Source of the DNA: Butyrivibrio sp. YAB3001
Lineage (GTDB): Bacteria > Bacillota > Clostridia > Lachnospirales > Lachnospiraceae
Direction: 5' to 3'
NCBI RefSeq assembly: GCF_900112195.1
Contig: NZ_FOKR01000004.1
Coordinates: 1 to 64,000 of the forward strand
DNA length: 64,000 bases
Below the pieces are notes generated by a model. That model did not search any database. It was not told the origin of the DNA and was given only the letters and a program-made list of their open reading frames with translations. The translations under genes and the position numbers were made by a program. Shown here piece by piece: positions 1 to 64,000 of this stretch (position 1 is its first letter; every line of letters starts with the position of its first letter).

Positions 1-47
1 ATTATATGATTAATCCATTAATTTTGTCAACTATATTTTCATTTATT

Positions 48-1790
48 TCAGGCAACGACACCAAAGCCAAGAATAGTAAATCTCTTATTTTCCATGCCTT
101 CAGCCATCTTTATTTCTATTGAATGTGACTCTGTCTTTTCATTATTAAATATAATTACTGCATTGCAATGAGTCCAGCCTACTTTTAGTGGATCTGCTTC
201 CATGACAAGCTTTCCATCCACAAAGACCTGAGCAGTGCCAAATGCCGGATTTCCTGAATCTTTGAAAAGAAGAAGCAACTTACTGCATGTTATATTCATC
301 TTAAAGCTTCCAACACCGGTTGACTTCTCGCTGTGATACCAGTTATACGGAAATTCAGGAACAGGAACAATCTCTTTATCCATCTCTACCATCTGAAGTT
401 CCTTATCTATTCCGTCAAAAGAACCTGTCTCAACTCCGGATATACGATATTTGCTTTTCATTTTTATCATATCACGGGCATCTATCAGTTCAACATTTTC
501 AAAGTCTTTTCCAATAACAGGCAAAATGCTCTCAATTGGCTTTTCTTCAGATGAAATGTCACTTATATGTCCATTCACTGAATCCATTAAATTTATAAGG
601 CAGTCAGCCATGATCTGATGTCCCAGATTGCTTGGATGATAAACATCGTAAAAGAACTGGTTCTTAGAGATTACTCTTCCATCATCCGGAAGCAGATTAA
701 ACTGAGGAGAAACTGCATCCAAGACGCTGACCATAGGAATATCATATCTAATTCCAACAGGTCCTAACCTGTCCTGAAGATTCCAGTCAAAAGAGAAAAC
801 TGCAAATAAGAGCACTACAGCTGGCTTCCATGGTAAATCAAGAGCCTTACGGACAAGTGATTCAAAGCATACGCCCTTTGTCTCATCGCCTTCATCATTT
901 ACAGCAAATTCTATTACTATTAGATCAGGTTCTTTATTACCTTCTCTAAGAATATCTCTTTCAAATCTTACCATTCCAAGTTCAGAAGGTGTTCCGCCAA
1001 CGCCAGCCTTGAGAAGTGTTACCTTTCCACCATTTGCATACTTTTCTTCAAAGGTATCTGCAAAAACTCTCGCATAGCTCTTTTCATGGATAGGAATTGC
1101 ACCCGCTCCCTGTGTTATTGAGCCTCCAATAAACGCAAGAGTAACATCTTCGCCCTTTCCAGCCTTTTCAAGAACTTTTTCAAGTCTTCCTGCATTTCCC
1201 ATATGCATAAGACTTCTTCCTATCATTTGCTTATAACCTTCAGATTTAAAATCAACCATTGATTCTAAAGGCTGAATTGGAGCAACAAATCCACTATTTA
1301 AATAGAATCTGACATCAACAGACGCCTGTGTTCCCGGTGTATCAAATTCAAAACGTATCTGTCCGGGCTCACGGTCTGACTCTTTCCAGTCAACATCAGA
1401 CATCTTTATTATCTTCTCCATTCCATCCATTTCAAGATCCATAACTATCTGTGTAGATGTCTGATCAGTCTGTGTTGCACCATACATCTGAAAAACAAAT
1501 TTTACTTTTTCTTCCTTAATCCTACCTGATACACTAACACCAATTGAGTGTACCATTTTTCTGAACCCTTCAGTTGTCTTCAAGAGTTCAAGCATATAAT
1601 CATCGGTAATATTACCTGCAATCCTTGCTGCATTGATAAGTCTACCGTCACTTTCATAAATAAACTGTATTCCTCTGCCATCCGGCTGAGGAGCTCCAAA
1701 TATTTCTTTTCCCTGCATTATAAAAAAGAAAGGTCTTTTCTTAATCGGATCTTTGGGAGCCTTTGGCCCTCTAATTTCTTCGCTCTGCAT
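48..1790 (-). CDS. Cytoplasmic SGNH-family carbohydrate esterase (acetylxylan-esterase-like)
   Basis: This 580-residue protein probably removes acetyl or other ester groups from imported xylo-oligosaccharides. The SGNH hydrolase domain spans about residues 215-410. Its nucleophile block is GGSIT (Ser224), the glycine block is GVGGTPS, block III is FAVND (Asn298), and the Asp-x-x-His block is DVYH (Asp382, His385). The first 200 residues look like a beta-rich accessory domain, and about 100 residues follow the catalytic domain. No signal peptide or membrane segment is visible, so it should act in the cytoplasm. It is the last gene of the leftward xylan cluster and is separated from the preceding binding-protein gene by a terminator hairpin. 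It could instead deacylate another polysaccharide; the esterase fold is clear but the substrate is inferred. Confidence 0.82.
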   Translation of the reverse strand: MQSEEIRGPKAPKDPIKKRPFFFIMQGKEIFGAPQPDGRGIQFIYESDGRLINAARIAGNITDDYMLELLKTTEGFRKMVHSIGVSVSGRIKEEKVKFVFQMYGATQTDQTSTQIVMDLEMDGMEKIIKMSDVDWKESDREPGQIRFEFDTPGTQASVDVRFYLNSGFVAPIQPLESMVDFKSEGYKQMIGRSLMHMGNAGRLEKVLEKAGKGEDVTLAFIGGSITQGAGAIPIHEKSYARVFADTFEEKYANGGKVTLLKAGVGGTPSELGMVRFERDILREGNKEPDLIVIEFAVNDEGDETKGVCFESLVRKALDLPWKPAVVLLFAVFSFDWNLQDRLGPVGIRYDIPMVSVLDAVSPQFNLLPDDGRVISKNQFFYDVYHPSNLGHQIMADCLINLMDSVNGHISDISSEEKPIESILPVIGKDFENVELIDARDMIKMKSKYRISGVETGSFDGIDKELQMVEMDKEIVPVPEFPYNWYHSEKSTGVGSFKMNITCSKLLLLFKDSGNPAFGTAQVFVDGKLVMEADPLKVGWTHCNAVIIFNNEKTESHSIEIKMAEGMENKRFTILGFGVVA

Positions 1791-1872
1791 AGCTTACCAT
1801 CCCCACTTTTTCCAGTTCACAAATTTTAAGAAATTGTATGCAAGCATCCATTCGCTTGCCGGTCTTTTGCCA

Positions 1873-1906
1873 CAAAAAAAGAGACGGCGCCACTTGAACG
1901 CCGCCC
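1873..1906 (-). terminator. Rho-independent terminator after the solute-binding protein gene
   Basis: Read leftward, a 7-bp GC-rich stem (arms at 1899-1905 and 1883-1889, one G-U pair) with a short loop is followed by a run of seven U residues (1874-1880). It lies just after the stop of the binding-protein gene. It should end or attenuate transcription before the esterase, leaving that gene partly uncoupled from the importer. Confidence 0.8.
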
Positions 1907-1931
1907 CTATATTATTTTTTATTCTAACAAA

Positions 1932-3434
1932 TTATTTGTTAGCTTCGTCTACATAAGACTTCCATGTATCACGGATTGCTTCAACCTGCTCTGAAACAAC
2001 AGCGCCAGGTCCAATGTTCCAAACGAAGTCAGAACCAAGGTTAAGGTTAGGTACCATTCCGTGGTAAGCAACTGTTCCCTTTTCTGTCATCATTGTGATT
2101 GTCTCATCAACTGCTCTCTCATCGAAGATACCATTTCTTGCTGTTGAAAGATATCCGTTGTAATCAAGGTACTCAGCTGAAGGAGCATTTGTGTAAAGGT
2201 TCCAAGCAAATGCGATCTTCCAAGCCTTGTCAGCATCGTAGCAAGCTGGGATAGCTGCTGGGTTGTTTGACCAAACGTTGATGTAGTCGTTCATCTTAGG
2301 TCCCTTAGGGAACATAACGAATCCAACTTCATCCTGCATATCTTCAAGGAAGTTACCAGGGCATCCTGCATACTCATCTTCTACAAGGAATGCTGCCTGA
2401 CCGTTAAGGAACTGCTCTTTGTAGTAATCCCACTCAGCACCTTCTGGGTTAGCTACTTCTGCATCATACTTTGTGAATACATCTACTGTCCACTCAAGAG
2501 CTTCAAGAGTTTCAGGAGATTCAAGGTTGTATACGAAGTTTCCGTTTGCATCCTTATCGATGTAAGAACCACCGTTTGAGAATACAGCTTCTGTTGTCAT
2601 AACACCTTCGTTAAGTGTAAGACCATAAACATCGATTGTACCATCGTTGTCCTTATCCTGCTGAACCTTGTCAAGGAGTTCTGTGAACTTATCCCATGTC
2701 CAAGTTCCATCAGCCTGCATATCATAGATTGATTCAGGATCGATACCAGCTTCTGTAAGAATTCTCTTGTTGAAGTATACACCAGTTCTTGCTTCTGAAT
2801 ATCCAGCGAACATAGCGTAGATGTGATCACCCTTTGAATACTGCTTGTGAAGTAAGTTTCTCTGGAACTTAACATCGTTGAAATCAAGGCAATCAAGTGT
2901 TGAAAGATCATACATAAGGCCGTTAGCCATAGCAGATGTGATAGCTGGATCATCACGAAGAATGAATACATAGTTCTCATCGCCACCTGTTGTAGCATAG
3001 TCTACGAAATCTGTAGGTGTTGAACCCCAGTCTGACATAGCCTGTGACTTGATTGTGAAGTTGTATGTCTCCTGGATCCAATCTCTGTACTCTTTAAGAG
3101 TCTCTTCATACTCGTTCTGAGGTTCAGCCTCATCTCCTGACCACCAGTCACGGATAATGATTTCCATACCACCAAGGTCTACAGGGTTGCCATCTGCATC
3201 TGTAATTACCTTGTAAGGATCATACTCGTCAGATGCTGTTTCTTCTGCAGCTGCTTCAGTAGAAGTTTCTGCTGTTGCGTCACCAGCTGGTGCTGCTTCT
3301 GTTGTTGTTTCAGCAGGCTGCTGTGTGTCTGTTGATGCAGGAGCTGCTTCCTGGCTTCCGCATCCTGCCATGCTTGTAAGCATAGCTGCTGTTGCGATAA
3401 CAGCGGTTGCTTTTGTTGTTAGAGACTTTCTCAT
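1932..3434 (-). CDS. Extracellular sugar-binding lipoprotein of an ABC importer
   Basis: This 500-residue family-1 extracellular solute-binding protein should capture an oligosaccharide at the cell surface and hand it to a permease pair. The N-terminus is a lipoprotein signal with lipobox SMAGC (Cys25). An Ala/Thr/Glu-rich linker follows to about residue 70, then a two-lobed periplasmic-binding fold. An AGGAGG ribosome site 8 nt before ATG fixes the start. It has its own promoter-like sequence and the shared xylan motif upstream, unlike most genes in this cluster. The two permease genes lie just upstream in the direction of transcription, across a structured intergenic element, and are its likely partners. 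Ligand identity (xylo-oligosaccharide) is inferred from the neighbours. Confidence 0.9.
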   Translation of the reverse strand: MRKSLTTKATAVIATAAMLTSMAGCGSQEAAPASTDTQQPAETTTEAAPAGDATAETSTEAAAEETASDEYDPYKVITDADGNPVDLGGMEIIIRDWWSGDEAEPQNEYEETLKEYRDWIQETYNFTIKSQAMSDWGSTPTDFVDYATTGGDENYVFILRDDPAITSAMANGLMYDLSTLDCLDFNDVKFQRNLLHKQYSKGDHIYAMFAGYSEARTGVYFNKRILTEAGIDPESIYDMQADGTWTWDKFTELLDKVQQDKDNDGTIDVYGLTLNEGVMTTEAVFSNGGSYIDKDANGNFVYNLESPETLEALEWTVDVFTKYDAEVANPEGAEWDYYKEQFLNGQAAFLVEDEYAGCPGNFLEDMQDEVGFVMFPKGPKMNDYINVWSNNPAAIPACYDADKAWKIAFAWNLYTNAPSAEYLDYNGYLSTARNGIFDERAVDETITMMTEKGTVAYHGMVPNLNLGSDFVWNIGPGAVVSEQVEAIRDTWKSYVDEANK

Positions 3435-3491
3435 ACTCTAATCCTCCTTTTTAATGTATCCCCCAATTAGGAAATTTAAAACATATAAACT

Positions 3492-3521
3492 ATTATATGC
3501 TTTTTTACTATTTAACGACAA
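3492..3521 (-). promoter_or_regulatory. Candidate sigma-A promoter for the solute-binding lipoprotein
   Basis: On the minus strand TTGTCG (3516-3521) and TATAAT (3492-3497) are separated by 18 nt. They lie about 60 nt before the ATG at 3434 and directly downstream of the shared motif at 3541-3554. The -10 is a perfect consensus and the -35 matches four of six positions. Confidence 0.6.
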
Positions 3522-3540
3522 TCATTTTTTGCGTTTTTTG

Positions 3541-3554
3541 CTCAAATATTGCTA
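3541..3554 (-). promoter_or_regulatory. Candidate AraC-regulator operator (shared xylan motif, copy 1)
   Basis: Minus-strand TAGCAATATTTGAG ends about 20 nt upstream of the -35 box and about 107 nt before the start of the binding-protein gene. Four related copies stand before the GH10, araC, GH43 and esterase-GH43 genes. The position just upstream of -35 suits an AraC-type activator. Binding is inferred; the repetition is seen directly. Confidence 0.5.
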
Positions 3555-3602
3555 TTTTATTCAGTTTTTTCATAATACTTTATGTGAGTTTCTACTTCGT
3601 TC

Positions 3603-3756
3603 GCGATATACGGCTTGCTCCACTTGCGTTCCCGCAAGCCTACGTCCATTCGGAATCCGGCCTAATCGGCCTTCTTCCTCATGTCCGTTCAGTCCTCAAG
3701 GTCAAGCACTGCTTTGTGCAAGCACAGCAGCACTTGACTTTTCGTCCTTATATCGC
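3603..3756. repeat. Structured intergenic element with terminal inverted repeats
   Basis: This stretch separates the permease stop from the binding-protein promoter. It is bounded by an 11-bp imperfect inverted repeat (3603-3613 and 3746-3756, core GCGATATA/TATATCGC). Inside are nested stem-loops: GGCTTGC/GCAAGCC with an alternative CTTGCG/CGCAAG pairing (3612-3640), GGCC/GGCC (about 3659-3671), and a 13-bp stem with two G-U pairs at 3701-3738. It is more GC-rich than the flanking AT-rich leader. It resembles a palindromic miniature repeat, or a folded RNA that lets the binding protein be expressed separately from the permeases. No second copy was seen in this window. Confidence 0.55.
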
Positions 3757-4767
3757 TCACATCTTAATACCAGTTGCAGAAATACTTTCAACGAATGAAC
3801 GCTGAGCAAAGAGGTAAAGAACAATAAGAGGAACGATGATCATAAGTGTTCCTGTTGCAAGAATACAGTTTGAATAAGCAACTGAAATTGTTGTCTTAAC
3901 ACCGTTAATTCTCTGAATGTAAGCACCAAGGCTATCAACAATTCTTGAAAGAGCTGTACTTACAAGCTTTGTGTTACCAAGGAACATTCTTGAATAGAAT
4001 CCGTCTGTCCACTGCCAAACAAATGCAAACAAAAAGCAAGATGTGAGAATTGGCTTAGCCTGTGGAAGCATGATTCTGATGAATGTCTTAAGTGTGCCGC
4101 ATCCATCAACGTAAGCAGCTTCTTCAAGGTCACCAGGGATATTTCTGAAATACTGACGGATCATGTAAATGTACAATCCGTTCTTAAGTCCCATACACCC
4201 TGCACTCATCAGATAGTAAGGAAGCTTTGAACCACGAAGGTTTACGTAATCTCCGGTTATCAGCTTAAAGATTCCTAAGATATCGAAATATCTGAAGTGC
4301 AAATGAAGTGAGCTGGCAATTGTCTGTGGTGGAATGAGGATTACAAGGATTACCATTGCAAACCAGAACTTTTTAAGTGGAAATTCAAATCTTGCAAATC
4401 CATATCCAACCAGTGTACATACTGCAATCTGAAGTGCTGCGATTGTAAGAGAGATAAGAAGTGAATTGAGTACTGCTGTCTTATAACTCATAAGTTCTGC
4501 AGCAAGTCTGTAGTTACCTGTTGTAAAGTTTTCAGGAATCGAAATAACGATTGGGTTATACAAATCCTTTTCTGTCATGAAGCTTACTGAAATCTTGTTA
4601 AAAATAGGCTTAAGGATCAGGAAGCACATTCCGAACAAAAGAATGAATCTTATAATACTAACTGCCTTTTCTGTTACTACTTTCTGCAGGAGGTAACCGC
4701 CGGAGAGCTTGTTTCTTTCCCAAAATCCCATCTTAGCGTATCCTGCACGATTCTCCGTATTAGTCAT
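3757..4767 (-). CDS. ABC sugar transporter permease (MalG type)
   Basis: This 336-residue integral membrane protein is the second permease of a carbohydrate ABC importer. It has an N-terminal cytoplasmic stretch, about six hydrophobic segments, and the cytoplasmic EAA loop (EAAYVDGCGTLKTF) that contacts the ATPase. Its start overlaps the stop of the upstream permease by 8 nt, so the two are translationally coupled. No ATP-binding gene is present in the window; a shared MsmK-type ATPase elsewhere is usual for this family. The stop codon abuts the structured element that follows. Confidence 0.9.
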   Translation of the reverse strand: MTNTENRAGYAKMGFWERNKLSGGYLLQKVVTEKAVSIIRFILLFGMCFLILKPIFNKISVSFMTEKDLYNPIVISIPENFTTGNYRLAAELMSYKTAVLNSLLISLTIAALQIAVCTLVGYGFARFEFPLKKFWFAMVILVILIPPQTIASSLHLHFRYFDILGIFKLITGDYVNLRGSKLPYYLMSAGCMGLKNGLYIYMIRQYFRNIPGDLEEAAYVDGCGTLKTFIRIMLPQAKPILTSCFLFAFVWQWTDGFYSRMFLGNTKLVSTALSRIVDSLGAYIQRINGVKTTISVAYSNCILATGTLMIIVPLIVLYLFAQRSFVESISATGIKM

Positions 4768-5668
4768 AGTAATAAACCCTCTTTGAAATGAATAATGATG
4801 TAACTCCTACAAATGCAAGTACCAGGAAGAAGTAAATCCAGGACATTGCAGATGCATTACCATATTGCTGCTGGTCAATCATAACCTTCTGAATCTTCTT
4901 GATTACTTCGTTATCTGTTCTCATACAGAAATCAACTACTGTGTAAACCCAGTTTACAAGAAAAAGAGAACTGATCATTGGGAATGTAATCTTCCAAAGG
5001 CTTTCCCACTTTGTACATCCTTCGATATCAGCAGCCTCATACATACTTGATGAGATTGTCTGAAGTCCGGACAGGAAAATAATGATCTGAATACCTGAAG
5101 CAAGCGCTACATCATAAATGTTATCGATTACTTCAAAGACTTTTTCATAAGCTCTTACACCAACACCGGCTGTTCTAAGTATTGATTCCAGAGCTCCGGT
5201 AATGCTCACGCCACCTGTTGAATCCTCAATTGTCTGAGCAAGCTGTGCCATAAGCTGGTTGTTTGACTCAAGTCCTACAATAACACCGGATGAAAGAATA
5301 ACCGGGAGGAAGAAAATCGCTCTTACAAGTGCTCTTCCCTTAAACTTCTGATTAAGTATCAGCGCTACAAAGAAACTGAATACTATGATTGCCAGGGAGT
5401 AGACAATCATTCTTGAAAGCTCCTCCCATAACAATCTGTTAAACTCCGGATCAACTCTGAATGCGAAAATGTAATTGGTTATACCATTTATTGTCTTTGT
5501 TACCTTACCGGCTGCAAGATCAACCTGGCAGAAACTCATGTAACAAGATTCAAATAGTGGCTTGACCATAAAGACCAAAAAACCAATTATGAACGGTGAT
5601 ATGAAAAGATATCCCGATATTGCCTTTCGTTTCTGAAGGCCTGCTAATTTATTTTTTTGCTTACTCAT
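4760..5668 (-). CDS. ABC sugar transporter permease (MalF/UgpA type)
   Basis: This 302-residue permease pairs with the overlapping MalG-type gene. A short basic N-terminus is followed by six predicted membrane helices. The EAA-type loop reads YEAADIEGCTKWESLWKI. A relatively long soluble stretch (about residues 125-185) sits between helices. An AAAGG site lies 8 nt before the ATG. With the 1932-3434 lipoprotein it probably forms one importer; the second permease pair at 10.5-12.3 kb would serve the giant binding protein. The pairing is inferred from gene order. Confidence 0.88.
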   Translation of the reverse strand: MSKQKNKLAGLQKRKAISGYLFISPFIIGFLVFMVKPLFESCYMSFCQVDLAAGKVTKTINGITNYIFAFRVDPEFNRLLWEELSRMIVYSLAIIVFSFFVALILNQKFKGRALVRAIFFLPVILSSGVIVGLESNNQLMAQLAQTIEDSTGGVSITGALESILRTAGVGVRAYEKVFEVIDNIYDVALASGIQIIIFLSGLQTISSSMYEAADIEGCTKWESLWKITFPMISSLFLVNWVYTVVDFCMRTDNEVIKKIQKVMIDQQQYGNASAMSWIYFFLVLAFVGVTSLFISKRVYYYD

Positions 5669-5682
5669 GATTATTGCCTTTC

Positions 5683-8286
5683 TTATCTTGTTACAACATA
5701 GTCTCTTGAAGGAACAACTACGCCATCATCTGTTGTGAATTCACTGTAACCATAATTGACATATACTTTTGTTCCATCAGCATACTCTGTTAAAGATACG
5801 TCTGAACTTAAATTGTCATGTCCAACCATTTCCTGGTTGAAAGTATGTCCAAGTTCTGTGTTGTATTTGTTATAAATCTCAAGCATGTGGTTCTTCCAAG
5901 CATCGTAGTTAGAACCATAATAATCTGTATAAAGAGTTTTCTGTGTTGCAAATGAAGTCTCATGCATGAATGTGAAGTACAATCCTGCGCCATACTCAGC
6001 AGCATAAAGAACTTCATTTTCAGGATTACCATTGATGTTGATAGGATCACCTGTATAATCAACTCTTCCGTGAACAGCTAACTGGAAGAATGGGATGCAC
6101 TCATCAAGGATTGTGTATTCACTTCCTCTTAAGTCCATACCGGTAACCATCTTTGCAAAAGGAATTGCATAATCATTACCCATATTGATCATAAGTGGAG
6201 TTCCATTGTCGTTGTAGCCTTTGAGCTGTTCAACCTGTAAATTAAGAACTGCTTCTCTGCTGTAAGTTTTCTTTCTATAGAAATCTGATGAAAGATCTTC
6301 ACCAAGATCCTGGAAAGAAGCTCCGGCATTATATTTGTTTGCAGCATTTACAAGGTTATCTGAGTATTTCTTAGTAAGATCTGTGTGAAGCAGATAATAC
6401 TTGTTATCAGAGTTCTCTCTCTGCGCATATGTTACATGGCTGTATTCGAAGAGTTCTGCTCTCTCTTTACTGATAAGCTTTGCAGCATCTCTATAGGAGA
6501 AGAATCCATCCAAAAGATCACTGTCATATGCATACTGTGTAATACCATTGAGATAAACTGTATTGCCGTTTGCATTTGCGCTGCTTACCATATTCGCAAG
6601 ATCTTTTTTGCTACCAAGTGCGCCGATTGTCTTAGTCTTAGCTAAAACTTTCTGCTCAACGCCTCCGTTACACCAACCTGTCATCTTAACATGTATATTG
6701 GAAAGTCCTGCGTTTGTAAGATCTGTAAGCATTTCAGATGCTTCATTGTAACTTGTAAGCTTAAGCGGTCTCTTTACAGGAACACCAAGAATCTGCTTAA
6801 CCTTGTCAATAGCTCCTATAACTTCAATTGCAACAGGTGTGCTTGCATCATCTACAAGATCAAGATATCCGGCATATTCTTTCTGAAGATATTGGCCGTA
6901 TTCTTTAGCCATATCCACATAACTTCCTGAATTAACGAATTTATATCTCTGTGAGATTGTCTCGTCCGGAAGGTTTCTTGCATACTCGTAAATTTCACTG
7001 TTTGCAATATCACCAACATCGTATTGCTCTCTCTGGCAGATACTGTACTTAGCATTTACAAAGTTGTAACTGTGGTTCTTTCCTGCAATATCGGCCTGGA
7101 TTGAAGCATAACTTCTTCCGTTTTCAAGGATACAAACAAAGGAATCATCTCCTTCAGAAACACCATATACTCCGTAGTAAGCTCTTGTGTTATGAACTAC
7201 TGCTTTTCTTCCAAGGCACATATCCCAACCGTATACGTTTGTATAGTAACTACTCTGAGATGTCTTGCCATTGTTGAAGTTTATAAGTGCTCCGCCGCCC
7301 TCAGGAACAACCATAAATCCTGTATCATCAGGTCCGCCTGCTCCAAAATATGGAAGAGGTGTGATTGTATAGATAGGGGTTTCCTTATCATACTGAAGGT
7401 CTTTAAATGGTACTTCTACTACAAGATCTTTTCCATCGAGCTTATATACAACACTTACATTGAAGATTGGGTTATCAGATGATGATGTTGAAAGATCAAG
7501 TTCTTTATCCTTGAGATAATCATCATATGTATATCCTACTGCTTCGAATTCGTCCTGAATTGTCTTTCTTACGTTTTCCTTTGTTCCACTTCTAAGAACA
7601 TAGATAACGTTTGTCTCAATGATAGGATAATTTGCTAAAAGCTCATCCTTATTATCTTTTGCTGTAAGTTTGTTGATGTCATACTTTTTGTAGTACTGCT
7701 TGATAAGATCTGCTTTCTTCTTGTCCATCTTACCAAGGTAACCTTCAAATTCTTCCTTTGTTATTACAGGAGGAATTGTGTATTCCTTTTCAACACTACC
7801 TAAAGAATAATTAACTCGGATTTCGTTATCACCAGGTACTATCTCATAAATACCGTTTGTTGCACTAAATGCATATGAGTTGTAGGTTGTCTCAAGACCC
7901 TGTGTGATTGAGTAGGACATAACAAGTGGTGACTGAAGGAAATTCTTCTGATCATCAAGTGCTGCTGTATCTTCAGCTGCGTTCTGCGGATTTGAATACC
8001 AAACCTTTCCGCTGTCCTTAACTTCAAGTGAAAACTCTGTTGTCTTGGGATCCATTGTCAGTTTCAACTGGCCGTTATCAACAACTATCGGATCTTCACC
8101 GCCTTCATAAGCATATGGGGCAATTGCTTCTTTTTCCTCTGTCGGAGCTTTTGTATTTATTACGTAAATTGCTGCTCCCGCAATGATAAGGAAAATAATG
8201 ATTGAGGGAAGAAGTTTTAAAAATCCCTCTAATATTTTTTGTTGTAATTCATTTAATTTCTTCTTTTCTGTCTTCAACTCCGTCAC
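5683..8286 (-). CDS. DUF5696 membrane-anchored protein of the sugar-import cluster
   Basis: This 867-residue protein has an N-terminal cytoplasmic tail, one membrane helix (about residues 26-46) and a large extracellular part. The C-terminal half matches my memory of DUF5696, a probable TIM-barrel domain found beside SBP, permease, Yip1 and NHL genes in Lachnospiraceae and Paenibacillus-type bacteria. It contains acidic and aromatic patches typical of glycan-active barrels, but I cannot name catalytic residues. The start is GTG with AGGA 6 nt before it, two bases after the Yip1 stop region. Its function is unknown: a surface glycoside hydrolase or an importer-associated glycan handler are both possible. 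Confidence 0.72.
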   Translation of the reverse strand: MTELKTEKKKLNELQQKILEGFLKLLPSIIIFLIIAGAAIYVINTKAPTEEKEAIAPYAYEGGEDPIVVDNGQLKLTMDPKTTEFSLEVKDSGKVWYSNPQNAAEDTAALDDQKNFLQSPLVMSYSITQGLETTYNSYAFSATNGIYEIVPGDNEIRVNYSLGSVEKEYTIPPVITKEEFEGYLGKMDKKKADLIKQYYKKYDINKLTAKDNKDELLANYPIIETNVIYVLRSGTKENVRKTIQDEFEAVGYTYDDYLKDKELDLSTSSSDNPIFNVSVVYKLDGKDLVVEVPFKDLQYDKETPIYTITPLPYFGAGGPDDTGFMVVPEGGGALINFNNGKTSQSSYYTNVYGWDMCLGRKAVVHNTRAYYGVYGVSEGDDSFVCILENGRSYASIQADIAGKNHSYNFVNAKYSICQREQYDVGDIANSEIYEYARNLPDETISQRYKFVNSGSYVDMAKEYGQYLQKEYAGYLDLVDDASTPVAIEVIGAIDKVKQILGVPVKRPLKLTSYNEASEMLTDLTNAGLSNIHVKMTGWCNGGVEQKVLAKTKTIGALGSKKDLANMVSSANANGNTVYLNGITQYAYDSDLLDGFFSYRDAAKLISKERAELFEYSHVTYAQRENSDNKYYLLHTDLTKKYSDNLVNAANKYNAGASFQDLGEDLSSDFYRKKTYSREAVLNLQVEQLKGYNDNGTPLMINMGNDYAIPFAKMVTGMDLRGSEYTILDECIPFFQLAVHGRVDYTGDPININGNPENEVLYAAEYGAGLYFTFMHETSFATQKTLYTDYYGSNYDAWKNHMLEIYNKYNTELGHTFNQEMVGHDNLSSDVSLTEYADGTKVYVNYGYSEFTTDDGVVVPSRDYVVTR

Positions 8287-8294
8287 CCCTTATC

Positions 8295-8963
8295 CTACAT
8301 TCGGAACATCAATTCTTTTCCTAAAGAAATGAAATAAGCTATTCCCTGTGAAATCATACTAAAGAAAATCATAAGAATAAAGATCATGACCAGCATTGCA
8401 AACAGTGTTGCGATTGTAAATAAAAGGTTCTTACCTGCTGAGTATTCATGAATCTGTCCCATAGCAGCTATTACAAGAAGTCCACACCAGACAAGTGATA
8501 ATGCACTTACAACTGTATAGAACTGAGCTTCGTTTACGGTAACAAAATTACTGAAAATCATAAGTGGGAACTGAACAAGTGGATAAGGTGTAAGTGCGTA
8601 ACATGTTGCCATATACACCTGACCAAGTCGGCCTTTTCCATCAAACAATGTTGTAAGTCCCCAGTTTCCTAATACCCACAATGAAAGTGGGAAAAGAATA
8701 CTTGCCAGGTACAGGAAGATATTCAAATCTTCCCAGTAAACCTGAAGCATGATAAAGCTTGTATAACGCAGCTTCATGATACGTACCAGAAGCGTAAGAG
8801 CCAGTATCGTGTTGGCCGCAGCCATGGTACCACGTTTTTCATGTGTTAGATCCCAAAAACCATCAAGAGGATGGGTAATGCAGTAAAGCGCAAATTTCAA
8901 GGAATCTATATATTTTTCTTTTGGATTATCTATTGATTTTGTATTTGCTATCATTTCCATCAC
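8295..8963 (-). CDS. Yip1-family integral membrane protein
   Basis: This 222-residue protein has five or so hydrophobic helices and the hallmarks of Yip1-domain proteins (an HPLDGFWDL segment near the N-terminus, then a membrane bundle). The start overlaps the stop of the NHL gene (GTGATG), so expression is coupled. Yip1 homologues in bacteria have no settled function. Its constant company with NHL, DUF5696 and sugar-permease genes suggests an accessory membrane component of the importer. Confidence 0.75.
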   Translation of the reverse strand: MMEMIANTKSIDNPKEKYIDSLKFALYCITHPLDGFWDLTHEKRGTMAAANTILALTLLVRIMKLRYTSFIMLQVYWEDLNIFLYLASILFPLSLWVLGNWGLTTLFDGKGRLGQVYMATCYALTPYPLVQFPLMIFSNFVTVNEAQFYTVVSALSLVWCGLLVIAAMGQIHEYSAGKNLLFTIATLFAMLVMIFILMIFFSMISQGIAYFISLGKELMFRM

Positions 8964-10477
8964 CCGTTCCTGCCTGCAATAAAGATATCTGCTGTATCAA
9001 TCTCATAACGGATACTCTTAACTTTTCCAATACCAAGTGGAATCAAGAACAATGCAAGTATCACTATTACAATCCATACTATATTTTCTTCAACCCACTG
9101 TTTTCTGTACTGTTTGTATGCTTTAGAGTAGTTCTCTGCGTCATACTCAAGTTCAAAGTAATCCATTGCTTCTTTGTATTTTTCCTGACGAAGAAGTGAT
9201 CTTCCGATTCCGATGTAAGCAAGATCATAGTTACCATTCTGGTTCATGACTTCCTGCCATGCTGCACCGGATTCTTCATATTTACCCTGATCAAAGTCTT
9301 CAACAGCCTTATATACAAGATTACCGAAATCTGTTGGTACGAATGCTGTCAATGAATTGTCCAAACTATCAAGGACATAAAGTTCATGGCCAATGTGGTC
9401 TATAGCAGATGGTCTTCTGAAGTATCCATCCATATTACCGTTACCACCAAAGGCAAATACTAATCTTCCCTGGTCATCGTAACCAAACATTCTTCCTCTG
9501 TTTCTGTCGAGACATACATAAATGTCATTGTCCATAACAGTTACATCCGTGAAGATTGAAGGTCCTTCATAACCACCGCCTGATCCCCAGTATAGATCAC
9601 CCTGTACAGGCCATTCACCGTTCTTAACCAAAATATCATTACCCATCAGGTTAAGTTTTCTGACTGCATTTTCTGTCTTTTCAGAATCATCATTCAGCGC
9701 AATTGTTGAATAGATGAATCCTTCGTAATCCATGTAGATGTTCTCGTACTCAGTTGGTACAAATGATTCCATCTTTGCTCTCTGTTCCTGAGAAGCAATC
9801 TTTTTCCAGATATAATCGGTCCAGTTAAATTTAACAGGTGTAGCTCCTACGAATCCTGAGAAGGTTCCATCGTTTTCATATTTAATAAGACCTTTGTTGA
9901 TACCTGTTGCTATACAGTAAACACGTTCTGCTGTATCAACCGCAAGTTTTGTTGGCTGAAATACAAGCTTGGGATCAAGAGTATTATCATCAGGTTTTAC
10001 AAATTCCATGATGTAGTTAAGATCTTTGTCAACCTTTACGACTCTTGCGTTACCCTGATCTGCTATGAACATGTTGCCATCTTCAGAAATCGCAAAGTCT
10101 GTCGGGTTATTAAATGTGTTTGAACCCTGCGCACCATTTATGGTGTCTATAATTCTTACTACTTCCAGCTTTTCAGGTGAAACCCTGTTTAGCTCAATAA
10201 TTCTGTTATTTCCGCTATCGCAAAGATAAATCGAATTACCATCTACGAACAGTCCCTGTGGATTTTTAAGTTTTACATCAAGTCCAAGTTCTGATGAGGT
10301 GAATACTTTACAAACAGTATAAAAATCAGCACTGTCTTTATAATCGCCCCAGTAATCGTAGTTATAAGTATATCCGCCTTCATTGCTGCTTGCAGATACC
10401 TGAAGTGGCTGAAGAAATGCAGTTGCTATCGCAAGTATTGCCATTCCAGTTTTTAAAAAGAAATTCTTCTTACGCAT
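8960..10477 (-). CDS. Secreted, membrane-tethered NHL-repeat/TPR protein
   Basis: This 505-residue protein has a Sec signal peptide ending around ASA at residue 29. An NHL-type beta-propeller follows (repeats such as NPQGLFVDGNSIYLCDSG and NPTDFAISEDGNMFIADQG), then two TPR-like helical repeats around residues 390-450. A C-terminal membrane helix (IVIVILALFLIPLGIGKV) is followed by a short cytoplasmic tail. It should stand outside the membrane as a scaffold. It overlaps the Yip1 gene and sits between two permease pairs, which points to an accessory role in glycan capture. No catalytic motif is visible. Confidence 0.8.
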   Translation of the reverse strand: MRKKNFFLKTGMAILAIATAFLQPLQVSASSNEGGYTYNYDYWGDYKDSADFYTVCKVFTSSELGLDVKLKNPQGLFVDGNSIYLCDSGNNRIIELNRVSPEKLEVVRIIDTINGAQGSNTFNNPTDFAISEDGNMFIADQGNARVVKVDKDLNYIMEFVKPDDNTLDPKLVFQPTKLAVDTAERVYCIATGINKGLIKYENDGTFSGFVGATPVKFNWTDYIWKKIASQEQRAKMESFVPTEYENIYMDYEGFIYSTIALNDDSEKTENAVRKLNLMGNDILVKNGEWPVQGDLYWGSGGGYEGPSIFTDVTVMDNDIYVCLDRNRGRMFGYDDQGRLVFAFGGNGNMDGYFRRPSAIDHIGHELYVLDSLDNSLTAFVPTDFGNLVYKAVEDFDQGKYEESGAAWQEVMNQNGNYDLAYIGIGRSLLRQEKYKEAMDYFELEYDAENYSKAYKQYRKQWVEENIVWIVIVILALFLIPLGIGKVKSIRYEIDTADIFIAGRNG

Positions 10478-10496
10478 ATCACTTCAACCTTTCAAA

Positions 10497-11357
10497 TTAA
10501 TCTTTCAAACCTGAGCTAGCCATTGTTTCAAGAATCTGGCTCTCTGAGAATACGAAGATGATAATAGGAACTATCATTACTACTACAAGAACCGCAGCTC
10601 CCTGACCCGTTCTTGCAATACCACCACTCTGAATCTGCTGAAGAGCAAATACAAGAGTTTTTCTTTCCTCTGAGTAGATATATGTTGATGCTCTGTTGTT
10701 CCACAATCCCTGTACAGAGAAAATAATAAGTGTCATCCACGCAGGTTTAACGTTTGGCATTACAATTCCTGAGAAAACTTTCCACTCATTAGCGCCGTCA
10801 ATCTTGGCAGCTTCAATAAGTGATGTAGGAAGTCCTTCCATGAACTGCTTCATAAGGAAAAGTCCCATTGGAGAAGCGAATGCAGGAATGATAATTGACC
10901 AGTAAGTATCGATCCAACCAAGTTTATTCAGAATCAGGTAGTTAGGAATTGCTGTAACCCAACCTGTGAACATCATGGCAACCGTTACAATCTTGAAGAA
11001 AAGCTGGTTTCCGGGGAATTCATACTTAGCAAGTACGAAAGCGCCCATAGAAGCTATGATAAGGTGTCCTGCTGTTCCCATGAAAGTAATAAATACTGTG
11101 TTGAACAGATATCTTGTAAATGTTACCCATGATTTGCCCATTGTTACGAACAGATCAGAGAAATTATCCATTGTTGGATGCTGTGGAAAAATCTTTGGTG
11201 GGAATTTAAACAACTCATCCAATGGCTTAAGTGCACTACTTACCGCATAAATAATCGGGAAAGCCATAATGAATGCCACCAGTAAAAGGAATACATAAAG
11301 TGCTATATCACCGGCTATAGACCTGTTTGGTTTTCTTTTCTTAATCAGCTTGCTCAT
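10497..11357 (-). CDS. ABC sugar transporter permease (MalG type), second importer
   Basis: This permease of about 286 residues has six membrane helices and the EAA loop EAAKIDGANEWKVF. The open frame extends four codons upstream to a TTG at 11369, but there GGAGAG would touch the start codon. The ATG at 11357 has that site 12 nt away and is preferred. It overlaps or abuts the partner permease (stop at 11359). It is the likely inner partner of the giant binding protein at 12.4-15.4 kb. Confidence 0.88.
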   Translation of the reverse strand: MSKLIKKRKPNRSIAGDIALYVFLLLVAFIMAFPIIYAVSSALKPLDELFKFPPKIFPQHPTMDNFSDLFVTMGKSWVTFTRYLFNTVFITFMGTAGHLIIASMGAFVLAKYEFPGNQLFFKIVTVAMMFTGWVTAIPNYLILNKLGWIDTYWSIIIPAFASPMGLFLMKQFMEGLPTSLIEAAKIDGANEWKVFSGIVMPNVKPAWMTLIIFSVQGLWNNRASTYIYSEERKTLVFALQQIQSGGIARTGQGAAVLVVVMIVPIIIFVFSESQILETMASSGLKD

Positions 11358-11358
11358 A

Positions 11359-12297
11359 TCAAGTACCAACTCTCCTTAACAGACTTTGAATTGCCTTGTT
11401 GCAAAGTATCATCATCAGGAACAAGATTGTTGCTATTGCACAGGCATAACCCATTTCAAATCTTGAATAACCATAGTCAAACAGGTGTGTTACGATGGTA
11501 CGTGCTGCGTAATCTGTTGAAGGATATCCGCAAAGAGCCATTGTTACATCTGCTACACCAAAAGATGATGTAATGGTCATAACCGCACCGAACATAAGCA
11601 TTGGCTTCATGTTTGGAAGAGTTATGTACCAAAGTTCCTGCCATCTGTTCTTGATTCCGTCCATGTAACCTGCTTCGAACTGAGATCTGTCAACGCCCTG
11701 AAGTCCGGCTACGAATGAAAGGAATCCACTTCCCATACTCATCCAGAGAATAACTAACATACATATTGGAAGCATGTATTTAGGATCAATAAACCAAAGC
11801 TTTGGTGCATCGATAATTCCTACATTCATAAGGAAAGCATTTACATATCCGTAAGCATCTCCTCTGAAGAATACTGAGAAGATTACGTAACAGTTACCGG
11901 CAATTGATGGAGCGTAGAAGACGATAACCGCGATACTTCTTATCCATCTTGGGAGCTCATTGATGAGCCATGCGAACAGGAAGGAAAGGATATAACCCAA
12001 AGGTCCCGTTATAATTGCTATCATCAAGGTGTTTTTTACACCGATCAGGAAGATGTCATCCTGCAAAACAAGTGAAATATAATTTTGAAGTCCTATGAAC
12101 CTCGGTGGTTCAAGAATGTTGTAATATGTGAAGCTATAATATATAGAAGAAAGAACCGGCAACACATAGAACATAGTAAAAAGAATTGCGTAAGGAGCCA
12201 GGAAAAGATAACACATTTTTCTATTCTTTGCTTTCTTCCAGGCAACATTCATGTTGTGCTTACGCAGTGTGAAGTATTTGTTCAGATATTCCTTCAT
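11359..12297 (-). CDS. ABC sugar transporter permease (MalF/UgpA/LplB type), second importer
   Basis: This 312-residue permease is related to the LplB-like group that works with large binding proteins. The EAA loop reads EAGYMDGIKNRWQEL, and six hydrophobic segments are visible. The frame is open to an ATG at 12318, but AGGAGA lies 6 nt before the ATG at 12297, so the shorter form is chosen. The gap to the binding-protein gene holds a GC-rich stem-loop that may set the ratio of binding protein to permease. Confidence 0.88.
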   Translation of the reverse strand: MKEYLNKYFTLRKHNMNVAWKKAKNRKMCYLFLAPYAILFTMFYVLPVLSSIYYSFTYYNILEPPRFIGLQNYISLVLQDDIFLIGVKNTLMIAIITGPLGYILSFLFAWLINELPRWIRSIAVIVFYAPSIAGNCYVIFSVFFRGDAYGYVNAFLMNVGIIDAPKLWFIDPKYMLPICMLVILWMSMGSGFLSFVAGLQGVDRSQFEAGYMDGIKNRWQELWYITLPNMKPMLMFGAVMTITSSFGVADVTMALCGYPSTDYAARTIVTHLFDYGYSRFEMGYACAIATILFLMMILCNKAIQSLLRRVGT

Positions 12298-12344
12298 TTC
12301 TGGTCTCCTGAAAATCAAACTTATTTTTAGTCTTTATTTATTCA

Positions 12345-12370
12345 GCAGCCGGCAGTTAAGCACCGGCTGC
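12345..12370 (-). other. Intergenic stem-loop between giant binding protein and permease
   Basis: A perfect 8-bp stem (GCAGCCGG at 12345-12352, CCGGCTGC at 12363-12370) with a 10-nt loop follows the binding-protein stop. No U-run follows on either strand, so it is more likely an RNA-stabilising or processing stem than a strong terminator. Confidence 0.55.
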
Positions 12371-12396
12371 ATGATAACAATGTTTACATGGAACTT

Positions 12397-15354
12397 TTAG
12401 TCAACAGGCATACCAAACTCGATACGCTTCTTTCTGATCTCTTCATCAATAAGAATTGAGTAATCGATGATAGTCTCTCGTGAGTCAACCTTTTCATTTA
12501 TTACTTTTCTGATTGCGTTAGAGATGTGACGTCCTGTGAAATATCCACCCGGAACTTCTCTGATTCCTACTGTGCTATCCCACTGCTTATTCAAAACTTC
12601 AATGTCCTCTGTACTCCATGACAGATTTGAAAATGCATCTCTGTTTGCTGTTGCATATCTTGCTGAAGAACCAAGGAGCGCTTCGATTTCACGTCCGAAA
12701 CGAACCTGTGTATCTGCATTTGACCACCACTTCATGAATTCCCAAGCGTTCTTACGAAGCTCTTCATCCTCAGTCTTGATCATCATTGTTGCGCTTCCTG
12801 TGATAAAGTCTGATCTGTTGAGTGTTCTCTTTCCTGTAGCATCCTCAACATAAGTTCCAGGGATCAAAGTGAAATCCCAAAGTCCTCTAATTTCAGGAGC
12901 AGATACCATAAGTGTGTTGTATGTTGAGTATGGTGCAATTCCTATCGGCATTTCTCCTGAACGGAATCTGCTGACAAAGTCATAAACAGTAGGAATACCA
13001 TAATCGTTAAAGTATCTTACATAATCATCAAAGGCCTTAACACCAGCCTCTGTATTAACTGTTGTCTTTGTGCCTTCCTCGTTGTACATATCTCCGCCGT
13101 ACTGATAAAGGAGTGAGAAGTACATTGAAAGGTCCGGAGCATTCGACATTACTGATGTGGAAGATGCTGCTGCGCCGCTACTTCCTGCTGCTGTAGGAAT
13201 ACCGATTGAAAGGTTGTTACCCTGAATTGTAGGAAGCATTTCAATCAGTTCTTTCCATGTATTAGGAACTTCAAGTTCCATTTCCTGTAAAACGTCTTTT
13301 CTGTAGAACATTACGTTGAAAGTCTGTGTTTCAGGTACGCCGTAGATCTTACCGTCAAGCTTAAACTGTTCATAAGAACTTTCTGAGTAATGGCTAAGAA
13401 CTTCCTGCCATCCATCAAACTGAGTAATATCTTCAGCTGCTCCTCTGAGCGCATAGTTTACAGGCTGGTCAGCACCTACTGAAAGAACTACGTTTGGTCC
13501 TCTTCCTGCAAGTACCGCATTAAGAAGTGCACCCGGATCAACGATTTCTACGTTAACCTTAACTCCTGTTGAAGTTGTGAAATCATCATCAACCATTGTC
13601 TTAAGGATTGTTCCCTGATCACGACCTGTAAGAACCCAAACCTTAACTACCTTGTCGCTTGCCTTTTCATCATATACATCTCCGACTGAGTTGTAATCTA
13701 CGAAGAATGATGCTACGAAGGATTTGATCTCATGAGCTGCCTTTGTAAAGAAGTTTGCTTTTTCTTTCTTAGGTTGTACACCTGTACCTGAAACTACGAT
13801 ATAATCGATATCCAGTTTTGTCTCACTCATGTTAAGTGAAGCAGTTCCAAGTGATGTGATGTTATCCTTAAAGGTTGTAAACTCTGTTGTGATCTTCTGT
13901 GGCTTCTCACAGAATCTTTCAAGCTGCTGAGCAATTGTCTGCGCTGTTGCAATGTTATCAGCCATCTGTCCGGAATAAGCAACCATGTCATCAACTATCT
14001 TGTAAAGTCTCTTTGCTTCGAGCTCCATGGCATCCATGATTTCCGGATAAGTTGTTTCAATATGATAATCTCTGTAAACATCTGGGCTTGCGCCTGTGTA
14101 AACAAGAATTCTTCTATAAATCTGGTTTAATCTGTAGGTTGAATCCTCCATTTCCTGAAGAATCTCACCCATTCCACCAAGAACAGCTTCAAGTCTGATT
14201 GTGTGCTGTCCCTTCTTTAAATAGAAGTTAAATGGTGTTCCATTCTCATCAGCAAGATCTTTGCAATCCCAATCATTCATATATTCAAAGGATATCTCAT
14301 TAAGATCTGCAAAAGGAACTTCTCCATCGATAAGGACTTTTCTGTTTGATACTGAACCTCTTGAGTAGTTCTGACGTCCCTTTACCATGATGTTGTAATA
14401 ACCATCTTCAGGGACTTCAAAGTTCCACTCAATCCACTGACCTGAACTTCTCCAGCTCTCACCACCTACATAGTTAAGAACTGTTGTTGTAACACTGTTA
14501 GGAGAAGTTGTTGGTGAAGAACGATCATATTTAGCATAAAGAGATGATTCAGATCTGAGTGTTGAATCTTCACCCTGTACTAACTGAAGGTAGTTCTTAG
14601 CAGTATCTGAACCTTCACCTGCCTGATTAGCTGCAAGGTATTCTTCATAGCTAGGCTTTTCTTTGATTGCCTTGAGCTCTAAATCAGAAATGAGCATTGG
14701 CTCGTTATCAGCTTCAAGAGTAAGTTCGTTTTCTCCCTTATTAAAATAGAAGACATACGGCTCAGGAACAAATCCCATATCATCTCTGAAGTATGCGTTC
14801 TGCCAACCAAAGTATTCAACCTGTCTTGGGCGGATCTCATTGCCCTGGTTATCAACCTTAACATCGCCGCCATCCATCCACATTCTTGTGAAAGAAACGT
14901 TTCTGGCATCTTCAAAAGGAATCTCTCCGTTGATGTAAACAGTTCTTTCAGCCGGAACTCCTCTTGACTCAGGAAGATAATACTCAACATAGAGCTGATA
15001 AAAACCTTCCTTAGGAACATCAACTTTCCAGGTTACTTTTGAACCTGTATCTGTGAAAAGAGCATCCTGCTTATCATCAGTTGCGCCCTGTTCAACATGG
15101 ACATCTCCTGTCCCGTCGTAGCTCATGATGTCAACCTTCACATCCGTGTCAGGCTTTGCTTCATCTTTATGAGCATTGACATAACCGGTGTAACCTCCGG
15201 TTCTTTCCATTCCTTCAATTTCTACTGTTAAATCGGTGTCTGCGTACTTATCATGGAAGTCTTTCTTTTCCGTTCTGGATAAGATCACACAAACTACAAC
15301 GATTGCTGCAAAAATCCCAAGTACAATTAGTAGTTTTTTTAAAGTCTCATTCAT
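12397..15354 (-). CDS. Giant membrane-anchored solute-binding protein with carbohydrate-binding-like domains
   Basis: This protein has about 985 residues, twice the usual size. An N-terminal membrane helix (about residues 4-26) replaces a lipobox. Two related beta-sandwich CBM6/35-like modules follow (about residues 60-230 and 270-420), both with a V-Y/L-I-N/D-G-E-x-PF segment before an aromatic-rich strand. A mostly helical connector comes next, then a family-1 solute-binding domain from about residue 600 to the end. The frame is open to 15393, but AAAGGA sits 9 nt before the ATG at 15354, which also avoids overlap with the GH10 stop. It should tether and deliver xylan fragments to the following permeases. 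The CBM assignment is structural inference. Confidence 0.82.
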   Translation of the reverse strand: MNETLKKLLIVLGIFAAIVVVCVILSRTEKKDFHDKYADTDLTVEIEGMERTGGYTGYVNAHKDEAKPDTDVKVDIMSYDGTGDVHVEQGATDDKQDALFTDTGSKVTWKVDVPKEGFYQLYVEYYLPESRGVPAERTVYINGEIPFEDARNVSFTRMWMDGGDVKVDNQGNEIRPRQVEYFGWQNAYFRDDMGFVPEPYVFYFNKGENELTLEADNEPMLISDLELKAIKEKPSYEEYLAANQAGEGSDTAKNYLQLVQGEDSTLRSESSLYAKYDRSSPTTSPNSVTTTVLNYVGGESWRSSGQWIEWNFEVPEDGYYNIMVKGRQNYSRGSVSNRKVLIDGEVPFADLNEISFEYMNDWDCKDLADENGTPFNFYLKKGQHTIRLEAVLGGMGEILQEMEDSTYRLNQIYRRILVYTGASPDVYRDYHIETTYPEIMDAMELEAKRLYKIVDDMVAYSGQMADNIATAQTIAQQLERFCEKPQKITTEFTTFKDNITSLGTASLNMSETKLDIDYIVVSGTGVQPKKEKANFFTKAAHEIKSFVASFFVDYNSVGDVYDEKASDKVVKVWVLTGRDQGTILKTMVDDDFTTSTGVKVNVEIVDPGALLNAVLAGRGPNVVLSVGADQPVNYALRGAAEDITQFDGWQEVLSHYSESSYEQFKLDGKIYGVPETQTFNVMFYRKDVLQEMELEVPNTWKELIEMLPTIQGNNLSIGIPTAAGSSGAAASSTSVMSNAPDLSMYFSLLYQYGGDMYNEEGTKTTVNTEAGVKAFDDYVRYFNDYGIPTVYDFVSRFRSGEMPIGIAPYSTYNTLMVSAPEIRGLWDFTLIPGTYVEDATGKRTLNRSDFITGSATMMIKTEDEELRKNAWEFMKWWSNADTQVRFGREIEALLGSSARYATANRDAFSNLSWSTEDIEVLNKQWDSTVGIREVPGGYFTGRHISNAIRKVINEKVDSRETIIDYSILIDEEIRKKRIEFGMPVD

Positions 15355-15371
15355 ATCCTTAAGTCCTTTTT

Positions 15372-16808
15372 TTAAGTTTCTGCAAAAACCCAAAATGCTG
15401 GCTTTGGTTTATAAAGATCATCAAACAGTAATGGACATTGCGCCTTTTCCTTGTTACTGCCTCCGCCTACTGTTGAACGGTGCTGTAACCATGAGTATTT
15501 ATCAACTGTCCCCCAGAATGTAATTCCTGAAACATCTACACCTGAATTCTTGACAGACTGCAATGCGTAGTACATAAGGTTGTATGTCTTTCGCATCTTC
15601 TCATACTCTTTTTCCTTGGACTCTTCGCTTCCATCGTAATCATCACTGGAACTAAGATCCCATTCTGTTATCTGAATGCTTCCAACTATCTTCCCATACG
15701 CTTTGGCCGAAGTTTCAACATCATTGGCTGAAGGAGAATCTACATTATAATGTCCCTGCATACCCATTGCTGAAATTCTGGTTCCCACTCCAGGTTCGCC
15801 TTCCTGATCCTTTACCGCCTGCAAAAGAGCTATTATTCCGTTTCTCTTCTGTGCACTGCATTCATTGTAGTCGTTGTAGTAAAGTTCAAGTTCCTGTGGA
15901 GCATATTTGTTTGCGTATTTAAAAGCATTTATAATGAAGTCTTCGCTCTGATATACATGCCACCAACTTGAATTGTTACCATGTCTGTCTTCCGAAAGAT
16001 CTTCATTAGGGTTTTCAGCATCTGATCTGTAAGTTCCTGTAGCATCTGAAACTGCTTCGTTTACTACATCCCATCCATAAAACAGATCTTTGTAAGGAGA
16101 ATCTTCTCCGGTAAAGTGAGTGAGCACTTCTCTTATGTACCACTCAAGCCTCTTGTCCATTTCTTCCTTACTTACATAAGGCTTTGTCTTGTCATAATCT
16201 TCATGGAAGAACCATTCAGGCGTCTGTGAATGCCAAACTAAAACGTGGCCTCTGACTTTTATCTCCCTGTCTGGATTAACTTCATTCCATTTAAGGAACT
16301 TATTTAATATTTTTTCTGGATTTGAATAATCGATTTTCGGAACTGTGATCGTCTCACCGTTAAGTTCCGCTTCTTCTGTTCCGGGACAAGTACTAACGCT
16401 GTATCCAAAAAGTGAATCCGGTTTTAATTCATTTCCAAGCGTCACAGCATTAAAATGTGTTGTAACCAAATTCCACAGCGGTATATCCCACGGTTCTTTT
16501 CCGGTGATTGCGCATCCGATCCGGCATCCCAGTTTTTTCTCTACGCTATCTCTCAGCGCTGGAATTTCCTCTTCTGCAGCCTCACTGCTATCCTCCCCGA
16601 CAGCCTCTGCAGTTTCCGAATCAGATTGACCAGTATCTGATATGTTTTCTTCGGATTTCTCTTCAGATGAATTATCCGACGTTGCTTCCTGACTGGCGCT
16701 ATCCGTCACGTTTTTGCTGACATTATTACCGGTGCTCCCACACGCGGTAAAGGTCAGCATCGTCGTCGCCGCCAACAAAGCAACTAAAGACTTTCCCCTT
16801 TTGTACAC
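15372..16808 (-). CDS. GH10 endo-beta-1,4-xylanase lipoprotein
   Basis: This protein of about 478 residues cleaves xylan backbones at the cell surface. A GTG start at 16808 has GGGAGGG 7 nt upstream. It gives a clean lipoprotein signal with lipobox TFTAC, whereas the open frame continues 27 codons further to 16889 with no signal at its N-terminus. A Ser/Glu/Asp-rich acidic linker precedes the GH10 barrel. The acid/base is in WDVVNEAV (Glu251) and the nucleophile in ITEWDLSS (Glu382). There is no binding module after the barrel. It is the first gene of the leftward xylan cluster, divergent from the AraC regulator, with a copy of the shared motif about 113 nt upstream of its start. Confidence 0.93.
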   Translation of the reverse strand: MYKRGKSLVALLAATTMLTFTACGSTGNNVSKNVTDSASQEATSDNSSEEKSEENISDTGQSDSETAEAVGEDSSEAAEEEIPALRDSVEKKLGCRIGCAITGKEPWDIPLWNLVTTHFNAVTLGNELKPDSLFGYSVSTCPGTEEAELNGETITVPKIDYSNPEKILNKFLKWNEVNPDREIKVRGHVLVWHSQTPEWFFHEDYDKTKPYVSKEEMDKRLEWYIREVLTHFTGEDSPYKDLFYGWDVVNEAVSDATGTYRSDAENPNEDLSEDRHGNNSSWWHVYQSEDFIINAFKYANKYAPQELELYYNDYNECSAQKRNGIIALLQAVKDQEGEPGVGTRISAMGMQGHYNVDSPSANDVETSAKAYGKIVGSIQITEWDLSSSDDYDGSEESKEKEYEKMRKTYNLMYYALQSVKNSGVDVSGITFWGTVDKYSWLQHRSTVGGGSNKEKAQCPLLFDDLYKPKPAFWVFAET

Positions 16809-16913
16809 TTTCGTACCCTCCCATTTGGTACTCAAAATTTGCTGATATCTCAAATAACTGACAATGAATAGCATATCGGCTTTTGGCAAGGCTCGCCTAT
16901 CATTTTTTGCCTA

Positions 16914-16935
16914 TAGTTCTTCAAATATTGCTTTT
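16914..16935 (-). promoter_or_regulatory. Candidate AraC-regulator operator (shared xylan motif, copy 2)
   Basis: Minus-strand AGCAATATTTGAAGAAC stands about 113 nt before the GH10 GTG start and shares GCAATATTTGA with the copy before the solute-binding lipoprotein. No convincing -35/-10 pair was found for GH10, which fits dependence on an activator. The GH10/araC intergenic region holds this site and the oppositely oriented copy at 17036. Confidence 0.5.
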
Positions 16936-17035
16936 CATGTTCAAAAAATGCGGTCAGCTTTTTGTGCACATTTCACAATATGACAAAAAAATTTTTGTTC
17001 CCCTTTATTTAATATTAGCACAATTTATAAGAAGA

Positions 17036-17072
17036 TAGCAATAATTGAGAAGAACATATTATCAGATAATGT
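17036..17072 (+). promoter_or_regulatory. Shared xylan motif (copy 3) overlapping a possible araC promoter
   Basis: TAGCAATAATTGAG (17036-17049) followed by GAACAT is nearly identical over 21 nt to the copy upstream of the esterase-GH43 gene. Its TTGAGA could also be a -35 box with TAATGT (17067-17072) 16 nt downstream. Overlap of the site with the regulator's own promoter would allow autoregulation. The promoter call is weak; the repeated motif is clear. Confidence 0.45.
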
Positions 17073-17167
17073 TATTATGTTAACGCATTTGTAACATTAA
17101 TATGGAATTCGGCAGAAATGAGCCAATTTTTGTTACAACAATACTTTGTAAGGAGCGCAATATTGCT

Positions 17168-18124
17168 GTGAACAAATCAGATTCTATCAAATTAGACTAT
17201 TACAAACAGAACACTGACTATAGTGACAGAATTTTGGAAGGGAATAACGAAAAGTCTATTTTCCCTAAGGATAGTTCAATACGTATATGGTACAACGAGC
17301 TTCCCAATGATTATCCTTCGCATTGGCATAATGCATTAGAAATCTGCGTTCCAATCGAAAATTATTATGATGTTGATGTGGATAATGAATCTCATCATGT
17401 AATGCCGGGAGATATTCTTTTTATACCTCCGCGCAAGTCCCACTATCTTCATGCACCTCAGAGCGGAAGCAGGTATATCTGTCTTTTTGATATTGACTTC
17501 TTCTCTTCAATGCGCGGTTACTCAGGCCTTATGAATATGTTAAAAGACTGTATTCATATCACTCCTGAAGGTTTTGCTCCTATATATAATGAAATATTTG
17601 ATCTCTTTTCACAGATCTGGAATGAGTATTTCCAAAAAACAGAGTTCTACGAGTTTTCAATTTACTCACATCTGTTCCAGATCATGACGATTTTATCAAG
17701 ATATCAGCTTAACAAGATACATCTTTTTACTGAGAGCACTCCGGTAAAGAGGCGCGAGTATTTCGAAAAACTTAACACAGTCATTGATTATATCGATGAA
17801 AACTATGCCTACGATATAACACTCGAAGATGCAGCATCCTACAGTGGTTTTTCCAAGTTCCATTTTTCCAGACTTTTCAAGGAATATATGGGCTGCACAT
17901 TTTATGACTATTTGATCAACCAGCGTATCAAAGCTACCGAAGTTCTTTTAACAAGAGATGACCTTTCAATCACAGACATTGCTCTGCAATCAGGCTTTTC
18001 AAGCATCTCTACATTTAACAGAACCTTTAAGTTAAAGAAAGGATGCACTCCCGGTGAGTACAGGTCTCTTTTCTCAGGTGGTCTTGTAAAAGAAAAAGGC
18101 AGTTCAGCAAAAGCTACAAAGTAA
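17168..18124 (+). CDS. AraC-family transcriptional regulator of the xylan locus
   Basis: This protein of about 318 residues has an N-terminal cupin sensing domain (HWHNALEI and a MPGDILFIPPRKSH segment) that should bind a sugar. A C-terminal pair of helix-turn-helix units follows (LEDAASYSGFSKFHFSRLFK and ITDIALQSGFSSISTFNRTF). The open frame begins at ATG 17102, but that codon has no ribosome site. AGGAG lies 12 nt before the GTG at 17168, so the shorter form is preferred with moderate confidence. The gene is divergent from GH10 and faces GH43. With a shared motif before five xylan genes, it is the obvious local regulator, likely an activator responding to xylo-oligosaccharides or arabinose. 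A bidirectional terminator follows. Confidence 0.88.
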   Translation: MNKSDSIKLDYYKQNTDYSDRILEGNNEKSIFPKDSSIRIWYNELPNDYPSHWHNALEICVPIENYYDVDVDNESHHVMPGDILFIPPRKSHYLHAPQSGSRYICLFDIDFFSSMRGYSGLMNMLKDCIHITPEGFAPIYNEIFDLFSQIWNEYFQKTEFYEFSIYSHLFQIMTILSRYQLNKIHLFTESTPVKRREYFEKLNTVIDYIDENYAYDITLEDAASYSGFSKFHFSRLFKEYMGCTFYDYLINQRIKATEVLLTRDDLSITDIALQSGFSSISTFNRTFKLKKGCTPGEYRSLFSGGLVKEKGSSAKATK

Positions 18125-18210
18125 ATTCGGATTCATCAAAAAGCTTCAAACCTTGTAAGTTTTAGCTTAGTATTTCAACATAGTTAATCATATGTAGCAC
18201 TCATAATTAT

Positions 18211-18264
18211 GGAATCTTCAGTCATACGTTCTATTAAGCGTAAGACTAAAGATTCCATTTTTTT
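18211..18264 (+). terminator. Terminator between convergent araC and GH43 genes
   Basis: A long imperfect stem (GGAATCTT...AGTC from 18211 pairing with GACT...AAGATTCC ending at 18256) is followed on the plus strand by ATTTTTTTC. The stem also forms on the minus strand but without a good U-run there, so it is strong for araC and weaker for GH43. Confidence 0.75.
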
Positions 18265-18267
18265 CTT

Positions 18268-19884
18268 TTACTCTGCAATCCAGGAGTATACTTCAAAATT
18301 CTCACCAGAATATACAAAATAAACATTATGCTCGCCTGTTACTGCTTCGCTAAGTTCAGCAGTTACTTCCGTAAGGTCGCTACCCGGTGCATTAACCTCT
18401 GCTACTGCTACAGGCTCTGATGAAGGAAGGTCAAGACAAACTCTGATTGTTCCTTCGCCTTTTCCGCGAACCTTGAAAGTAAAGCTATTTGCGCCTTCTC
18501 CAAAGTCAACGCCTGAAACGCTTGTCCATGAACCGTCATGAATTCCTGCAAGGATCATATCTCCGGAGCCGCTCTTTTCAGCACTCTCACCATACTGCTT
18601 AGTTGTGATCTCAGCTGCATTTGACATAGTAACTGCCTTGATCTCTGTATATGGATCAACACTCTTAAGCTGCTCAACACCGGCTCTTGTTCCCTTACTT
18701 GCTGTTGGTGCATTGTTTTCATCAAGAAGGAGCTTATCAACATTGGTGCTGCGGTATCCACCGTCGATACCCATTTTTTCCTCAAGTATTCTTGAATGAT
18801 ATGTGATATACCACTCTCCATTAAATTCGAACATGCAGTGATGGTTATTTCCGCCTCTTCCAAAGAACGCTTCAGGATTCTTTAAAACAGCATTGCATCT
18901 CTCAAAAGGTCCCATAGGATTATCAGACTTCATTGTTACAATTTCACCTGACTCAAATCCAAGTTCTTTTGCTGCTTCAGGAGTTACATTGAAATTAGAA
19001 CAATATGAATAATAGTATGTTCCGTCAATCTTGTTAATTCCTGAATCCTCAAATAAATAGTCAACGTTTTCAATTGCTATAGGATCGCCATCAAGGCTTA
19101 TCATGTCATCACCAAGCTTAGCCACACGCGCTGTTCCGGGATTTGAAGCCTTATCAGGAGAAGGAACTCCACCGCCAACATAGATGTATGCTGAGCCATC
19201 ATCGTCCATAAGCACAGCCGGATCAAAAAGCCATGTAACTTCTGCGCAATTTGGTGTCTCACGTGAGATAAGTGGTTTTCCTAAAGGATCTGTGTATGGT
19301 CCATAAGGTGTATCTGATGTAAGAACACCAATTCCATTTCCATTATTTGCAAAGTATAAAAAGAACTTGTCTTTTCCATCTATATTCTTATAAGCTGCTG
19401 CAGGTGCCCAGGAATTAGGTCCCCAGCTTGCAGCACCTTTTTTTCCTGCTGCATAAACTGTTCCATGGTCAGTCCAGTTAACAAGATCATCTGATGAGAT
19501 GACATTGATTGTATCAATATTTCCGTATGTATTCTCTTTAACTGTCTTGTCCGGATTATATGACACTTTATCTCCTGTCATATAAAGATACACTCTGCCA
19601 TCATATACCAGAGCATATGGATCCGCGCCAAATCTCTGAACCATGACCGGATTATGGTCCATTATGCCTTTTGCGCTGGATTTTACTTCTACTTTTTCTA
19701 ACATCTTTTCCTCGCTCATTTCTTTCTGGTCCCCCTCACTTTCTGTAATAATACTTTCATTTTTCTCAGTTTCTGTGCTCTCCCTTTGAAAGCCGCAGGC
19801 ACTAAAAATCAAAGCCATCCCTGTAATCATGCCTAATATTTCAATTCTCTTTTTCAAACCATAGGCACCTTTTGAATATCTCAT
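18268..19884 (-). CDS. GH43 lipoprotein with C-terminal CBM6-like domain (arabinofuranosidase/xylosidase)
   Basis: This 538-residue surface lipoprotein should trim arabinose or xylose from arabinoxylan. The start at 19884 is chosen because GGGGA lies 7 nt upstream and a signal with lipobox IFSAC follows; the frame is open to 20010 but the extra 42 residues do not look like a leader. The GH43 propeller carries the full triad: base Asp88 (GADPYAL), pKa-modulating Asp221 (FDPAVL) and acid Glu279 (LFEDSGI). The last 130 residues resemble a CBM6 module. This layout recalls GH43-CBM6 arabinoxylan arabinofuranohydrolases. It is transcribed toward araC and has a shared-motif copy upstream. Confidence 0.88.
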   Translation of the reverse strand: MRYSKGAYGLKKRIEILGMITGMALIFSACGFQRESTETEKNESIITESEGDQKEMSEEKMLEKVEVKSSAKGIMDHNPVMVQRFGADPYALVYDGRVYLYMTGDKVSYNPDKTVKENTYGNIDTINVISSDDLVNWTDHGTVYAAGKKGAASWGPNSWAPAAAYKNIDGKDKFFLYFANNGNGIGVLTSDTPYGPYTDPLGKPLISRETPNCAEVTWLFDPAVLMDDDGSAYIYVGGGVPSPDKASNPGTARVAKLGDDMISLDGDPIAIENVDYLFEDSGINKIDGTYYYSYCSNFNVTPEAAKELGFESGEIVTMKSDNPMGPFERCNAVLKNPEAFFGRGGNNHHCMFEFNGEWYITYHSRILEEKMGIDGGYRSTNVDKLLLDENNAPTASKGTRAGVEQLKSVDPYTEIKAVTMSNAAEITTKQYGESAEKSGSGDMILAGIHDGSWTSVSGVDFGEGANSFTFKVRGKGEGTIRVCLDLPSSEPVAVAEVNAPGSDLTEVTAELSEAVTGEHNVYFVYSGENFEVYSWIAE

Positions 19885-20030
19885 TTCTAATTCCCCTAAA
19901 TCACCTTCCGCCACACCGGAAGATTTCTCATAAAAAATATAGTGACAAACCTGTGCATTTTTACACAAGTTACCAAAAGAATATATTTCATAGTCAATAC
20001 TATGTGCCACTAAAAAGTTGCTGATTTCAT

Positions 20031-20046
20031 TTCAATAATTGCGATA
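20031..20046 (-). promoter_or_regulatory. Candidate AraC-regulator operator (shared xylan motif, copy 4)
   Basis: Minus-strand TATCGCAATTATTGAA is the most divergent copy of the motif, about 147 nt before the GH43 start. A TTGACT that could be a -35 box lies downstream at 19992-19997, without a good -10. It shares a 307-bp divergent intergenic region with the copy at 20089. Confidence 0.4.
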
Positions 20047-20088
20047 GCAGCCTCCAGAAGCCGCATTTAGCAAGGATTTGAGAGTATG

Positions 20089-20139
20089 TAGCAATAATTG
20101 AGTGGAACATTTTGACCCCCAAAAGCTATATATTAATGT
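20089..20139 (+). promoter_or_regulatory. Shared xylan motif (copy 5) and candidate promoter for the esterase-GH43 gene
   Basis: TAGCAATAATTGAG plus GAACAT (20089-20110) matches the copy before araC. It is followed by TTGACC (20112-20117), a 16-nt spacer and TAATGT (20134-20139). The chosen start codon lies about 50 nt further on. The motif directly upstream of -35 is the geometry expected for an AraC-type activator. Confidence 0.5.
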
Positions 20140-20191
20140 GAAGAAAAAAGAACTTTTTTACTATATAAATCATGTATTGGGAGAGAGAAAA

Positions 20192-23065
20192 ATGCTTAGA
20201 GAAACGACAGTAGAAAATGGCAAAGTCAGAGGACTTGCCGCAACAGACCCACGAGTTACAGTATATCGCAGCATACCATTTGCAGCACCGCCGGTTGGCA
20301 AAAACAGATGGCGCGCTCCTCAGCCTTGTGAAAACTGGGATGGCGTACTTGATGCCAAGGATTTCGCTCCTATCTCCGTTCAGGACAGACCGGGAATGGG
20401 AACAGATATTTACTGCAGAGAGTGGCACGTAGATAACAAAATTGAAATGAATGAAGATTGCCTGTATCTTAACATCTGGACTCCGGCAAAAGAACCAGAT
20501 GAGAACCTTCCTGTTCTTGTATGGTTCTTTGGAGGCGGCTTCCAGTGGGGTTATACCGCAGAAATGGAATTCAACGGAGAACAGCTTGCAAAGCGCGGAA
20601 TTGTCGTAGTTTCAGTAAACTACAGACTTAACTGCTTTGGTTACCTGGCTCACCCTGAAATAACAAAAGAAGCTTCTGATGCTCCTTCCAACTTTGGTCT
20701 TCTGGATCAGCAGGCAGGACTTAACTGGGTTTACAGAAACATCAAAGCTTTCGGTGGAAATCCTGATCAGATCACTATTGCAGGTCAGTCAGCAGGCGGC
20801 GCAAGTGTAATGCAGCAGCTTGCAAATAAAAAGAACAGAAACCTTATAAAAGGCGCAGCCGTATTTAGCGGAATCATCCGTCTCGAGAACGCAGATGCTG
20901 ATATCTTCAGACCACTAAACCTTTCTCAGGCAGAAGAACTTGGTAAAGAGTTCTTTGAAAGCCTTGGCGTTTCTTCTCTCGAAGAAGCAAGAGCCCTCAG
21001 CCAGGAAGAAGTATTTAGCGGCTACAACAAGTTCATCCAGAATCACCCAAGAATGTATCCGATCCAGGATGGACAATTCTGCACAGGTGACCCTGTTGAG
21101 CAGTTTGTAAAAAGAGAATGCGCCGACGTTCCTGTTATTGCAGGAAATACTACTGATGAATTTTCAGCAGCCGGCGTAAACATGGTAGAAAAGTCAGTTA
21201 AATATGCATTTACAGAGGCTCACAAAAACGAACCTTCACAGAATTTCTACTACTACAGATTTGATCCGGATATCCCTGGAGACGGACACCCAGGCGACAG
21301 CTATCCAGGAACCTTCCACTCCTGCGACCTATGGTTTTTCTTTAACTCCATAGATAAATGCGCAAGACCTTACACAGGCCGTCACTTCGACCTTGCAAGA
21401 CAGATGTGCAACTATTTTGCGAATTTTATCAAAACAGGCAATCCTAATAACTGCGGCGATTTATCCAAGTCTGTTGTAAAGAGCTGTGCTCCTGTTGCTA
21501 ACGTAAAATCTGCAGAAGGAGAAACACTTATCAATTCAGACTACAAGTGCCGTGATAAAGAGATGCTACCAACATGGCAGCCTTATACTACAGACAGCCG
21601 TTACGAAATGGAATTTCTTGGAAAAGGTGCTACTCCCAAGTTTGAAGGTGGCATAAGACAGGGCAGCAAAAAGCAGGCTGTTAACCCTTATCTTCCATCA
21701 TGGGAATATATACCTGATGGTGAACCTTATGTATTCAACAACCGTGTTTATGTTTATGGTTCACACGACATTTATCAGGGCGAGACTTTCTGCCTTGGCG
21801 ATTATGTGACATGGTCCGCTCCGATTGATGATCTCGGCAACTGGCACTATGAAGGTGTTATCTATCCAAAGGACGCTGATCCGCTTAACCCAAGAGGAAA
21901 TATGTGTCTCTATGCTCCTGATGTAACTGTAGGCCCTGATGGCAGATATTACCTTTACTATGTTCTTGATAAGGTATGTGTTGTTTCCGTAGCAGTAAGC
22001 GATACTCCTAACGGACCATTTAGTTTCTACGGATATGTGCACTATGAAGATGGAACAAAACTTGGTGAAAGACAGGGTGATGAGCCTCAGTTTGATCCAG
22101 GCGTTCTTACAGAAGGTGATACAACATATCTTTTCACAGGCTTCTGCGGACAAGGCGACAAGTCAAGACATGGCGCTATGCTGACTGTTCTTGATAAGGA
22201 TATGCTCACAGTAAAAAGAGATCCTGAGTTCATCGCTCCCGGCAACGTATACAGCCAGGGAACTTCCTATGAAGGACACGCATTCTTTGAGGCTCCTTCC
22301 ATCAGAAAGCACGATGATACTTACTACTTTATTTACTCTTCAGAAGTCATGCACGAACTCTGCTATGCTACTTCAAAGAATCCACTAGGTCCTTACGAGT
22401 ATGGCGGCGTTATCGTAAGTAACTGCGACCTTCATATAGACAGCTACAAGAAGGCTGATGAAGCAACTGCTTATGGCGCTAACAACCATGGTAGTATCGT
22501 TGAGATTGGAAATGACTGGTACATCTTTTACCACAGACATACAAACGGAACCTGGTTCAGCAGACAGGGCTGCGCTGAAAAGATTCATTTTGAAAAAGAC
22601 GGAAGTATCAGGCAGGTTGAGATTACTTCATGCGGCTTGAATAACGACCCTCTTTCCGATGTTGGAGAATATCCGGCATATATCGCCTGCAACATTTTCA
22701 CTCCCGAACATAAGATTTATGTTGAGAGCGACTGCCCAAGAGTAGTTCAGGAAGGCGGCGATGGTGACCAGAATAATGGCTATATCAAGGCTATTGTAAA
22801 TGGCACAACTATCGGCTTTAAGTATTTTGACATGAAAGATGTTACCGGCGTTCGCATTAAGACAAGAGCTTACTATAATGGAAGCTTTGAAGTAAAGACA
22901 AGTCTTGATGGCGAAGTTCTTGGAACTATCAAGGGCATCGGTTCAAACATCTGGGAAGCTGATGAATGTAATTTTGATAAAAAAGTAAGCGGAGTTAATG
23001 CACTCTATCTTTGCTACAAGGGCACAGGCAGCTGCTCACTTGCTTCGGTTGAGTTGTTGCACTAA
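20192..23065 (+). CDS. Cytoplasmic carboxylesterase - GH43 - CBM-like fusion enzyme
   Basis: This 958-residue protein has two catalytic domains. Residues 1 to about 500 form a type-B carboxylesterase with the nucleophile elbow GQSAGGAS (Ser200), an acidic partner near GNTTDEFSAAG and the histidine segment GTFHSCDL. From about residue 515 a GH43 propeller follows (PDGEPYVF base region, FDPGVL, and FFEAPSIRK with the acid Glu). The final 120 residues form a CBM6-like beta domain. GGGAGAG precedes the ATG at 20192; the frame is open back to a GTG at 20102 inside the promoter motif and is not used. No signal peptide is visible, so it acts inside the cell. Such a protein could remove an acyl (acetyl or feruloyl) group and then arabinose or xylose from the same imported oligosaccharide. 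Confidence 0.87.
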   Translation: MLRETTVENGKVRGLAATDPRVTVYRSIPFAAPPVGKNRWRAPQPCENWDGVLDAKDFAPISVQDRPGMGTDIYCREWHVDNKIEMNEDCLYLNIWTPAKEPDENLPVLVWFFGGGFQWGYTAEMEFNGEQLAKRGIVVVSVNYRLNCFGYLAHPEITKEASDAPSNFGLLDQQAGLNWVYRNIKAFGGNPDQITIAGQSAGGASVMQQLANKKNRNLIKGAAVFSGIIRLENADADIFRPLNLSQAEELGKEFFESLGVSSLEEARALSQEEVFSGYNKFIQNHPRMYPIQDGQFCTGDPVEQFVKRECADVPVIAGNTTDEFSAAGVNMVEKSVKYAFTEAHKNEPSQNFYYYRFDPDIPGDGHPGDSYPGTFHSCDLWFFFNSIDKCARPYTGRHFDLARQMCNYFANFIKTGNPNNCGDLSKSVVKSCAPVANVKSAEGETLINSDYKCRDKEMLPTWQPYTTDSRYEMEFLGKGATPKFEGGIRQGSKKQAVNPYLPSWEYIPDGEPYVFNNRVYVYGSHDIYQGETFCLGDYVTWSAPIDDLGNWHYEGVIYPKDADPLNPRGNMCLYAPDVTVGPDGRYYLYYVLDKVCVVSVAVSDTPNGPFSFYGYVHYEDGTKLGERQGDEPQFDPGVLTEGDTTYLFTGFCGQGDKSRHGAMLTVLDKDMLTVKRDPEFIAPGNVYSQGTSYEGHAFFEAPSIRKHDDTYYFIYSSEVMHELCYATSKNPLGPYEYGGVIVSNCDLHIDSYKKADEATAYGANNHGSIVEIGNDWYIFYHRHTNGTWFSRQGCAEKIHFEKDGSIRQVEITSCGLNNDPLSDVGEYPAYIACNIFTPEHKIYVESDCPRVVQEGGDGDQNNGYIKAIVNGTTIGFKYFDMKDVTGVRIKTRAYYNGSFEVKTSLDGEVLGTIKGIGSNIWEADECNFDKKVSGVNALYLCYKGTGSCSLASVELLH

Positions 23066-23101
23066 TGATGCTACGGATATAATGATATGAAGTTCTAATT
23101 T

Positions 23102-23176
23102 GATGTCAGAGTCATAAGGGCATTCGCCAACTCTTAATTAAACTTGATGTTGGTTCAGACTTTTGGCTCTGACATC
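23102..23176. repeat. Intergenic palindromic repeat, copy A
   Basis: This 75-bp unit starts GATGTCAGAG and ends CTCTGACATC, giving a 10-bp perfect terminal inverted repeat. Its interior shares CATAAG/CATAAA and a TTCAGACTTTT stretch with copy B at 25972-26047. The unit is non-coding and lies after the esterase-GH43 stop. Confidence 0.75.
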
Positions 23177-23269
23177 GTTACTGTTCACTCGCATATAGCT
23201 CGTTCCAATAACTCATTAGCGCATTCATTCCAATTCTTCTTCGCCGAAGAAATGCGCTCACTTCTAAAT

Positions 23270-23313
23270 CATCCTACAGAAATGCGCAGCACAGTGCGCA
23301 TTTCTGTAGGATG
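23270..23313. terminator. Perfect 19-bp intergenic hairpin, probable bidirectional terminator or REP-like element
   Basis: CATCCTACAGAAATGCGCA pairs perfectly with its complement across a 6-nt GCACAG loop. No immediate U-run follows, although the next 25 nt are AT-rich. It lies before the GH5 promoter, and with the palindrome TTCTTCGCCGAAGAA (23236-23250) makes the 334-bp gap from 23066 rich in structure. Confidence 0.55.
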
Positions 23314-23344
23314 AGTAATTTAACATTATATTATTTTTCATGTG

Positions 23345-23371
23345 TTCAAATTTGGGATTAGCCGTTATAAT
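23345..23371 (+). promoter_or_regulatory. Candidate promoter of the GH5 gene
   Basis: TTCAAA (23345-23350) and a perfect TATAAT (23366-23371) are separated by 15 nt, 28 nt before the chosen ATG. The -35 and spacing are weak. No shared xylan motif was seen here, so this gene may lie outside the AraC regulon. Confidence 0.45.
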
Positions 23372-23399
23372 AGGAAGAAAAAAAAACGGGGAGTGTATT

Positions 23400-24770
23400 A
23401 TGATAAGAAAAAAAATAATGGTAATCCCCCTTGTAGCCGCTCTTGCACTTGGCGGGCTTCAGGGATGCGGGAATAGTTCCAACAGTTCTTCTGCAGATGC
23501 GAATACTGATAGTAATACCTCAGCACAAAATGATGCTCCGCAAGAAGATAATGCCGCTGATAATTCAGCAGATGCAGCATCAGATTCTTCCAGCACTTCG
23601 GAAAATGAAAGTAATGAAAGTTCTAATGATGATGCTGCAAACAGTACATCAGAAGCGGATTCTTCCGATTCATCAGGTACTGTATCAACTATTAGCATCA
23701 AAGGCATCACAGAAAGAAGTGATGAAATGAGAGATATTTCAGCCGCTGACCTTGTTGCTGAAATGACTGCAGGCTGGAATCTTGGTAATACTCTTGATGC
23801 CACAGGCAGTAATGACCTTTCTTCAGAAACAAGCTGGGGAAATCCCAAAATAACGAAAGAGCTGATTGATACTGTATGTGAAAAGGGTTTTGATTCTATC
23901 AGACTCCCCATTACCTGGGGCAATCATGTTGGCTCAGCTCCTGATTACACTATTGATCCCGAATGGATGGACAGAGTTGAAGAAGTTGTAAATTACGCCC
24001 TCGATGACGGAATGTATGTCCTTATTGATACCCATCACGAAGAAATGTGGCGAGTTCCGGACAAGGCCAAGATTGATGAAGTCGATGCAGAAAATATAGC
24101 TATCTGGAATCAGATTGCAACACGCTTCAAGGATTACGGAGATCACCTGATATTTGAGGGGCTTAACGAACCAAGAACTAAAGGCAGCGCTGCTGAATGG
24201 TCCGGCGGCACCTCAGATGAAAGAGATTGCGTCAATCAGCTTAACAAGAGCTTTGTTGACACAGTTCGTGCAACCGGTGGTAATAATGAAAAACGTCTTT
24301 TGGTTGTAACAACTTATGGCGATACTATTATTCAGGCTGCTGCAAGTCAGCTTGAGATTCCTGAGGATGAGCACATCGCTGTTGCTATCCATGCTTATGA
24401 ACCTTATGATTTCACTTTTGCTTCAGGTACTTCTTCAGAAATAGACAAATGGACAGGAAGCCGTGATGGTGATATCAACACGTTGATCCTTAACCTGCGC
24501 AAAAACTTCCTTAATAAAGGAATTCCGGTTCTTTTAACCGAATATGGCGCAGTAAACAAATCAGAAAATACAGACGAAGTTAGAAAATGGGTTACTTCTT
24601 ACGTTCAGAAAGCTACTCTCGCCGGTGTTCCATGCTTCTGGTGGGATAACGGAATATATGACCAGGACGGTGAGAAATTCGCCATCCTCAACAGAAAAGA
24701 TTTAACCTGGTACAGAGAGCCTGTAGTTGATGCTATTATCCGCTCAAGCTATGCTAATAAGCAGCACTAA
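23400..24770 (+). CDS. GH5 endoglucanase/hemicellulase lipoprotein
   Basis: This 456-residue surface lipoprotein cleaves beta-1,4-glucan or a related backbone such as xyloglucan. GGGGAG precedes the ATG at 23400 by 6 nt and a lipobox GLQGC follows; the open frame reaches back to 23340 over the promoter and is not used. A Ser/Asp/Asn-rich acidic linker fills about residues 28-105. The GH5 barrel opens with GWNLGNTLDA and has acid/base Glu257 (EGLNEPR) and nucleophile Glu381 (LLTEYGAV), a pattern typical of GH5 subfamily 4. No binding module is present. It extends the substrate range of the locus beyond xylan. Confidence 0.9.
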   Translation: MIRKKIMVIPLVAALALGGLQGCGNSSNSSSADANTDSNTSAQNDAPQEDNAADNSADAASDSSSTSENESNESSNDDAANSTSEADSSDSSGTVSTISIKGITERSDEMRDISAADLVAEMTAGWNLGNTLDATGSNDLSSETSWGNPKITKELIDTVCEKGFDSIRLPITWGNHVGSAPDYTIDPEWMDRVEEVVNYALDDGMYVLIDTHHEEMWRVPDKAKIDEVDAENIAIWNQIATRFKDYGDHLIFEGLNEPRTKGSAAEWSGGTSDERDCVNQLNKSFVDTVRATGGNNEKRLLVVTTYGDTIIQAAASQLEIPEDEHIAVAIHAYEPYDFTFASGTSSEIDKWTGSRDGDINTLILNLRKNFLNKGIPVLLTEYGAVNKSENTDEVRKWVTSYVQKATLAGVPCFWWDNGIYDQDGEKFAILNRKDLTWYREPVVDAIIRSSYANKQH

Positions 24771-24925
24771 TTGGTTATATATTGTAAGGGTCAAAAACAT
24801 ATTTTGCCCAATGCAAATGTCCCGACTTGCACTTAACTTGTATTTGGGGCAAATCCAAAGCATTACGTATCCGCCATATACAGACTTAGTCAGATAATAA
24901 ATTGTAATTATCATAGGAGGAAAAA

Positions 24926-25912
24926 ATGAGCACAAGAATTGGAATTTTAGGTTATGGTAACTTGGGAAGAGGCGTTGAGCTTGCTGTAAAAGAAGCTCCT
25001 GACATGGAACTTGTAGCAGTTTTTACAAGAAGAGATCCCTCTTCTCTCACTATACAGACTGCAAACGTACCTGTTGTTTCTGTTAACGACGTTGCCGACT
25101 GGACAGATAAGATTGACGTAATGATTCTCTGCGGTGGAAGCGCTACTGACCTTCCTACCCAGACACCTGAATATGCGAAGCTTTTCAATGTTGTAGACAG
25201 TTTTGATACTCATGCAAGAATTCCTGAGCATTTTGCAAACGTTGATGCAGCAGCTGCTTCAGCAAACAAAGTCGCTGTCATATCCTGCGGCTGGGATCCC
25301 GGAATGTTCTCCCTTGCAAGAGTTTATTCAAACGCAATCCTTCCTGACGGAAATGATTATACTTTCTGGGGAAAAGGTGTTTCTCAGGGACATTCAGATG
25401 CAATCCGCCGCATAAAAGGCGTTAAGAATGCCAAGCAGTACACTATTCCTGTTGAATCTGCACTTGAGGCAGTTAGAAGTGGTCAGAATCCTGAACTCAC
25501 AACACGTCAGAAACACACAAGAGAGTGCTTTGTAGTTCTCGAAGAAGGTGCAGATGCTGCAGCCGTAGAAAAAGAGATCAAAGAAATGCCTAACTATTTC
25601 GCTGACTACGACACAACAGTTCACTTCATCTCAGAAGAAGAACTTCTCACAAATCACAGCGGAATGGCTCACGGCGGTTTCGTTTTCAGAAGCGGCAAAA
25701 CAGGTGTAAACAAAGAACACAACCACATCATTGAATACAGCCTTAAGCTCGATTCAAACCCTGAATTTACAACAAGCGTTCTTGTAGCTGTTGCTCGTGC
25801 TGCTTTCAGAATGCAGAAAGAGGGAATGAAGGGTTGCAAGACAATTCTTGATATCCCACCTGCATATTTATCTGAAAAAACAGGTGAAGAACTCAGAGCA
25901 CACCTGCTGTAA
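24926..25912 (+). CDS. ddh: meso-Diaminopimelate D-dehydrogenase
   Basis: This 328-residue NADPH enzyme makes meso-diaminopimelate directly from tetrahydrodipicolinate, ammonia and NADPH, serving lysine and peptidoglycan synthesis in the cytoplasm. The N-terminal Rossmann motif GILGYGNLGRG, the CGGSATDLP and DSFDTHA segments, and the SCGWDPGMFS motif are diagnostic of the family. AGGAGG lies 6 nt before the ATG. It has no functional tie to the xylan genes and marks the return to housekeeping sequence. Palindromic repeats follow it. Confidence 0.93.
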   Translation: MSTRIGILGYGNLGRGVELAVKEAPDMELVAVFTRRDPSSLTIQTANVPVVSVNDVADWTDKIDVMILCGGSATDLPTQTPEYAKLFNVVDSFDTHARIPEHFANVDAAAASANKVAVISCGWDPGMFSLARVYSNAILPDGNDYTFWGKGVSQGHSDAIRRIKGVKNAKQYTIPVESALEAVRSGQNPELTTRQKHTRECFVVLEEGADAAAVEKEIKEMPNYFADYDTTVHFISEEELLTNHSGMAHGGFVFRSGKTGVNKEHNHIIEYSLKLDSNPEFTTSVLVAVARAAFRMQKEGMKGCKTILDIPPAYLSEKTGEELRAHLL

Positions 25913-25954
25913 TAAATCTGATATATAAGAGTTACAGATTCAAATAATAATATG

Positions 25955-26062
25955 ATGTAAATGTCAAAAATGATGTCAAGGATCATAAAGTCTTTCAACC
26001 ACTCTCAATCAATCTTATCGTGGATTCAGACTTTTCTCCCTGACATCATCACATTTTTACAT
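25955..26062. repeat. Intergenic palindromic repeat, copy B (full-length form)
   Basis: The inner unit 25972-26047 begins GATGTCA and ends TGACATC and aligns with copy A. Outside it an extended inverted repeat runs from ATGTAAATGTCAAAAATG (25955 on) to ACATTTTTACAT (ending 26062). The whole 108 bp could fold into one long hairpin. The 370-bp gap between ddh and the next gene also holds the small palindrome TGCGAATCATTCGCA (26100-26114) and the hairpin at 26124-26211, and no gene. Confidence 0.72.
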
Positions 26063-26123
26063 AGCAAAAATCAGCCAGCCCAATGTAAAACCGTAGATCT
26101 GCGAATCATTCGCACGAGAAGAT

Positions 26124-26211
26124 GATTTACGGGATAAGATAGCAGGAAAATGTCGATTGCTTTGAATAGCATGAAATGAGACATTTTTCTGCTATCGAAT
26201 CCCAGTAAATC
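26124..26211. repeat. Long imperfect intergenic hairpin
   Basis: The two arms pair over about 30 bp: GATTTAC-GGGAT with its complement ending at 26211, then GATAGCAG and AAAATGTC with their complements, with a single mismatch and small bulges, around a 25-nt centre. It is distinct in sequence from copies A-C. It may be a miniature element or a processed RNA stem. No gene lies within it. Confidence 0.6.
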
Positions 26212-26282
26212 ACGACGAGGAGAAGTGAGCAGAGATATGGTTTTATTTTGGGCTTGCGTATAATTGGAGGAAAAAGTTACAC

Positions 26283-27245
26283 ATGGAAAAAGTTAAGTTT
26301 CACTTACCGGGGTTACGTTATAATTACCCCCTCAACATGTTCTGGATAAGCATGTTAAAACAATACCCACACTACTTCAGAGAAGATGTTGAGATTGCAT
26401 CCTGCTTCGGCACATTCCCATTTTCAATATGGAATGGCGGAAGACTGTTCAAGGAAGATCAGTGCGATGCTGCATTTGTCCAGAATGTTATTAGAAGCAT
26501 CAACAACCAGGGGATTCCTGTTCGTTTCACCTTCACTAATCCACTTGTCAAAGAAAAAGATTTAAATGACGAATTTTGTAATTTCTGCTTAAAATCCGGC
26601 GATAATGGCAAGAACGAAGTTTTAGTCTTTTCTCCTATTCTTGAAGAATACATTAGAAAGAACTATCCTTCCTACGCAATAGATTCAACAACCTGTAAGG
26701 AAATCAAGAGCGTTGAAGCTCTTAATGAAGAACTTGATAAAGATTACAAGTATGTAGTTCTAGACTACAACATGAACAATAAATGGGATGAAATTGAACA
26801 GCTTCATCACAAAGAAAAACTCGAAGTATTGATAAACTGCCTCTGCACACCAAATTGTAAGAGACGTGGCGACCACTACAAAAACGTTGGTATAAATCAG
26901 GAAATAATGAAGAACAACCGCAAGCTCCCTCCGGATCAGAGAAGACCTATCGTTCCATGGTACTGCGAATACGGCGATAAGAACTGCCTTTACACAATTC
27001 AGGATTATCCAACCTTCGTTCCTCCGGAACTCATTTGGGAAAAATATGTTCCAATGGGAATCAACAACTTTAAGATTGAAGGAAGAAGTGCTAATCTCTT
27101 CTCTCTTATCGAGACCTACAGTTACTTCATGTTAAAACCTGAGTACGTTGGCGAAGCAAGACTCCTGCTTCTCAGAAACCTTGAAGAAGCAAGGATTATT
27201 CAGGTAAATAAGCCAAAGCCTTCAGTATTTAAAAATCCATATTAA
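26283..27245 (+). CDS. U32-peptidase-like protein of unknown substrate
   Basis: This 320-residue cytoplasmic protein contains the segment LINCLCTPNCKRRGDHY (about residues 182-198), which resembles the cysteine-rich region of the U32/collagenase-like TIM-barrel family. Further Cys residues (CNFC, WYCEYGDKNC) could bind an Fe-S cluster. U32 homologues act in RNA or cofactor hydroxylation and related chemistry more often than as true proteases. GGAGG stands 12 nt before the ATG. The gene is monocistronic, flanked by repeats and a strong terminator. The family assignment is by local motif only. Confidence 0.6.
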   Translation: MEKVKFHLPGLRYNYPLNMFWISMLKQYPHYFREDVEIASCFGTFPFSIWNGGRLFKEDQCDAAFVQNVIRSINNQGIPVRFTFTNPLVKEKDLNDEFCNFCLKSGDNGKNEVLVFSPILEEYIRKNYPSYAIDSTTCKEIKSVEALNEELDKDYKYVVLDYNMNNKWDEIEQLHHKEKLEVLINCLCTPNCKRRGDHYKNVGINQEIMKNNRKLPPDQRRPIVPWYCEYGDKNCLYTIQDYPTFVPPELIWEKYVPMGINNFKIEGRSANLFSLIETYSYFMLKPEYVGEARLLLLRNLEEARIIQVNKPKPSVFKNPY

Positions 27246-27250
27246 GATGC

Positions 27251-27285
27251 AAAAACGACATTTGGAAACGTCAAATGTCGTTTTT
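27251..27285 (+). terminator. Rho-independent terminator
   Basis: AAAAACGACATTTG and CAAATGTCGTTTTT form a perfect 14-bp stem with a 7-nt loop, followed by TTTTTC, right after the U32-like stop codon. The A-rich 5' side also makes it work on the opposite strand. Confidence 0.9.
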
Positions 27286-27385
27286 CTTTATTTAAGATAT
27301 TTCGTCTGTTACTTATAACAGGCTGTTCTTAGCAAGATTCACCATTACACTCCATGACTCATACTTAGTCTGTCTCTATATAAAC

Positions 27386-27631
27386 TCATACCTTAGCAAA
27401 GATAAGTTGTTCCTTCTGCTTCCTTGTAAGCTGCTTTATATGCCACTCACGACTTTGCGCTTCCTCTTTTGTTTCAAACTCTTCATAGTAAACCAGCTCA
27501 ACCGGAAGTCTTGCCCTGGTATATTTTCCACCTTTCCCTTCATTGTGAGTCTTAAGTCTTTTTTCAAGATTGTTTGTCCAACCACAATAATAGGTACCAT
27601 CTGCACATTTTAAGATATATGTATAATTCAT
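27386..27631 (-). CDS. GIY-YIG domain protein (UPF0213/YhbQ-like)
   Basis: This 81-residue single-domain protein has the fold signature [19 protein letters not shown], with YIL and YCG in place of GIY and YIG. The conserved Arg (LEKRLKTH), GGKYT and a terminal helix with Glu ([11 protein letters not shown]) are present. This is the usual full length for the family, whose members are putative endonucleases of unsettled function. It is transcribed leftward after the HAD gene, 32 bp downstream. Confidence 0.88.
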
Positions 27632-27663
27632 AGCTATTTTTATGGCCTTTTCTAAAACATCAT

Positions 27664-28320
27664 TTAATCATTCAGTAGAAAATCCCTAAACTCTCCCACG
27701 CTCTTAAACACAAAGTCCGCATTTTCTCTCATATGCTTCTCGTTTTCAGGAATGTCGAAGCACCAGCAGGCAGCTGCAAAATCTATGCCCGCTGCCTTTG
27801 CCATATCAAGGCCTGGCTTTAGATCATCAATCATAAGAATATCTTTTTTCTCAAGACCATATTTTTCCATAAGCTTATAAACAGGCACAGGTGATGGCTT
27901 ACGCTCATCAAGTGGCTGTTCCCATCCGAATATCATATCCGGTTCAGGAAGATTATTATGTCTGTAATCCTTAAGGATATTATCGGCGTAAGAATGGGAA
28001 ACAACCGCTATTATTCCACCCTCTGCCTTCTGACGCTCCATGATTTCTTTTATCCCCGGAAAAGCATCTGCGCAATGATTCCTTGCATACTCATACCAGT
28101 AAAGCTCTTCTGTCTTGAGCTCCTCATCGTTTAGTCCGCAAATTTCACTAAAAAACGCCATAACTCCGGGATGAAAATTATATCTCACATAATCCTCAAG
28201 TGAATACTGAATCTCCGGATGAAACTTTTTCATATATTCAGCAAAGCTTGGATAATGTATCGTAGCTGTGCTATTTACAGTTGTATCATCATGATCAAAA
28301 ATTAGACATTTATATTTCAA
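27664..28320 (-). CDS. HAD-superfamily hydrolase (phosphoglycolate-phosphatase-like)
   Basis: This 218-residue protein has motif I FDHDDT (nucleophile Asp9, Asp11), motif II near VVSHSYAD, motif III Lys in DERKPSP and motif [10 protein letters not shown], with a helical cap between. It should hydrolyse a small phosphate ester in the cytoplasm; the substrate cannot be told from sequence. It sits at the left edge of the glycosylation island and may or may not belong to it. Confidence 0.8.
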
Positions 28321-28438
28321 TTATTTATACGCTCCTAACAGTTTTACCAACATTATATCATCAAAGCGCATTTATATCTGTGACATTATCCGTTAATTAA
28401 ATAATATTCAAATACACATAATAAAGAGCCACTAGAAA

Positions 28439-29599
28439 TCACAAGCAGCTCTCTATCAGCATATCATTCACTATTTTCTGATTATCAAACCTCTCCTTCA
28501 CAGCAAAGTAGCCATTTAGCGCAATTTTCCTGCGCTCATCATCATGTGAAAGGTAATACTGAACCTTATCCTCTAATTCATCAAGAGTTCTGTAGACAAC
28601 TATTTCTTTTCCTATATCAAATAACTCTTCAATCTCAGGCTGGTAATTTGAAAGAACAAATCCTCCAACTCCCATGATATCGAATACTCTAAGTGGAATC
28701 CCGGATGTGATGCTGTGAAGTGTTATGTTGATATTTATTTTACTAAGGGCATATGCCTTGGGGAGTTCATCCATATAATTAAGCGGCGGCTGAGGAACAA
28801 TCCCTGAAATATTGACATTTTTTTCATAAGTGTAAAAACGCATTCCATACTTTGCCAGCCGTCCAAGCATATCAGTTCGTTCCAAATCAGCAAGTTTATA
28901 TGAAATCAAAGTTGAACAGAAAAAATCATCCAGAGGCATTTTGAATTTATCATTAAACTTACCCCTATCAAGATCTGTTAACTTGTCCAAAGCCTGCTCA
29001 CTAAGTCTTCCGTGAATTCTGTCTATGCCATCCCATTTTCCATAGGCATCATCAATAATATTCTGATATTCCTGTTTTGTAGCTTCATCAACAACTTGCC
29101 CCGCCAGGTCATATATACCATCTGAAAAAAGATTACCAATAAACGAAACATTGCAGGAATACTTTTTCTCATCTTCATCAGTTATAACAATCGCGGAATT
29201 ACGAAATACATTAGTTCCCAAATGCTGATAATATGCATGTTTTCCACCACATTGTCTTATAGTCTCAACTTGTTTTTTATCAAAAGAAAAAATATAGTTG
29301 CAATCATTACTTACTGAGTTCTCATAGAGTGTCTGAAGGGGGCAATCATAAACCCACGAAACATAAGGAATGCTGCATATAGAACACCCATCTGACAAGG
29401 CCGGGCAAAAGTCATAGGTAAATACTGCATCAATCTGATTTTCCTTGATATATTGTTCAAACTTTAATGCATCATCTTTTTCTGTACTATAAATAGATAT
29501 TTCTGAATCCATTATCTGTACATCAAATCCCGCCTGAAGAAGCGCCCATACTAAATCTTCTTTTCTTAGTTCTTTAAAATATACTACTGCAACTGTCAT
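28439..29599 (-). CDS. CgeB-like glycosyltransferase (GT-B fold)
   Basis: This 386-residue protein belongs to the CgeB/DUF3880 group. The N-terminal half has PYVSWVYDCPL and CNYIFSFDKKQVE, followed by the CNVSFIGNLF segment. The C-terminal GT-B half has KININITLHSITSGIPLRVF and GVGGFVLSNYQPEIEELF, the likely nucleotide-sugar site. No signal peptide. It is one of five CgeB-like genes in this window and is the last island gene of the first leftward cluster. Donor and acceptor are unknown; protein (for example flagellin or S-layer) or polymer glycosylation are both possible. Confidence 0.78.
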   Translation of the reverse strand: MTVAVVYFKELRKEDLVWALLQAGFDVQIMDSEISIYSTEKDDALKFEQYIKENQIDAVFTYDFCPALSDGCSICSIPYVSWVYDCPLQTLYENSVSNDCNYIFSFDKKQVETIRQCGGKHAYYQHLGTNVFRNSAIVITDEDEKKYSCNVSFIGNLFSDGIYDLAGQVVDEATKQEYQNIIDDAYGKWDGIDRIHGRLSEQALDKLTDLDRGKFNDKFKMPLDDFFCSTLISYKLADLERTDMLGRLAKYGMRFYTYEKNVNISGIVPQPPLNYMDELPKAYALSKININITLHSITSGIPLRVFDIMGVGGFVLSNYQPEIEELFDIGKEIVVYRTLDELEDKVQYYLSHDDERRKIALNGYFAVKERFDNQKIVNDMLIESCL

Positions 29600-29668
29600 C
29601 TCTCCTAAACCATCTTTATATCAAAGCCACTCTAAAAACCATTTTGTGTGGCATCAGTTGTTTCCATT

Positions 29669-30955
29669 TCATTTATTCCTTTTAAACACGGGATTAACTT
29701 TTCCACCACGCAATATTCCATCAACACTATCCTGATCAATAGCTTTTCTAATGAGATCAAAGGCTTTTTCAGAAGCAGCGAGATACCGCTGCGCCTCTTC
29801 CTTTGAATGTGCTGCATTTAGGTTATAAACAGCAAATACCAATATGCCATTATCAATCATTGTCTGTGAATAAATTGAATGCACATCAAGATAGGAAAGG
29901 CTTCCATGTCCCTCAAAAGACAGACCGCAATGTGCAGGAAGCCCACAAACCGAAAGAATATCATTTAGTCCATACTTATCAATAAGGTCAATCATGCCAT
30001 TTCTCATGATCTTACCAACATTTTCTATATGCTCATAAAACCCAGGTCTCTCAAGGACTCTGATAGTAGCAAGCGAAGCCGCTAATCCTATACTATCTCC
30101 TCCAAATGTAGTAGATATAAAAACTCCCTGCTCTATCTGATCAAGCAATTCTCTTTTTCCGGCAACAGCTGAAATAGCATAGCCGTTAGCCATGCCTTTA
30201 CCAATTGCCACAAGATCAGGTTTCACTCCATAAAGCTCCGATGCGCCTCCCAAAGCATATCTAAATCCTGAAACCACCTCATCAAAGATCAAAACTGCGC
30301 CATACCTATGCGTTATCTCTTTAACACATTCAAGGTAATCACTCTGTGGTCCATCAGCCTGTATAGGTTCAAGAATAACCGCTGCAACATCATTGCCTTT
30401 TAATTTACTCTCTAAATCTCCTAAGTCATTATATTTAAAATTCTTTGTAAGTTCGCATACAGCTTTCGGTACACCTTTATTATTCTCCGATGCCCCTATC
30501 GACCAGTCATGCATCCCATGATATCCCGACATCAGTACCTTTTCCCGTCCTGTATAAGCCCGCGCAAGTCTGATTGCAGCTGTTGTAGCGTCGCTACCAT
30601 TTTTTACAAATCTGACCATTTCAGCGCATGGAATTATTTCACATAGTTTCTCAGCCAATTCAACTTCTAACTCAGACTGTAATGATCCACTTGCAAATTT
30701 ATTCACCTGTGCTATAACAGCATCATTTACCTCTTTGTTATTATATCCAAGTATTACCGGTCCTAGTGCGCACATGAAATCAAGGAATTTATTTCCATCT
30801 ACATCATAAACATAGCATTCCTCGCCCCGCTCCATGTAAGATGGTGCTAACCCTTCACAAAAATACCTATATGATTTACTGTATGTTTGAGCTGCTAGCG
30901 GAGATACCTTTAGCTCCCTTTTCAATAGTTCCTGAGATTTATCAAATCTGCACAT
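29669..30955 (-). CDS. Class III PLP aminotransferase (glutamate-1-semialdehyde aminomutase-like)
   Basis: This 428-residue PLP enzyme has the HemL-like fold: NGSDATTAAIRLARA phosphate-binding region, SGYHGMHDW, the cofactor Asp in FDEVVSGFR (Asp225) and the Schiff-base Lys in GKGMANGYAIS (Lys253). Its neighbours (SpsF-like cytidylyltransferase, aldo/keto reductase, PseB-like dehydratase) show it is not for tetrapyrrole synthesis. It probably aminates or isomerises an amino-sugar or amino-acid-like precursor for the island glycan. It lies 36 bp after the cytidylyltransferase gene in the same leftward cluster. Confidence 0.82.
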   Translation of the reverse strand: MCRFDKSQELLKRELKVSPLAAQTYSKSYRYFCEGLAPSYMERGEECYVYDVDGNKFLDFMCALGPVILGYNNKEVNDAVIAQVNKFASGSLQSELEVELAEKLCEIIPCAEMVRFVKNGSDATTAAIRLARAYTGREKVLMSGYHGMHDWSIGASENNKGVPKAVCELTKNFKYNDLGDLESKLKGNDVAAVILEPIQADGPQSDYLECVKEITHRYGAVLIFDEVVSGFRYALGGASELYGVKPDLVAIGKGMANGYAISAVAGKRELLDQIEQGVFISTTFGGDSIGLAASLATIRVLERPGFYEHIENVGKIMRNGMIDLIDKYGLNDILSVCGLPAHCGLSFEGHGSLSYLDVHSIYSQTMIDNGILVFAVYNLNAAHSKEEAQRYLAASEKAFDLIRKAIDQDSVDGILRGGKVNPVFKRNK

Positions 30956-30991
30956 TCATATATCTCCTGATTTCTCTAATAGAAATAATGC

Positions 30992-31768
30992 TCAACTATT
31001 ATCTGTAGACACAAATTTATCTTCTCTGATTGACTTTTCCAAGCCTTCGTTACGCTTATATTTCTCATTTATCGTTAATAACTCAGGGCATTCTTTAAAA
31101 TACTCCAAAATATCTTTATACCCAAATTCATCTGTTCCTTTATCTATCAAAAAATGCTTATATATTTTCTCAACCAGTTCAAAATCCTCCGGTTCATCAA
31201 CCGTCCACCTATATTTACCAAAGTCACCTATAGGTGAAACAAAATCCTGAATAGAAAACAGTTCAGGATTTCTGACGATATATTGTGTAACATGTTCTCT
31301 TTCAAAAGAATGCCTTGCCTCTCTCCAAGACTGTTCAAGCGCACTATATCTGATAATCTCTAAATCCAGCCCATCAGCAAAAGTTTCGCTTATCATTCCA
31401 AGGTAATCCGTTTCAGGTCTAAGCTGTGATATTGCCAGGTCAAGCAAACCAGCATCAAAACATGGACAATCTGCCGTAAGTCTAATAACATATTCCGGCT
31501 TGAGCAATTTTGCAGTCTGATAAAATCTGTCAAGAACATCATCTTCCGAGCCTATGCCAATCCTTATTCCTATCGAGCTGCATAGATTTACAAGTGGCAG
31601 ATTATTCTTTTCTATAGACGTAATAACCATTACCTCATCTATAAATTGACTCTTCATTACTCTTGTTATCATTCTCTTAAGAACCGGTGCTCCACACAGT
31701 TCCATAAGAACTTTGTTAGGAAGCCTGCTGGAACCGCACCTTGCCTGAATCATAGCCAAATATTTCAT
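30992..31768 (-). CDS. SpsF-like cytidylyltransferase
   Basis: This 258-residue protein has the CMP-sugar-synthetase-type N-terminus AMIQARCGSSRLPNKVL, LTADCPCFD in the active-site loop and YRWTVDEPEDFE near the end. These are typical of SpsF and PseF-like proteins that activate an unusual sugar acid or polyol with CTP. The aminotransferase and aldo/keto reductase flank it. No NeuB-type synthase is in this window, so the activated product is unknown. Confidence 0.82.
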   Translation of the reverse strand: MKYLAMIQARCGSSRLPNKVLMELCGAPVLKRMITRVMKSQFIDEVMVITSIEKNNLPLVNLCSSIGIRIGIGSEDDVLDRFYQTAKLLKPEYVIRLTADCPCFDAGLLDLAISQLRPETDYLGMISETFADGLDLEIIRYSALEQSWREARHSFEREHVTQYIVRNPELFSIQDFVSPIGDFGKYRWTVDEPEDFELVEKIYKHFLIDKGTDEFGYKDILEYFKECPELLTINEKYKRNEGLEKSIREDKFVSTDNS

Positions 31769-31796
31769 ATAGTGTCCCTTTATACTGCATGTATTC

Positions 31797-32687
31797 TTAA
31801 TTGTATTTCCCCCACTCCGAAGGATTGATCATATCATCTGGTACTCCATCCATAACTTTTTCTATATCATGCATTAAACCATTATCAAAACTCGTAAATC
31901 CACTTTTAAGACCAATATTATCAGAAAGTTGTTCAATCGTTTCGCATCCCATTAATATGTCATCAATATAACCATTGCTTTTAACTACATCAAAACACAA
32001 CTGTGAAATACTGACATTTAACTTCTCTGCTAATTTGTGTATAAATTCAAGATAAGTAACAGCACCTATCTTTTTCACAAATTCATCATCAGTTCTTTTA
32101 AAAACCAGCCCCTGTAAAAAGATACTCCTCGCAAATATTCTAATTCCTTTATCGTGCGCCTCTTTAATAACATCATTCCACAAATCCAATGAGAAAATAT
32201 TGTATGGAATCTGAACGATATCAACTTTTTGAGCCAAGAAAGAACATATATATTCAAGTTCTTTGGGGAAATATATCGATATACCCACATTATCAATCAA
32301 GCCTTCATGTTTTATTTGCTCAAGCGTAGCTATCAACTCAGCATTCTTGCATTGTTCAAAACGATGAAGATAATAGCAATACAACCTTGGAACTTTAAGT
32401 TTTTCGCAGGAACGAGCAATTACCTTTTTTATACTATAAATATCACTTTTATTTTTTTCTAAAAAATCGATTGAAAGCTTAGTACAGATATCAAAACTAT
32501 TGCCTGAACGTTGGTGGTAATACCCAATTAATTCCTCTGACTCTTCATATGCCGGAGCTGTATCCAGCCTACGTATTCCATTCTTGTATGCAATGTCCAA
32601 TATCTCAATAGCCTGCCTGAAAGGAGGTTTACCTATTGCATTATTTATGCCGTAATTCATCCCAAGTTGAACTGTACCCAAAATCAT
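31797..32687 (-). CDS. Aldo/keto reductase
   Basis: This 296-residue NAD(P)H-dependent oxidoreductase has TIM-barrel motifs LGTVQLGMNYGI, RRLDTAPAYEESEELIG (catalytic Asp and Tyr) and YYLHRFEQ (catalytic His region), with GISIYFPKELE further on. AGGAG lies 10 nt before the ATG at 32687; the open frame extends nine codons to 32714 without a site. Reductases of this kind accompany SpsF and PseB genes in amino-sugar islands, where they would reduce a keto-sugar or aldehyde. The exact step is unknown. Confidence 0.8.
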   Translation of the reverse strand: MILGTVQLGMNYGINNAIGKPPFRQAIEILDIAYKNGIRRLDTAPAYEESEELIGYYHQRSGNSFDICTKLSIDFLEKNKSDIYSIKKVIARSCEKLKVPRLYCYYLHRFEQCKNAELIATLEQIKHEGLIDNVGISIYFPKELEYICSFLAQKVDIVQIPYNIFSLDLWNDVIKEAHDKGIRIFARSIFLQGLVFKRTDDEFVKKIGAVTYLEFIHKLAEKLNVSISQLCFDVVKSNGYIDDILMGCETIEQLSDNIGLKSGFTSFDNGLMHDIEKVMDGVPDDMINPSEWGKYN

Positions 32688-32720
32688 CAGTCGTCTACTC
32701 CTGATATAAGTCATTTGAAA

Positions 32721-33716
32721 TCAATGAATATCAAGGTCAGTTTTAAGCTTTTCTCTAAGTTCTTCTACTGTCAAAAAAACTTTATTTGTTCCCGAGTTGT
32801 ATTCAAATCCAGGTTCTACCAATTTACCGCCAGGTATTATAAAAGTCTTGCTCCACCAATCATAATGAGGATAAATTATATAATTTTTCTCATATTCATA
32901 GGTTCTGACAGAATCCTCTCTGGTGATCATAACCTCATGAAGCTTCTCTCCTTCCCTTATCCCGACTTCTTTTAGTTCGCAGTCTTCCTTCATTGCCTTT
33001 GCCAGATCAGTAATTCTAAAAGAAGGAATCTTGGAAATATATGTTTCTCCACCACGAGAATTTTCAAGAGCCTGAACAACTAATTCAACTCCCTGTTCAA
33101 GGCTTATCCAAAATCTAGTCATGTTGAAATCTGTTATAGGAAGAACACTTTCACCTCTATCTATTATGCTCTGAAAGAAAGGTATGACTGAGCCTCTTGA
33201 TCCTGCAACATTCCCGTATCTTACCACAGAAAATGTTGTGCCATTTGCTCCACCGTACGCATTGGCTGCGCAGAATAATTTATCGGACACAAACTTGGTT
33301 CCGCCATATAAATTAATTGGACTGACTGCTTTATCAGTTGAAAGAGCTACAACTTTGTCCACTTCTTCATCAAGCGCAGCTTCAATCACGTTAACAGCCC
33401 CCATTATATTAGTTTTAATCGCTTCATTAGGATTATATTCGCATGCCGGCACCTGCTTTAATGCAGCAGCATGAATAACATAATCCACGCCTTTCATAGC
33501 GCGTCGTAAGCGAGCTGCATCTCTTACATCGCCGATAAAAAATCGCAAAGCATCCTCATATTCTTTATAGCGATTCGCCATATGATATTGTTTAAACTCA
33601 TCACGGCTATAAATAATCAGTTTCTTGGGGTTATAATGAGCAAATACATACTCAACAAAATGATGACCAAAAGAACCAGTTCCGCCCGTCACTAAAATAG
33701 TCTTATTATTCAGCAT
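32721..33716 (-). CDS. pseB: UDP-GlcNAc 4,6-dehydratase, PseB/FlaA1 type
   Basis: This 331-residue short-chain dehydrogenase has TGGTGSFGHHF (NAD site), STDKAVSPINLYGGTK (with the Lys that replaces the usual Tyr partner), GNVAGSRGSVIPFF and IREGEKLHE. These are diagnostic of inverting 4,6-dehydratases of the PseB group. It converts UDP-GlcNAc to the 4-keto-6-deoxy sugar that starts pseudaminic-acid-like and other dideoxy amino sugars. It sits next to the cupin and aldo/keto reductase genes. The DegT aminotransferase at 55 kb could act next. Confidence 0.88.
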   Translation of the reverse strand: MLNNKTILVTGGTGSFGHHFVEYVFAHYNPKKLIIYSRDEFKQYHMANRYKEYEDALRFFIGDVRDAARLRRAMKGVDYVIHAAALKQVPACEYNPNEAIKTNIMGAVNVIEAALDEEVDKVVALSTDKAVSPINLYGGTKFVSDKLFCAANAYGGANGTTFSVVRYGNVAGSRGSVIPFFQSIIDRGESVLPITDFNMTRFWISLEQGVELVVQALENSRGGETYISKIPSFRITDLAKAMKEDCELKEVGIREGEKLHEVMITREDSVRTYEYEKNYIIYPHYDWWSKTFIIPGGKLVEPGFEYNSGTNKVFLTVEELREKLKTDLDIH

Positions 33717-33754
33717 AATACTTATCCCTCTATATAAAACAGATTCATTTGCTT

Positions 33755-34075
33755 TTATACTAAATACTTATCATTATTCGCTCCTGGTATTTTAACTACA
33801 ACATTTGTAGCATCGGTTATCGCTGTAAAATCTGTTGCATCTCCCGGTTCCATGACAATGATGTCATCCTTATAATACCGAACACCATTCATTTCAACTT
33901 CGCCATCTACTATAACCGTATATTCAGTGGCTATTTTATGATAATGTTTATCTTCATGATCCCCGGCTTTATATCTTTTCACGGCCACTTCAACATCATT
34001 AGTTTGAAATAGAGACGGTGTAAAATTCCCAATAAACCACCCCTTGGTCATATTATTTAACTTACCAATCTTCAT
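33755..34075 (-). CDS. Small cupin protein
   Basis: This 106-residue single-domain beta-barrel has HEDKHYHKIATEYTVIVDGE with the metal-binding His/Glu set, then MEPGDATDF. GGGAG lies 8 nt before the ATG at 34075; a TTG at 34090 is also in frame. Small cupins in sugar clusters can be epimerases, isomerases or binding proteins. It is co-transcribed between the methyltransferase fusion and pseB. Confidence 0.75.
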   Translation of the reverse strand: MKIGKLNNMTKGWFIGNFTPSLFQTNDVEVAVKRYKAGDHEDKHYHKIATEYTVIVDGEVEMNGVRYYKDDIIVMEPGDATDFTAITDATNVVVKIPGANNDKYLV

Positions 34076-34132
34076 TTTGAATTCTCCCAAATACTAACCC
34101 AAAACAATATGCTTTAACCTTTTTTTCTTTAC

Positions 34133-35803
34133 TTATTCTTCTTTCTTTTTTGCGCATACAAGATATTGCAGCATATCAAAAGCGCTTCTGTCGACTACTC
34201 CTTCAATTCTCGTAAGCTTATCAAAGAAGTCGCCATACTTTCTTGAATTCCTGAGATGATCAGGCAAGCCATATAGATCTACTATCTCATAACCTCTTTC
34301 CGTAAATAATTTCACCACTTCATTTTGTGTGAAAAATCTCAAATGAGTTCTGTCCAAAACGCCTGCATCCATATAAGTAAAATTACCATGAAGAAGTTCA
34401 TATATAACTTCAGCATCCAAAATATTCGGTATACTTGCGATTATGCATCCACCAGGTTTTAAATGCTTTTTAAGATTATCAACAAGTGTATACGGATCAA
34501 CCAGATGCTCCAGCACATCTCCAAAAAGAATATAATCATACTCCTCATCATCCGCAAAATTATATGTTTCAATATTTCCGTACTCAATGTTCACATAATT
34601 CTTGGCTATTTCTGTAAGTTTTTGAACTATTTCAACTCCTTTTACTCTTACATTAGGATATCTATATTGTATATTTAAAAGTGTAGTTCCAAGGCCTGCG
34701 CCAACCTCAAGGACATCAAATTCTTCATCAATATCTTTCTTGAACAGGTCTATCATTTCATTTCTGACATTCATATAATATTCAGCCAGGAATCCCCATT
34801 TTTCAGTAAATTTATCCCTGTCAGAATCCAAGTACTTTTTATTCTTAGCATTAAGCTCTTCCCTAATTTTGCGATAGACATAACTATTCCAGCAAGCCAC
34901 GTTATGATAGCCGCTTTTAATAATATTTAAGGAAAGCTCAGTAAAATTAGAACCATCACTGAGCATGTATTCATCTATAGGGAATACTTTATATATAACA
35001 TCCCGCTTAATCAGAACAAAGTTACCATCAACAGAGCATTTTGTCTCATATGGACGTGCCATAGGAATATTATTTAGAAGTGCAAAGTCATAACTCTCAC
35101 TCTCGCTATGAACATTTTTCTGTGGGCGTATTTGCATATAGAATGCGAAATTAGCTACTGCACTGCATGCTCCAATATCATCACTCTCATATAGTCCAAG
35201 TCTCAAATTGTATAATGCATTAGGCATCATTACAACATCACTTCTTAAGAGGAATACATCATTGTCCTTATTAGATTTCAGAACAGCTTCATTTATTAAA
35301 CCAATCCTTTTTTCAAAATCTAAAGCTTCGATTTTCTCAATCTCATAACAATCCCTAAAACAATTGTCCTTTATTCCGTCCAGGCATTTTTTCAAATATT
35401 CTTTTTCCTCATCATAAATGACTAAAATAGTAACCTTTCTTACATTAGGCTTAGCCATTTCTCTATAATCATTTAATATAGTCTCTACCGTTTCAATATC
35501 TTCTTCAGTGCCGTACTTTCTTGCAAAATAAAGAGCATTTTCATATGTCAGATAAGCCTTTTCCGGATTTGTCCTGCTATAATAATTTCCCAACAAAATG
35601 TATAATTCATAATTAAAGATATTGAGCTTAAGCCCAGATTGAATTATCTCAAACAAACTTTCAGAATCATCAAAATGTTCAAGGATCGTTGCCCCGATTA
35701 TGCACATATCTTCATCAAGTTTTTTCCCCTCAGTATAATTCAAAAATAATTCTAAAGCTTCTTCCCATGATTCATTCTGAATTGCTGATAAAATATTTTC
35801 CAT
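34133..35803 (-). CDS. TPR - GT2-like - SAM methyltransferase fusion protein
   Basis: This 556-residue protein has three parts. About 110 N-terminal residues form TPR-like helices. Residues 125-330 form a GT2-like fold that lacks the usual acidic signature near its start. A class I methyltransferase follows (DVLEVGAGLGTTL motif I, FGDVLEHLVDP, and DRTHLRFFT near the end). It is a close relative of the protein at 59001-60665, sharing the opening MEN/EHILSA-Q-ESW-EAL and most of the methyltransferase. AAAGGG lies 9 nt before the ATG. It probably adds or methylates a sugar on a protein or polymer; the weak GT2 signature leaves the transfer activity in doubt. Confidence 0.75.
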   Translation of the reverse strand: MENILSAIQNESWEEALELFLNYTEGKKLDEDMCIIGATILEHFDDSESLFEIIQSGLKLNIFNYELYILLGNYYSRTNPEKAYLTYENALYFARKYGTEEDIETVETILNDYREMAKPNVRKVTILVIYDEEKEYLKKCLDGIKDNCFRDCYEIEKIEALDFEKRIGLINEAVLKSNKDNDVFLLRSDVVMMPNALYNLRLGLYESDDIGACSAVANFAFYMQIRPQKNVHSESESYDFALLNNIPMARPYETKCSVDGNFVLIKRDVIYKVFPIDEYMLSDGSNFTELSLNIIKSGYHNVACWNSYVYRKIREELNAKNKKYLDSDRDKFTEKWGFLAEYYMNVRNEMIDLFKKDIDEEFDVLEVGAGLGTTLLNIQYRYPNVRVKGVEIVQKLTEIAKNYVNIEYGNIETYNFADDEEYDYILFGDVLEHLVDPYTLVDNLKKHLKPGGCIIASIPNILDAEVIYELLHGNFTYMDAGVLDRTHLRFFTQNEVVKLFTERGYEIVDLYGLPDHLRNSRKYGDFFDKLTRIEGVVDRSAFDMLQYLVCAKKKEE

Positions 35804-35807
35804 ATGC

Positions 35808-36545
35808 TTATGCCCTTTCTTCCAAATGCTTGTTATATGCCTCTACTCCTGCAGGATTTGCAAGAGAATAGTAGTTATTCCTATCTATCTGATGAATTCC
35901 CAATTTCTTCTGTGAAAGTATCATCTCATTAAACACCGGGCAAATATAGAAAATACCATTTACCGAAGCATCTTTTCTTATCATATTCTTGGCAGCTTCA
36001 ACATATTCTTTTCCATGCTTGTAATAATAGATTCCAACTGTCGCATTCTTGCTGATAGGACGCTTTTCTGCAGCTTCTATCATATGACCGTTTTCATCAC
36101 ACTTCACAAACGACCACCTGGGATGAACGCTCTCTATAGTTATCGCCCCGCCGTCAAGATTTCTTTTCCTAAAGTCCTCAATTGCCGGCATTAATGGCTG
36201 CTCGATAATGATATCGCCGTTCATAACAACAAGCTCTTCATCATTATCAATGTCCTGAACCGCAAGAAGTACCGCGCAGGCAGCCCCTTTTGTTATATTT
36301 GGTATGCTGACTATCTTACACTCCGGATATAAGAGTCTTGCAACCGACGCCGTGTAATACTTGTCAATCTCAGTTTTTCTCATGGTTAAAAGAAGCTTAT
36401 CAGAAGCTGAGATTATATCCTTAAAACCATTAAGGACATTCTCGATCATAGGGGTTCCATCTATTTCAGTAAGGTTCTTTGGATACAGATAACCTCCCTC
36501 TTTAAAAGCCTTATCATCTCCGGAAAAAAGTATCAATGCATTCAT
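35808..36545 (-). CDS. Sugar nucleotidyltransferase-like protein with degenerate N-terminal loop
   Basis: This 245-residue protein is a homologue of the nucleotidyltransferase at 37899-38615. It shares KGAACAVLLA, a VVMNGDII segment matching the Asp-containing motif, HPRWSFVK, and NATVGIYYYKHG. The N-terminal NTP loop, GRGSRF in the paralogue, is replaced by FSGDDKAFKE. Nucleotide binding may be lost or altered. The start overlaps the HAD gene stop by 4 nt. It may have become a regulatory or partner subunit of the intact enzyme. Confidence 0.72.
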   Translation of the reverse strand: MNALILFSGDDKAFKEGGYLYPKNLTEIDGTPMIENVLNGFKDIISASDKLLLTMRKTEIDKYYTASVARLLYPECKIVSIPNITKGAACAVLLAVQDIDNDEELVVMNGDIIIEQPLMPAIEDFRKRNLDGGAITIESVHPRWSFVKCDENGHMIEAAEKRPISKNATVGIYYYKHGKEYVEAAKNMIRKDASVNGIFYICPVFNEMILSQKKLGIHQIDRNNYYSLANPAGVEAYNKHLEERA

Positions 36546-37177
36546 CCTTTTCCCCCTTCATAATCTCTGATTGCCCTTATGATATTGTCATAAGTAACAT
36601 CATTAACCGTCTCCACCTGCATTACAAAGGCACCTGCTGCCTGTCCCGCCTTGATTCCGTTTATGTTATCTTCAACGACAAGACACTCTGAGGGCTCTAG
36701 TCCTACCCCTTCAATCGCCTTAAAATATATTTCAGGATTAGGCTTTCCCTCTTTTACATCCTGATTGGACACTATCACATCAATATATTTGCTAAGATCG
36801 CTCATATCCATCATTGTGACAATAGAGTTTCGCACTGAATTAGATGCAACGCCTATCTTGTATCCATCCGCCTTAAGCCTTGACATAGCATATTCTTTGT
36901 TAAATACAGGTTTGCACTTCGAATGGACGATTTCCATGGTATATCTTTGTTTCATTTCGTTGATAAAAGAATGAAGTTCTACCGGAAGATTCTGCTCTTT
37001 TGACAGCATTTCAAGTTTTTTTCTTGTAGGTAGTCCGTCATAAGTAACAAGATGATCGTATCTGGTAATCGTATAACCAAACAAGCCAAGCGCCCTGTTC
37101 AGCGCTTCATAATGCCACTCCTTGGCATCTATCAGAACTCCGTCCATGTCGAAAATAACCGCTTTTATTTTAGCCAT
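36542..37177 (-). CDS. HAD phosphatase/phosphomutase (beta-phosphoglucomutase-like)
   Basis: This 211-residue protein opens FDMDGVLIDAKEWH (nucleophile Asp10, Asp12), has a helical cap, VASNS motif II, KEGKPNPEIY motif III Lys and VVEDNINGIKAG motif IV. It overlaps the genes on both sides (4 nt and 8 nt), making a translationally coupled trio with the nucleotidyltransferase-like and phosphodiesterase-like genes. It should remove or move a phosphate on a sugar or polyol intermediate. Confidence 0.82.
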   Translation of the reverse strand: MAKIKAVIFDMDGVLIDAKEWHYEALNRALGLFGYTITRYDHLVTYDGLPTRKKLEMLSKEQNLPVELHSFINEMKQRYTMEIVHSKCKPVFNKEYAMSRLKADGYKIGVASNSVRNSIVTMMDMSDLSKYIDVIVSNQDVKEGKPNPEIYFKAIEGVGLEPSECLVVEDNINGIKAGQAAGAFVMQVETVNDVTYDNIIRAIRDYEGGKG

Positions 37178-37796
37178 AGAAAAACTCCTTTGCCTTATCA
37201 GGGTAATCGGTGCAAAGAATTATCTGCTCATCATTTAAAATATCTTTATCCTTAAGCCGTTCCCATAACAAAGAGTAATCTCTGCCATGAAGGTCTGATG
37301 ACACTATGCACACCTTCTTACCTTTTTGCCTGTGCTCCAGAATAAGTTCCTTTGTTATCCAGTCATCACTCTCAAAACCATCTACCCATACACCATCTGC
37401 CTTTTCATATAGGCTGTTTATGGTTTCATACTCACTTTGCCTTACAAAAAAGCGTAGTCCCGCCTCGATATATCCAAGAGTATCCGGAACCGACATATCA
37501 AAGCAAAAATACTTTGTTATCTCATATTCATTAAGCAGTTCCTTGAGCATCTGCTGAATTCCATCAGCTTTCACATTTAATGCCAGTGTCACATCAGTTT
37601 TTTTATAAAGACTAAAAAATGCTCTTGCCGATGGGCAACTGGAATCTGCCACGTTATGAGAAACAGCAAGCTCGCCGCAATAATCCCTAAAATCTGTTTC
37701 TGTACCAAATTGATTTTGGTATGACCTCTTAAAAGCGGTCATTGTATTCTTTTCCTGGGATTCTTTCCAAAAGCCCCTATGCGCAATTATTTCCAT
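37170..37796 (-). CDS. Glycerophosphodiester-phosphodiesterase-like TIM-barrel protein
   Basis: This 208-residue protein has the GDPD signature: IAHRGFW near the start, NTMTAF, GTETDFRDY (metal-binding acids) and AVSHN. It lacks a signal peptide and is shorter than most secreted GDPDs, so it is probably cytoplasmic. Coupled to HAD and nucleotidyltransferase genes, it may make or trim a phosphodiester-linked precursor for the island glycan rather than scavenge lipids. The assignment to the family is good; the role is inferred. Confidence 0.75.
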   Translation of the reverse strand: MEIIAHRGFWKESQEKNTMTAFKRSYQNQFGTETDFRDYCGELAVSHNVADSSCPSARAFFSLYKKTDVTLALNVKADGIQQMLKELLNEYEITKYFCFDMSVPDTLGYIEAGLRFFVRQSEYETINSLYEKADGVWVDGFESDDWITKELILEHRQKGKKVCIVSSDLHGRDYSLLWERLKDKDILNDEQIILCTDYPDKAKEFFYG

Positions 37797-37898
37797 TTTG
37801 TCTCCCGGATAAATACTTATAATGTTACTGATGACATAATTCGCTCCATTACCAAAAACGCTCTCATCTCTATAGCATTATGCCCCGCTGAACTTTCA

Positions 37899-38615
37899 TC
37901 ATAATAACTTCTTTTCCAGAAATGCATTTAAATCCTCCGGTGTTCCAAGGCCGTGCATCTTCTCCCCCACATTGTGGTACACAATTCTTTTCCCTGCTGC
38001 TATCATTTCGTTATATACAGGTGCAACATAAAACTCATTGTTGACACGGATATTCTTTTCAATCATCTGATTTGCAAACTTAACAAAATCACTTCCATGC
38101 TTGTAGTTATAAATTCCTACCGTTGCCTCGTTTGATATGACTTCTTTTTCCCTGACCTCAGTGACAAATCCATTTTCATCAAACTTTATATAGCTCCACT
38201 TGGGATGATCAGCAGGCATGGTCATGATAAGGCCGTCTTCTTTCAAATATGATAAATACTCATTGATATCCGTATCCACATATTGGTCACTGTTAGCAAT
38301 CATCATCTCGTCATCATTATCAATGAGGTCTGACGCCAGCAAAACAGTGCAGGCAGCGCCTTCAGTAATGTGATCAATAGTGATTATTTTGCAGCCCGGT
38401 GACATGCGGCTTAGTTCCTTTTCAAGATCATATTTTTTCAGATGTTCTTCCTGACAAATGTATATAAACCTATGCTCGCACTTAGGTCTGATATTTTCTG
38501 TAACGACCTCTATCATCGGCTTCCCGCATACATCTATAAGTGGTTTTGGTAGTTCGTACCCTGCATCTGCAAATCTGCTTCCTCGTCCTGCCATTGGAAT
38601 TACGATATTTAACAT
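37899..38615 (-). CDS. Sugar-phosphate nucleotidyltransferase
   Basis: This 238-residue protein opens NIVIPMAGRGSRFADAGYELPKPLI, a complete nucleotide-binding loop. ANSDQYVD (metal-binding Asp) and HPKWSYIKFDENG follow. GGAGG lies 8 nt before the ATG at 38615; the longer frame to 38681 runs into repeat C. It should activate a sugar or polyol phosphate with NTP. It is the intact paralogue of the 35808-36545 protein and is probably the first enzyme of this sub-cluster. Confidence 0.82.
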   Translation of the reverse strand: MLNIVIPMAGRGSRFADAGYELPKPLIDVCGKPMIEVVTENIRPKCEHRFIYICQEEHLKKYDLEKELSRMSPGCKIITIDHITEGAACTVLLASDLIDNDDEMMIANSDQYVDTDINEYLSYLKEDGLIMTMPADHPKWSYIKFDENGFVTEVREKEVISNEATVGIYNYKHGSDFVKFANQMIEKNIRVNNEFYVAPVYNEMIAAGKRIVYHNVGEKMHGLGTPEDLNAFLEKKLL

Positions 38616-38640
38616 ATTTTTTCCTCCGAGAGAATTACTA

Positions 38641-38719
38641 ATGTAAAGATCAAAAATGATGTCACGACAGATTATAAGCATGAGATTATTTCATGCATCC
38701 TAATCCAGCATCTTTACAT
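38641..38719. repeat. Intergenic palindromic repeat, copy C (degenerate)
   Basis: ATGTAAAGATCAAAAATGATGTCA at the left matches the left arm of copy B (ATGTAAATGTCAAAAATGATGTCA) closely, and the right end ATCTTTACAT complements the left end. The centre has diverged and contains CATGAGATTATTTCATG. It lies between the CgeB gene and the nucleotidyltransferase. Confidence 0.6.
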
Positions 38720-38776
38720 GAACTTGACCATTTCTATCAACTTGAATATATGCTCTGTTGTCGTCAATCGCCGTAT

Positions 38777-39955
38777 CTAACTGAACGCGCGCTTTATCAT
38801 CTCCGCAGCCCTAAGTAGCACAGTATGTCCTCGCTGGACCTCATCAAAGCCAGCCTGTGCAATCCTCAGGCGCTCATCCTCATGTTCCAGATAATACCTG
38901 ACTTTTTCCTTAAGCTCATCTCGACTTGAATATGTCTCAAGATGTACCCCGGGAGTAAAATAATCTTTAATCTCTTCCTGATCATTCGTGATAAGAAATC
39001 CCCTGCAGGCAAGCACATCCCATACTCTCTGCGGTATCCCGGTCTGAATTGAGCGAAGCGAAATGTTAAGATTGATCTTACTGTTTCTAAAAACAAATGG
39101 CATTTCTTCCAAAGACTTTACTCCACCGTGAAGCTTTACTTTCCTTGAAATATCTGATGTATCACTTCTTGTAAAAAGATGTACCTTTGCATTCTCCACT
39201 GAATCTGCAATGTCATTTAGTATATCTACCCTTTCAAGAAAGGCGATATGTGGAGCTATATAATCGTTAAGTGCTACAAATCTGTCCATATTTTTCACAC
39301 TGCTGTCCGATGGATAGAACTCTTTGGCCGCGTTTTTTATCAGCGAAACTGCTTTTTCATCGATTCTTTCCTCTGAATATTTCATTCCACTGCCAGATTC
39401 AGCTATCTGTTCTTTCATAATCCGGACAAATCTTTCTTTTTCAGCCTTTGGCAATTTCAGATCAAAAAACAGATCTTTTTCCTTGTATAATGAGCCGATA
39501 AAAGAGATATCATATTCCGGTTTATAATCATCTCCTAAGAGAGCCTGTGTTCTCTCACACGGAGCGCCCAAGGGCAAATGAAAAATATATCCTGGATTCT
39601 CAGATTGCACTGATAAATACTGCTGCCTGTCAAAAAGAAATACTCTGTTAACCTTATTTCTAATAGAAGTATGGAAAATCTCAAACACCGGACAATCCAC
39701 TGATTCTGCTACATAAATTATTCCCAGCTTCTCGCACAAAATAGACAAAAACGGGAAGAAATTTATCGAAAAGATAAAAAGTGGACGATAATCCGATATC
39801 ATATTCCCAAGCTTTGTCAGCTTTTCACTGATATCTATGTCTTTTCTCATGCCATCTTTGTCTTCAATTACGTTTATGCCCAATTTTCTAAAAGCGTCTA
39901 AATAATCAGGCTCACATATGCTGTTATAGCGGTAAAATATTATATTCATATACAA
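38777..39955 (-). CDS. CgeB-like glycosyltransferase
   Basis: This 392-residue GT-B protein opens MNIIFYRYNSICEPDYLDAF. It is a close paralogue of the protein at 61888-63069: long stretches such as RPLFIFSINFFPFLSILCE and VFLFDRQQYLSV are nearly identical. The C-terminal half carries KINLNISLRSIQTGIPQRVWDVL and CRGFLITNDQEE. It could start at Met1 or Met3. It is divergent from the rightward CgeB gene across an 80-160 bp gap. Donor and acceptor are unknown. Confidence 0.78.
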   Translation of the reverse strand: MYMNIIFYRYNSICEPDYLDAFRKLGINVIEDKDGMRKDIDISEKLTKLGNMISDYRPLFIFSINFFPFLSILCEKLGIIYVAESVDCPVFEIFHTSIRNKVNRVFLFDRQQYLSVQSENPGYIFHLPLGAPCERTQALLGDDYKPEYDISFIGSLYKEKDLFFDLKLPKAEKERFVRIMKEQIAESGSGMKYSEERIDEKAVSLIKNAAKEFYPSDSSVKNMDRFVALNDYIAPHIAFLERVDILNDIADSVENAKVHLFTRSDTSDISRKVKLHGGVKSLEEMPFVFRNSKINLNISLRSIQTGIPQRVWDVLACRGFLITNDQEEIKDYFTPGVHLETYSSRDELKEKVRYYLEHEDERLRIAQAGFDEVQRGHTVLLRAAEMIKRAFS

Positions 39956-40025
39956 ATATTTTATGATAGATAGGGCTTTTTTACAAATTTTAACGATAAT
40001 TATTCTACGGTTATTCGATTATATT

Positions 40026-40034
40026 TGTTATAAT
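40026..40034 (+). promoter_or_regulatory. Extended -10 promoter element for the rightward glycosyltransferases
   Basis: TGTTATAAT is a perfect extended -10 (TGnTATAAT). No clear -35 is present. It lies 81 nt before the ATG at 40115 and only 2 nt before an upstream in-frame ATG (40037), which argues against that codon being the start. Confidence 0.5.
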
Positions 40035-40114
40035 AAATGTGTATGATTTTCAGTAAATATCTGTACCTCTACGATAATCCCAACAGCGGATATCTGAAAG
40101 GAAATAAAAGCTTT

Positions 40115-41326
40115 ATGAAAATTTTATATTTGAACATAACAACATTTTTTGCAAATAAAGATATGCTCGCAGCCCTTGAATCTTATAAAGACTCAAATGG
40201 TAATTCGCTGGATATTATAAAATATGATTATGTATATGATGAAAGCAAAGTCAGAAATGACGATGTCTTTGAAAAAGCATTTCTAGCTGCCCTTAGAAAA
40301 CATGTGCCTGACTTTGTTTTTTCCTTTAACTTTCTCCCTGTTGTCTCCAAAGTCTGCAACATTGAAAAGGTCACATACGTGTCATGGATATACGATAATC
40401 CTGAGATTTTTCTTTACTCATATCAGGTCATCAATCCATGTAACGTGGTGCTGATGTTTGACTCCAAGCAGTATGAAACCTTTGTAAGAGGCGGCATTAA
40501 AACCGTACATTATCTTCCGCTTGCCGCTTCTACTAAAAGACTAGACAACATACACTACTCATCTGAAGAAAAGAAAAAATTTAGCGCGGATATTTCTTTT
40601 GTCGGATCTCTTTATACCGAACGAAAACAGTATTATGACGAGATTCTTCCAAAGCTTGATGGCTACACCGTCGGCTATCTGCAGGGTATTATAAACAGTC
40701 AGCTTCAGGTAGATGGTATAAACTTTGTTGAAGAATGTCTTACTCCGCAGATTACTGATGCGATTCAAAAAGCAAGTAATCTTTACCCATATCCCGATAG
40801 TGCCGAAACTCTCGAATATCTTTTTGCCAATTTCATCATAAATCGTCAGATTACGATAATTGAGCGAAAAGAGATCTTGACTATGATTGGAAAAAAACAT
40901 CCGCTAAAGCTCTACACCTATAATCAGAACAGCGCATTTTCTCCTGAAGGAGTCACCAATATGGGGCCGGCGGATTATTTTGCAGAAATGCCAATTGTAT
41001 TTAAGGAAAGTAAGATAAACCTAAATATCACACTAAGGAGCATCCAACGCGGAATCCCTCTTAGGGTATTTGATATTCTTGGGGCCGGCGGATTTCTTTT
41101 ATCAAATTATCAGGCAGACCTGGCTTATCATTTTGTTCCGGGCGAAGATTTTGTTTATTACGAAAGCAGAAAAGACCTGCTGGATAAAATAGATTACTAT
41201 CTGAAAAATGACAATGAACGAAAAGAGATTGCAGAAAATGCTCATAGAAAGATTCAAAATGAGCATACCTTTGATGTACGCATTGGCGAAATCATCGATA
41301 TCGTTACAGAAAATCAAGTAATGTAG
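40115..41326 (+). CDS. CgeB-like glycosyltransferase
   Basis: This 403-residue GT-B protein has the same layout as the other CgeB-like proteins: VTYVSWIYDNPEIF, FSADISFVGSLYTERKQYY, then KINLNITLRSIQRGIPLRVFDIL and GGFLLSNYQADL. GAAAGGA lies upstream of the ATG at 40115. A further 26 in-frame codons back to 40037 overlap the promoter and are not used. With the following GT2 gene it forms a two-gene rightward unit between two leftward clusters. Confidence 0.8.
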   Translation: MKILYLNITTFFANKDMLAALESYKDSNGNSLDIIKYDYVYDESKVRNDDVFEKAFLAALRKHVPDFVFSFNFLPVVSKVCNIEKVTYVSWIYDNPEIFLYSYQVINPCNVVLMFDSKQYETFVRGGIKTVHYLPLAASTKRLDNIHYSSEEKKKFSADISFVGSLYTERKQYYDEILPKLDGYTVGYLQGIINSQLQVDGINFVEECLTPQITDAIQKASNLYPYPDSAETLEYLFANFIINRQITIIERKEILTMIGKKHPLKLYTYNQNSAFSPEGVTNMGPADYFAEMPIVFKESKINLNITLRSIQRGIPLRVFDILGAGGFLLSNYQADLAYHFVPGEDFVYYESRKDLLDKIDYYLKNDNERKEIAENAHRKIQNEHTFDVRIGEIIDIVTENQVM

Positions 41327-41408
41327 CAAATACTATTCATTGTAGCTAATAAACAAAAAATAGGAACGCTAATTTAAACAGTCTGCAGATCATTGGAGAT
41401 AACTCATT

Positions 41409-43706
41409 ATGACAAATACGAGAAAAATCCTCATCGTTATCGTATCCTACAACGCCAAAAGATATATGCAGGAGTGCATTTACAGTATCAGGGAAACTCT
41501 CTCCTCCATCGACTATAAAATTGCTGTGGTTGATAATGCATCATCTGATGGCATAACTGAGTGGTTATCTGAGCAATCTGACATATTACTCACCGCAAAC
41601 AAAGAAAATATCGGCTTTGGACCTGCCTGCAATCAGGCAGTAAAGTCAACTATCGGAACGGAATATGAGGATTACGATGTCTTTTTACTTAATAACGATA
41701 CTCAGCTGACTAATGGATGTGTAGAAAAACTCATTAACGCTCTTTATTCTTCTGACGACATTGGTGCTGTTGGAGCCATGTCAAACTATGCAGGAAACAG
41801 ACAGCAATACGATCTGGATTTTCCTTCCACTCAGGATTATGTAAACTGGGGCAATAATCTTTTAGTGCCTGAATCCGACCGATATATGGAGAAAGTGCGT
41901 CTAAACGGCTTTGCCATGCTTATACGGAGAAATGTCTGGGATGCAGTTTGCGGCTTTGATGAAGATTTTGCTCCCGGTTACTACGAAGACGATGCTATTT
42001 CAATAGAGATACAAAAGCTTGGCTACAGGCTTATCCTTGTTAGGGATAGCTTTATTTACCATGTTGGTAGTGCTAGTTTTGTCAAAACCGGAACCAACCG
42101 CCTATCTTTTGAACATCATGATCTTTTTATAAAGAAATATGGATTTGATATTTTAAATTACGTTTATCCTTCAGGAGCTGTCATCTCACAGATTCCTTTT
42201 TCCCGTGATGCCAATTTCAATGTTCTTCACCTGGGTTCAAAGCTTGGCGCTGAGCTAAAAGCCATAAGAAGTTTTTATCACGGAGGTAACGTGTATGGAA
42301 TTGAAAATGACAAAACATTGTATGAAATCTCCAGGAAAACCGAGACTGTTTTCCAAACAATCGATGAAGCTTTTTCTTCGCTCCCAGAGCACTCTATCAA
42401 TCTTTTGATCATTGACAGCAGCTATCTTGAACGCCTTTCAGATAATGACATACAAAGAATACAATCTCTCTGCGCTCCGGATGCTGTTCAGATCAATAAC
42501 CTTCATCAATATGATGATTTCCCATTTGATGACATAAGGCTGATAGTGTGGGATGAAAAGTCTTACAGCAAGCCAATCGCTGATACCCTCAAGCCTCATG
42601 GCATTATGAGCCTTATAAACAAGGGACCTGAAATAAAAGATGTTGTCAAGGCTACAAATATCCCTTCACATTGTATTCTGGGTATCACTGACGAAAACTA
42701 TACAATTGTACCTTACATAACTGCGCATTTTTCCAGGTTAAAAGAAAATGATCCCAGACATCGAAACACTGCTTTAATGAAGGCATTTTTGCAGAGATAC
42801 TCCCTGATAAAGGACTCCGAAAATGCTTCAGACTTCCAAACCCGCCTAAATCTGCAGATTTCTGTACACAAAGACTGTCAGAATCATATAGATGAAATCT
42901 TGTCCTTATTAGATGAAGAAAAACACATGTATTCTCCTGATCTATCAATTGATAAAGCGCATCTTACTAAGATGCTTAAAAACGACTGGAACAATTACGG
43001 CTATATCACGGTCACAGACTGCTTTTCTGATTATGGGATTGTGGGATTCTACTGCGTAAACGCGCGTGAAAATAAGCTTCTTGCCAAGACGTTGTCATGG
43101 TCTGTAAAAGATTTAGGGATTGAGGAATACCTAAATCAAAATAATGAAACTAGTCACCAAATTGAAAATGGCATCAGAGTGCTTATAAAATCAGACCTTG
43201 AACTTCATCCCATTGAAGATTACCTGATCGGTGGAAACATAACCACAGAGTATTTTTCACATGCAAACAACATTGCTTCGGCAATTTATGACTCTCTCCC
43301 AACAAAACTATACTCAAGCAAATATCACATTATCATATACAGCCTTCTCCAATATGATTATTCAAAATGGGAATCTGAAGATGATACTCTGCTCTCCAAG
43401 CTACTAAAAACTCTTGAAAATCTTGCCACTGATACTATTGGAAAGCCCGGTATAATCCTGCTCCTTGGAAGTGAAACTACTTTTCCATCCTGTTCCGAAA
43501 AAGACAATGAGCTTGCAGATCTGTACAAAGAAATCAATCCTATAATCACTGACTTTGCATCTGAGCACGCAAAAATAAGAACCATCAACGTCACCGATCT
43601 TATACATAATCAGTCTGACTTTAATGGTTCTATAAATAACTTCTCAACAAGAGTTTATTCTGATATTACGGAACAGATATGCTTGCTTATAAACGAATTG
43701 GCCTGA
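41409..43706 (+). CDS. GT2 glycosyltransferase fused to FkbH-C-like and SGNH-like segments
   Basis: This 765-residue mosaic opens with a full GT2 domain (IVIVSYNAKRYMQECI, VVDNASSDG, LLNNDTQ acidic motif, GYYEDDAIS), like rhamnosyltransferases. About residues 275-370 resemble a worn methyltransferase fold (NVLHLGSKLGAELKAI) without a clear SAM loop. Residues 519-580 resemble the C-terminal part of FkbH proteins (VTDCFSDYGIVGF). The last 120 look SGNH-like (IILLLGSETTFPS). The pieces suggest a transferase that also acylates or binds an acyl carrier, but the downstream parts are assigned by weak local similarity. A small hairpin follows the stop. Confidence 0.7.
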   Translation: MTNTRKILIVIVSYNAKRYMQECIYSIRETLSSIDYKIAVVDNASSDGITEWLSEQSDILLTANKENIGFGPACNQAVKSTIGTEYEDYDVFLLNNDTQLTNGCVEKLINALYSSDDIGAVGAMSNYAGNRQQYDLDFPSTQDYVNWGNNLLVPESDRYMEKVRLNGFAMLIRRNVWDAVCGFDEDFAPGYYEDDAISIEIQKLGYRLILVRDSFIYHVGSASFVKTGTNRLSFEHHDLFIKKYGFDILNYVYPSGAVISQIPFSRDANFNVLHLGSKLGAELKAIRSFYHGGNVYGIENDKTLYEISRKTETVFQTIDEAFSSLPEHSINLLIIDSSYLERLSDNDIQRIQSLCAPDAVQINNLHQYDDFPFDDIRLIVWDEKSYSKPIADTLKPHGIMSLINKGPEIKDVVKATNIPSHCILGITDENYTIVPYITAHFSRLKENDPRHRNTALMKAFLQRYSLIKDSENASDFQTRLNLQISVHKDCQNHIDEILSLLDEEKHMYSPDLSIDKAHLTKMLKNDWNNYGYITVTDCFSDYGIVGFYCVNARENKLLAKTLSWSVKDLGIEEYLNQNNETSHQIENGIRVLIKSDLELHPIEDYLIGGNITTEYFSHANNIASAIYDSLPTKLYSSKYHIIIYSLLQYDYSKWESEDDTLLSKLLKTLENLATDTIGKPGIILLLGSETTFPSCSEKDNELADLYKEINPIITDFASEHAKIRTINVTDLIHNQSDFNGSINNFSTRVYSDITEQICLLINELA

Positions 43707-43720
43707 CTTTATGTCAGGCT

Positions 43721-43920
43721 CTATTGCTCTGAAAGCCATTCAAGGAAAGAAACCGGCTTTGGCATCATACTACTGTCACTGTTATAAAATCTGTCTTTGT
43801 ACTCATAGTCATTGTATTTCATCCAGATAAAGTCTATATCTGAAGCATTGATTATGATGAACAGCTCATTTCTATAATAGTCGCTGTCAGATAATGTCCA
43901 TTTAAGTTCAATCTCATTGT
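43721..43920 (-). pseudogene. C-terminal remnant of an unidentified gene
   Basis: A minus-strand frame reads about 66 residues of normal-looking protein (for example KWTLSDSDYYRNELFIIINA and DIDFIWMKYNDYEYKDRF) to a stop at 43721. It has no start codon or ribosome site and is cut off near 43920, where a plus-strand fragment begins. I do not recognise the family. It looks like the tail of a gene broken by recombination. Confidence 0.45.
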
Positions 43921-44047
43921 GATAGGATTAAGACATGAAAAACTCGCAACCAAAGATGATATCGCTTACGGCATCACTGATTGGCTGTTCACAGTTATTA
44001 CTTCTCTTTTTTCAGTGGTGATCCTTAACAACTCATTTCATCAATGA
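43919..44047 (+). pseudogene. C-terminal remnant of a second gene, head-to-head with the first
   Basis: A plus-strand frame from about 43919 reads LRHEKLATKDDIAYGITDWL and a hydrophobic tail TVITSLFSVVIL to a stop at 44045-44047, running 23 nt into the end of the next gene. No ribosome site precedes it. It looks like the tail of a membrane or polymer-synthesis protein; the family is not recognised. Confidence 0.4.
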
Positions 44048-45185
44048 TTTTCAAAAGCTCTATAGCACGATTCCTCCACGAATGTCTCTCAGTAGCTTTC
44101 ACCATGCCATTATGGGCTATTTTTTCATTATTAGAATGCTTAAGTATTATCTCTGGTAACCTTTCAATTTCTTTTAACGAATATAAAATCAAGTCCTCCC
44201 CATCTATAAAAGCTTCCCGCAGTGCAGGTGTCTGATCTGAGACTGCAATACACCCAGCCATCATAGTATCAAGCACCCTCTCTGTAATAGCATCCTTATG
44301 CCAGGTCATAACATTTAATGACATCTTTGAATTATCATATATCTCATCAACACCAGATGCCTCTAACGAAGGATGAATCCTCAAGTATGAGTTATCCACA
44401 AAAGGAGAGTTTCTCCAGCTATCTCCAAAAACATCTACTGTAATACCATTGTCTATAAGAGTTTTTATAATTTCTTCACGATATATTCTTGCTGCCCCGC
44501 GGTCTGCAAGTTTATGTACTTTGGCAAGTTCCTGAACAAACTGCTCATCGCTCACCTTGGCTCCAAGACTAGTCAGTGTCTTTTCAAATGCTACTTCTGT
44601 TGTTAAATCCGGCTCCGTTACCAGTAAATCCAAATATCTGTCAATTATCACTTTTGTAGTTTCATCCGCAGAATTAAAACTACTTATCGGCTCTCTCCAA
44701 TCCAGGAAACTGCCGACAAAAGACAGCGCATACTTTCGTTTCTGAAATGGAATAATGGTCTCTGCCTTTCTACCGCCGGGAGGTAAAAAGAATGCCTTAA
44801 CGCCTCTATAATAATGATCAATGAATTTCACATAGTTTCTATCTTGAGTAAGGATATAGTAATTCTGTGGAATTCTTTTAACATGTCGATGATAAAACGC
44901 CGGGTAATCAGTCCAATAATTAAACTTAGGTCCATAAAAACTGTCAAATATTAGCTCTTTACTATCAGGATATGCACTATAAAAAATATTCTCCATAAAG
45001 GCTATTATTGCCTTGTATGACCTTCCAGAATAATCTTCAATGGCTGCGTCTGCCGGATTAAGGTAAATAACCTCTTCCCCAAGTTCTAAAAACGCATCTC
45101 TAAGCTGCTCGCTAAAAGACTTTAGAATCCCGTAACATAATGAAACATCTCCTTCAAATAATAATATTGGCAACTTATCTCCCAT
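44025..45185 (-). CDS. CgeB-like glycosyltransferase at the end of the acylation cluster
   Basis: This protein of about 386 residues has the GT-B/CgeB layout: YYILTQDRNYVKFI, YALSFVGSFLDW, VDVFGDSWRNSPFV and KMSLNVMTWHKDAITERVLD with CIAVSDQTPALRE. The frame is open to a TTG at 45209, but AAGGAG lies 7 nt before GTG 45188 and 10 nt before ATG 45185. It directly follows the lipoyl-acyltransferase gene, so it may transfer the sugar that protein acylates. It is more like the protein at 60691-61845 than the CgeB pair at 38.8 and 61.9 kb. Confidence 0.75.
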   Translation of the reverse strand: MGDKLPILLFEGDVSLCYGILKSFSEQLRDAFLELGEEVIYLNPADAAIEDYSGRSYKAIIAFMENIFYSAYPDSKELIFDSFYGPKFNYWTDYPAFYHRHVKRIPQNYYILTQDRNYVKFIDHYYRGVKAFFLPPGGRKAETIIPFQKRKYALSFVGSFLDWREPISSFNSADETTKVIIDRYLDLLVTEPDLTTEVAFEKTLTSLGAKVSDEQFVQELAKVHKLADRGAARIYREEIIKTLIDNGITVDVFGDSWRNSPFVDNSYLRIHPSLEASGVDEIYDNSKMSLNVMTWHKDAITERVLDTMMAGCIAVSDQTPALREAFIDGEDLILYSLKEIERLPEIILKHSNNEKIAHNGMVKATERHSWRNRAIELLKIIDEMSC

Positions 45186-45225
45186 CACGCCGGTACTCCT
45201 TGGATACAACTGTTCCTCTTCATTC

Positions 45226-46326
45226 TTAGTACTTATTTTTTATAACACTGCCTGATTCTAAATTATTCGTTACTGCGTATCCCACAGGCACAACAACATC
45301 ATCTCCAATAATCGCCCGATTTACTACCGCTACACCAGCAGGAATAATACAACTATCACCTATCACATCTGCCCCTGATGTGAAAACCCCCGGTGCAATC
45401 AGATTATGACTGCCTATGATATTATGATGCCCAATATTTGTCCCATAACTGATAGAATTATTATCTCCAATTCGTGTCAGCGTTCCGATATAACAGCCAC
45501 TTCCTATAATATTTCCAACACCAATCTGAACACCTCTGCGTATTTCCGCACTCTTGGAGATAGCATTTGTAAAACTCACTCCTCTTTTAGTGTAATCTTC
45601 AAATACTTGCCGCCTAAACTTCATCGAACTAAAGTTCGCACCTATAGAAATAATTACACTATCATAAAAATCCGAACCATATTTATCAGGGAAATCTTTT
45701 ATACCACAATCCAAAACAGTATACTTATAATTTCTTAATTGTTTTACATTGTCATCAACAAGACCAACAATTTCAATGTCAGGATAATCAAGAAGAATAT
45801 CAATTACAACTTCAGCCCCATATCCAGCGCCAATAATAACTACTCTCTCTCTTTTCAGCTCAAATACCGGCTTCTGCTTCTTCTCTGAAACCAGATTATG
45901 ATTCGCAGCATAGGTCTCAACATCCTTTTCTTTTACAACCCCACCACCTTTTTCGTCTGCTATTTGAGCTATACTAATTCCAAGTTCGGTCGCAAGCGCA
46001 ATCGCTTTCTTAGTTGCATTCACTTCCACGATGTTACCCGCCATGGACGCATTATTTCCTGATTTTTTATATGTAGCAAGTTCAGCTTCAGATTCAAATA
46101 TAATTGCTATTGTATCTCCGCTCTTTCTCTCATCAAAAGGTTTGCATAAAGGCAAAAAATAACCATCTCTTGGGGATACAACATCACTTGTTGCTTTTGT
46201 ATTTTCCGCTGACAGAACCACCTCACCTGTCCTTACAAATTCACCCTCTGCAAACAATATTTCAGTTACTTTTGCCTTATCATCATTAACATCAATAAGT
46301 GGCATCTTAATTTCAGTATAATTCAT
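45226..46326 (-). CDS. Lipoyl domain - E3-binding domain - NeuD/PglD-type sugar N-acyltransferase fusion
   Basis: This 366-residue protein replaces the E2 subunit of the adjacent 2-oxoacid dehydrogenase genes. Residues 1-80 are a lipoyl domain with the modification site ENTKATSDV (Lys44). Residues 103-141 match the peripheral E3-binding domain (ATKKAIALATELGIS, then VVKEKDVETY). From residue 160 a PglD/NeuD Rossmann region begins (VVIIGAGYGAEVVIDIL), followed by left-handed beta-helix hexapeptide repeats to the end. His300 in NIGHHNIIGS sits where the catalytic His of PglD lies. The normal E2 catalytic domain with HHxxxDG is absent. Known relatives of the C-terminal half acetylate nucleotide amino sugars from acetyl-CoA. 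I infer that here the acyl group comes from lipoyl-lysine. Confidence 0.88.
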   Translation of the reverse strand: MNYTEIKMPLIDVNDDKAKVTEILFAEGEFVRTGEVVLSAENTKATSDVVSPRDGYFLPLCKPFDERKSGDTIAIIFESEAELATYKKSGNNASMAGNIVEVNATKKAIALATELGISIAQIADEKGGGVVKEKDVETYAANHNLVSEKKQKPVFELKRERVVIIGAGYGAEVVIDILLDYPDIEIVGLVDDNVKQLRNYKYTVLDCGIKDFPDKYGSDFYDSVIISIGANFSSMKFRRQVFEDYTKRGVSFTNAISKSAEIRRGVQIGVGNIIGSGCYIGTLTRIGDNNSISYGTNIGHHNIIGSHNLIAPGVFTSGADVIGDSCIIPAGVAVVNRAIIGDDVVVPVGYAVTNNLESGSVIKNKY

Positions 46327-46336
46327 TTTTCTTTCC

Positions 46337-47230
46337 TCAGTCTAAAGTAATTTCTCGACAATTTGTTGCATTCAAAAAGGCGTCATCCACTTCTTTGGCA
46401 ATTCTTTCATTTATCATTTCTACTTCATTGCTATCAATCTTTTTTGCAAGCCATAATATCGGATCGGACTTCATATTATTTTCTTTTTCTTCATCAGACA
46501 TATATTCCATTGAATCCGATTTTGAGTGACCACACAACCTTGCTGTATGAACATCAATAAAACAGGGCTTTTCTTCATTTCTAACATATGAAAACCCCTT
46601 TATAATATCTTGTTCTAAAACATCCGGCAGAGTAGATGTAGTCTCAATATATCTTATATTCAAAGCTTCAACTCTAGCCTTAAAACTTCCAGCTGAATAC
46701 TCTTGTGTAGGTGTTGACATCGCATATCCATTGTTCTCACAAATGATAAGCAACGGCAATTCATAATTTGATGCAAGATTTAAGGATTCTTGAACGTATC
46801 CTTCATTAAAACCGCCATCTCCAGCAAATGCTATCACAATTCCGCTATCACAATTCTTCTTTTTGCCCATTGCAATCCCGCTTGCAACCGTAATCATCCC
46901 ACCTGTGATTCCATTTGTTATGTAATTACCTATTTTAATATGCTGGCTTCCACCTAATCCATTTACAAATCCATCTTGCTTTCCCATCATTTCACATGCA
47001 AGTGAATACATATCGTCAGTATATGCCAATACCTGCCCATGGCATCTATGCGTTCCTGTAATATAATCTGTATCACGATTGATCTGTTCCATTACAAACA
47101 CAGGAATGATTTCTTGTCCTATACATCCATGCGTTGTCCCTCGCATTTTTCCTAAAGAAAATTCATCTTCGATTCTCTTTTCAAAAAGGCGAATTTTCAT
47201 ACACTTTTCATATAGTCTTGAATAATTCAT
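46337..47230 (-). CDS. 2-Oxoacid dehydrogenase E1 alpha subunit (ThDP)
   Basis: This 297-residue subunit has the thiamine-diphosphate motif GDGGFNEGYVQESLNLASNY ending at the NN pair (GDG 137-139, Asn166-167). The conserved HRCHGQ (His61, His64) and GGSQHI segments fit PDH/acetoin-dehydrogenase E1 alpha. With E1 beta it would decarboxylate a 2-oxoacid and acylate a lipoyl group. It overlaps E1 beta by 4 nt (ATGA) and is followed 10 bp later by the lipoyl-acyltransferase fusion. The substrate (pyruvate, 2-oxobutyrate or a branched-chain oxoacid) cannot be read from sequence. Confidence 0.9.
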   Translation of the reverse strand: MNYSRLYEKCMKIRLFEKRIEDEFSLGKMRGTTHGCIGQEIIPVFVMEQINRDTDYITGTHRCHGQVLAYTDDMYSLACEMMGKQDGFVNGLGGSQHIKIGNYITNGITGGMITVASGIAMGKKKNCDSGIVIAFAGDGGFNEGYVQESLNLASNYELPLLIICENNGYAMSTPTQEYSAGSFKARVEALNIRYIETTSTLPDVLEQDIIKGFSYVRNEEKPCFIDVHTARLCGHSKSDSMEYMSDEEKENNMKSDPILWLAKKIDSNEVEMINERIAKEVDDAFLNATNCREITLD

Positions 47231-48198
47231 AAACCAATTCCAACCTTAATTGTGTTTACTAATTCTTCTAAGCCTGGAAGAATTTCTAATTCCGCACTTT
47301 GAGCTGCCGGTATAAAACTATCCCTTGCTCCTAATCTGAAAACTTTATTACCATATCTTTCTTGTATAGCAAAGCCAATCTCAGATCCCCATCCGAATGA
47401 AGAAACACCCTCTTCCAAAATACACACCGGACCAGAATCCACAGCGCTTACAATTGATTCCACATCAGAAATCAATGTTGGGATTATGATTTCGATATTA
47501 ATTTCATCTTCATACAGCAGTTTTTCCATTGCCTTTAGCGCCATTTCAGATAATCCCCCATATGTTATCAGGGCTAGTTCAGGTGCATCGTCAACAGGTT
47601 GTATCTTAATAATAGGAAATCCCTTTAAGGTGGTCATAACCTTCTTTATCCAAAAAGATCCCCTATCCATCAGCAATTCCCTTGGATAATCCAATTTATT
47701 TTCTACAAAAAGCGTAGGGACGCCGCTCTCTATTGAAGTCTGCAACACTTCTCCCGGAGAATACGCAATTGATGGCGCAACAACTTGAATTCCGGGAATA
47801 CCCATAAACATTTTCTCAAGTGATTGAGAATGCGTAGCACCATAGCCCCTATATGCCCCCGAAGGGCACCTTAGTACAAAATGGATATCCTGTTTATATA
47901 GTTCACTAAATTTAGCAGCATGGTTAACCATCTGATCTGCCGCTAAAGTGATAAAATCGCCAAACATAATCTCTACTGAAACGTAACAACCATAAAGAGC
48001 CATTCCCACGCCCAAACCAGTAAATCCCTGCTCGCACATGGGGGTACCTATAATATTTGCTGGATATTTGTCTGAAAGTCCCTTAGTAACTTTAAACGCA
48101 CCTCCATAAGGCTCTTGAATATCTTCGCCAATAAAATATGCATTATGCTCTTTGATAATTCTTTCGATATTTGCCCGTAAATCAGCTAGGTATTTCAC
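47227..48198 (-). CDS. 2-Oxoacid dehydrogenase E1 beta subunit
   Basis: This 323-residue subunit has FIGEDIQEPYGGAFKVTKGL, GTPMCEQGFTGLGVGMAL (Glu56 at the position of the ThDP-activating Glu), GIPGIQVVAPS and CILEEGVSSFG in the transketolase C-terminal domain. All belong to the E1 beta family. It overlaps E3 by 17 nt and E1 alpha by 4 nt, so the subunits are coupled. Gene order is E3 - E1 beta - E1 alpha - E2-like, unlike the common alpha-beta-E2-E3 order. Confidence 0.9.
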   Translation of the reverse strand: MKYLADLRANIERIIKEHNAYFIGEDIQEPYGGAFKVTKGLSDKYPANIIGTPMCEQGFTGLGVGMALYGCYVSVEIMFGDFITLAADQMVNHAAKFSELYKQDIHFVLRCPSGAYRGYGATHSQSLEKMFMGIPGIQVVAPSIAYSPGEVLQTSIESGVPTLFVENKLDYPRELLMDRGSFWIKKVMTTLKGFPIIKIQPVDDAPELALITYGGLSEMALKAMEKLLYEDEINIEIIIPTLISDVESIVSAVDSGPVCILEEGVSSFGWGSEIGFAIQERYGNKVFRLGARDSFIPAAQSAELEILPGLEELVNTIKVGIGL

Positions 48199-49615
48199 CT
48201 GTTCCCACCTCTTTCAGATATAGTATTGCAGCCTCCTTAAATGCTTCAGTAAGAGAAGGATGTGGAAAAATACTGTTTGAAATATCATTAGCTGTTTTTC
48301 TCATTTCAATCCATTCTTTGCACAGAGATATCATTTCAACAGCATGAGAACAGACTAATTCTGCCCCAACTAATTCACCAGAATGTTGATCAAATATCAG
48401 TTTTACATATCCATCATCCGAATTCTCTATAATTGCCATCCCATTGCCTTTTAGAGAATACTTTGCTGCGAAACACTTATCTGGATCAGTCTCTTTCACT
48501 CCAACTGAGGCAATTTCTGGATTCATATAAATGCAACTGGGAACCATACCAACCTTTCCATTATGTATTTTTCCTTCCCCCATAACAGAACTCATCACAT
48601 TCAACGCTGCCATTTCGCCTTGATATTCTGCTGTATAAGCAAGTTGAATTCCGCCACAAACATCACCAGCGGCATATACTTTGGGATTCGAGGTTTTTAG
48701 ATATTCATCTATTACTATCGCTCCATCCCTGACATTTACTGATAATCCCTGAATCAGCTGATTATCTAAATCAGGTTCCCTTCCTATTGACAGCAGAACT
48801 TTATCTGTAAGTATTTCCTCCGTATCTGACCTTATTGGGGAAGTTCGTTTTTGAATTCTGACAATAGTTTCATCATCCTCTTCCTCAATGCCAACTACTT
48901 CACAATCTGTGTATATCTTGACACCTTTTTTTCTCAATATTTTTGTAACTGTCTGAGATACTTCTACAGAAAAGCTTTTTTTCAGGATATGATCTTCCCT
49001 TTCAATAATGATCGTTGTAGCCCCAAAATCTGCAAGAAATGACGCAAATTCAACTCCTATTATTCCGCCTCCAACTATCACTATTGACTTAGGAATTAAA
49101 TTACTCTTTACAAACGCTTTATCTGTTGTAAATACGTTGGAATACTCATTTGCAAACACGCTTGGAACTACTGGTTTAGCTCCTGTCGCTATAAGTAAAA
49201 ATTGGTATTCTAGCCGTTTTTCCTCTCCACTATCATTCTTAACAACAACCATTTTATCGTCGGCCAATATTGCTTTTCCTTGATAGACATCAATGCTATT
49301 CTTTTTCAATGCTTGCATAAGTCCATCATGAAGCCCGCTTACACTGCAATTGATTTTTTCTTCAAATACATCCGCTAATTTTTCCCTCGTAAATAACCTT
49401 GTATCATTTTTGAAAAAACTATTTCCATTCTTGTATTCCATAATCAGTTGACGATAAGCTTTTGTTGGAATACATCCAACATTTAGGCAAGTCCCTCCTA
49501 TTTTCTTTGCTTCAATGACTGCTACACTTAACGCCTGACTTGCTTTTAATGCCGCGCTATATCCGGCGATTCCGCCTCCGATTATTATCAAATCATACTT
49601 TTCAATTTCACTCAT
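48182..49615 (-). CDS. lpdA: Dihydrolipoamide dehydrogenase (E3)
   Basis: This 477-residue flavoprotein reoxidises dihydrolipoyl groups with NAD. FAD site IIIGGGIAGYSAA, redox disulfide GGTCLNVGCIP (Cys43, Cys48), NAD site VGGGIIGVEFA, FAD-binding AAGDVCGG and the C-terminal HPSLTEAF (catalytic His) are all present. GAGGAG lies 10 nt before the ATG at 49615; the frame is also open to 49633. It overlaps the lipoate ligase stop by 8 nt. Unlike many E3s it has no fused lipoyl domain; the only lipoyl domain in the cluster is on the acyltransferase. Confidence 0.93.
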   Translation of the reverse strand: MSEIEKYDLIIIGGGIAGYSAALKASQALSVAVIEAKKIGGTCLNVGCIPTKAYRQLIMEYKNGNSFFKNDTRLFTREKLADVFEEKINCSVSGLHDGLMQALKKNSIDVYQGKAILADDKMVVVKNDSGEEKRLEYQFLLIATGAKPVVPSVFANEYSNVFTTDKAFVKSNLIPKSIVIVGGGIIGVEFASFLADFGATTIIIEREDHILKKSFSVEVSQTVTKILRKKGVKIYTDCEVVGIEEEDDETIVRIQKRTSPIRSDTEEILTDKVLLSIGREPDLDNQLIQGLSVNVRDGAIVIDEYLKTSNPKVYAAGDVCGGIQLAYTAEYQGEMAALNVMSSVMGEGKIHNGKVGMVPSCIYMNPEIASVGVKETDPDKCFAAKYSLKGNGMAIIENSDDGYVKLIFDQHSGELVGAELVCSHAVEMISLCKEWIEMRKTANDISNSIFPHPSLTEAFKEAAILYLKEVGTGEIPS

Positions 49616-50630
49616 GAATAGGCATCTCCTCACTAATCATTTTGCTAATATCCTTCAAAATGACCACTTCTTCATCCTGAATGCCGTAATATTCTTTTAT
49701 TTCTGTAAACACATTCCTAATTGACAACATGTTCAAAGGTCGATTCTTAAGTTGCATCTCTATCTTGTCAAAAACATCCGTGCACAATGAATCTGATAGT
49801 ATCTTCGCAGATTTAATAGTTTGACAATCAGATTCAATATTGAGATTACAGCTTCCCCATTCAAATCTCCTCTTCATACAGAACTTTGTTTCTATTTTTT
49901 TCTCATAAATCCACTCTGATGACTTATATTTTTGTACAAATCCTTTCAGTTCAACATTGTCCAGGTATTCTGGTTCAATTATCAAAACATCGATTTTTTC
50001 ATCTTCACTATGCGTTTTACTCAATAAATATGCCTTTTTGACAAGAGCCTTCTTAACCTCATCGACAGTTAAATTCCTGTTTATATCTGATAAATTGATT
50101 ACTCTTGATTTTACAGAAGAAATTCCCTTAGACTTGATTTTTTCTACATCAGGATTTAACACTGTTTCCATGCAATCAATATCTGTGTTCACCAACAAAC
50201 AACCATGTGTATATGAATACCCTTGTCCCATGTAATAGGCTAATCCAGAAACTTTTCTCCCTTTAATTTCTATATCATTTCTTCCATTAGCATAGGCATT
50301 AATACCCAAATAATTAAGCACATCAACTACATATTCAATAGTTATTTTCTTATAATCAATATTGTCTTTATAATAAACTGTATAATTAATATTACCTAAA
50401 TCATGATATACAGCCCCACCACCAGACATTCTACGGACTATATCTATGTTGTTTATTGCTGCATATCTGACATCACATTCGTAATAAGCATTCTGATTTC
50501 TTCCTATTACTACTGTTTTTCTGTTTTGCCATATAAATAGAAAAGGATCACTCCCTTCTTTTCCCAGCAAATATTCTTCCAATGCCAAATTACAGGCTGC
50601 ATCATGACATTCAGAAATGATTACTTCCAT
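49608..50630 (-). CDS. lplA: Lipoate-protein ligase A
   Basis: This 340-residue enzyme activates lipoate with ATP and attaches it to a lipoyl-domain lysine. The signature RRMSGGGAVYHDLGN (66-80), the catalytic-lysine segment GRNDIEIKGRKVSGLA (Lys126) and a C-terminal accessory domain are present, full length for the family. It is translationally coupled to E3. In this context its target should be Lys44 of the acyltransferase fusion, making the cluster self-sufficient if lipoate can be scavenged. Confidence 0.92.
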   Translation of the reverse strand: MEVIISECHDAACNLALEEYLLGKEGSDPFLFIWQNRKTVVIGRNQNAYYECDVRYAAINNIDIVRRMSGGGAVYHDLGNINYTVYYKDNIDYKKITIEYVVDVLNYLGINAYANGRNDIEIKGRKVSGLAYYMGQGYSYTHGCLLVNTDIDCMETVLNPDVEKIKSKGISSVKSRVINLSDINRNLTVDEVKKALVKKAYLLSKTHSEDEKIDVLIIEPEYLDNVELKGFVQKYKSSEWIYEKKIETKFCMKRRFEWGSCNLNIESDCQTIKSAKILSDSLCTDVFDKIEMQLKNRPLNMLSIRNVFTEIKEYYGIQDEEVVILKDISKMISEEMPIHE

Positions 50631-50684
50631 TGATTCCGCCTTTTCTTTTTCTTGTCTTTCTTTAATCTATCGCATCATCAATAA

Positions 50685-51635
50685 TCAGTAGAGCTGTCCT
50701 TTTATAATATCTAAAACCTCTATACTCCTAACTGCACTCTTACCACATGTAATCGGCGATGTTTTATTTTCTATACAATAACCGAAATGCTTTAGTTCTG
50801 CTCTTAATGGTTCAATATTTGGAACAAATACTTTAGTCATCATATTTTCTTTCTTGAACGCAGAACCATTCCCCAATGACTTTAAAACTGTACTTTTCAG
50901 AATGCTTATCTTCTTATCAAGCAAATCAACCTTTATAAAAGAATTCTTACAATGAATATCAATCCTTCTAAGCTTATCCTCCGTCGCGCGGCTACTTACG
51001 ATAGACGCCACTACACCGTTGTCAAATTTAAAAAGCGACTGAACATAATCCATATAATTGTGACTGTATACTCTTGTACCGGCCGATGACAGGCTCACTA
51101 TTTCATTGTTTGGAAGAATAGCATTCAACAAGATATCAACATCATGTATCATCAGATCATAAACAACATCTGTGTCTTTTATTCTGTTATCCTTTGATGA
51201 GCAGCGCTCAATGTTGACTGCAATTATTTCTTCTTTTTGGAGCACTTTCTCCATTTCAATAACAGCACTGTTAAAGCGCTCAACATGTCCAACCATAAGG
51301 ACTCTATCCAGGTTCTTATACGCCTCCACAATTTCATTGGCATCCTGAGTTGATAATGAAAGTGGTTTCTCAACTAAAAGATGTTTCCCAGCACTCGCAG
51401 CTTTAAGCGCTATCTGTTTGTGTAAAGAAGAAGGGGCAGCAATTATTACAGCGTCACACTTATCAATAAGTTCTTCTTCAGATGCTGTTGCAATATCTGA
51501 AACTTCTAACGACTTTACTCTACTTTCATCAGGATCGTATACAGCACATAATTCAAATCGGTCATGCATCTCCTTTGTTAAACGGATATGATTTTTGCCC
51601 ATGTTACCAGTGCCAACTATTCCAACCTTAACCAT
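50685..51635 (-). CDS. Gfo/Idh/MocA oxidoreductase, UDP-GlcNAc 3-dehydrogenase-like
   Basis: This 316-residue enzyme has the Rossmann motif GIVGTGNMGKNH, the EKP motif (89-91), VGHVERFNSAV (His117) and DLMIHDVDILL. The VGHVERFN pattern is typical of UDP-N-acetylglucosamine 3-dehydrogenases (GnnA-like, WbpB-related). It would oxidise C3 of UDP-GlcNAc, giving a ketone for the DegT aminotransferase and then an amine for acylation. It lies 54 bp upstream of lplA, the first gene of the acylation block. Confidence 0.8.
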   Translation of the reverse strand: MVKVGIVGTGNMGKNHIRLTKEMHDRFELCAVYDPDESRVKSLEVSDIATASEEELIDKCDAVIIAAPSSLHKQIALKAASAGKHLLVEKPLSLSTQDANEIVEAYKNLDRVLMVGHVERFNSAVIEMEKVLQKEEIIAVNIERCSSKDNRIKDTDVVYDLMIHDVDILLNAILPNNEIVSLSSAGTRVYSHNYMDYVQSLFKFDNGVVASIVSSRATEDKLRRIDIHCKNSFIKVDLLDKKISILKSTVLKSLGNGSAFKKENMMTKVFVPNIEPLRAELKHFGYCIENKTSPITCGKSAVRSIEVLDIIKGQLY

Positions 51636-51663
51636 GACAGTGATTCCTCTTGATTTCTTTTAT

Positions 51664-53307
51664 CTACAAATACTCCACGCTATCCAAAATCAGGTTTAGT
51701 ACTCTTAATGTGCTTTCATTCGAAAACGCTGTTTTGTTTATCATAGCCATATGCGAAACATTTATCCCATACCCTCTTATCATGTCTGTACATTCATATC
51801 CATCCCCAAGACAGCCAATGTAATACATGATATCCGGCTCAATTCCTAACTCATAGTCAAATAAAATTGAATTATTCGATTTATCATATAAGTTAACATA
51901 TTCAACATCGCTTATATCATTTCCATCATCCTTACAGTCATTTGCGTGATAATCATCATGTTTTCTAACAAAACTTAGATATACTTTATTATCTTCTGAA
52001 AGTTCCCTGGCTAATTCCACTGCTTCGTTTTTTTGATCAACATCACATAAAATATGTATAGTATGCTTATTCTTACCATCCAGTATCTGCATTCTATAAC
52101 TAAAGAAATATTTTTTTATTCTCTCAAATAATTCTTTACCTATATTGTCAATCACAACTATTTCAGCCAGCTTATATAGTGAATTCCAGCTAAAGGAACT
52201 CATATTTTTCTCAGTAATCTTATTCTCCCCATATAGAGATAAAAAGACTTCTATCAATCCTTTTCTTTTTGAATCCAATAAATCTGTTTTTCCAAATTTA
52301 TGTAAAGCAAGTGAAGATAATCCCTTATTTTTCTTATATTCAGTAAAGAATACATTATCCAAGCTATATCTATCTTCAAGGTCCTCCATCATCTCTGTAT
52401 TATCTGCATTATCAAGCCACATATTAATTGCAATCTGATCACATTCTCCCGCAATAGCAAATGCAGTAATCATAAAAAAAAGTTTATCTGCACAAAATGA
52501 TGTTTCACTATCATCTTGAACATATATCAATTCTCTAAAAAAACTCCGATAAAAATCATGTTTACTTACATTCTTAAAAAATTGATATTTTACTACATAA
52601 AATTCAGAAAAATTCATTAATACACTTTGGAGAGTTGGCCTTGAGATATTAGTAGCGTGCCTTCTATAATAAACTAGTGGCTCCTGAACTACGTATATTG
52701 GATATTTCATTACAGTTCTCAACCATAATCTGAAATCACCGATACCGATAAAATATTGATTATAGCCTCCAAGTTCAAAAAATATATCTTTTTTCATAAG
52801 AACTGAGCAGGCATTCATACAATTATCAGCAAGTACATATCTATGTAACCAGTCGTATCGTGACCTGTTCGCCTGATGTGAATAATTTGACACAAACCTG
52901 TATGATTCGGCTTCATTTTCCCCTTCAAAAATAAGCTCATCCCAGGAAAAACACGCTGCATATTCTTGCTGTTCCTTCATGACATCAATCTCTTTCTGAA
53001 GCCTGTCAATTTTCCACTTATCATCAGAAGCTGTCCCCGAAACATATTCACAATCGCTTTGTTTAATTTTTTCCAAAAGAAACCTTTGAGCGCCTACCAG
53101 TTTAGTATTCTTCTCGAAATTATAAAAGTGAATTTTTTCGTTTTGGTAAGAGGCCATTATACGTGCAGAATCATCTTCTGAACCATCATTAGCCATCCAT
53201 AACTCCCAATTGGTATATGTCTGATTTATTATCGATTCAATCGCTTCCGCTACATATTTCTCATGGTTGTAGCAACACATGTAAATTGCCACTTTGCCTT
53301 TTTGCAT
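51664..53307 (-). CDS. GT2 glycosyltransferase (first of a tandem pair)
   Basis: This 547-residue protein has an N-terminal GT2 domain (VAIYMCCYNHEKYVAEAIES, MANDGSEDDS, TASDDKW, and YYRRHATN) to about residue 230, a helical middle, and a C-terminal beta-rich domain (HILCDVDQKNE through GCLGDGYECTDMIRGYG). It is a tandem duplicate of the next gene, with near-identical openings and the same C-terminal domain. GT2 enzymes of this type extend glycans from nucleotide sugars at the cytoplasmic membrane face. The function of the C-terminal domain is unknown. Confidence 0.82.
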   Translation of the reverse strand: MQKGKVAIYMCCYNHEKYVAEAIESIINQTYTNWELWMANDGSEDDSARIMASYQNEKIHFYNFEKNTKLVGAQRFLLEKIKQSDCEYVSGTASDDKWKIDRLQKEIDVMKEQQEYAACFSWDELIFEGENEAESYRFVSNYSHQANRSRYDWLHRYVLADNCMNACSVLMKKDIFFELGGYNQYFIGIGDFRLWLRTVMKYPIYVVQEPLVYYRRHATNISRPTLQSVLMNFSEFYVVKYQFFKNVSKHDFYRSFFRELIYVQDDSETSFCADKLFFMITAFAIAGECDQIAINMWLDNADNTEMMEDLEDRYSLDNVFFTEYKKNKGLSSLALHKFGKTDLLDSKRKGLIEVFLSLYGENKITEKNMSSFSWNSLYKLAEIVVIDNIGKELFERIKKYFFSYRMQILDGKNKHTIHILCDVDQKNEAVELARELSEDNKVYLSFVRKHDDYHANDCKDDGNDISDVEYVNLYDKSNNSILFDYELGIEPDIMYYIGCLGDGYECTDMIRGYGINVSHMAMINKTAFSNESTLRVLNLILDSVEYL

Positions 53308-53323
53308 AGCTTTACCTCACACT

Positions 53324-54970
53324 TCAAAGAAAATCAACATTATCCATAATCCTACAGATTGCATTTAGCTGATTTTTGTCACTAAACCTGCTTTTTGAAA
53401 TGAGCGCCATCTGAGTAACTCCAAGGCTATAGCCCCTAAGCATATCTGTGCATTCATACTCATCGCCAAGGCAATCCACATAATAAACAACATCCGCATT
53501 GATTCCCTGTTCATAACTAAAATACAATGCCTTATTTCTGCTGTCATATATATCAATATAGACAGCGCCACAGTCACAACTCTCTTCTGAAATAACATTA
53601 GTATCAAAGTATTCAGTTTTCTTACATACAAAACTGATGTAATACTTATTATCGTCAGCCATTCCTCCGATTATGTCACCTACATAACCTTTTAGCTCAG
53701 AATTACATAAAATATGTATTATTTTTTCTTTCTTGTTCTCACTTGCACGCTTTCTATACTCACATATACTTTGACGCATCTTTTTAAAAAGTTTTTCGCC
53801 ATTCCCACTCGTCTCAACATAAAGGGCAAATCGATAGATTGGATTCCATAAGAAATTACTGATATTCTGCTCATTGATTACATTTTGTTCATACAGAAGC
53901 AAAAAATATTCCTCAAAGCCTTTCCATTCATATGAATACCGATCATTTATCCCCAACTGATTTAAAAGAAGCGCTCCTAAACCTGTTTGAGCCTTTAATT
54001 CAGTTAATAATGAATTATTAAAGCCATAGCGCTTTTCCAGCAGTCTCATGTATTCCTGATCATCACTTTTATCAAGCCACATCGAAACTGCTATCTGGTT
54101 ATAAACATTCTCATAGGGCATCGCGGAAATAATAAAAAAAATCTTATCTGCCCAAAAATAATTCTCATTAGCACCTTCACAGTAGATTAGTTCTCTGTAA
54201 TATGACCTATAAAAATCATGCTTTGAAATTGAATTCAAATTTTTATACTTAATGGAATAAAGCTCAGAATTCATTTGCTGAACTACACCATTTGACCTTT
54301 TAGAAAGGTTATCTTTATGCCTTCTGTAATATAGAAGTGGTTCCTGAATAACATATATGGGATACTTTAAAACAATATCAAACCACAGTTTAAAGTCACC
54401 GCATCCGATAAAGTATTGATTATAGCCCCCAAATTCAAAAAAAATATCCTTCTTTACCAGCGCTGAGCAGGCATTCATCCAATTATCATATAATGTATAG
54501 GTATAAATCCATTCATATCTTGATCTGTTTTGTTGATGAGAATATTCAGTATTCATCCTGAAAGGATCCTGTTCTGTTCCATCTTCAAACAGAATCTCAT
54601 CCCAAGAAAAACAAGCTCCATATTCCTCATGTTCCGACATTAGCTTTATCTGTTTTTCAAGTTTTTCTGCCTTCCATTTATCATCAGCAGCAATACATGC
54701 TATGTACTCACAATCACTCTTTTTAATTTCATTCAAGAGAATCCCTTGTGCCCCCACAAGCTTAGTATTATTCTTCAGATTAAAAAAATGGATCTTCTCG
54801 CTCTCGTAGGAAGCCATAATCTGCGCAGAGTCATCTGTTGAACCGTCATTCGCCATCCATAGCTCCCAGTTTGTGTATGCCTGGGATACTATAGATTCTA
54901 TCGCTTCTGCAACATATTTAGCATGGTTATAACAGCACATATAAATCGCCACTTTACCATTTCCAGTCAT
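53324..54970 (-). CDS. GT2 glycosyltransferase (second of a tandem pair)
   Basis: This 548-residue paralogue of the preceding protein has VAIYMCCYNHAKYVAEAIES, MANDGSTDDS, IAADDKW and YYRRHKDN. The C-terminal domain ends in DCLGDEYECTDMLRGYSLG like its twin. The two genes are separated by 16 bp and are similar along their full length, so they arose by duplication and then diverged, perhaps to add consecutive residues of one chain. Confidence 0.82.
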   Translation of the reverse strand: MTGNGKVAIYMCCYNHAKYVAEAIESIVSQAYTNWELWMANDGSTDDSAQIMASYESEKIHFFNLKNNTKLVGAQGILLNEIKKSDCEYIACIAADDKWKAEKLEKQIKLMSEHEEYGACFSWDEILFEDGTEQDPFRMNTEYSHQQNRSRYEWIYTYTLYDNWMNACSALVKKDIFFEFGGYNQYFIGCGDFKLWFDIVLKYPIYVIQEPLLYYRRHKDNLSKRSNGVVQQMNSELYSIKYKNLNSISKHDFYRSYYRELIYCEGANENYFWADKIFFIISAMPYENVYNQIAVSMWLDKSDDQEYMRLLEKRYGFNNSLLTELKAQTGLGALLLNQLGINDRYSYEWKGFEEYFLLLYEQNVINEQNISNFLWNPIYRFALYVETSGNGEKLFKKMRQSICEYRKRASENKKEKIIHILCNSELKGYVGDIIGGMADDNKYYISFVCKKTEYFDTNVISEESCDCGAVYIDIYDSRNKALYFSYEQGINADVVYYVDCLGDEYECTDMLRGYSLGVTQMALISKSRFSDKNQLNAICRIMDNVDFL

Positions 54971-55030
54971 TGCTTATCCCTCTTAATACTGTAACCTGCT
55001 TTCTACGACAATTTCAGTTTGTTTATCATA

Positions 55031-56224
55031 TTAATACTCATTACAAGCTTTTATTATCTGCCCAACTTCCTCATCAGTAAGCTCCGGGAATATTGGAAGA
55101 CATACCGTCTGCCCACATATCTTCTCTGCAACTTTAAGACATGTATCACCTGCCCCCAGAGCCTCAAAAGCCCTTTGCTTATGAAGTGGCACAGGATAAA
55201 AATTGCCTGCACCAATTCCATTATCATTAAGATATTTGATGAAGCCTTCTTTATCCTCGACAAGCACTGCAAACTGATGAAAGCACGAAACTCTGTCTGC
55301 AAATTCAACCGGCGGTACTGTTATTTTTTTATTATCGATTCTTTCTTTATATTTCTTTGCTATAGCAGCTCTTTTATCATTAAATAACTCAAGCATTCCA
55401 AGCTTCACATTCAAAACAGCAGCCTGAATGCTATCAAGCCTCGAATTTCCTGCAATAAAATAGTTGTAATATTTACACGGATCATACAAAGGATCTGAAG
55501 ACTGTTTTTCCATTTCAGCCAGTTCAGGAACTTCTTTCCCGTATAATTTTTCGTAAGCGATAGCAGCTTGCTTTCCTGCAGCATGGGCCTTCAGACACCT
55601 GCATATATTTGCCAGTTCATCGCTATTTGTGGTTATCATTCCACCGTCACCAAAGCCACCCAGATTCTTTGTAGGATAAAATGAAAAACACCCCAATGTG
55701 CCTAAATTTCCTGCTTTCTTCCCCTTATAGGAAGCCCCGATTGCCTGACATGCATCCTCAATCACAGGAATGCCATATTTTTCACCAATCTTATTTATTT
55801 CATCCATATCCGCCGGAGTTCCAAATATATGTACAGGAAGTATGGCTTTCGTTTTACTTGTGATTTTACTTCTAATTGAATCTACATCTACGTTATAGTT
55901 TTCATTATTGACATCAGCAAATACCGGCACTGCGCCTATTTGTGCAATTGCTTCCGGCGTTGCAAAAAAAGAAAATGCGCTTGTGATAACTTCATCTCCC
56001 GGCTTTATCCCTACTGCCAGCAGCGCTATCCTAAGGGCATCCGTTCCATTTCCACAAGTAATCGCATGTTTAACACCAATATACTCTGCAACAGCTTTTT
56101 CAAATTCCTTAACAGCTTTTCCCTCTACATACTGAGTCGACCTCATTACCTCAAGCACAGCTGCTTCTATTTCATTTTCAACAAGCTCATATTGTCTTGA
56201 TAAATCAAAGAATGGTATTTTCAT
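55031..56224 (-). CDS. DegT/DnrJ/EryC1 PLP aminotransferase (nucleotide amino-sugar synthesis)
   Basis: This 397-residue sugar aminotransferase has FFDLSRQYE, CGNGTDALRIAL, VIEDACQAIGASYKGKKAGNLG split over the cofactor region, the Schiff-base Lys in FSFYPTKNLGGFGDGG (Lys186) and YNYFIAGNSRLDSIQAA. It resembles WbpE/GnnB-type enzymes acting on 3-keto UDP-sugars, although the subgroup also includes 4-keto enzymes. It would supply the free amine for the lipoyl-linked acyltransferase. It is in the same leftward cluster, three genes upstream of the UDP-GlcNAc-3-dehydrogenase-like gene. Confidence 0.88.
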   Translation of the reverse strand: MKIPFFDLSRQYELVENEIEAAVLEVMRSTQYVEGKAVKEFEKAVAEYIGVKHAITCGNGTDALRIALLAVGIKPGDEVITSAFSFFATPEAIAQIGAVPVFADVNNENYNVDVDSIRSKITSKTKAILPVHIFGTPADMDEINKIGEKYGIPVIEDACQAIGASYKGKKAGNLGTLGCFSFYPTKNLGGFGDGGMITTNSDELANICRCLKAHAAGKQAAIAYEKLYGKEVPELAEMEKQSSDPLYDPCKYYNYFIAGNSRLDSIQAAVLNVKLGMLELFNDKRAAIAKKYKERIDNKKITVPPVEFADRVSCFHQFAVLVEDKEGFIKYLNDNGIGAGNFYPVPLHKQRAFEALGAGDTCLKVAEKICGQTVCLPIFPELTDEEVGQIIKACNEY

Positions 56225-56241
56225 ATTTGTCCCTTTTTAAT

Positions 56242-57981
56242 TCAAATGACTCTTTTGCACAAGAAATAGTATTGGAATACTCTAAGTTCATCTTTATCTT
56301 TCACATCAAATTCTCTGGATATTTTTTCAACAAATTCTGCTGGTTCAGAAGCGTTATTATAATTGCGATCTATTTTTTCAACTTCCAGACCAGATCTTCT
56401 TAACATTTCAATAGCTGTGTCTTTTGTAAAGAAACGCAAATGTGTTCTGTCTAAAATTCCATCATCACCGTAATCAAACCTACCATCTATTAAAAGAAGT
56501 TCGATAACAGTACGATTTCTAATATTTGGCAAACTTACAATAAAATGGCCATTTTGCTTTAAATATGGCATAAATCTCTCAATAGTCTTTTGGGGATCAC
56601 GCAAGTGTTCAAGAACATCAGCACATATTATGTAGTCAAACTGTCCTTCTTGATATGGAATATCCATTGTCTCAACATCTCCCTGGACTATATCCAGCAT
56701 CGTTTTTCCAACCTCTGCCACTTCCCTGTCGTACTCAACTCCGCACACCCTTGCATTAGGCCATAAACGCCTTATTCTATTTAATGTATTTCCCATAGCG
56801 CAGCCAAGTTCCAATACCCTTATCGGAGTGTTATAATCCTCCTCAATAAATGAAAGCAGTTCATTTCTTGCACGCCCGGAGTATTCTCCGTTAAATCCCC
56901 ATTCATCTTTAAAAATGAGCTTGTACTCCTCAATTATCTCATCTGAAATGCCATATATTTCCATTCTATCCATAGTCTTAAAAATATACACATTGAATGG
57001 GAGCATGACTTCATAACCGGCTTTATGCGCACGTATACAAAAATCTTTATCTTCCAAATAACCTCTTAGATATTTTTCATTCAAAACTCCAATATCATCT
57101 ATTACTTCTCTTTTTATCAGCATTGCAAAATCAGAAACATAACTAATTTTTTCAAGTGAAGATCTCATCGGGGCATTAACTGTAAGCGCCGCTTTAATTG
57201 CCTCATCCAGATCATCACTTCCTGAAGGCATCTTCTGATCACTTATGAATTCATTAGTAATAGCGCCTACAATTCCAATTCTTTTATCTGAATACATTCC
57301 CAACATCTGATAGAAGAAAGAATTATCGATGAGAAACGAATCCGCATCCAGTAAAAGAACATCGTTTCCCTCATTACTCATCTTAATTCCCTTATTAGCA
57401 GCTTTGGTATAACCAATATTTTCTTCATTAAGCACACATGTGATTCCGCTACATTCTCCAATCCATTGCCTTGTTTCATCTGTAGAACCATTATCCACCA
57501 CGATTATTTCGCTAACTTCTTTAGGAACAGTATCAAAAATGCTATTTAAACATCGCTTTAATTGTTCTGACTGATCACACGAAACAATAACAAATGAAAC
57601 CGGCCTAATCTCTGCTCCAACTGAAACTTCATTCTCAATATACTCAATTATCAGATTTCTATCTTCGCTGTTCTCGCAATAATACAAGGCATGATAAAAG
57701 CATATAAGGGCCTGTTCTGGGTTAATTCTGGCATAGTATTCCCCTAACATAAGATATAACTCATAATTTTTATGATCACGCAAAAGCCCTATAGTTATCA
57801 AATCAAAGGCTTTGTCATACTCGCCATTCTCCATAAACACTGATGCCGCAATAATGCAATATTCAACGTCATCTTTTAGCTTTGCTATCTCATCATGAAG
57901 ACATTGACTTAATTCTTCATATGCTTCCTTTACCATATTGTTCTGAAGATAATTCTTAACTTTCTCCTTGATACTATCCAT
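56242..57981 (-). CDS. TPR - GT2 - SAM methyltransferase fusion protein
   Basis: This 579-residue protein has N-terminal TPR-like helices, an intact GT2 domain (VSFVIVSCDQSEQLKRCLNS, VVDNGSTDET, LLLDADS) and a C-terminal methyltransferase (RVLELGCAMGNTL, CADVLEHLRDP, DRTHLRFFT). The GT2 part is more complete than in the related proteins at 34.1 and 59.0 kb. AAAGG lies 6 nt before the ATG at 57981; the frame is open to 58014. It probably adds a sugar and caps or modifies it by methylation. Confidence 0.82.
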   Translation of the reverse strand: MDSIKEKVKNYLQNNMVKEAYEELSQCLHDEIAKLKDDVEYCIIAASVFMENGEYDKAFDLITIGLLRDHKNYELYLMLGEYYARINPEQALICFYHALYYCENSEDRNLIIEYIENEVSVGAEIRPVSFVIVSCDQSEQLKRCLNSIFDTVPKEVSEIIVVDNGSTDETRQWIGECSGITCVLNEENIGYTKAANKGIKMSNEGNDVLLLDADSFLIDNSFFYQMLGMYSDKRIGIVGAITNEFISDQKMPSGSDDLDEAIKAALTVNAPMRSSLEKISYVSDFAMLIKREVIDDIGVLNEKYLRGYLEDKDFCIRAHKAGYEVMLPFNVYIFKTMDRMEIYGISDEIIEEYKLIFKDEWGFNGEYSGRARNELLSFIEEDYNTPIRVLELGCAMGNTLNRIRRLWPNARVCGVEYDREVAEVGKTMLDIVQGDVETMDIPYQEGQFDYIICADVLEHLRDPQKTIERFMPYLKQNGHFIVSLPNIRNRTVIELLLIDGRFDYGDDGILDRTHLRFFTKDTAIEMLRRSGLEVEKIDRNYNNASEPAEFVEKISREFDVKDKDELRVFQYYFLCKRVI

Positions 57982-58051
57982 ATGACACCTTTCCTCTAAA
58001 AAACGATAACCCAATCTGACATACTATCAGCGTTTCGAAATTGACCCTGGT

Positions 58052-58999
58052 TCAGTAAATGAAATCCGAATAATTATCAACAAAAATCCTGCGATTCTCT
58101 TCATATCCGTCCCAGTTTATTCCTTTGAAATCATGCATACACCAGGCCATTTTCTGTCTCGGAATAATTATTTCATACCCCCGCTTTCTAAATTCCATAG
58201 ACTGGGAAGCATCATAGAAATGCCATCCCTTAAAAATATCTTCTCGCCACAAAATATCATTTTGCGTAACAATCATAAATCCATCAGTTAATGCTGCAGA
58301 AAAATCGTTGCCATAATCAACACATTCGTTGAAAGTCTCTGCCACACCATCCTCACCCGTCTCAACATGAATCACCGCACCGTATCGTTCTGATTGCCAC
58401 ATAACTCCACTTTCAGGCACATTTACCGTTCCCATCATTCCTATCATTCCAGCTTTAGGATGCCGTTCAAACACATCAATTACATCAAAAATAAAAAATG
58501 GATTAAGTATTCTTACATCCTGATGCATATAAACTTTATATTTTGCTGAAGATGATCTCATCGCCTCGTTATAGCCGGTACACATAGACTGCGCCTCGGT
58601 AATTTTGATAAATTCAACTTCTATTCCTTCCGGAATCCACAGCCTGTCAATCCAGGCTTTCATTTCATCATATTCATAATCGTTGTTGCAGCATGTAATA
58701 AAGCAAAACCTTTCCGTGGAATTGTCTTTTTCACATAAGCTTTTTTCCAGATCAAGACACATCTCATCTATCACTTCCTGCGGACGAAAAAATCTATCCT
58801 GAGCCGGAATGTTATAGCAGATTCGTTTATAAACGTACAAAGGATCAAGCGAGTATTGTGCAACATACCTTTTAAGCTCGTCATTAGTAATGCCCATATG
58901 CAAAGTCCATTCCAAAACAGCATCCGGGCTTTCATCTGACCACCATTCCAGTCTTTGTATTTTCTTTTTCAAAATGTCTTGTTCTAACAAATCATTCAC
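58052..58999 (-). CDS. StrF-like glycosyltransferase
   Basis: This 315-residue protein has about 95 helical N-terminal residues, then a StrF-like GT2 variant: FCFITCCNNDYEYDE, GYNEAMRSSSAKYKVYMHQD with its HQDVRI acidic motif, MIGMMGTV, and a C-terminal WHFYDASQSMEF/WCMHDF segment. It is a paralogue of the partial gene at the right edge. It abuts the next upstream gene. Confidence 0.78.
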   Translation of the reverse strand: MNDLLEQDILKKKIQRLEWWSDESPDAVLEWTLHMGITNDELKRYVAQYSLDPLYVYKRICYNIPAQDRFFRPQEVIDEMCLDLEKSLCEKDNSTERFCFITCCNNDYEYDEMKAWIDRLWIPEGIEVEFIKITEAQSMCTGYNEAMRSSSAKYKVYMHQDVRILNPFFIFDVIDVFERHPKAGMIGMMGTVNVPESGVMWQSERYGAVIHVETGEDGVAETFNECVDYGNDFSAALTDGFMIVTQNDILWREDIFKGWHFYDASQSMEFRKRGYEIIIPRQKMAWCMHDFKGINWDGYEENRRIFVDNYSDFIY

Positions 59000-59000
59000 C

Positions 59001-60665
59001 TTAAATCACTTTTGCACAAACAACATACTGAAAAGTATCAAACTGCTCTTTGTCAGCCACTTCCTCAATTGCTAATAACTTGTCAAAAAAAGCATTGTAA
59101 CTATCCGTATTATCTGTAAGGCTCTTTAATGAGGACATTTCTACTATTTCGTATCCTCTCTCTTCAAACAGTTTCTTTACTTCCTTCTTGGTAAAAAATC
59201 TCAAATGAGTTCTGTCAAGCACTCCTGAATCCTGATATTCAAAATTCCCACGTAGAAGATCATAAATAACTTTAGCATTCATAATATTGGGGATACTTGC
59301 AATTATGCAGCCATCACTTTTCAGATTCTTCTTTAATCTATCGACCAACGAATATGGATCAACTAAATGTTCTAAAACATCCGCAAATACGATATAGTCG
59401 TATTTCTCGTCTTCGCCAAAGGAATACGTCTCAATATTTCCACATTCCATATTCATATAATTTGATGCCATTTCGGCGACATTCTCCACAAGTTCAATCC
59501 CTTTTATATTTGCATGAGGGTAAAGATATTTGATTCTTGCAAGTGTTGAACCTAGTCCGGCTCCTACCTCAAGAATATCAAGCACTGCCTCATTGTCCTC
59601 CCGTATCATTTTAATGGGTTCTCTTCTCATGTTTAGATAATAATCAGCATAAAAGCCCCATTTATCCTGAATTTTCTCTTTGTCTCTATCCTGATAGGGA
59701 GTATTTTTCTTTAGCATACTTTCCCTGATAAATCTGTATACAAATGAATTCCAGCACACATAATTTTTATATCCATTGGAAATAACCTTAAGACCAATGT
59801 CTGTATATTGTCCCCTGTCAGATAGTAACGAATCATCCAACGGAAAAACCTTGTCTTTGACTTCATTCTTAATTAACAAACATGCGCCATCAATAACGCA
59901 CTTGCTTTCATAAGGAAACTCAGATGGTATATTATTTACCGCAGAAAACTCAAATGCTTCCTTCGGATTTTGTATTGTTCTTTCCTCTGGCATCTGATAG
60001 AAAAAGGCACAATTAGAAACAGCACTGCAAGCACCAACATCATTTTTATCATATAAGGCCATACGAAGTGAAAATAAAGCATTTGGCATCATCATAACGT
60101 CACTGCTAAGCAACAAAATATCGTTTTGTTCATTCAGAGACTTAATACTCTCATTGATTATTTCAGCTCTTTTTTCAAAATCACTAACATCTATACATAG
60201 CAAATCATAACATTGCTCAAAACATGTAGTTCTTATGCTATCAATGCACCTTTCTAAAAAATCTTTCCCTTCATAATAAATGACAACAATAGATGTTTTA
60301 TTAACAGAAGGCTTTTCTTTCTCATTAAAATCGTCAATTATAGCTTCTATCGCCTGTACATCCTCATCAGGTCCGTGTTTTTTAGCGTAATACAATGCAT
60401 TTTCATAGGAAAGCAGTGCTTTATTACTGTTATCAGTTCTATAGAAATTACCAAGTAGCAGGTACAATTCATAGTTATGATAATTAAATCGCAGTCCTGT
60501 CTGAATCAGGTCAAAAAGACTATTTCTGTCATTAAAATACTCAAGTATCGTTGCTCCTATGATGCATAGATTCTCGTCAAGCTCATGAGTTTTGGTATAT
60601 TCAATAAAAAGATCCAGGGCCTCATTCCACGATTCTCTTTGCACTGCTGATAAAATGTGCTCCAT
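59001..60665 (-). CDS. TPR - GT2-like - SAM methyltransferase fusion protein
   Basis: This 554-residue protein is closely related to the 34133-35803 product: it opens MEHILSAVQRESWNEAL, and shares the GT2-like middle with a weak signature and the methyltransferase (DILEVGAGLGSTL, FADVLEHLVDP, DRTHLRFFT). GGAGAG lies 6 nt before the ATG at 60665; the frame is open seven codons further. The duplicate, in a separate cluster 24 kb away, implies two parallel modification routes or an old segment duplication. Confidence 0.78.
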   Translation of the reverse strand: MEHILSAVQRESWNEALDLFIEYTKTHELDENLCIIGATILEYFNDRNSLFDLIQTGLRFNYHNYELYLLLGNFYRTDNSNKALLSYENALYYAKKHGPDEDVQAIEAIIDDFNEKEKPSVNKTSIVVIYYEGKDFLERCIDSIRTTCFEQCYDLLCIDVSDFEKRAEIINESIKSLNEQNDILLLSSDVMMMPNALFSLRMALYDKNDVGACSAVSNCAFFYQMPEERTIQNPKEAFEFSAVNNIPSEFPYESKCVIDGACLLIKNEVKDKVFPLDDSLLSDRGQYTDIGLKVISNGYKNYVCWNSFVYRFIRESMLKKNTPYQDRDKEKIQDKWGFYADYYLNMRREPIKMIREDNEAVLDILEVGAGLGSTLARIKYLYPHANIKGIELVENVAEMASNYMNMECGNIETYSFGEDEKYDYIVFADVLEHLVDPYSLVDRLKKNLKSDGCIIASIPNIMNAKVIYDLLRGNFEYQDSGVLDRTHLRFFTKKEVKKLFEERGYEIVEMSSLKSLTDNTDSYNAFFDKLLAIEEVADKEQFDTFQYVVCAKVI

Positions 60666-60690
60666 TTGCTTCTCTCCATGCGGCATTTAA

Positions 60691-61845
60691 TCATACGTCA
60701 TCAATGATTTCTAAGATTTGCCTGAATCTATTTTCCCAATCATCATATCTTTTTGCAGTATCGTAACCATTCTGAGCAACATTAGCTGCCATCTTAGGAT
60801 TATCCAGCAAAAATTTCACATCTGCTGCCATCTGCTCGGGATTATTCAGGTCGAAGAACACAATATTATTTCCATCTAGATATCTCTGCTCAAGATATTC
60901 TGATCTATCGCTAACGCACAATGCTCCATTTAACATACTGTCAAAATTCTTTTCACTGCATCCTTTTTTGAACCAAGGTATAAAACACAGAGAAATCTTT
61001 GCATCTGATACCTTCTCCAATACTTCTCTTGAGGAAACTCTATTATGAATCTTGATATTTGATGAAAATATAACAACATCATCTCGCCATCCATCACCAA
61101 AAATATCAACAGACACTCCAAGCTTATCAAGTGCCGCCATTGCTCTTAACTTAAACTGCCTCCTGACATATCGCTCAATCGGAAGATACGCTTCCTGGAT
61201 TATACTTAATCTGTGCTCTTTATTGATATTTTTATCGTCTCCAATATATTCCTTAATTGTTTCCTCTACAGTAAGTCTGTCGTTTTCGAGCAATCTTTTA
61301 ATACAATAGCCAAATAAATCTTTACTCGCCTCTATGCTCAGATACGGTAACTGGTAAAAGCCATTTACTTCATGACAATTCCCCATATATATGACATCAA
61401 TAGTCCTTTCATCATATGGAATTCGTCCTGCTAATTCTGTACCTCCATTTGGAACAAACCATATATTATGTATAAGCGGATAAAACTCCCGAACAAAATC
61501 AACATGATTTTTATCCAAACATATCACATCTGTAGTGCACGGTGGATTCAGTAAAATATCGCCAAAATAGCTTGGATGATCCACAATAAAATCAAAAAAT
61601 GGAATTCCATATCTATTCCATATGTTTTGAGATAAAATCGTCACATCAATTCCAACATTATTAAATGAAAAAGCAACGCATTCACCACCCTCAATAAAAT
61701 GTAACAGTTGTTCCTCATAGTCCAGGATATTCTTAGTATCAACTACTATGTATTCAGCGCAAATGCGTCTAAGATAGTCAGTCATTCTCTCAGTAAAAAA
61801 ATCAAGTGTTTCCACTTCACCTTTCAAGATGATCAGACGTTTCAT
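60691..61845 (-). CDS. CgeB-like glycosyltransferase
   Basis: This 384-residue GT-B protein has FFDFIVDHPSYF, VICLDKNHVDFV, IDVIYMGNCHEV, VDIFGDGWRDD and KISLCFIPWFKKGCSEKNFD with GALCVSDRSEYLE. AGGAG lies 7 nt before the ATG. It resembles the 44025-45185 protein in its C-terminal half (both have the DxFGD-W and CxSD patterns), so the two form a subgroup distinct from the CgeB pair at 38.8 and 61.9 kb. Confidence 0.75.
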   Translation of the reverse strand: MKRLIILKGEVETLDFFTERMTDYLRRICAEYIVVDTKNILDYEEQLLHFIEGGECVAFSFNNVGIDVTILSQNIWNRYGIPFFDFIVDHPSYFGDILLNPPCTTDVICLDKNHVDFVREFYPLIHNIWFVPNGGTELAGRIPYDERTIDVIYMGNCHEVNGFYQLPYLSIEASKDLFGYCIKRLLENDRLTVEETIKEYIGDDKNINKEHRLSIIQEAYLPIERYVRRQFKLRAMAALDKLGVSVDIFGDGWRDDVVIFSSNIKIHNRVSSREVLEKVSDAKISLCFIPWFKKGCSEKNFDSMLNGALCVSDRSEYLEQRYLDGNNIVFFDLNNPEQMAADVKFLLDNPKMAANVAQNGYDTAKRYDDWENRFRQILEIIDDV

Positions 61846-61887
61846 TTTCTATCTCCTAAATCATAGATGGTAGTGTCAAATCTGATT

Positions 61888-63069
61888 TCACCCAACAACT
61901 GTCCTTATCATTTCCATAACTCTAAGAGTAATAGTATGTTTGCTACAAACCTCCTCATAACCACTCTTAGCAATTTTTATACGTTCTTCATCATGCTCAA
62001 GATAATACGTAATTTTTTCTTTCATCTCGCACCGACTTGAATACGTTTCCAAATGAACACCGGGTATAAAATAATCCGTTATCTCACTCTGATCATTTGT
62101 CAAAAGAAATCCTCTACACGCAAGGACATCCCAAATCCGCTGTGGAAGTCCGGTCTGAATTCCTCTCATTGTCATATTCAGGTTAATTTTGCTATTTCTA
62201 AATATCACAGGCATTTCGGTATAAGACTTTGCCACTCCATGTACTCTGACATTTTTAGATAATTCTTTTGTAGTGCTCCCTGTAAAAAGATGAACAGAAA
62301 AACCTTTAATAGTATCTGCAAGGTCATTTAATATATCTATTCTTTCTAAAAACGCCATATGCGAAGCAATATAGTCATTTATTACCACATATGAGTCCAT
62401 GTCTATTACTCCATCCTCATATTTGATAAAACTATCTGATGCATCTCTTATCACGTTAATATCTTCAGACTTAAGATCCGATGCTATTTTTTCTAACCCA
62501 CTGGCTGTTTTATTAAACTGTTCTCTGATAATATCCTCATAATGTTTCCTTGATTTCTCATCAAGTTTCAAATCCAAAAATGGATCTTTTTCATTGTATA
62601 AAGAACCCACAAAAGAAATATCGTACTTATCTTCATAAGAATCGCCTAGAAGCACTGCCACTCTCTCACACGGTGCTCCAAGAGGCAGATAAAATACCCC
62701 TCCGGGATTCTCATTTTTTACTGACAGATACTGCTGTCTGTCGAACAAGAATACTCTGTTCATTTTATTTCTGATTGAGGGATGATATATCTGATAAACA
62801 GGGCAATCCACTGATTCTGCCAGATAAAACACCCCAAGTCTCTCGCACAAAATAGACAGAAAAGGGAAAAAATTAATTGAAAAAATAAACAATGGCCTGT
62901 TATCAGAGATCATATTTCCAAGTCTTGTCATCTTTTCACTGACGCTCATTTTCTGGTCAAAACCATCCATATCCTCTCTGACGTCTATCCCAAGCCTTGA
63001 AAAAGCATCAATATAATCCGGTTCACATATACTGTTATAACGATAAAAAATAATATTCATAAAATGCAT
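61888..63069 (-). CDS. CgeB-like glycosyltransferase, paralogue of the 38777-39955 product
   Basis: This 393-residue protein opens MHFMNIIFYRYNSICEPDY. It matches the 38.8-kb protein closely over its full length (RPLFIFSINFFPFLSILCE, VFLFDRQQYLSV, LPLGAPCER, KINLNMTMRGIQTGLPQRIW). The start codon overlaps the upstream stop as TAATG; Met4 is an alternative start. The similarity between two separate clusters points to recent segment duplication or gene conversion. Confidence 0.8.
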   Translation of the reverse strand: MHFMNIIFYRYNSICEPDYIDAFSRLGIDVREDMDGFDQKMSVSEKMTRLGNMISDNRPLFIFSINFFPFLSILCERLGVFYLAESVDCPVYQIYHPSIRNKMNRVFLFDRQQYLSVKNENPGGVFYLPLGAPCERVAVLLGDSYEDKYDISFVGSLYNEKDPFLDLKLDEKSRKHYEDIIREQFNKTASGLEKIASDLKSEDINVIRDASDSFIKYEDGVIDMDSYVVINDYIASHMAFLERIDILNDLADTIKGFSVHLFTGSTTKELSKNVRVHGVAKSYTEMPVIFRNSKINLNMTMRGIQTGLPQRIWDVLACRGFLLTNDQSEITDYFIPGVHLETYSSRCEMKEKITYYLEHDEERIKIAKSGYEEVCSKHTITLRVMEMIRTVVG

Positions 63070-64000
63070 TATCCATTTGAATACTCTGCCAAATACTTTT
63101 TTCTATAAATATCATAGCTATAAAGATTCATTATTCCGGCATCATGAGCTGTCCACGGCACTTCCTGCTCCGGCACCACAATTCGATATCCGTTTTTTAT
63201 ATACTCAGTGCTTTGCGAAATGTCATAAAAATCCCACCCATCAAATACATCTTCACGCCATCTCACTCTTTTGTTAGTAGCCATGAGTAGCCCATCAATT
63301 GCCACAACATCACGTACTTTGGGAGTCTTATTCATTCTATTTTCAGGAAAAGAAATCCCATCTTGATGCAATTCATACAATTTGCCATATCGAATCCCAT
63401 GCCACATGACTGCATCAGGCGGAAGTTTTGGACTTCCTACAACTCCCATCATTCCAATCTCAGGATTTGACGCAAAAATATTGATAATATCAAATAAAAA
63501 ATATGGATTGAGAATGCGTACATCCTGATGAATATATATCAAAATGTCCGCATCTGTTTCCGCCATAGCTTCGTTATAGCCGGAAGTCGCACTTTTTGCA
63601 TCATACACAGCTAGTGTATCAATGCTGCATCCATCAGGAACAATCAATCGTTTAATGTAGTAAAGGCATTCGCTATAAATAAAATCATCATTCACACAGG
63701 ACACAAAACAGATCTTTTTATTATAATCAGTCTCATATTCTGCTATATGTGTTTCTAATACCTCTTCTACTTTGCTTTCTACATTTTCTTTATATTCAAA
63801 GTTCTTAATAACATAGCTTCTGATAATTTCTGCTTCAGTGATACAACCTGAGACATTATATAAATCCGCAAGTTTTATTCCAACTTGATACTTGTCACCT
63901 ATTTCAAGTTCCTTAAGCATTTGTACCACAAAAAAGAAAGACAATCCCGTTTCGATAAACTGCATAAATAAATCAACAATATCCTTATACGGGCACAGGA
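63069..64000 (-). CDS. StrF-like glycosyltransferase (5' end beyond the window)
   Basis: The frame has 298 residues from an internal Met at 63965, but is open through the right edge and still reads plausible protein there (YKDIVDLFMQFIETGLSFFF), so the true start lies outside. The StrF-like domain has ICFVSCVNDDFIYSE, SGYNEAMAETDADILIYIHQD, IGMMGVVGSPKLPPDAVMW and WDFYDISQSTEYI. It is a paralogue of 58052-58999 and the upstream-most visible gene of the leftward cluster. Confidence 0.75.
   Translation of the reverse strand, partial: LCPYKDIVDLFMQFIETGLSFFFVVQMLKELEIGDKYQVGIKLADLYNVSGCITEAEIIRSYVIKNFEYKENVESKVEEVLETHIAEYETDYNKKICFVSCVNDDFIYSECLYYIKRLIVPDGCSIDTLAVYDAKSATSGYNEAMAETDADILIYIHQDVRILNPYFLFDIINIFASNPEIGMMGVVGSPKLPPDAVMWHGIRYGKLYELHQDGISFPENRMNKTPKVRDVVAIDGLLMATNKRVRWREDVFDGWDFYDISQSTEYIKNGYRIVVPEQEVPWTAHDAGIMNLYSYDIYRKKYLAEYSNG

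Follow-up and report, generated by a model that had tools for sequence, protein, structure and literature searches.

A predicted 2-oxoacid dehydrogenase complex with a sugar acyltransferase in place of its E2 core

Why a sugar acyltransferase should carry a lipoyl domain is the question raised by a gene of Butyrivibrio sp. YAB3001, located within the first 64,000 nucleotides of contig NZ_FOKR01000004.1 (the whole of this stretch is hereafter called the window). The original prediction, made from the letters alone, described the product as an E2 protein whose catalytic core had been swapped for a NeuD/PglD-type acyltransferase, and proposed that an acyl group formed on the lipoyl-lysine is handed directly to a nucleotide-sugar amine, bypassing CoA. 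Here, we explored the domains of this protein, its gene neighborhood, its relatives and the lipoate economy of its genome, and weighed the proposed reaction against the alternatives.

The fusion protein and its operon

The 366-residue reading frame joins a lipoyl domain to a NeuD/PglD-type acyltransferase, as predicted, and lies on the minus strand, which the original prediction had left unstated; a plus-strand reading of positions 45226-46326 is ruled out by several in-frame stops. Pfam reports Biotin_lipoyl (PF00364) at residues 5-74 (23.1 bits, cut-off 22.1), PglD_N at residues 161-243 (37.3 bits, cut-off 23.4) and Hexapep at residues 284-315 (28.7 bits, cut-off 27), and finds no E2 catalytic core (PF00198) in the protein, bearing out the claim that the CoA acyltransferase core is absent. 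The PglD_N domain, the left-handed beta-helix fold and the catalytic-position His are all in place, and the score against TIGR03570 (NeuD/PglB/VioB) is 120.0 bits, under the curated cut-off of 160.8. Structure prediction, suggested at the outset as a check, yielded an AF2 model with a mean pLDDT of 91.5; the lipoyl part resembles the E2 lipoyl domains 3crk_C, 1y8n_B and 1qjo (Foldseek), and the NeuD part has its closest solved structures among N-acetyltransferases, PerB and VioB included. Biotin rather than lipoate on Lys44 was considered and rejected, given that this Lys has no adjoining Met, unlike the EAMKM and ESMKM domains encoded in the same genome.

The E3-binding domain announced at residues 103-141 stood up in part. 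Pfam has no E3_binding report there in the window protein, so that the evidence is weaker than had been implied. Nevertheless, an E3_binding hit at E<=1 appears in 6 of 38 family members (best E 0.0046), the AF2 model places helices at residues 106-115, 119-126 and 133-142, and hhalign relates family residues 92-150 to the E3-binding region of a single canonical E2 (L021, from genome G717, with PF00364, PF02817 and PF00198) with a P value of 5.6e-6. The alignment of residues 1-150 to the whole of this E2 (9.9e-13) spans the lipoyl and E3-binding domains jointly and puts Lys44 on the E2 lipoyl Lys. Taken together, these matches lead us to regard the domain as probably present but diverged. The protein combines two known kinds, and its reaction is new only by prediction.

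The fusion is encoded last in a minus-strand series, LplA-E3-E1beta-E1alpha-fusion, in which the junctions are overlaps or a 10-bp gap (Table 1). This cassette sits in a glycan locus, with a Gfo/Idh gene upstream and a glycosyltransferase-like gene downstream, and holds no ACP gene, because the gaps among the five genes and their next neighbors (at most 54 bp) are too small for one. The best match of E1alpha is PDH and that of E1beta is BCKDH, and alignment to the human PDH and BCKDH chains indicates that the Glu at the catalytic position and both His residues are kept in all 4 loci compared. For Geobacillus E1, a case has been made that H128beta donates the proton when lipoate is acylated, with H271alpha assisting (PMC2663715).

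Positions 28439-60686 of the window, together with L016 (contig 60-79 kb), form a large glycan island in which glycosyltransferase-like genes are numerous, several being joined to methyltransferase domains (34133-35803 and, by resemblance, 56242-58014 and 59001-60686), and a PseB at 32721-33716 scores over the curated cut-off. Further away, a run of carbohydrate-degrading enzymes identified by inspection (15372-24770; xylanase-like, arabinofuranosidase-like, cellulase-like, and an esterase fused with a GH43-like portion) lies near sugar ABC transporter-like genes.

Table 1. Features of the fusion gene, its cassette and selected neighbors in the window
Feature	Position	Strand	Basis or remark
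Glycosyltransferase-like gene	44025..45209	-	PF13524; directly downstream of the fusion, 16-bp gap
Lipoyl / E3-binding-like / NeuD-PglD acyltransferase fusion, 366 aa	45226..46326	-	Pfam, model, homologues
NeuD/PglD-type domain, residues 158-366 (PglD_N Rossmann plus left-handed beta-helix)	45229..45855	-	
Catalytic-position His300	45427-45429	-	
Peripheral-subunit (E3/E1) binding-like domain, residues 103-142	45901..46020	-	
Lipoyl domain, residues 1-80	46087..46326	-	Pfam 5-74, conserved Lys, Foldseek
Lipoyl Lys44	46195-46197	-	Motif ENTKAT, no adjoining Met
E1 alpha subunit, 297 aa	46337..47230	-	PF00676
E1 beta subunit, 323 aa	47227..48198	-	PF02779/PF02780
E3, dihydrolipoyl dehydrogenase-like	48182..49633	-	Redox motif GGTCLNVGCIP; TIGR01350 371 bits, under cut-off 408.8
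LplA lipoate-protein ligase	49608..50630	-	TIGR00545 304.3 bits, cut-off 280; sole match in the genome
Gfo/Idh oxidoreductase	50685..51635	-	Nearest NCBIfam UDP-GlcNAc 3-dehydrogenase, 188 bits, below cut-off 450
DegT-type sugar aminotransferase	55031..56224	-	Best PDB relatives include QdtB, WbpE

A family of fusions and its missing C-terminal loop

Homology searches with the window protein (102 hits) and with a distant relative, L015 (55 hits), gave 157 homologues, 139 of which have at least 290 residues. Removal of P0157, which lacks the lipoyl part, left 138 lipoyl-NeuD fusions, 92 in clade 1 and 46 in clade 2, and the 18 shorter proteins served as an unfused comparison set, although P0073 among them is probably a truncated fusion. 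Identity within the family falls to about 21%, and the model of the clade-2 fusion has a middling mean pLDDT of 75.1. Glu41, Lys44 and His300, the latter two named in the original prediction, are kept in every one of the 138 fusions. An Asp occupies the position of D191 in 135 of the 139 long homologues and is, by alignment, a candidate counterpart of the nucleotide-site Asp of Pcryo_0637.

The fusions are rare. At E<=1e-40, and counting the window's own genome, the class sample yielded a fusion in 1 of 391 genomes, the family sample in 2 of 397 and the genus sample in 1 of 79; in a phylum sample, 75 of 398 genomes had a match at 1e-35, and among the matches listed only that of the window reached the lipoyl part, the others beginning at model position 111 or later, a few of them in frames longer than 300 aa. 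With these E limits and at most 5 candidates scored in most genomes, diverged fusions may be missed. No fusion at 80% or more query coverage was found in plasmids (queries P0001 and P0145) or in phages (P0123 as the sole query), and no relatives turned up in viral contigs.

Most fusions end where ordinary NeuD proteins run on into V-G-N-P-A-K, and the window protein lacks the G-x-P loop that responds to CoA in ordinary NeuD enzymes. In Pcryo_0637, the Pro of this loop switches from trans to cis on CoA binding, and the coil that bears it joins the last strand (PMC8040287). G-x-P beyond residue 350 occurs in none of the 138 fusions, one of which (P0114) is truncated and uninformative, whereas G-x-P beyond residue 170 occurs in 28 of 29 unfused NeuD controls from the phylum, among the matches listed (the exception is L064). 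It is also found in all 9 NeuD proteins of relatives that score over the cut-off, with 2 shorter matches below the cut-off (L034, L035) lacking it, and in 20 of 27 unfused proteins of the common alignment. The motif was defined in three ways and widened during counting: [GS]xPA, looked for in the final 40 residues, occurs in 2 of the 139 long proteins (P0093 and P0157), and G-x-P-[ACS] in the last 60 residues in 0 of 138 fusions and 9 of 18 short homologues, the latter motif retaining 19 of the 29 phylum controls among the matches listed, against 28 with plain G-x-P. We rely on the plain count because it is the Pro that changes position. Loss of the loop does not strictly go with fusion to a lipoyl domain, given that P0091 and P0095-P0097, unfused homologues close to the window protein, also lack the tail. 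One of these unfused NeuD proteins is named Woesearchaeota (206 aa, 41% identical), and they may work together with a carrier encoded elsewhere, be it a lipoyl protein or another kind.

Recurrent E1 linkage and the lipoate economy of the genome

Three further loci, L011, L012 and L015, place E1 beside the fusion. The first, L011, comes from a metagenome-assembled genome (MAG) labelled Lachnospiraceae and has the same order, LplA-E3-E1beta-E1alpha-fusion, with products 40-64% identical to those of the window, so that E1 and E3 share the operon with the fusion in both; the redox disulfide motif of E3 is likewise found in both. Upstream of it lie UDP-GlcNAc dehydrogenase-, Gfo/Idh- (two), DegT- and WecB-like genes and, beyond these, reading frames named by inspection as Wzy/Wzx- and glycosyltransferase-like. 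The same glycan locus contains (L023:7392-10528, by inspection) class I aminotransferase-like, 2-hydroxyacid dehydrogenase-like and ATP-grasp-like frames, which could supply an unusual 2-oxoacid. L012, from a MAG labelled WOR-3, has E1beta-E1alpha-fusion. In L015, from a genome of the same family as that of the window (G717), E1alpha and E1beta are merged in one 638-aa frame (L015:7231-9147) directly upstream of a clade-2 fusion that is only 24% identical to the window protein and represents a second form of the system. In L012 and L015, no E3 or LplA gene was detected next to the fusion, and none of 8 sugar genes of the window was matched in either locus.

The linkage extends beyond these loci. 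A search with the E1beta sequence of the window returned 73 homologues at E<=1e-90, and for 28 of the 92 clade-1 fusions (27 without the window) the exact length of the longest contig was common to a fusion and an E1beta homologue. Eight offset controls gave 0 or 1 such coincidences, and neither the 46 clade-2 fusions nor the 19 other hits gave any. The evidence is indirect, but it speaks strongly for joint travel of the clade-1 fusion and E1beta genes. The possibility that another NeuD enzyme performs the function of the fusion was also considered and rejected: an HMM built from unfused NeuD proteins finds nothing but the fusions in the window, L011 and L012, nothing at all in L023 and L024, the fusion and one 17.5-bit frame in L015, and one 39-bit frame with a GNPGRV tail in L016. 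A regular expression for hexapeptide repeats was dropped as a detector after it missed the window's own fusion.

The genome of the window (G000) is 99.98% complete and contains no match to the PF00198 core, which is found in 10 of 14 control genomes. The original prediction would have been contradicted by a canonical E2 core partnering these E1 and E3 subunits; none was detected in this genome or in the L011 MAG, for which completeness is not stated. LipA is likewise absent over the cut-off (best 21.5 bits against 310.25), so that the sole TIGR00545 match, the LplA of the operon, would need imported lipoate. The four biotin/lipoyl domains comprise two of the biotin type (EAMKM and ESMKM), one without such a Lys, and the fusion. 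No GcvH of its own was found in this genome, its single match (23.1 bits, cut-off 22.2) falling inside the EAMKM domain. Of the three E1_dh matches, one is in the operon, and the other two, one of which exceeds the Pfam cut-off, were rejected as a second E1alpha, being a transketolase N-terminal half and DXS. Separately, the transketolase of this genome is split into adjoining genes for its N- and C-terminal halves (L006:334-2175). Judged from E2 core, LipA, GcvH, E1alpha, LplA and lipoyl domains, all lipoate machinery found in the genome appears to serve the fusion alone.

The proposed reaction and its alternatives

We consider it likely that the fusion fills the place of E2 in a dedicated 2-oxoacid dehydrogenase complex in which the acyl group passes from lipoyl-lysine to a nucleotide-sugar amine without CoA. 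The fuller account, nearly as probable in our estimate, is that of a re-purposed complex in which a trimeric sugar acyltransferase replaces the E2 core and couples 2-oxoacid decarboxylation to CoA-free sugar N-acylation, the fusion being the only protein of this organism for which lipoate is imported and attached. We infer every catalytic step, including the direct transfer, as well as the identities of acyl group and sugar. LplA would charge Lys44 with lipoate, and E1 alpha/beta would decarboxylate the 2-oxoacid on ThDP and then reductively acylate the lipoyl group. On its swinging lipoyl domain, the acyl-dihydrolipoyl thioester would reach the beta-helix, trimeric by homology, where His300 would act as base for the sugar amine and the amine would attack the thioester; E3 would then re-oxidise the dihydrolipoyl group with NAD+. 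Only the acceptor step would depart from a normal 2-oxoacid dehydrogenase complex.

The acyl group is likelier to be other than acetyl, because ordinary NeuD enzymes can already make use of acetyl-CoA. The acceptor is probably a UDP-amino sugar, perhaps acylated at a C3 amine, with the Gfo/Idh protein as a possible maker of the 3-keto sugar and the DegT enzyme as a possible maker of the amino sugar. QdtB and WbpE make 3-amino sugars, and the nearest PDB relatives of the DegT enzyme are scyllo-inositol transaminase, QdtB and WbpE; together with the likeness of the Gfo/Idh protein to UDP-GlcNAc 3-dehydrogenase (below cut-off), this suggests a 3-amino sugar. PerB, however, acts on a 4-amino sugar. 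PglD and VioB do so as well (PMC8040287), and these substrates, along with the PseB of the window, point away from the 3-amino assignment.

The main alternative is that the NeuD domain uses acyl-CoA as usual, while the lipoyl and E3-binding domains only dock the protein to E1 and E3, for local supply or regulation. Its PglD_N domain, beta-helix and catalytic-position His are indeed those of acetyl-CoA enzymes, the tail may be dispensable, as the tailless unfused homologues suggest, and two other genomes with fusions (G717 and G850, the latter that of L012) contain a canonical E2 core elsewhere. Yet the window's own genome has no detected E2 core to convert acyl-lipoyl into acyl-CoA, and both the invariant Lys44 and the uniform lack of the G-x-P tail in the 138 fusions speak against the alternative, so that we regard this scenario as unlikely. 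Nor, by a hair less credible still, is the lipoyl-borne acyl group likely to go to a sugar hydroxyl. NeuD proper O-acylates sialic acid, TIGR03570 covers sugar acetyltransferases of more than one kind, and some homologues are named sugar O-acyltransferase at source; the nearest solved structures, however, are N-acetyltransferases, and aminotransferase and Gfo/Idh genes occur in the loci of both the window and L011.

Much less probable is that something other than a 2-oxoacid feeds the lipoyl arm, such as a ketose phosphate giving a C2 unit in the manner of QncN/QncL; the product would then be an N-glycolylated sugar. In quinocarcin-type pathways, E1-like ThDP proteins and a lipoyl domain do supply glycolyl from a ketose phosphate (PMC6335953), but both E1 subunits encoded here match 2-oxoacid dehydrogenase E1 best. 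Finally, a non-functional or chance gene fusion, or an assembly artefact, can be dismissed despite the rarity of the fusions in the sampled genomes, because two homology searches recover 92 and 46 of them, with conserved active residues and E1 neighbors. Direct transfer from lipoyl to sugar, supported by the conserved Lys44 and His300, the single lipoate-ligase match within the operon and the missing CoA loop, is the best explanation of these sequences, strengthened beyond its original form by the lipoate economy, the lost loop and the recurrent E1 linkage.

The predicted complex shares E1 alpha/beta, E3, the lipoyl Lys, LplA and probably an E3-binding-like domain with the PDH, BCKDH and acetoin dehydrogenase complexes, and differs from them in having a NeuD-type beta-helix in place of the PF00198 core and an N-acyl sugar as its predicted product. 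Conversely, it shares PglD_N, the left-handed beta-helix and the catalytic-position His with PglD, PerB, VioB and NeuD (TIGR03570), from which it is set apart by the N-terminal lipoyl and E3-binding-like domains, the lack of the G-x-P loop and the sub-cut-off score. The nearest precedents are the QncL-type lipoyl-to-ACP systems and LpxD. QncN/QncL/QncM, SclQ1-4 and NapB/NapD employ an E1-like ThDP protein, a lipoyl domain (in Qnc and Scl) and a non-CoA acceptor; lipoyl-to-ACP delivery has been described for QncL and proposed for SclQ (PMC6335953), and NapB/NapD homologues are E1-like proteins that load an ACP in a natural-product pathway (PMC7570522). Their acceptor is ACP and their transferase an acyltransferase catalytic domain, whereas here a NeuD domain would serve a sugar amine. 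The beta-helix enzymes LpxA and LpxD accept acyl groups from the protein-borne arm of ACP (PMC6286764). Both act on UDP-glucosamine sugars and share only the fold with the fusion, and their carrier is a separate phosphopantetheine ACP rather than a lipoyl domain in cis that is predicted to be charged by E1. No description of such a lipoyl-NeuD system was found in the literature searched, which left most subscription journals outside its reach.

If the proposed reaction is correct, it would constitute a CoA-free route from 2-oxoacids to N-acyl sugars, and the lipoyl-bound acyl group would gain a further use besides transfer to CoA and ACP. Such a route would explain unusual acyl groups on surface sugars with no need for the matching acyl-CoA, and would provide a modular enzyme with which 2-oxoacids could be turned into N-acyl sugars. 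Lipoic acid would thereby acquire a role in glycan chemistry.
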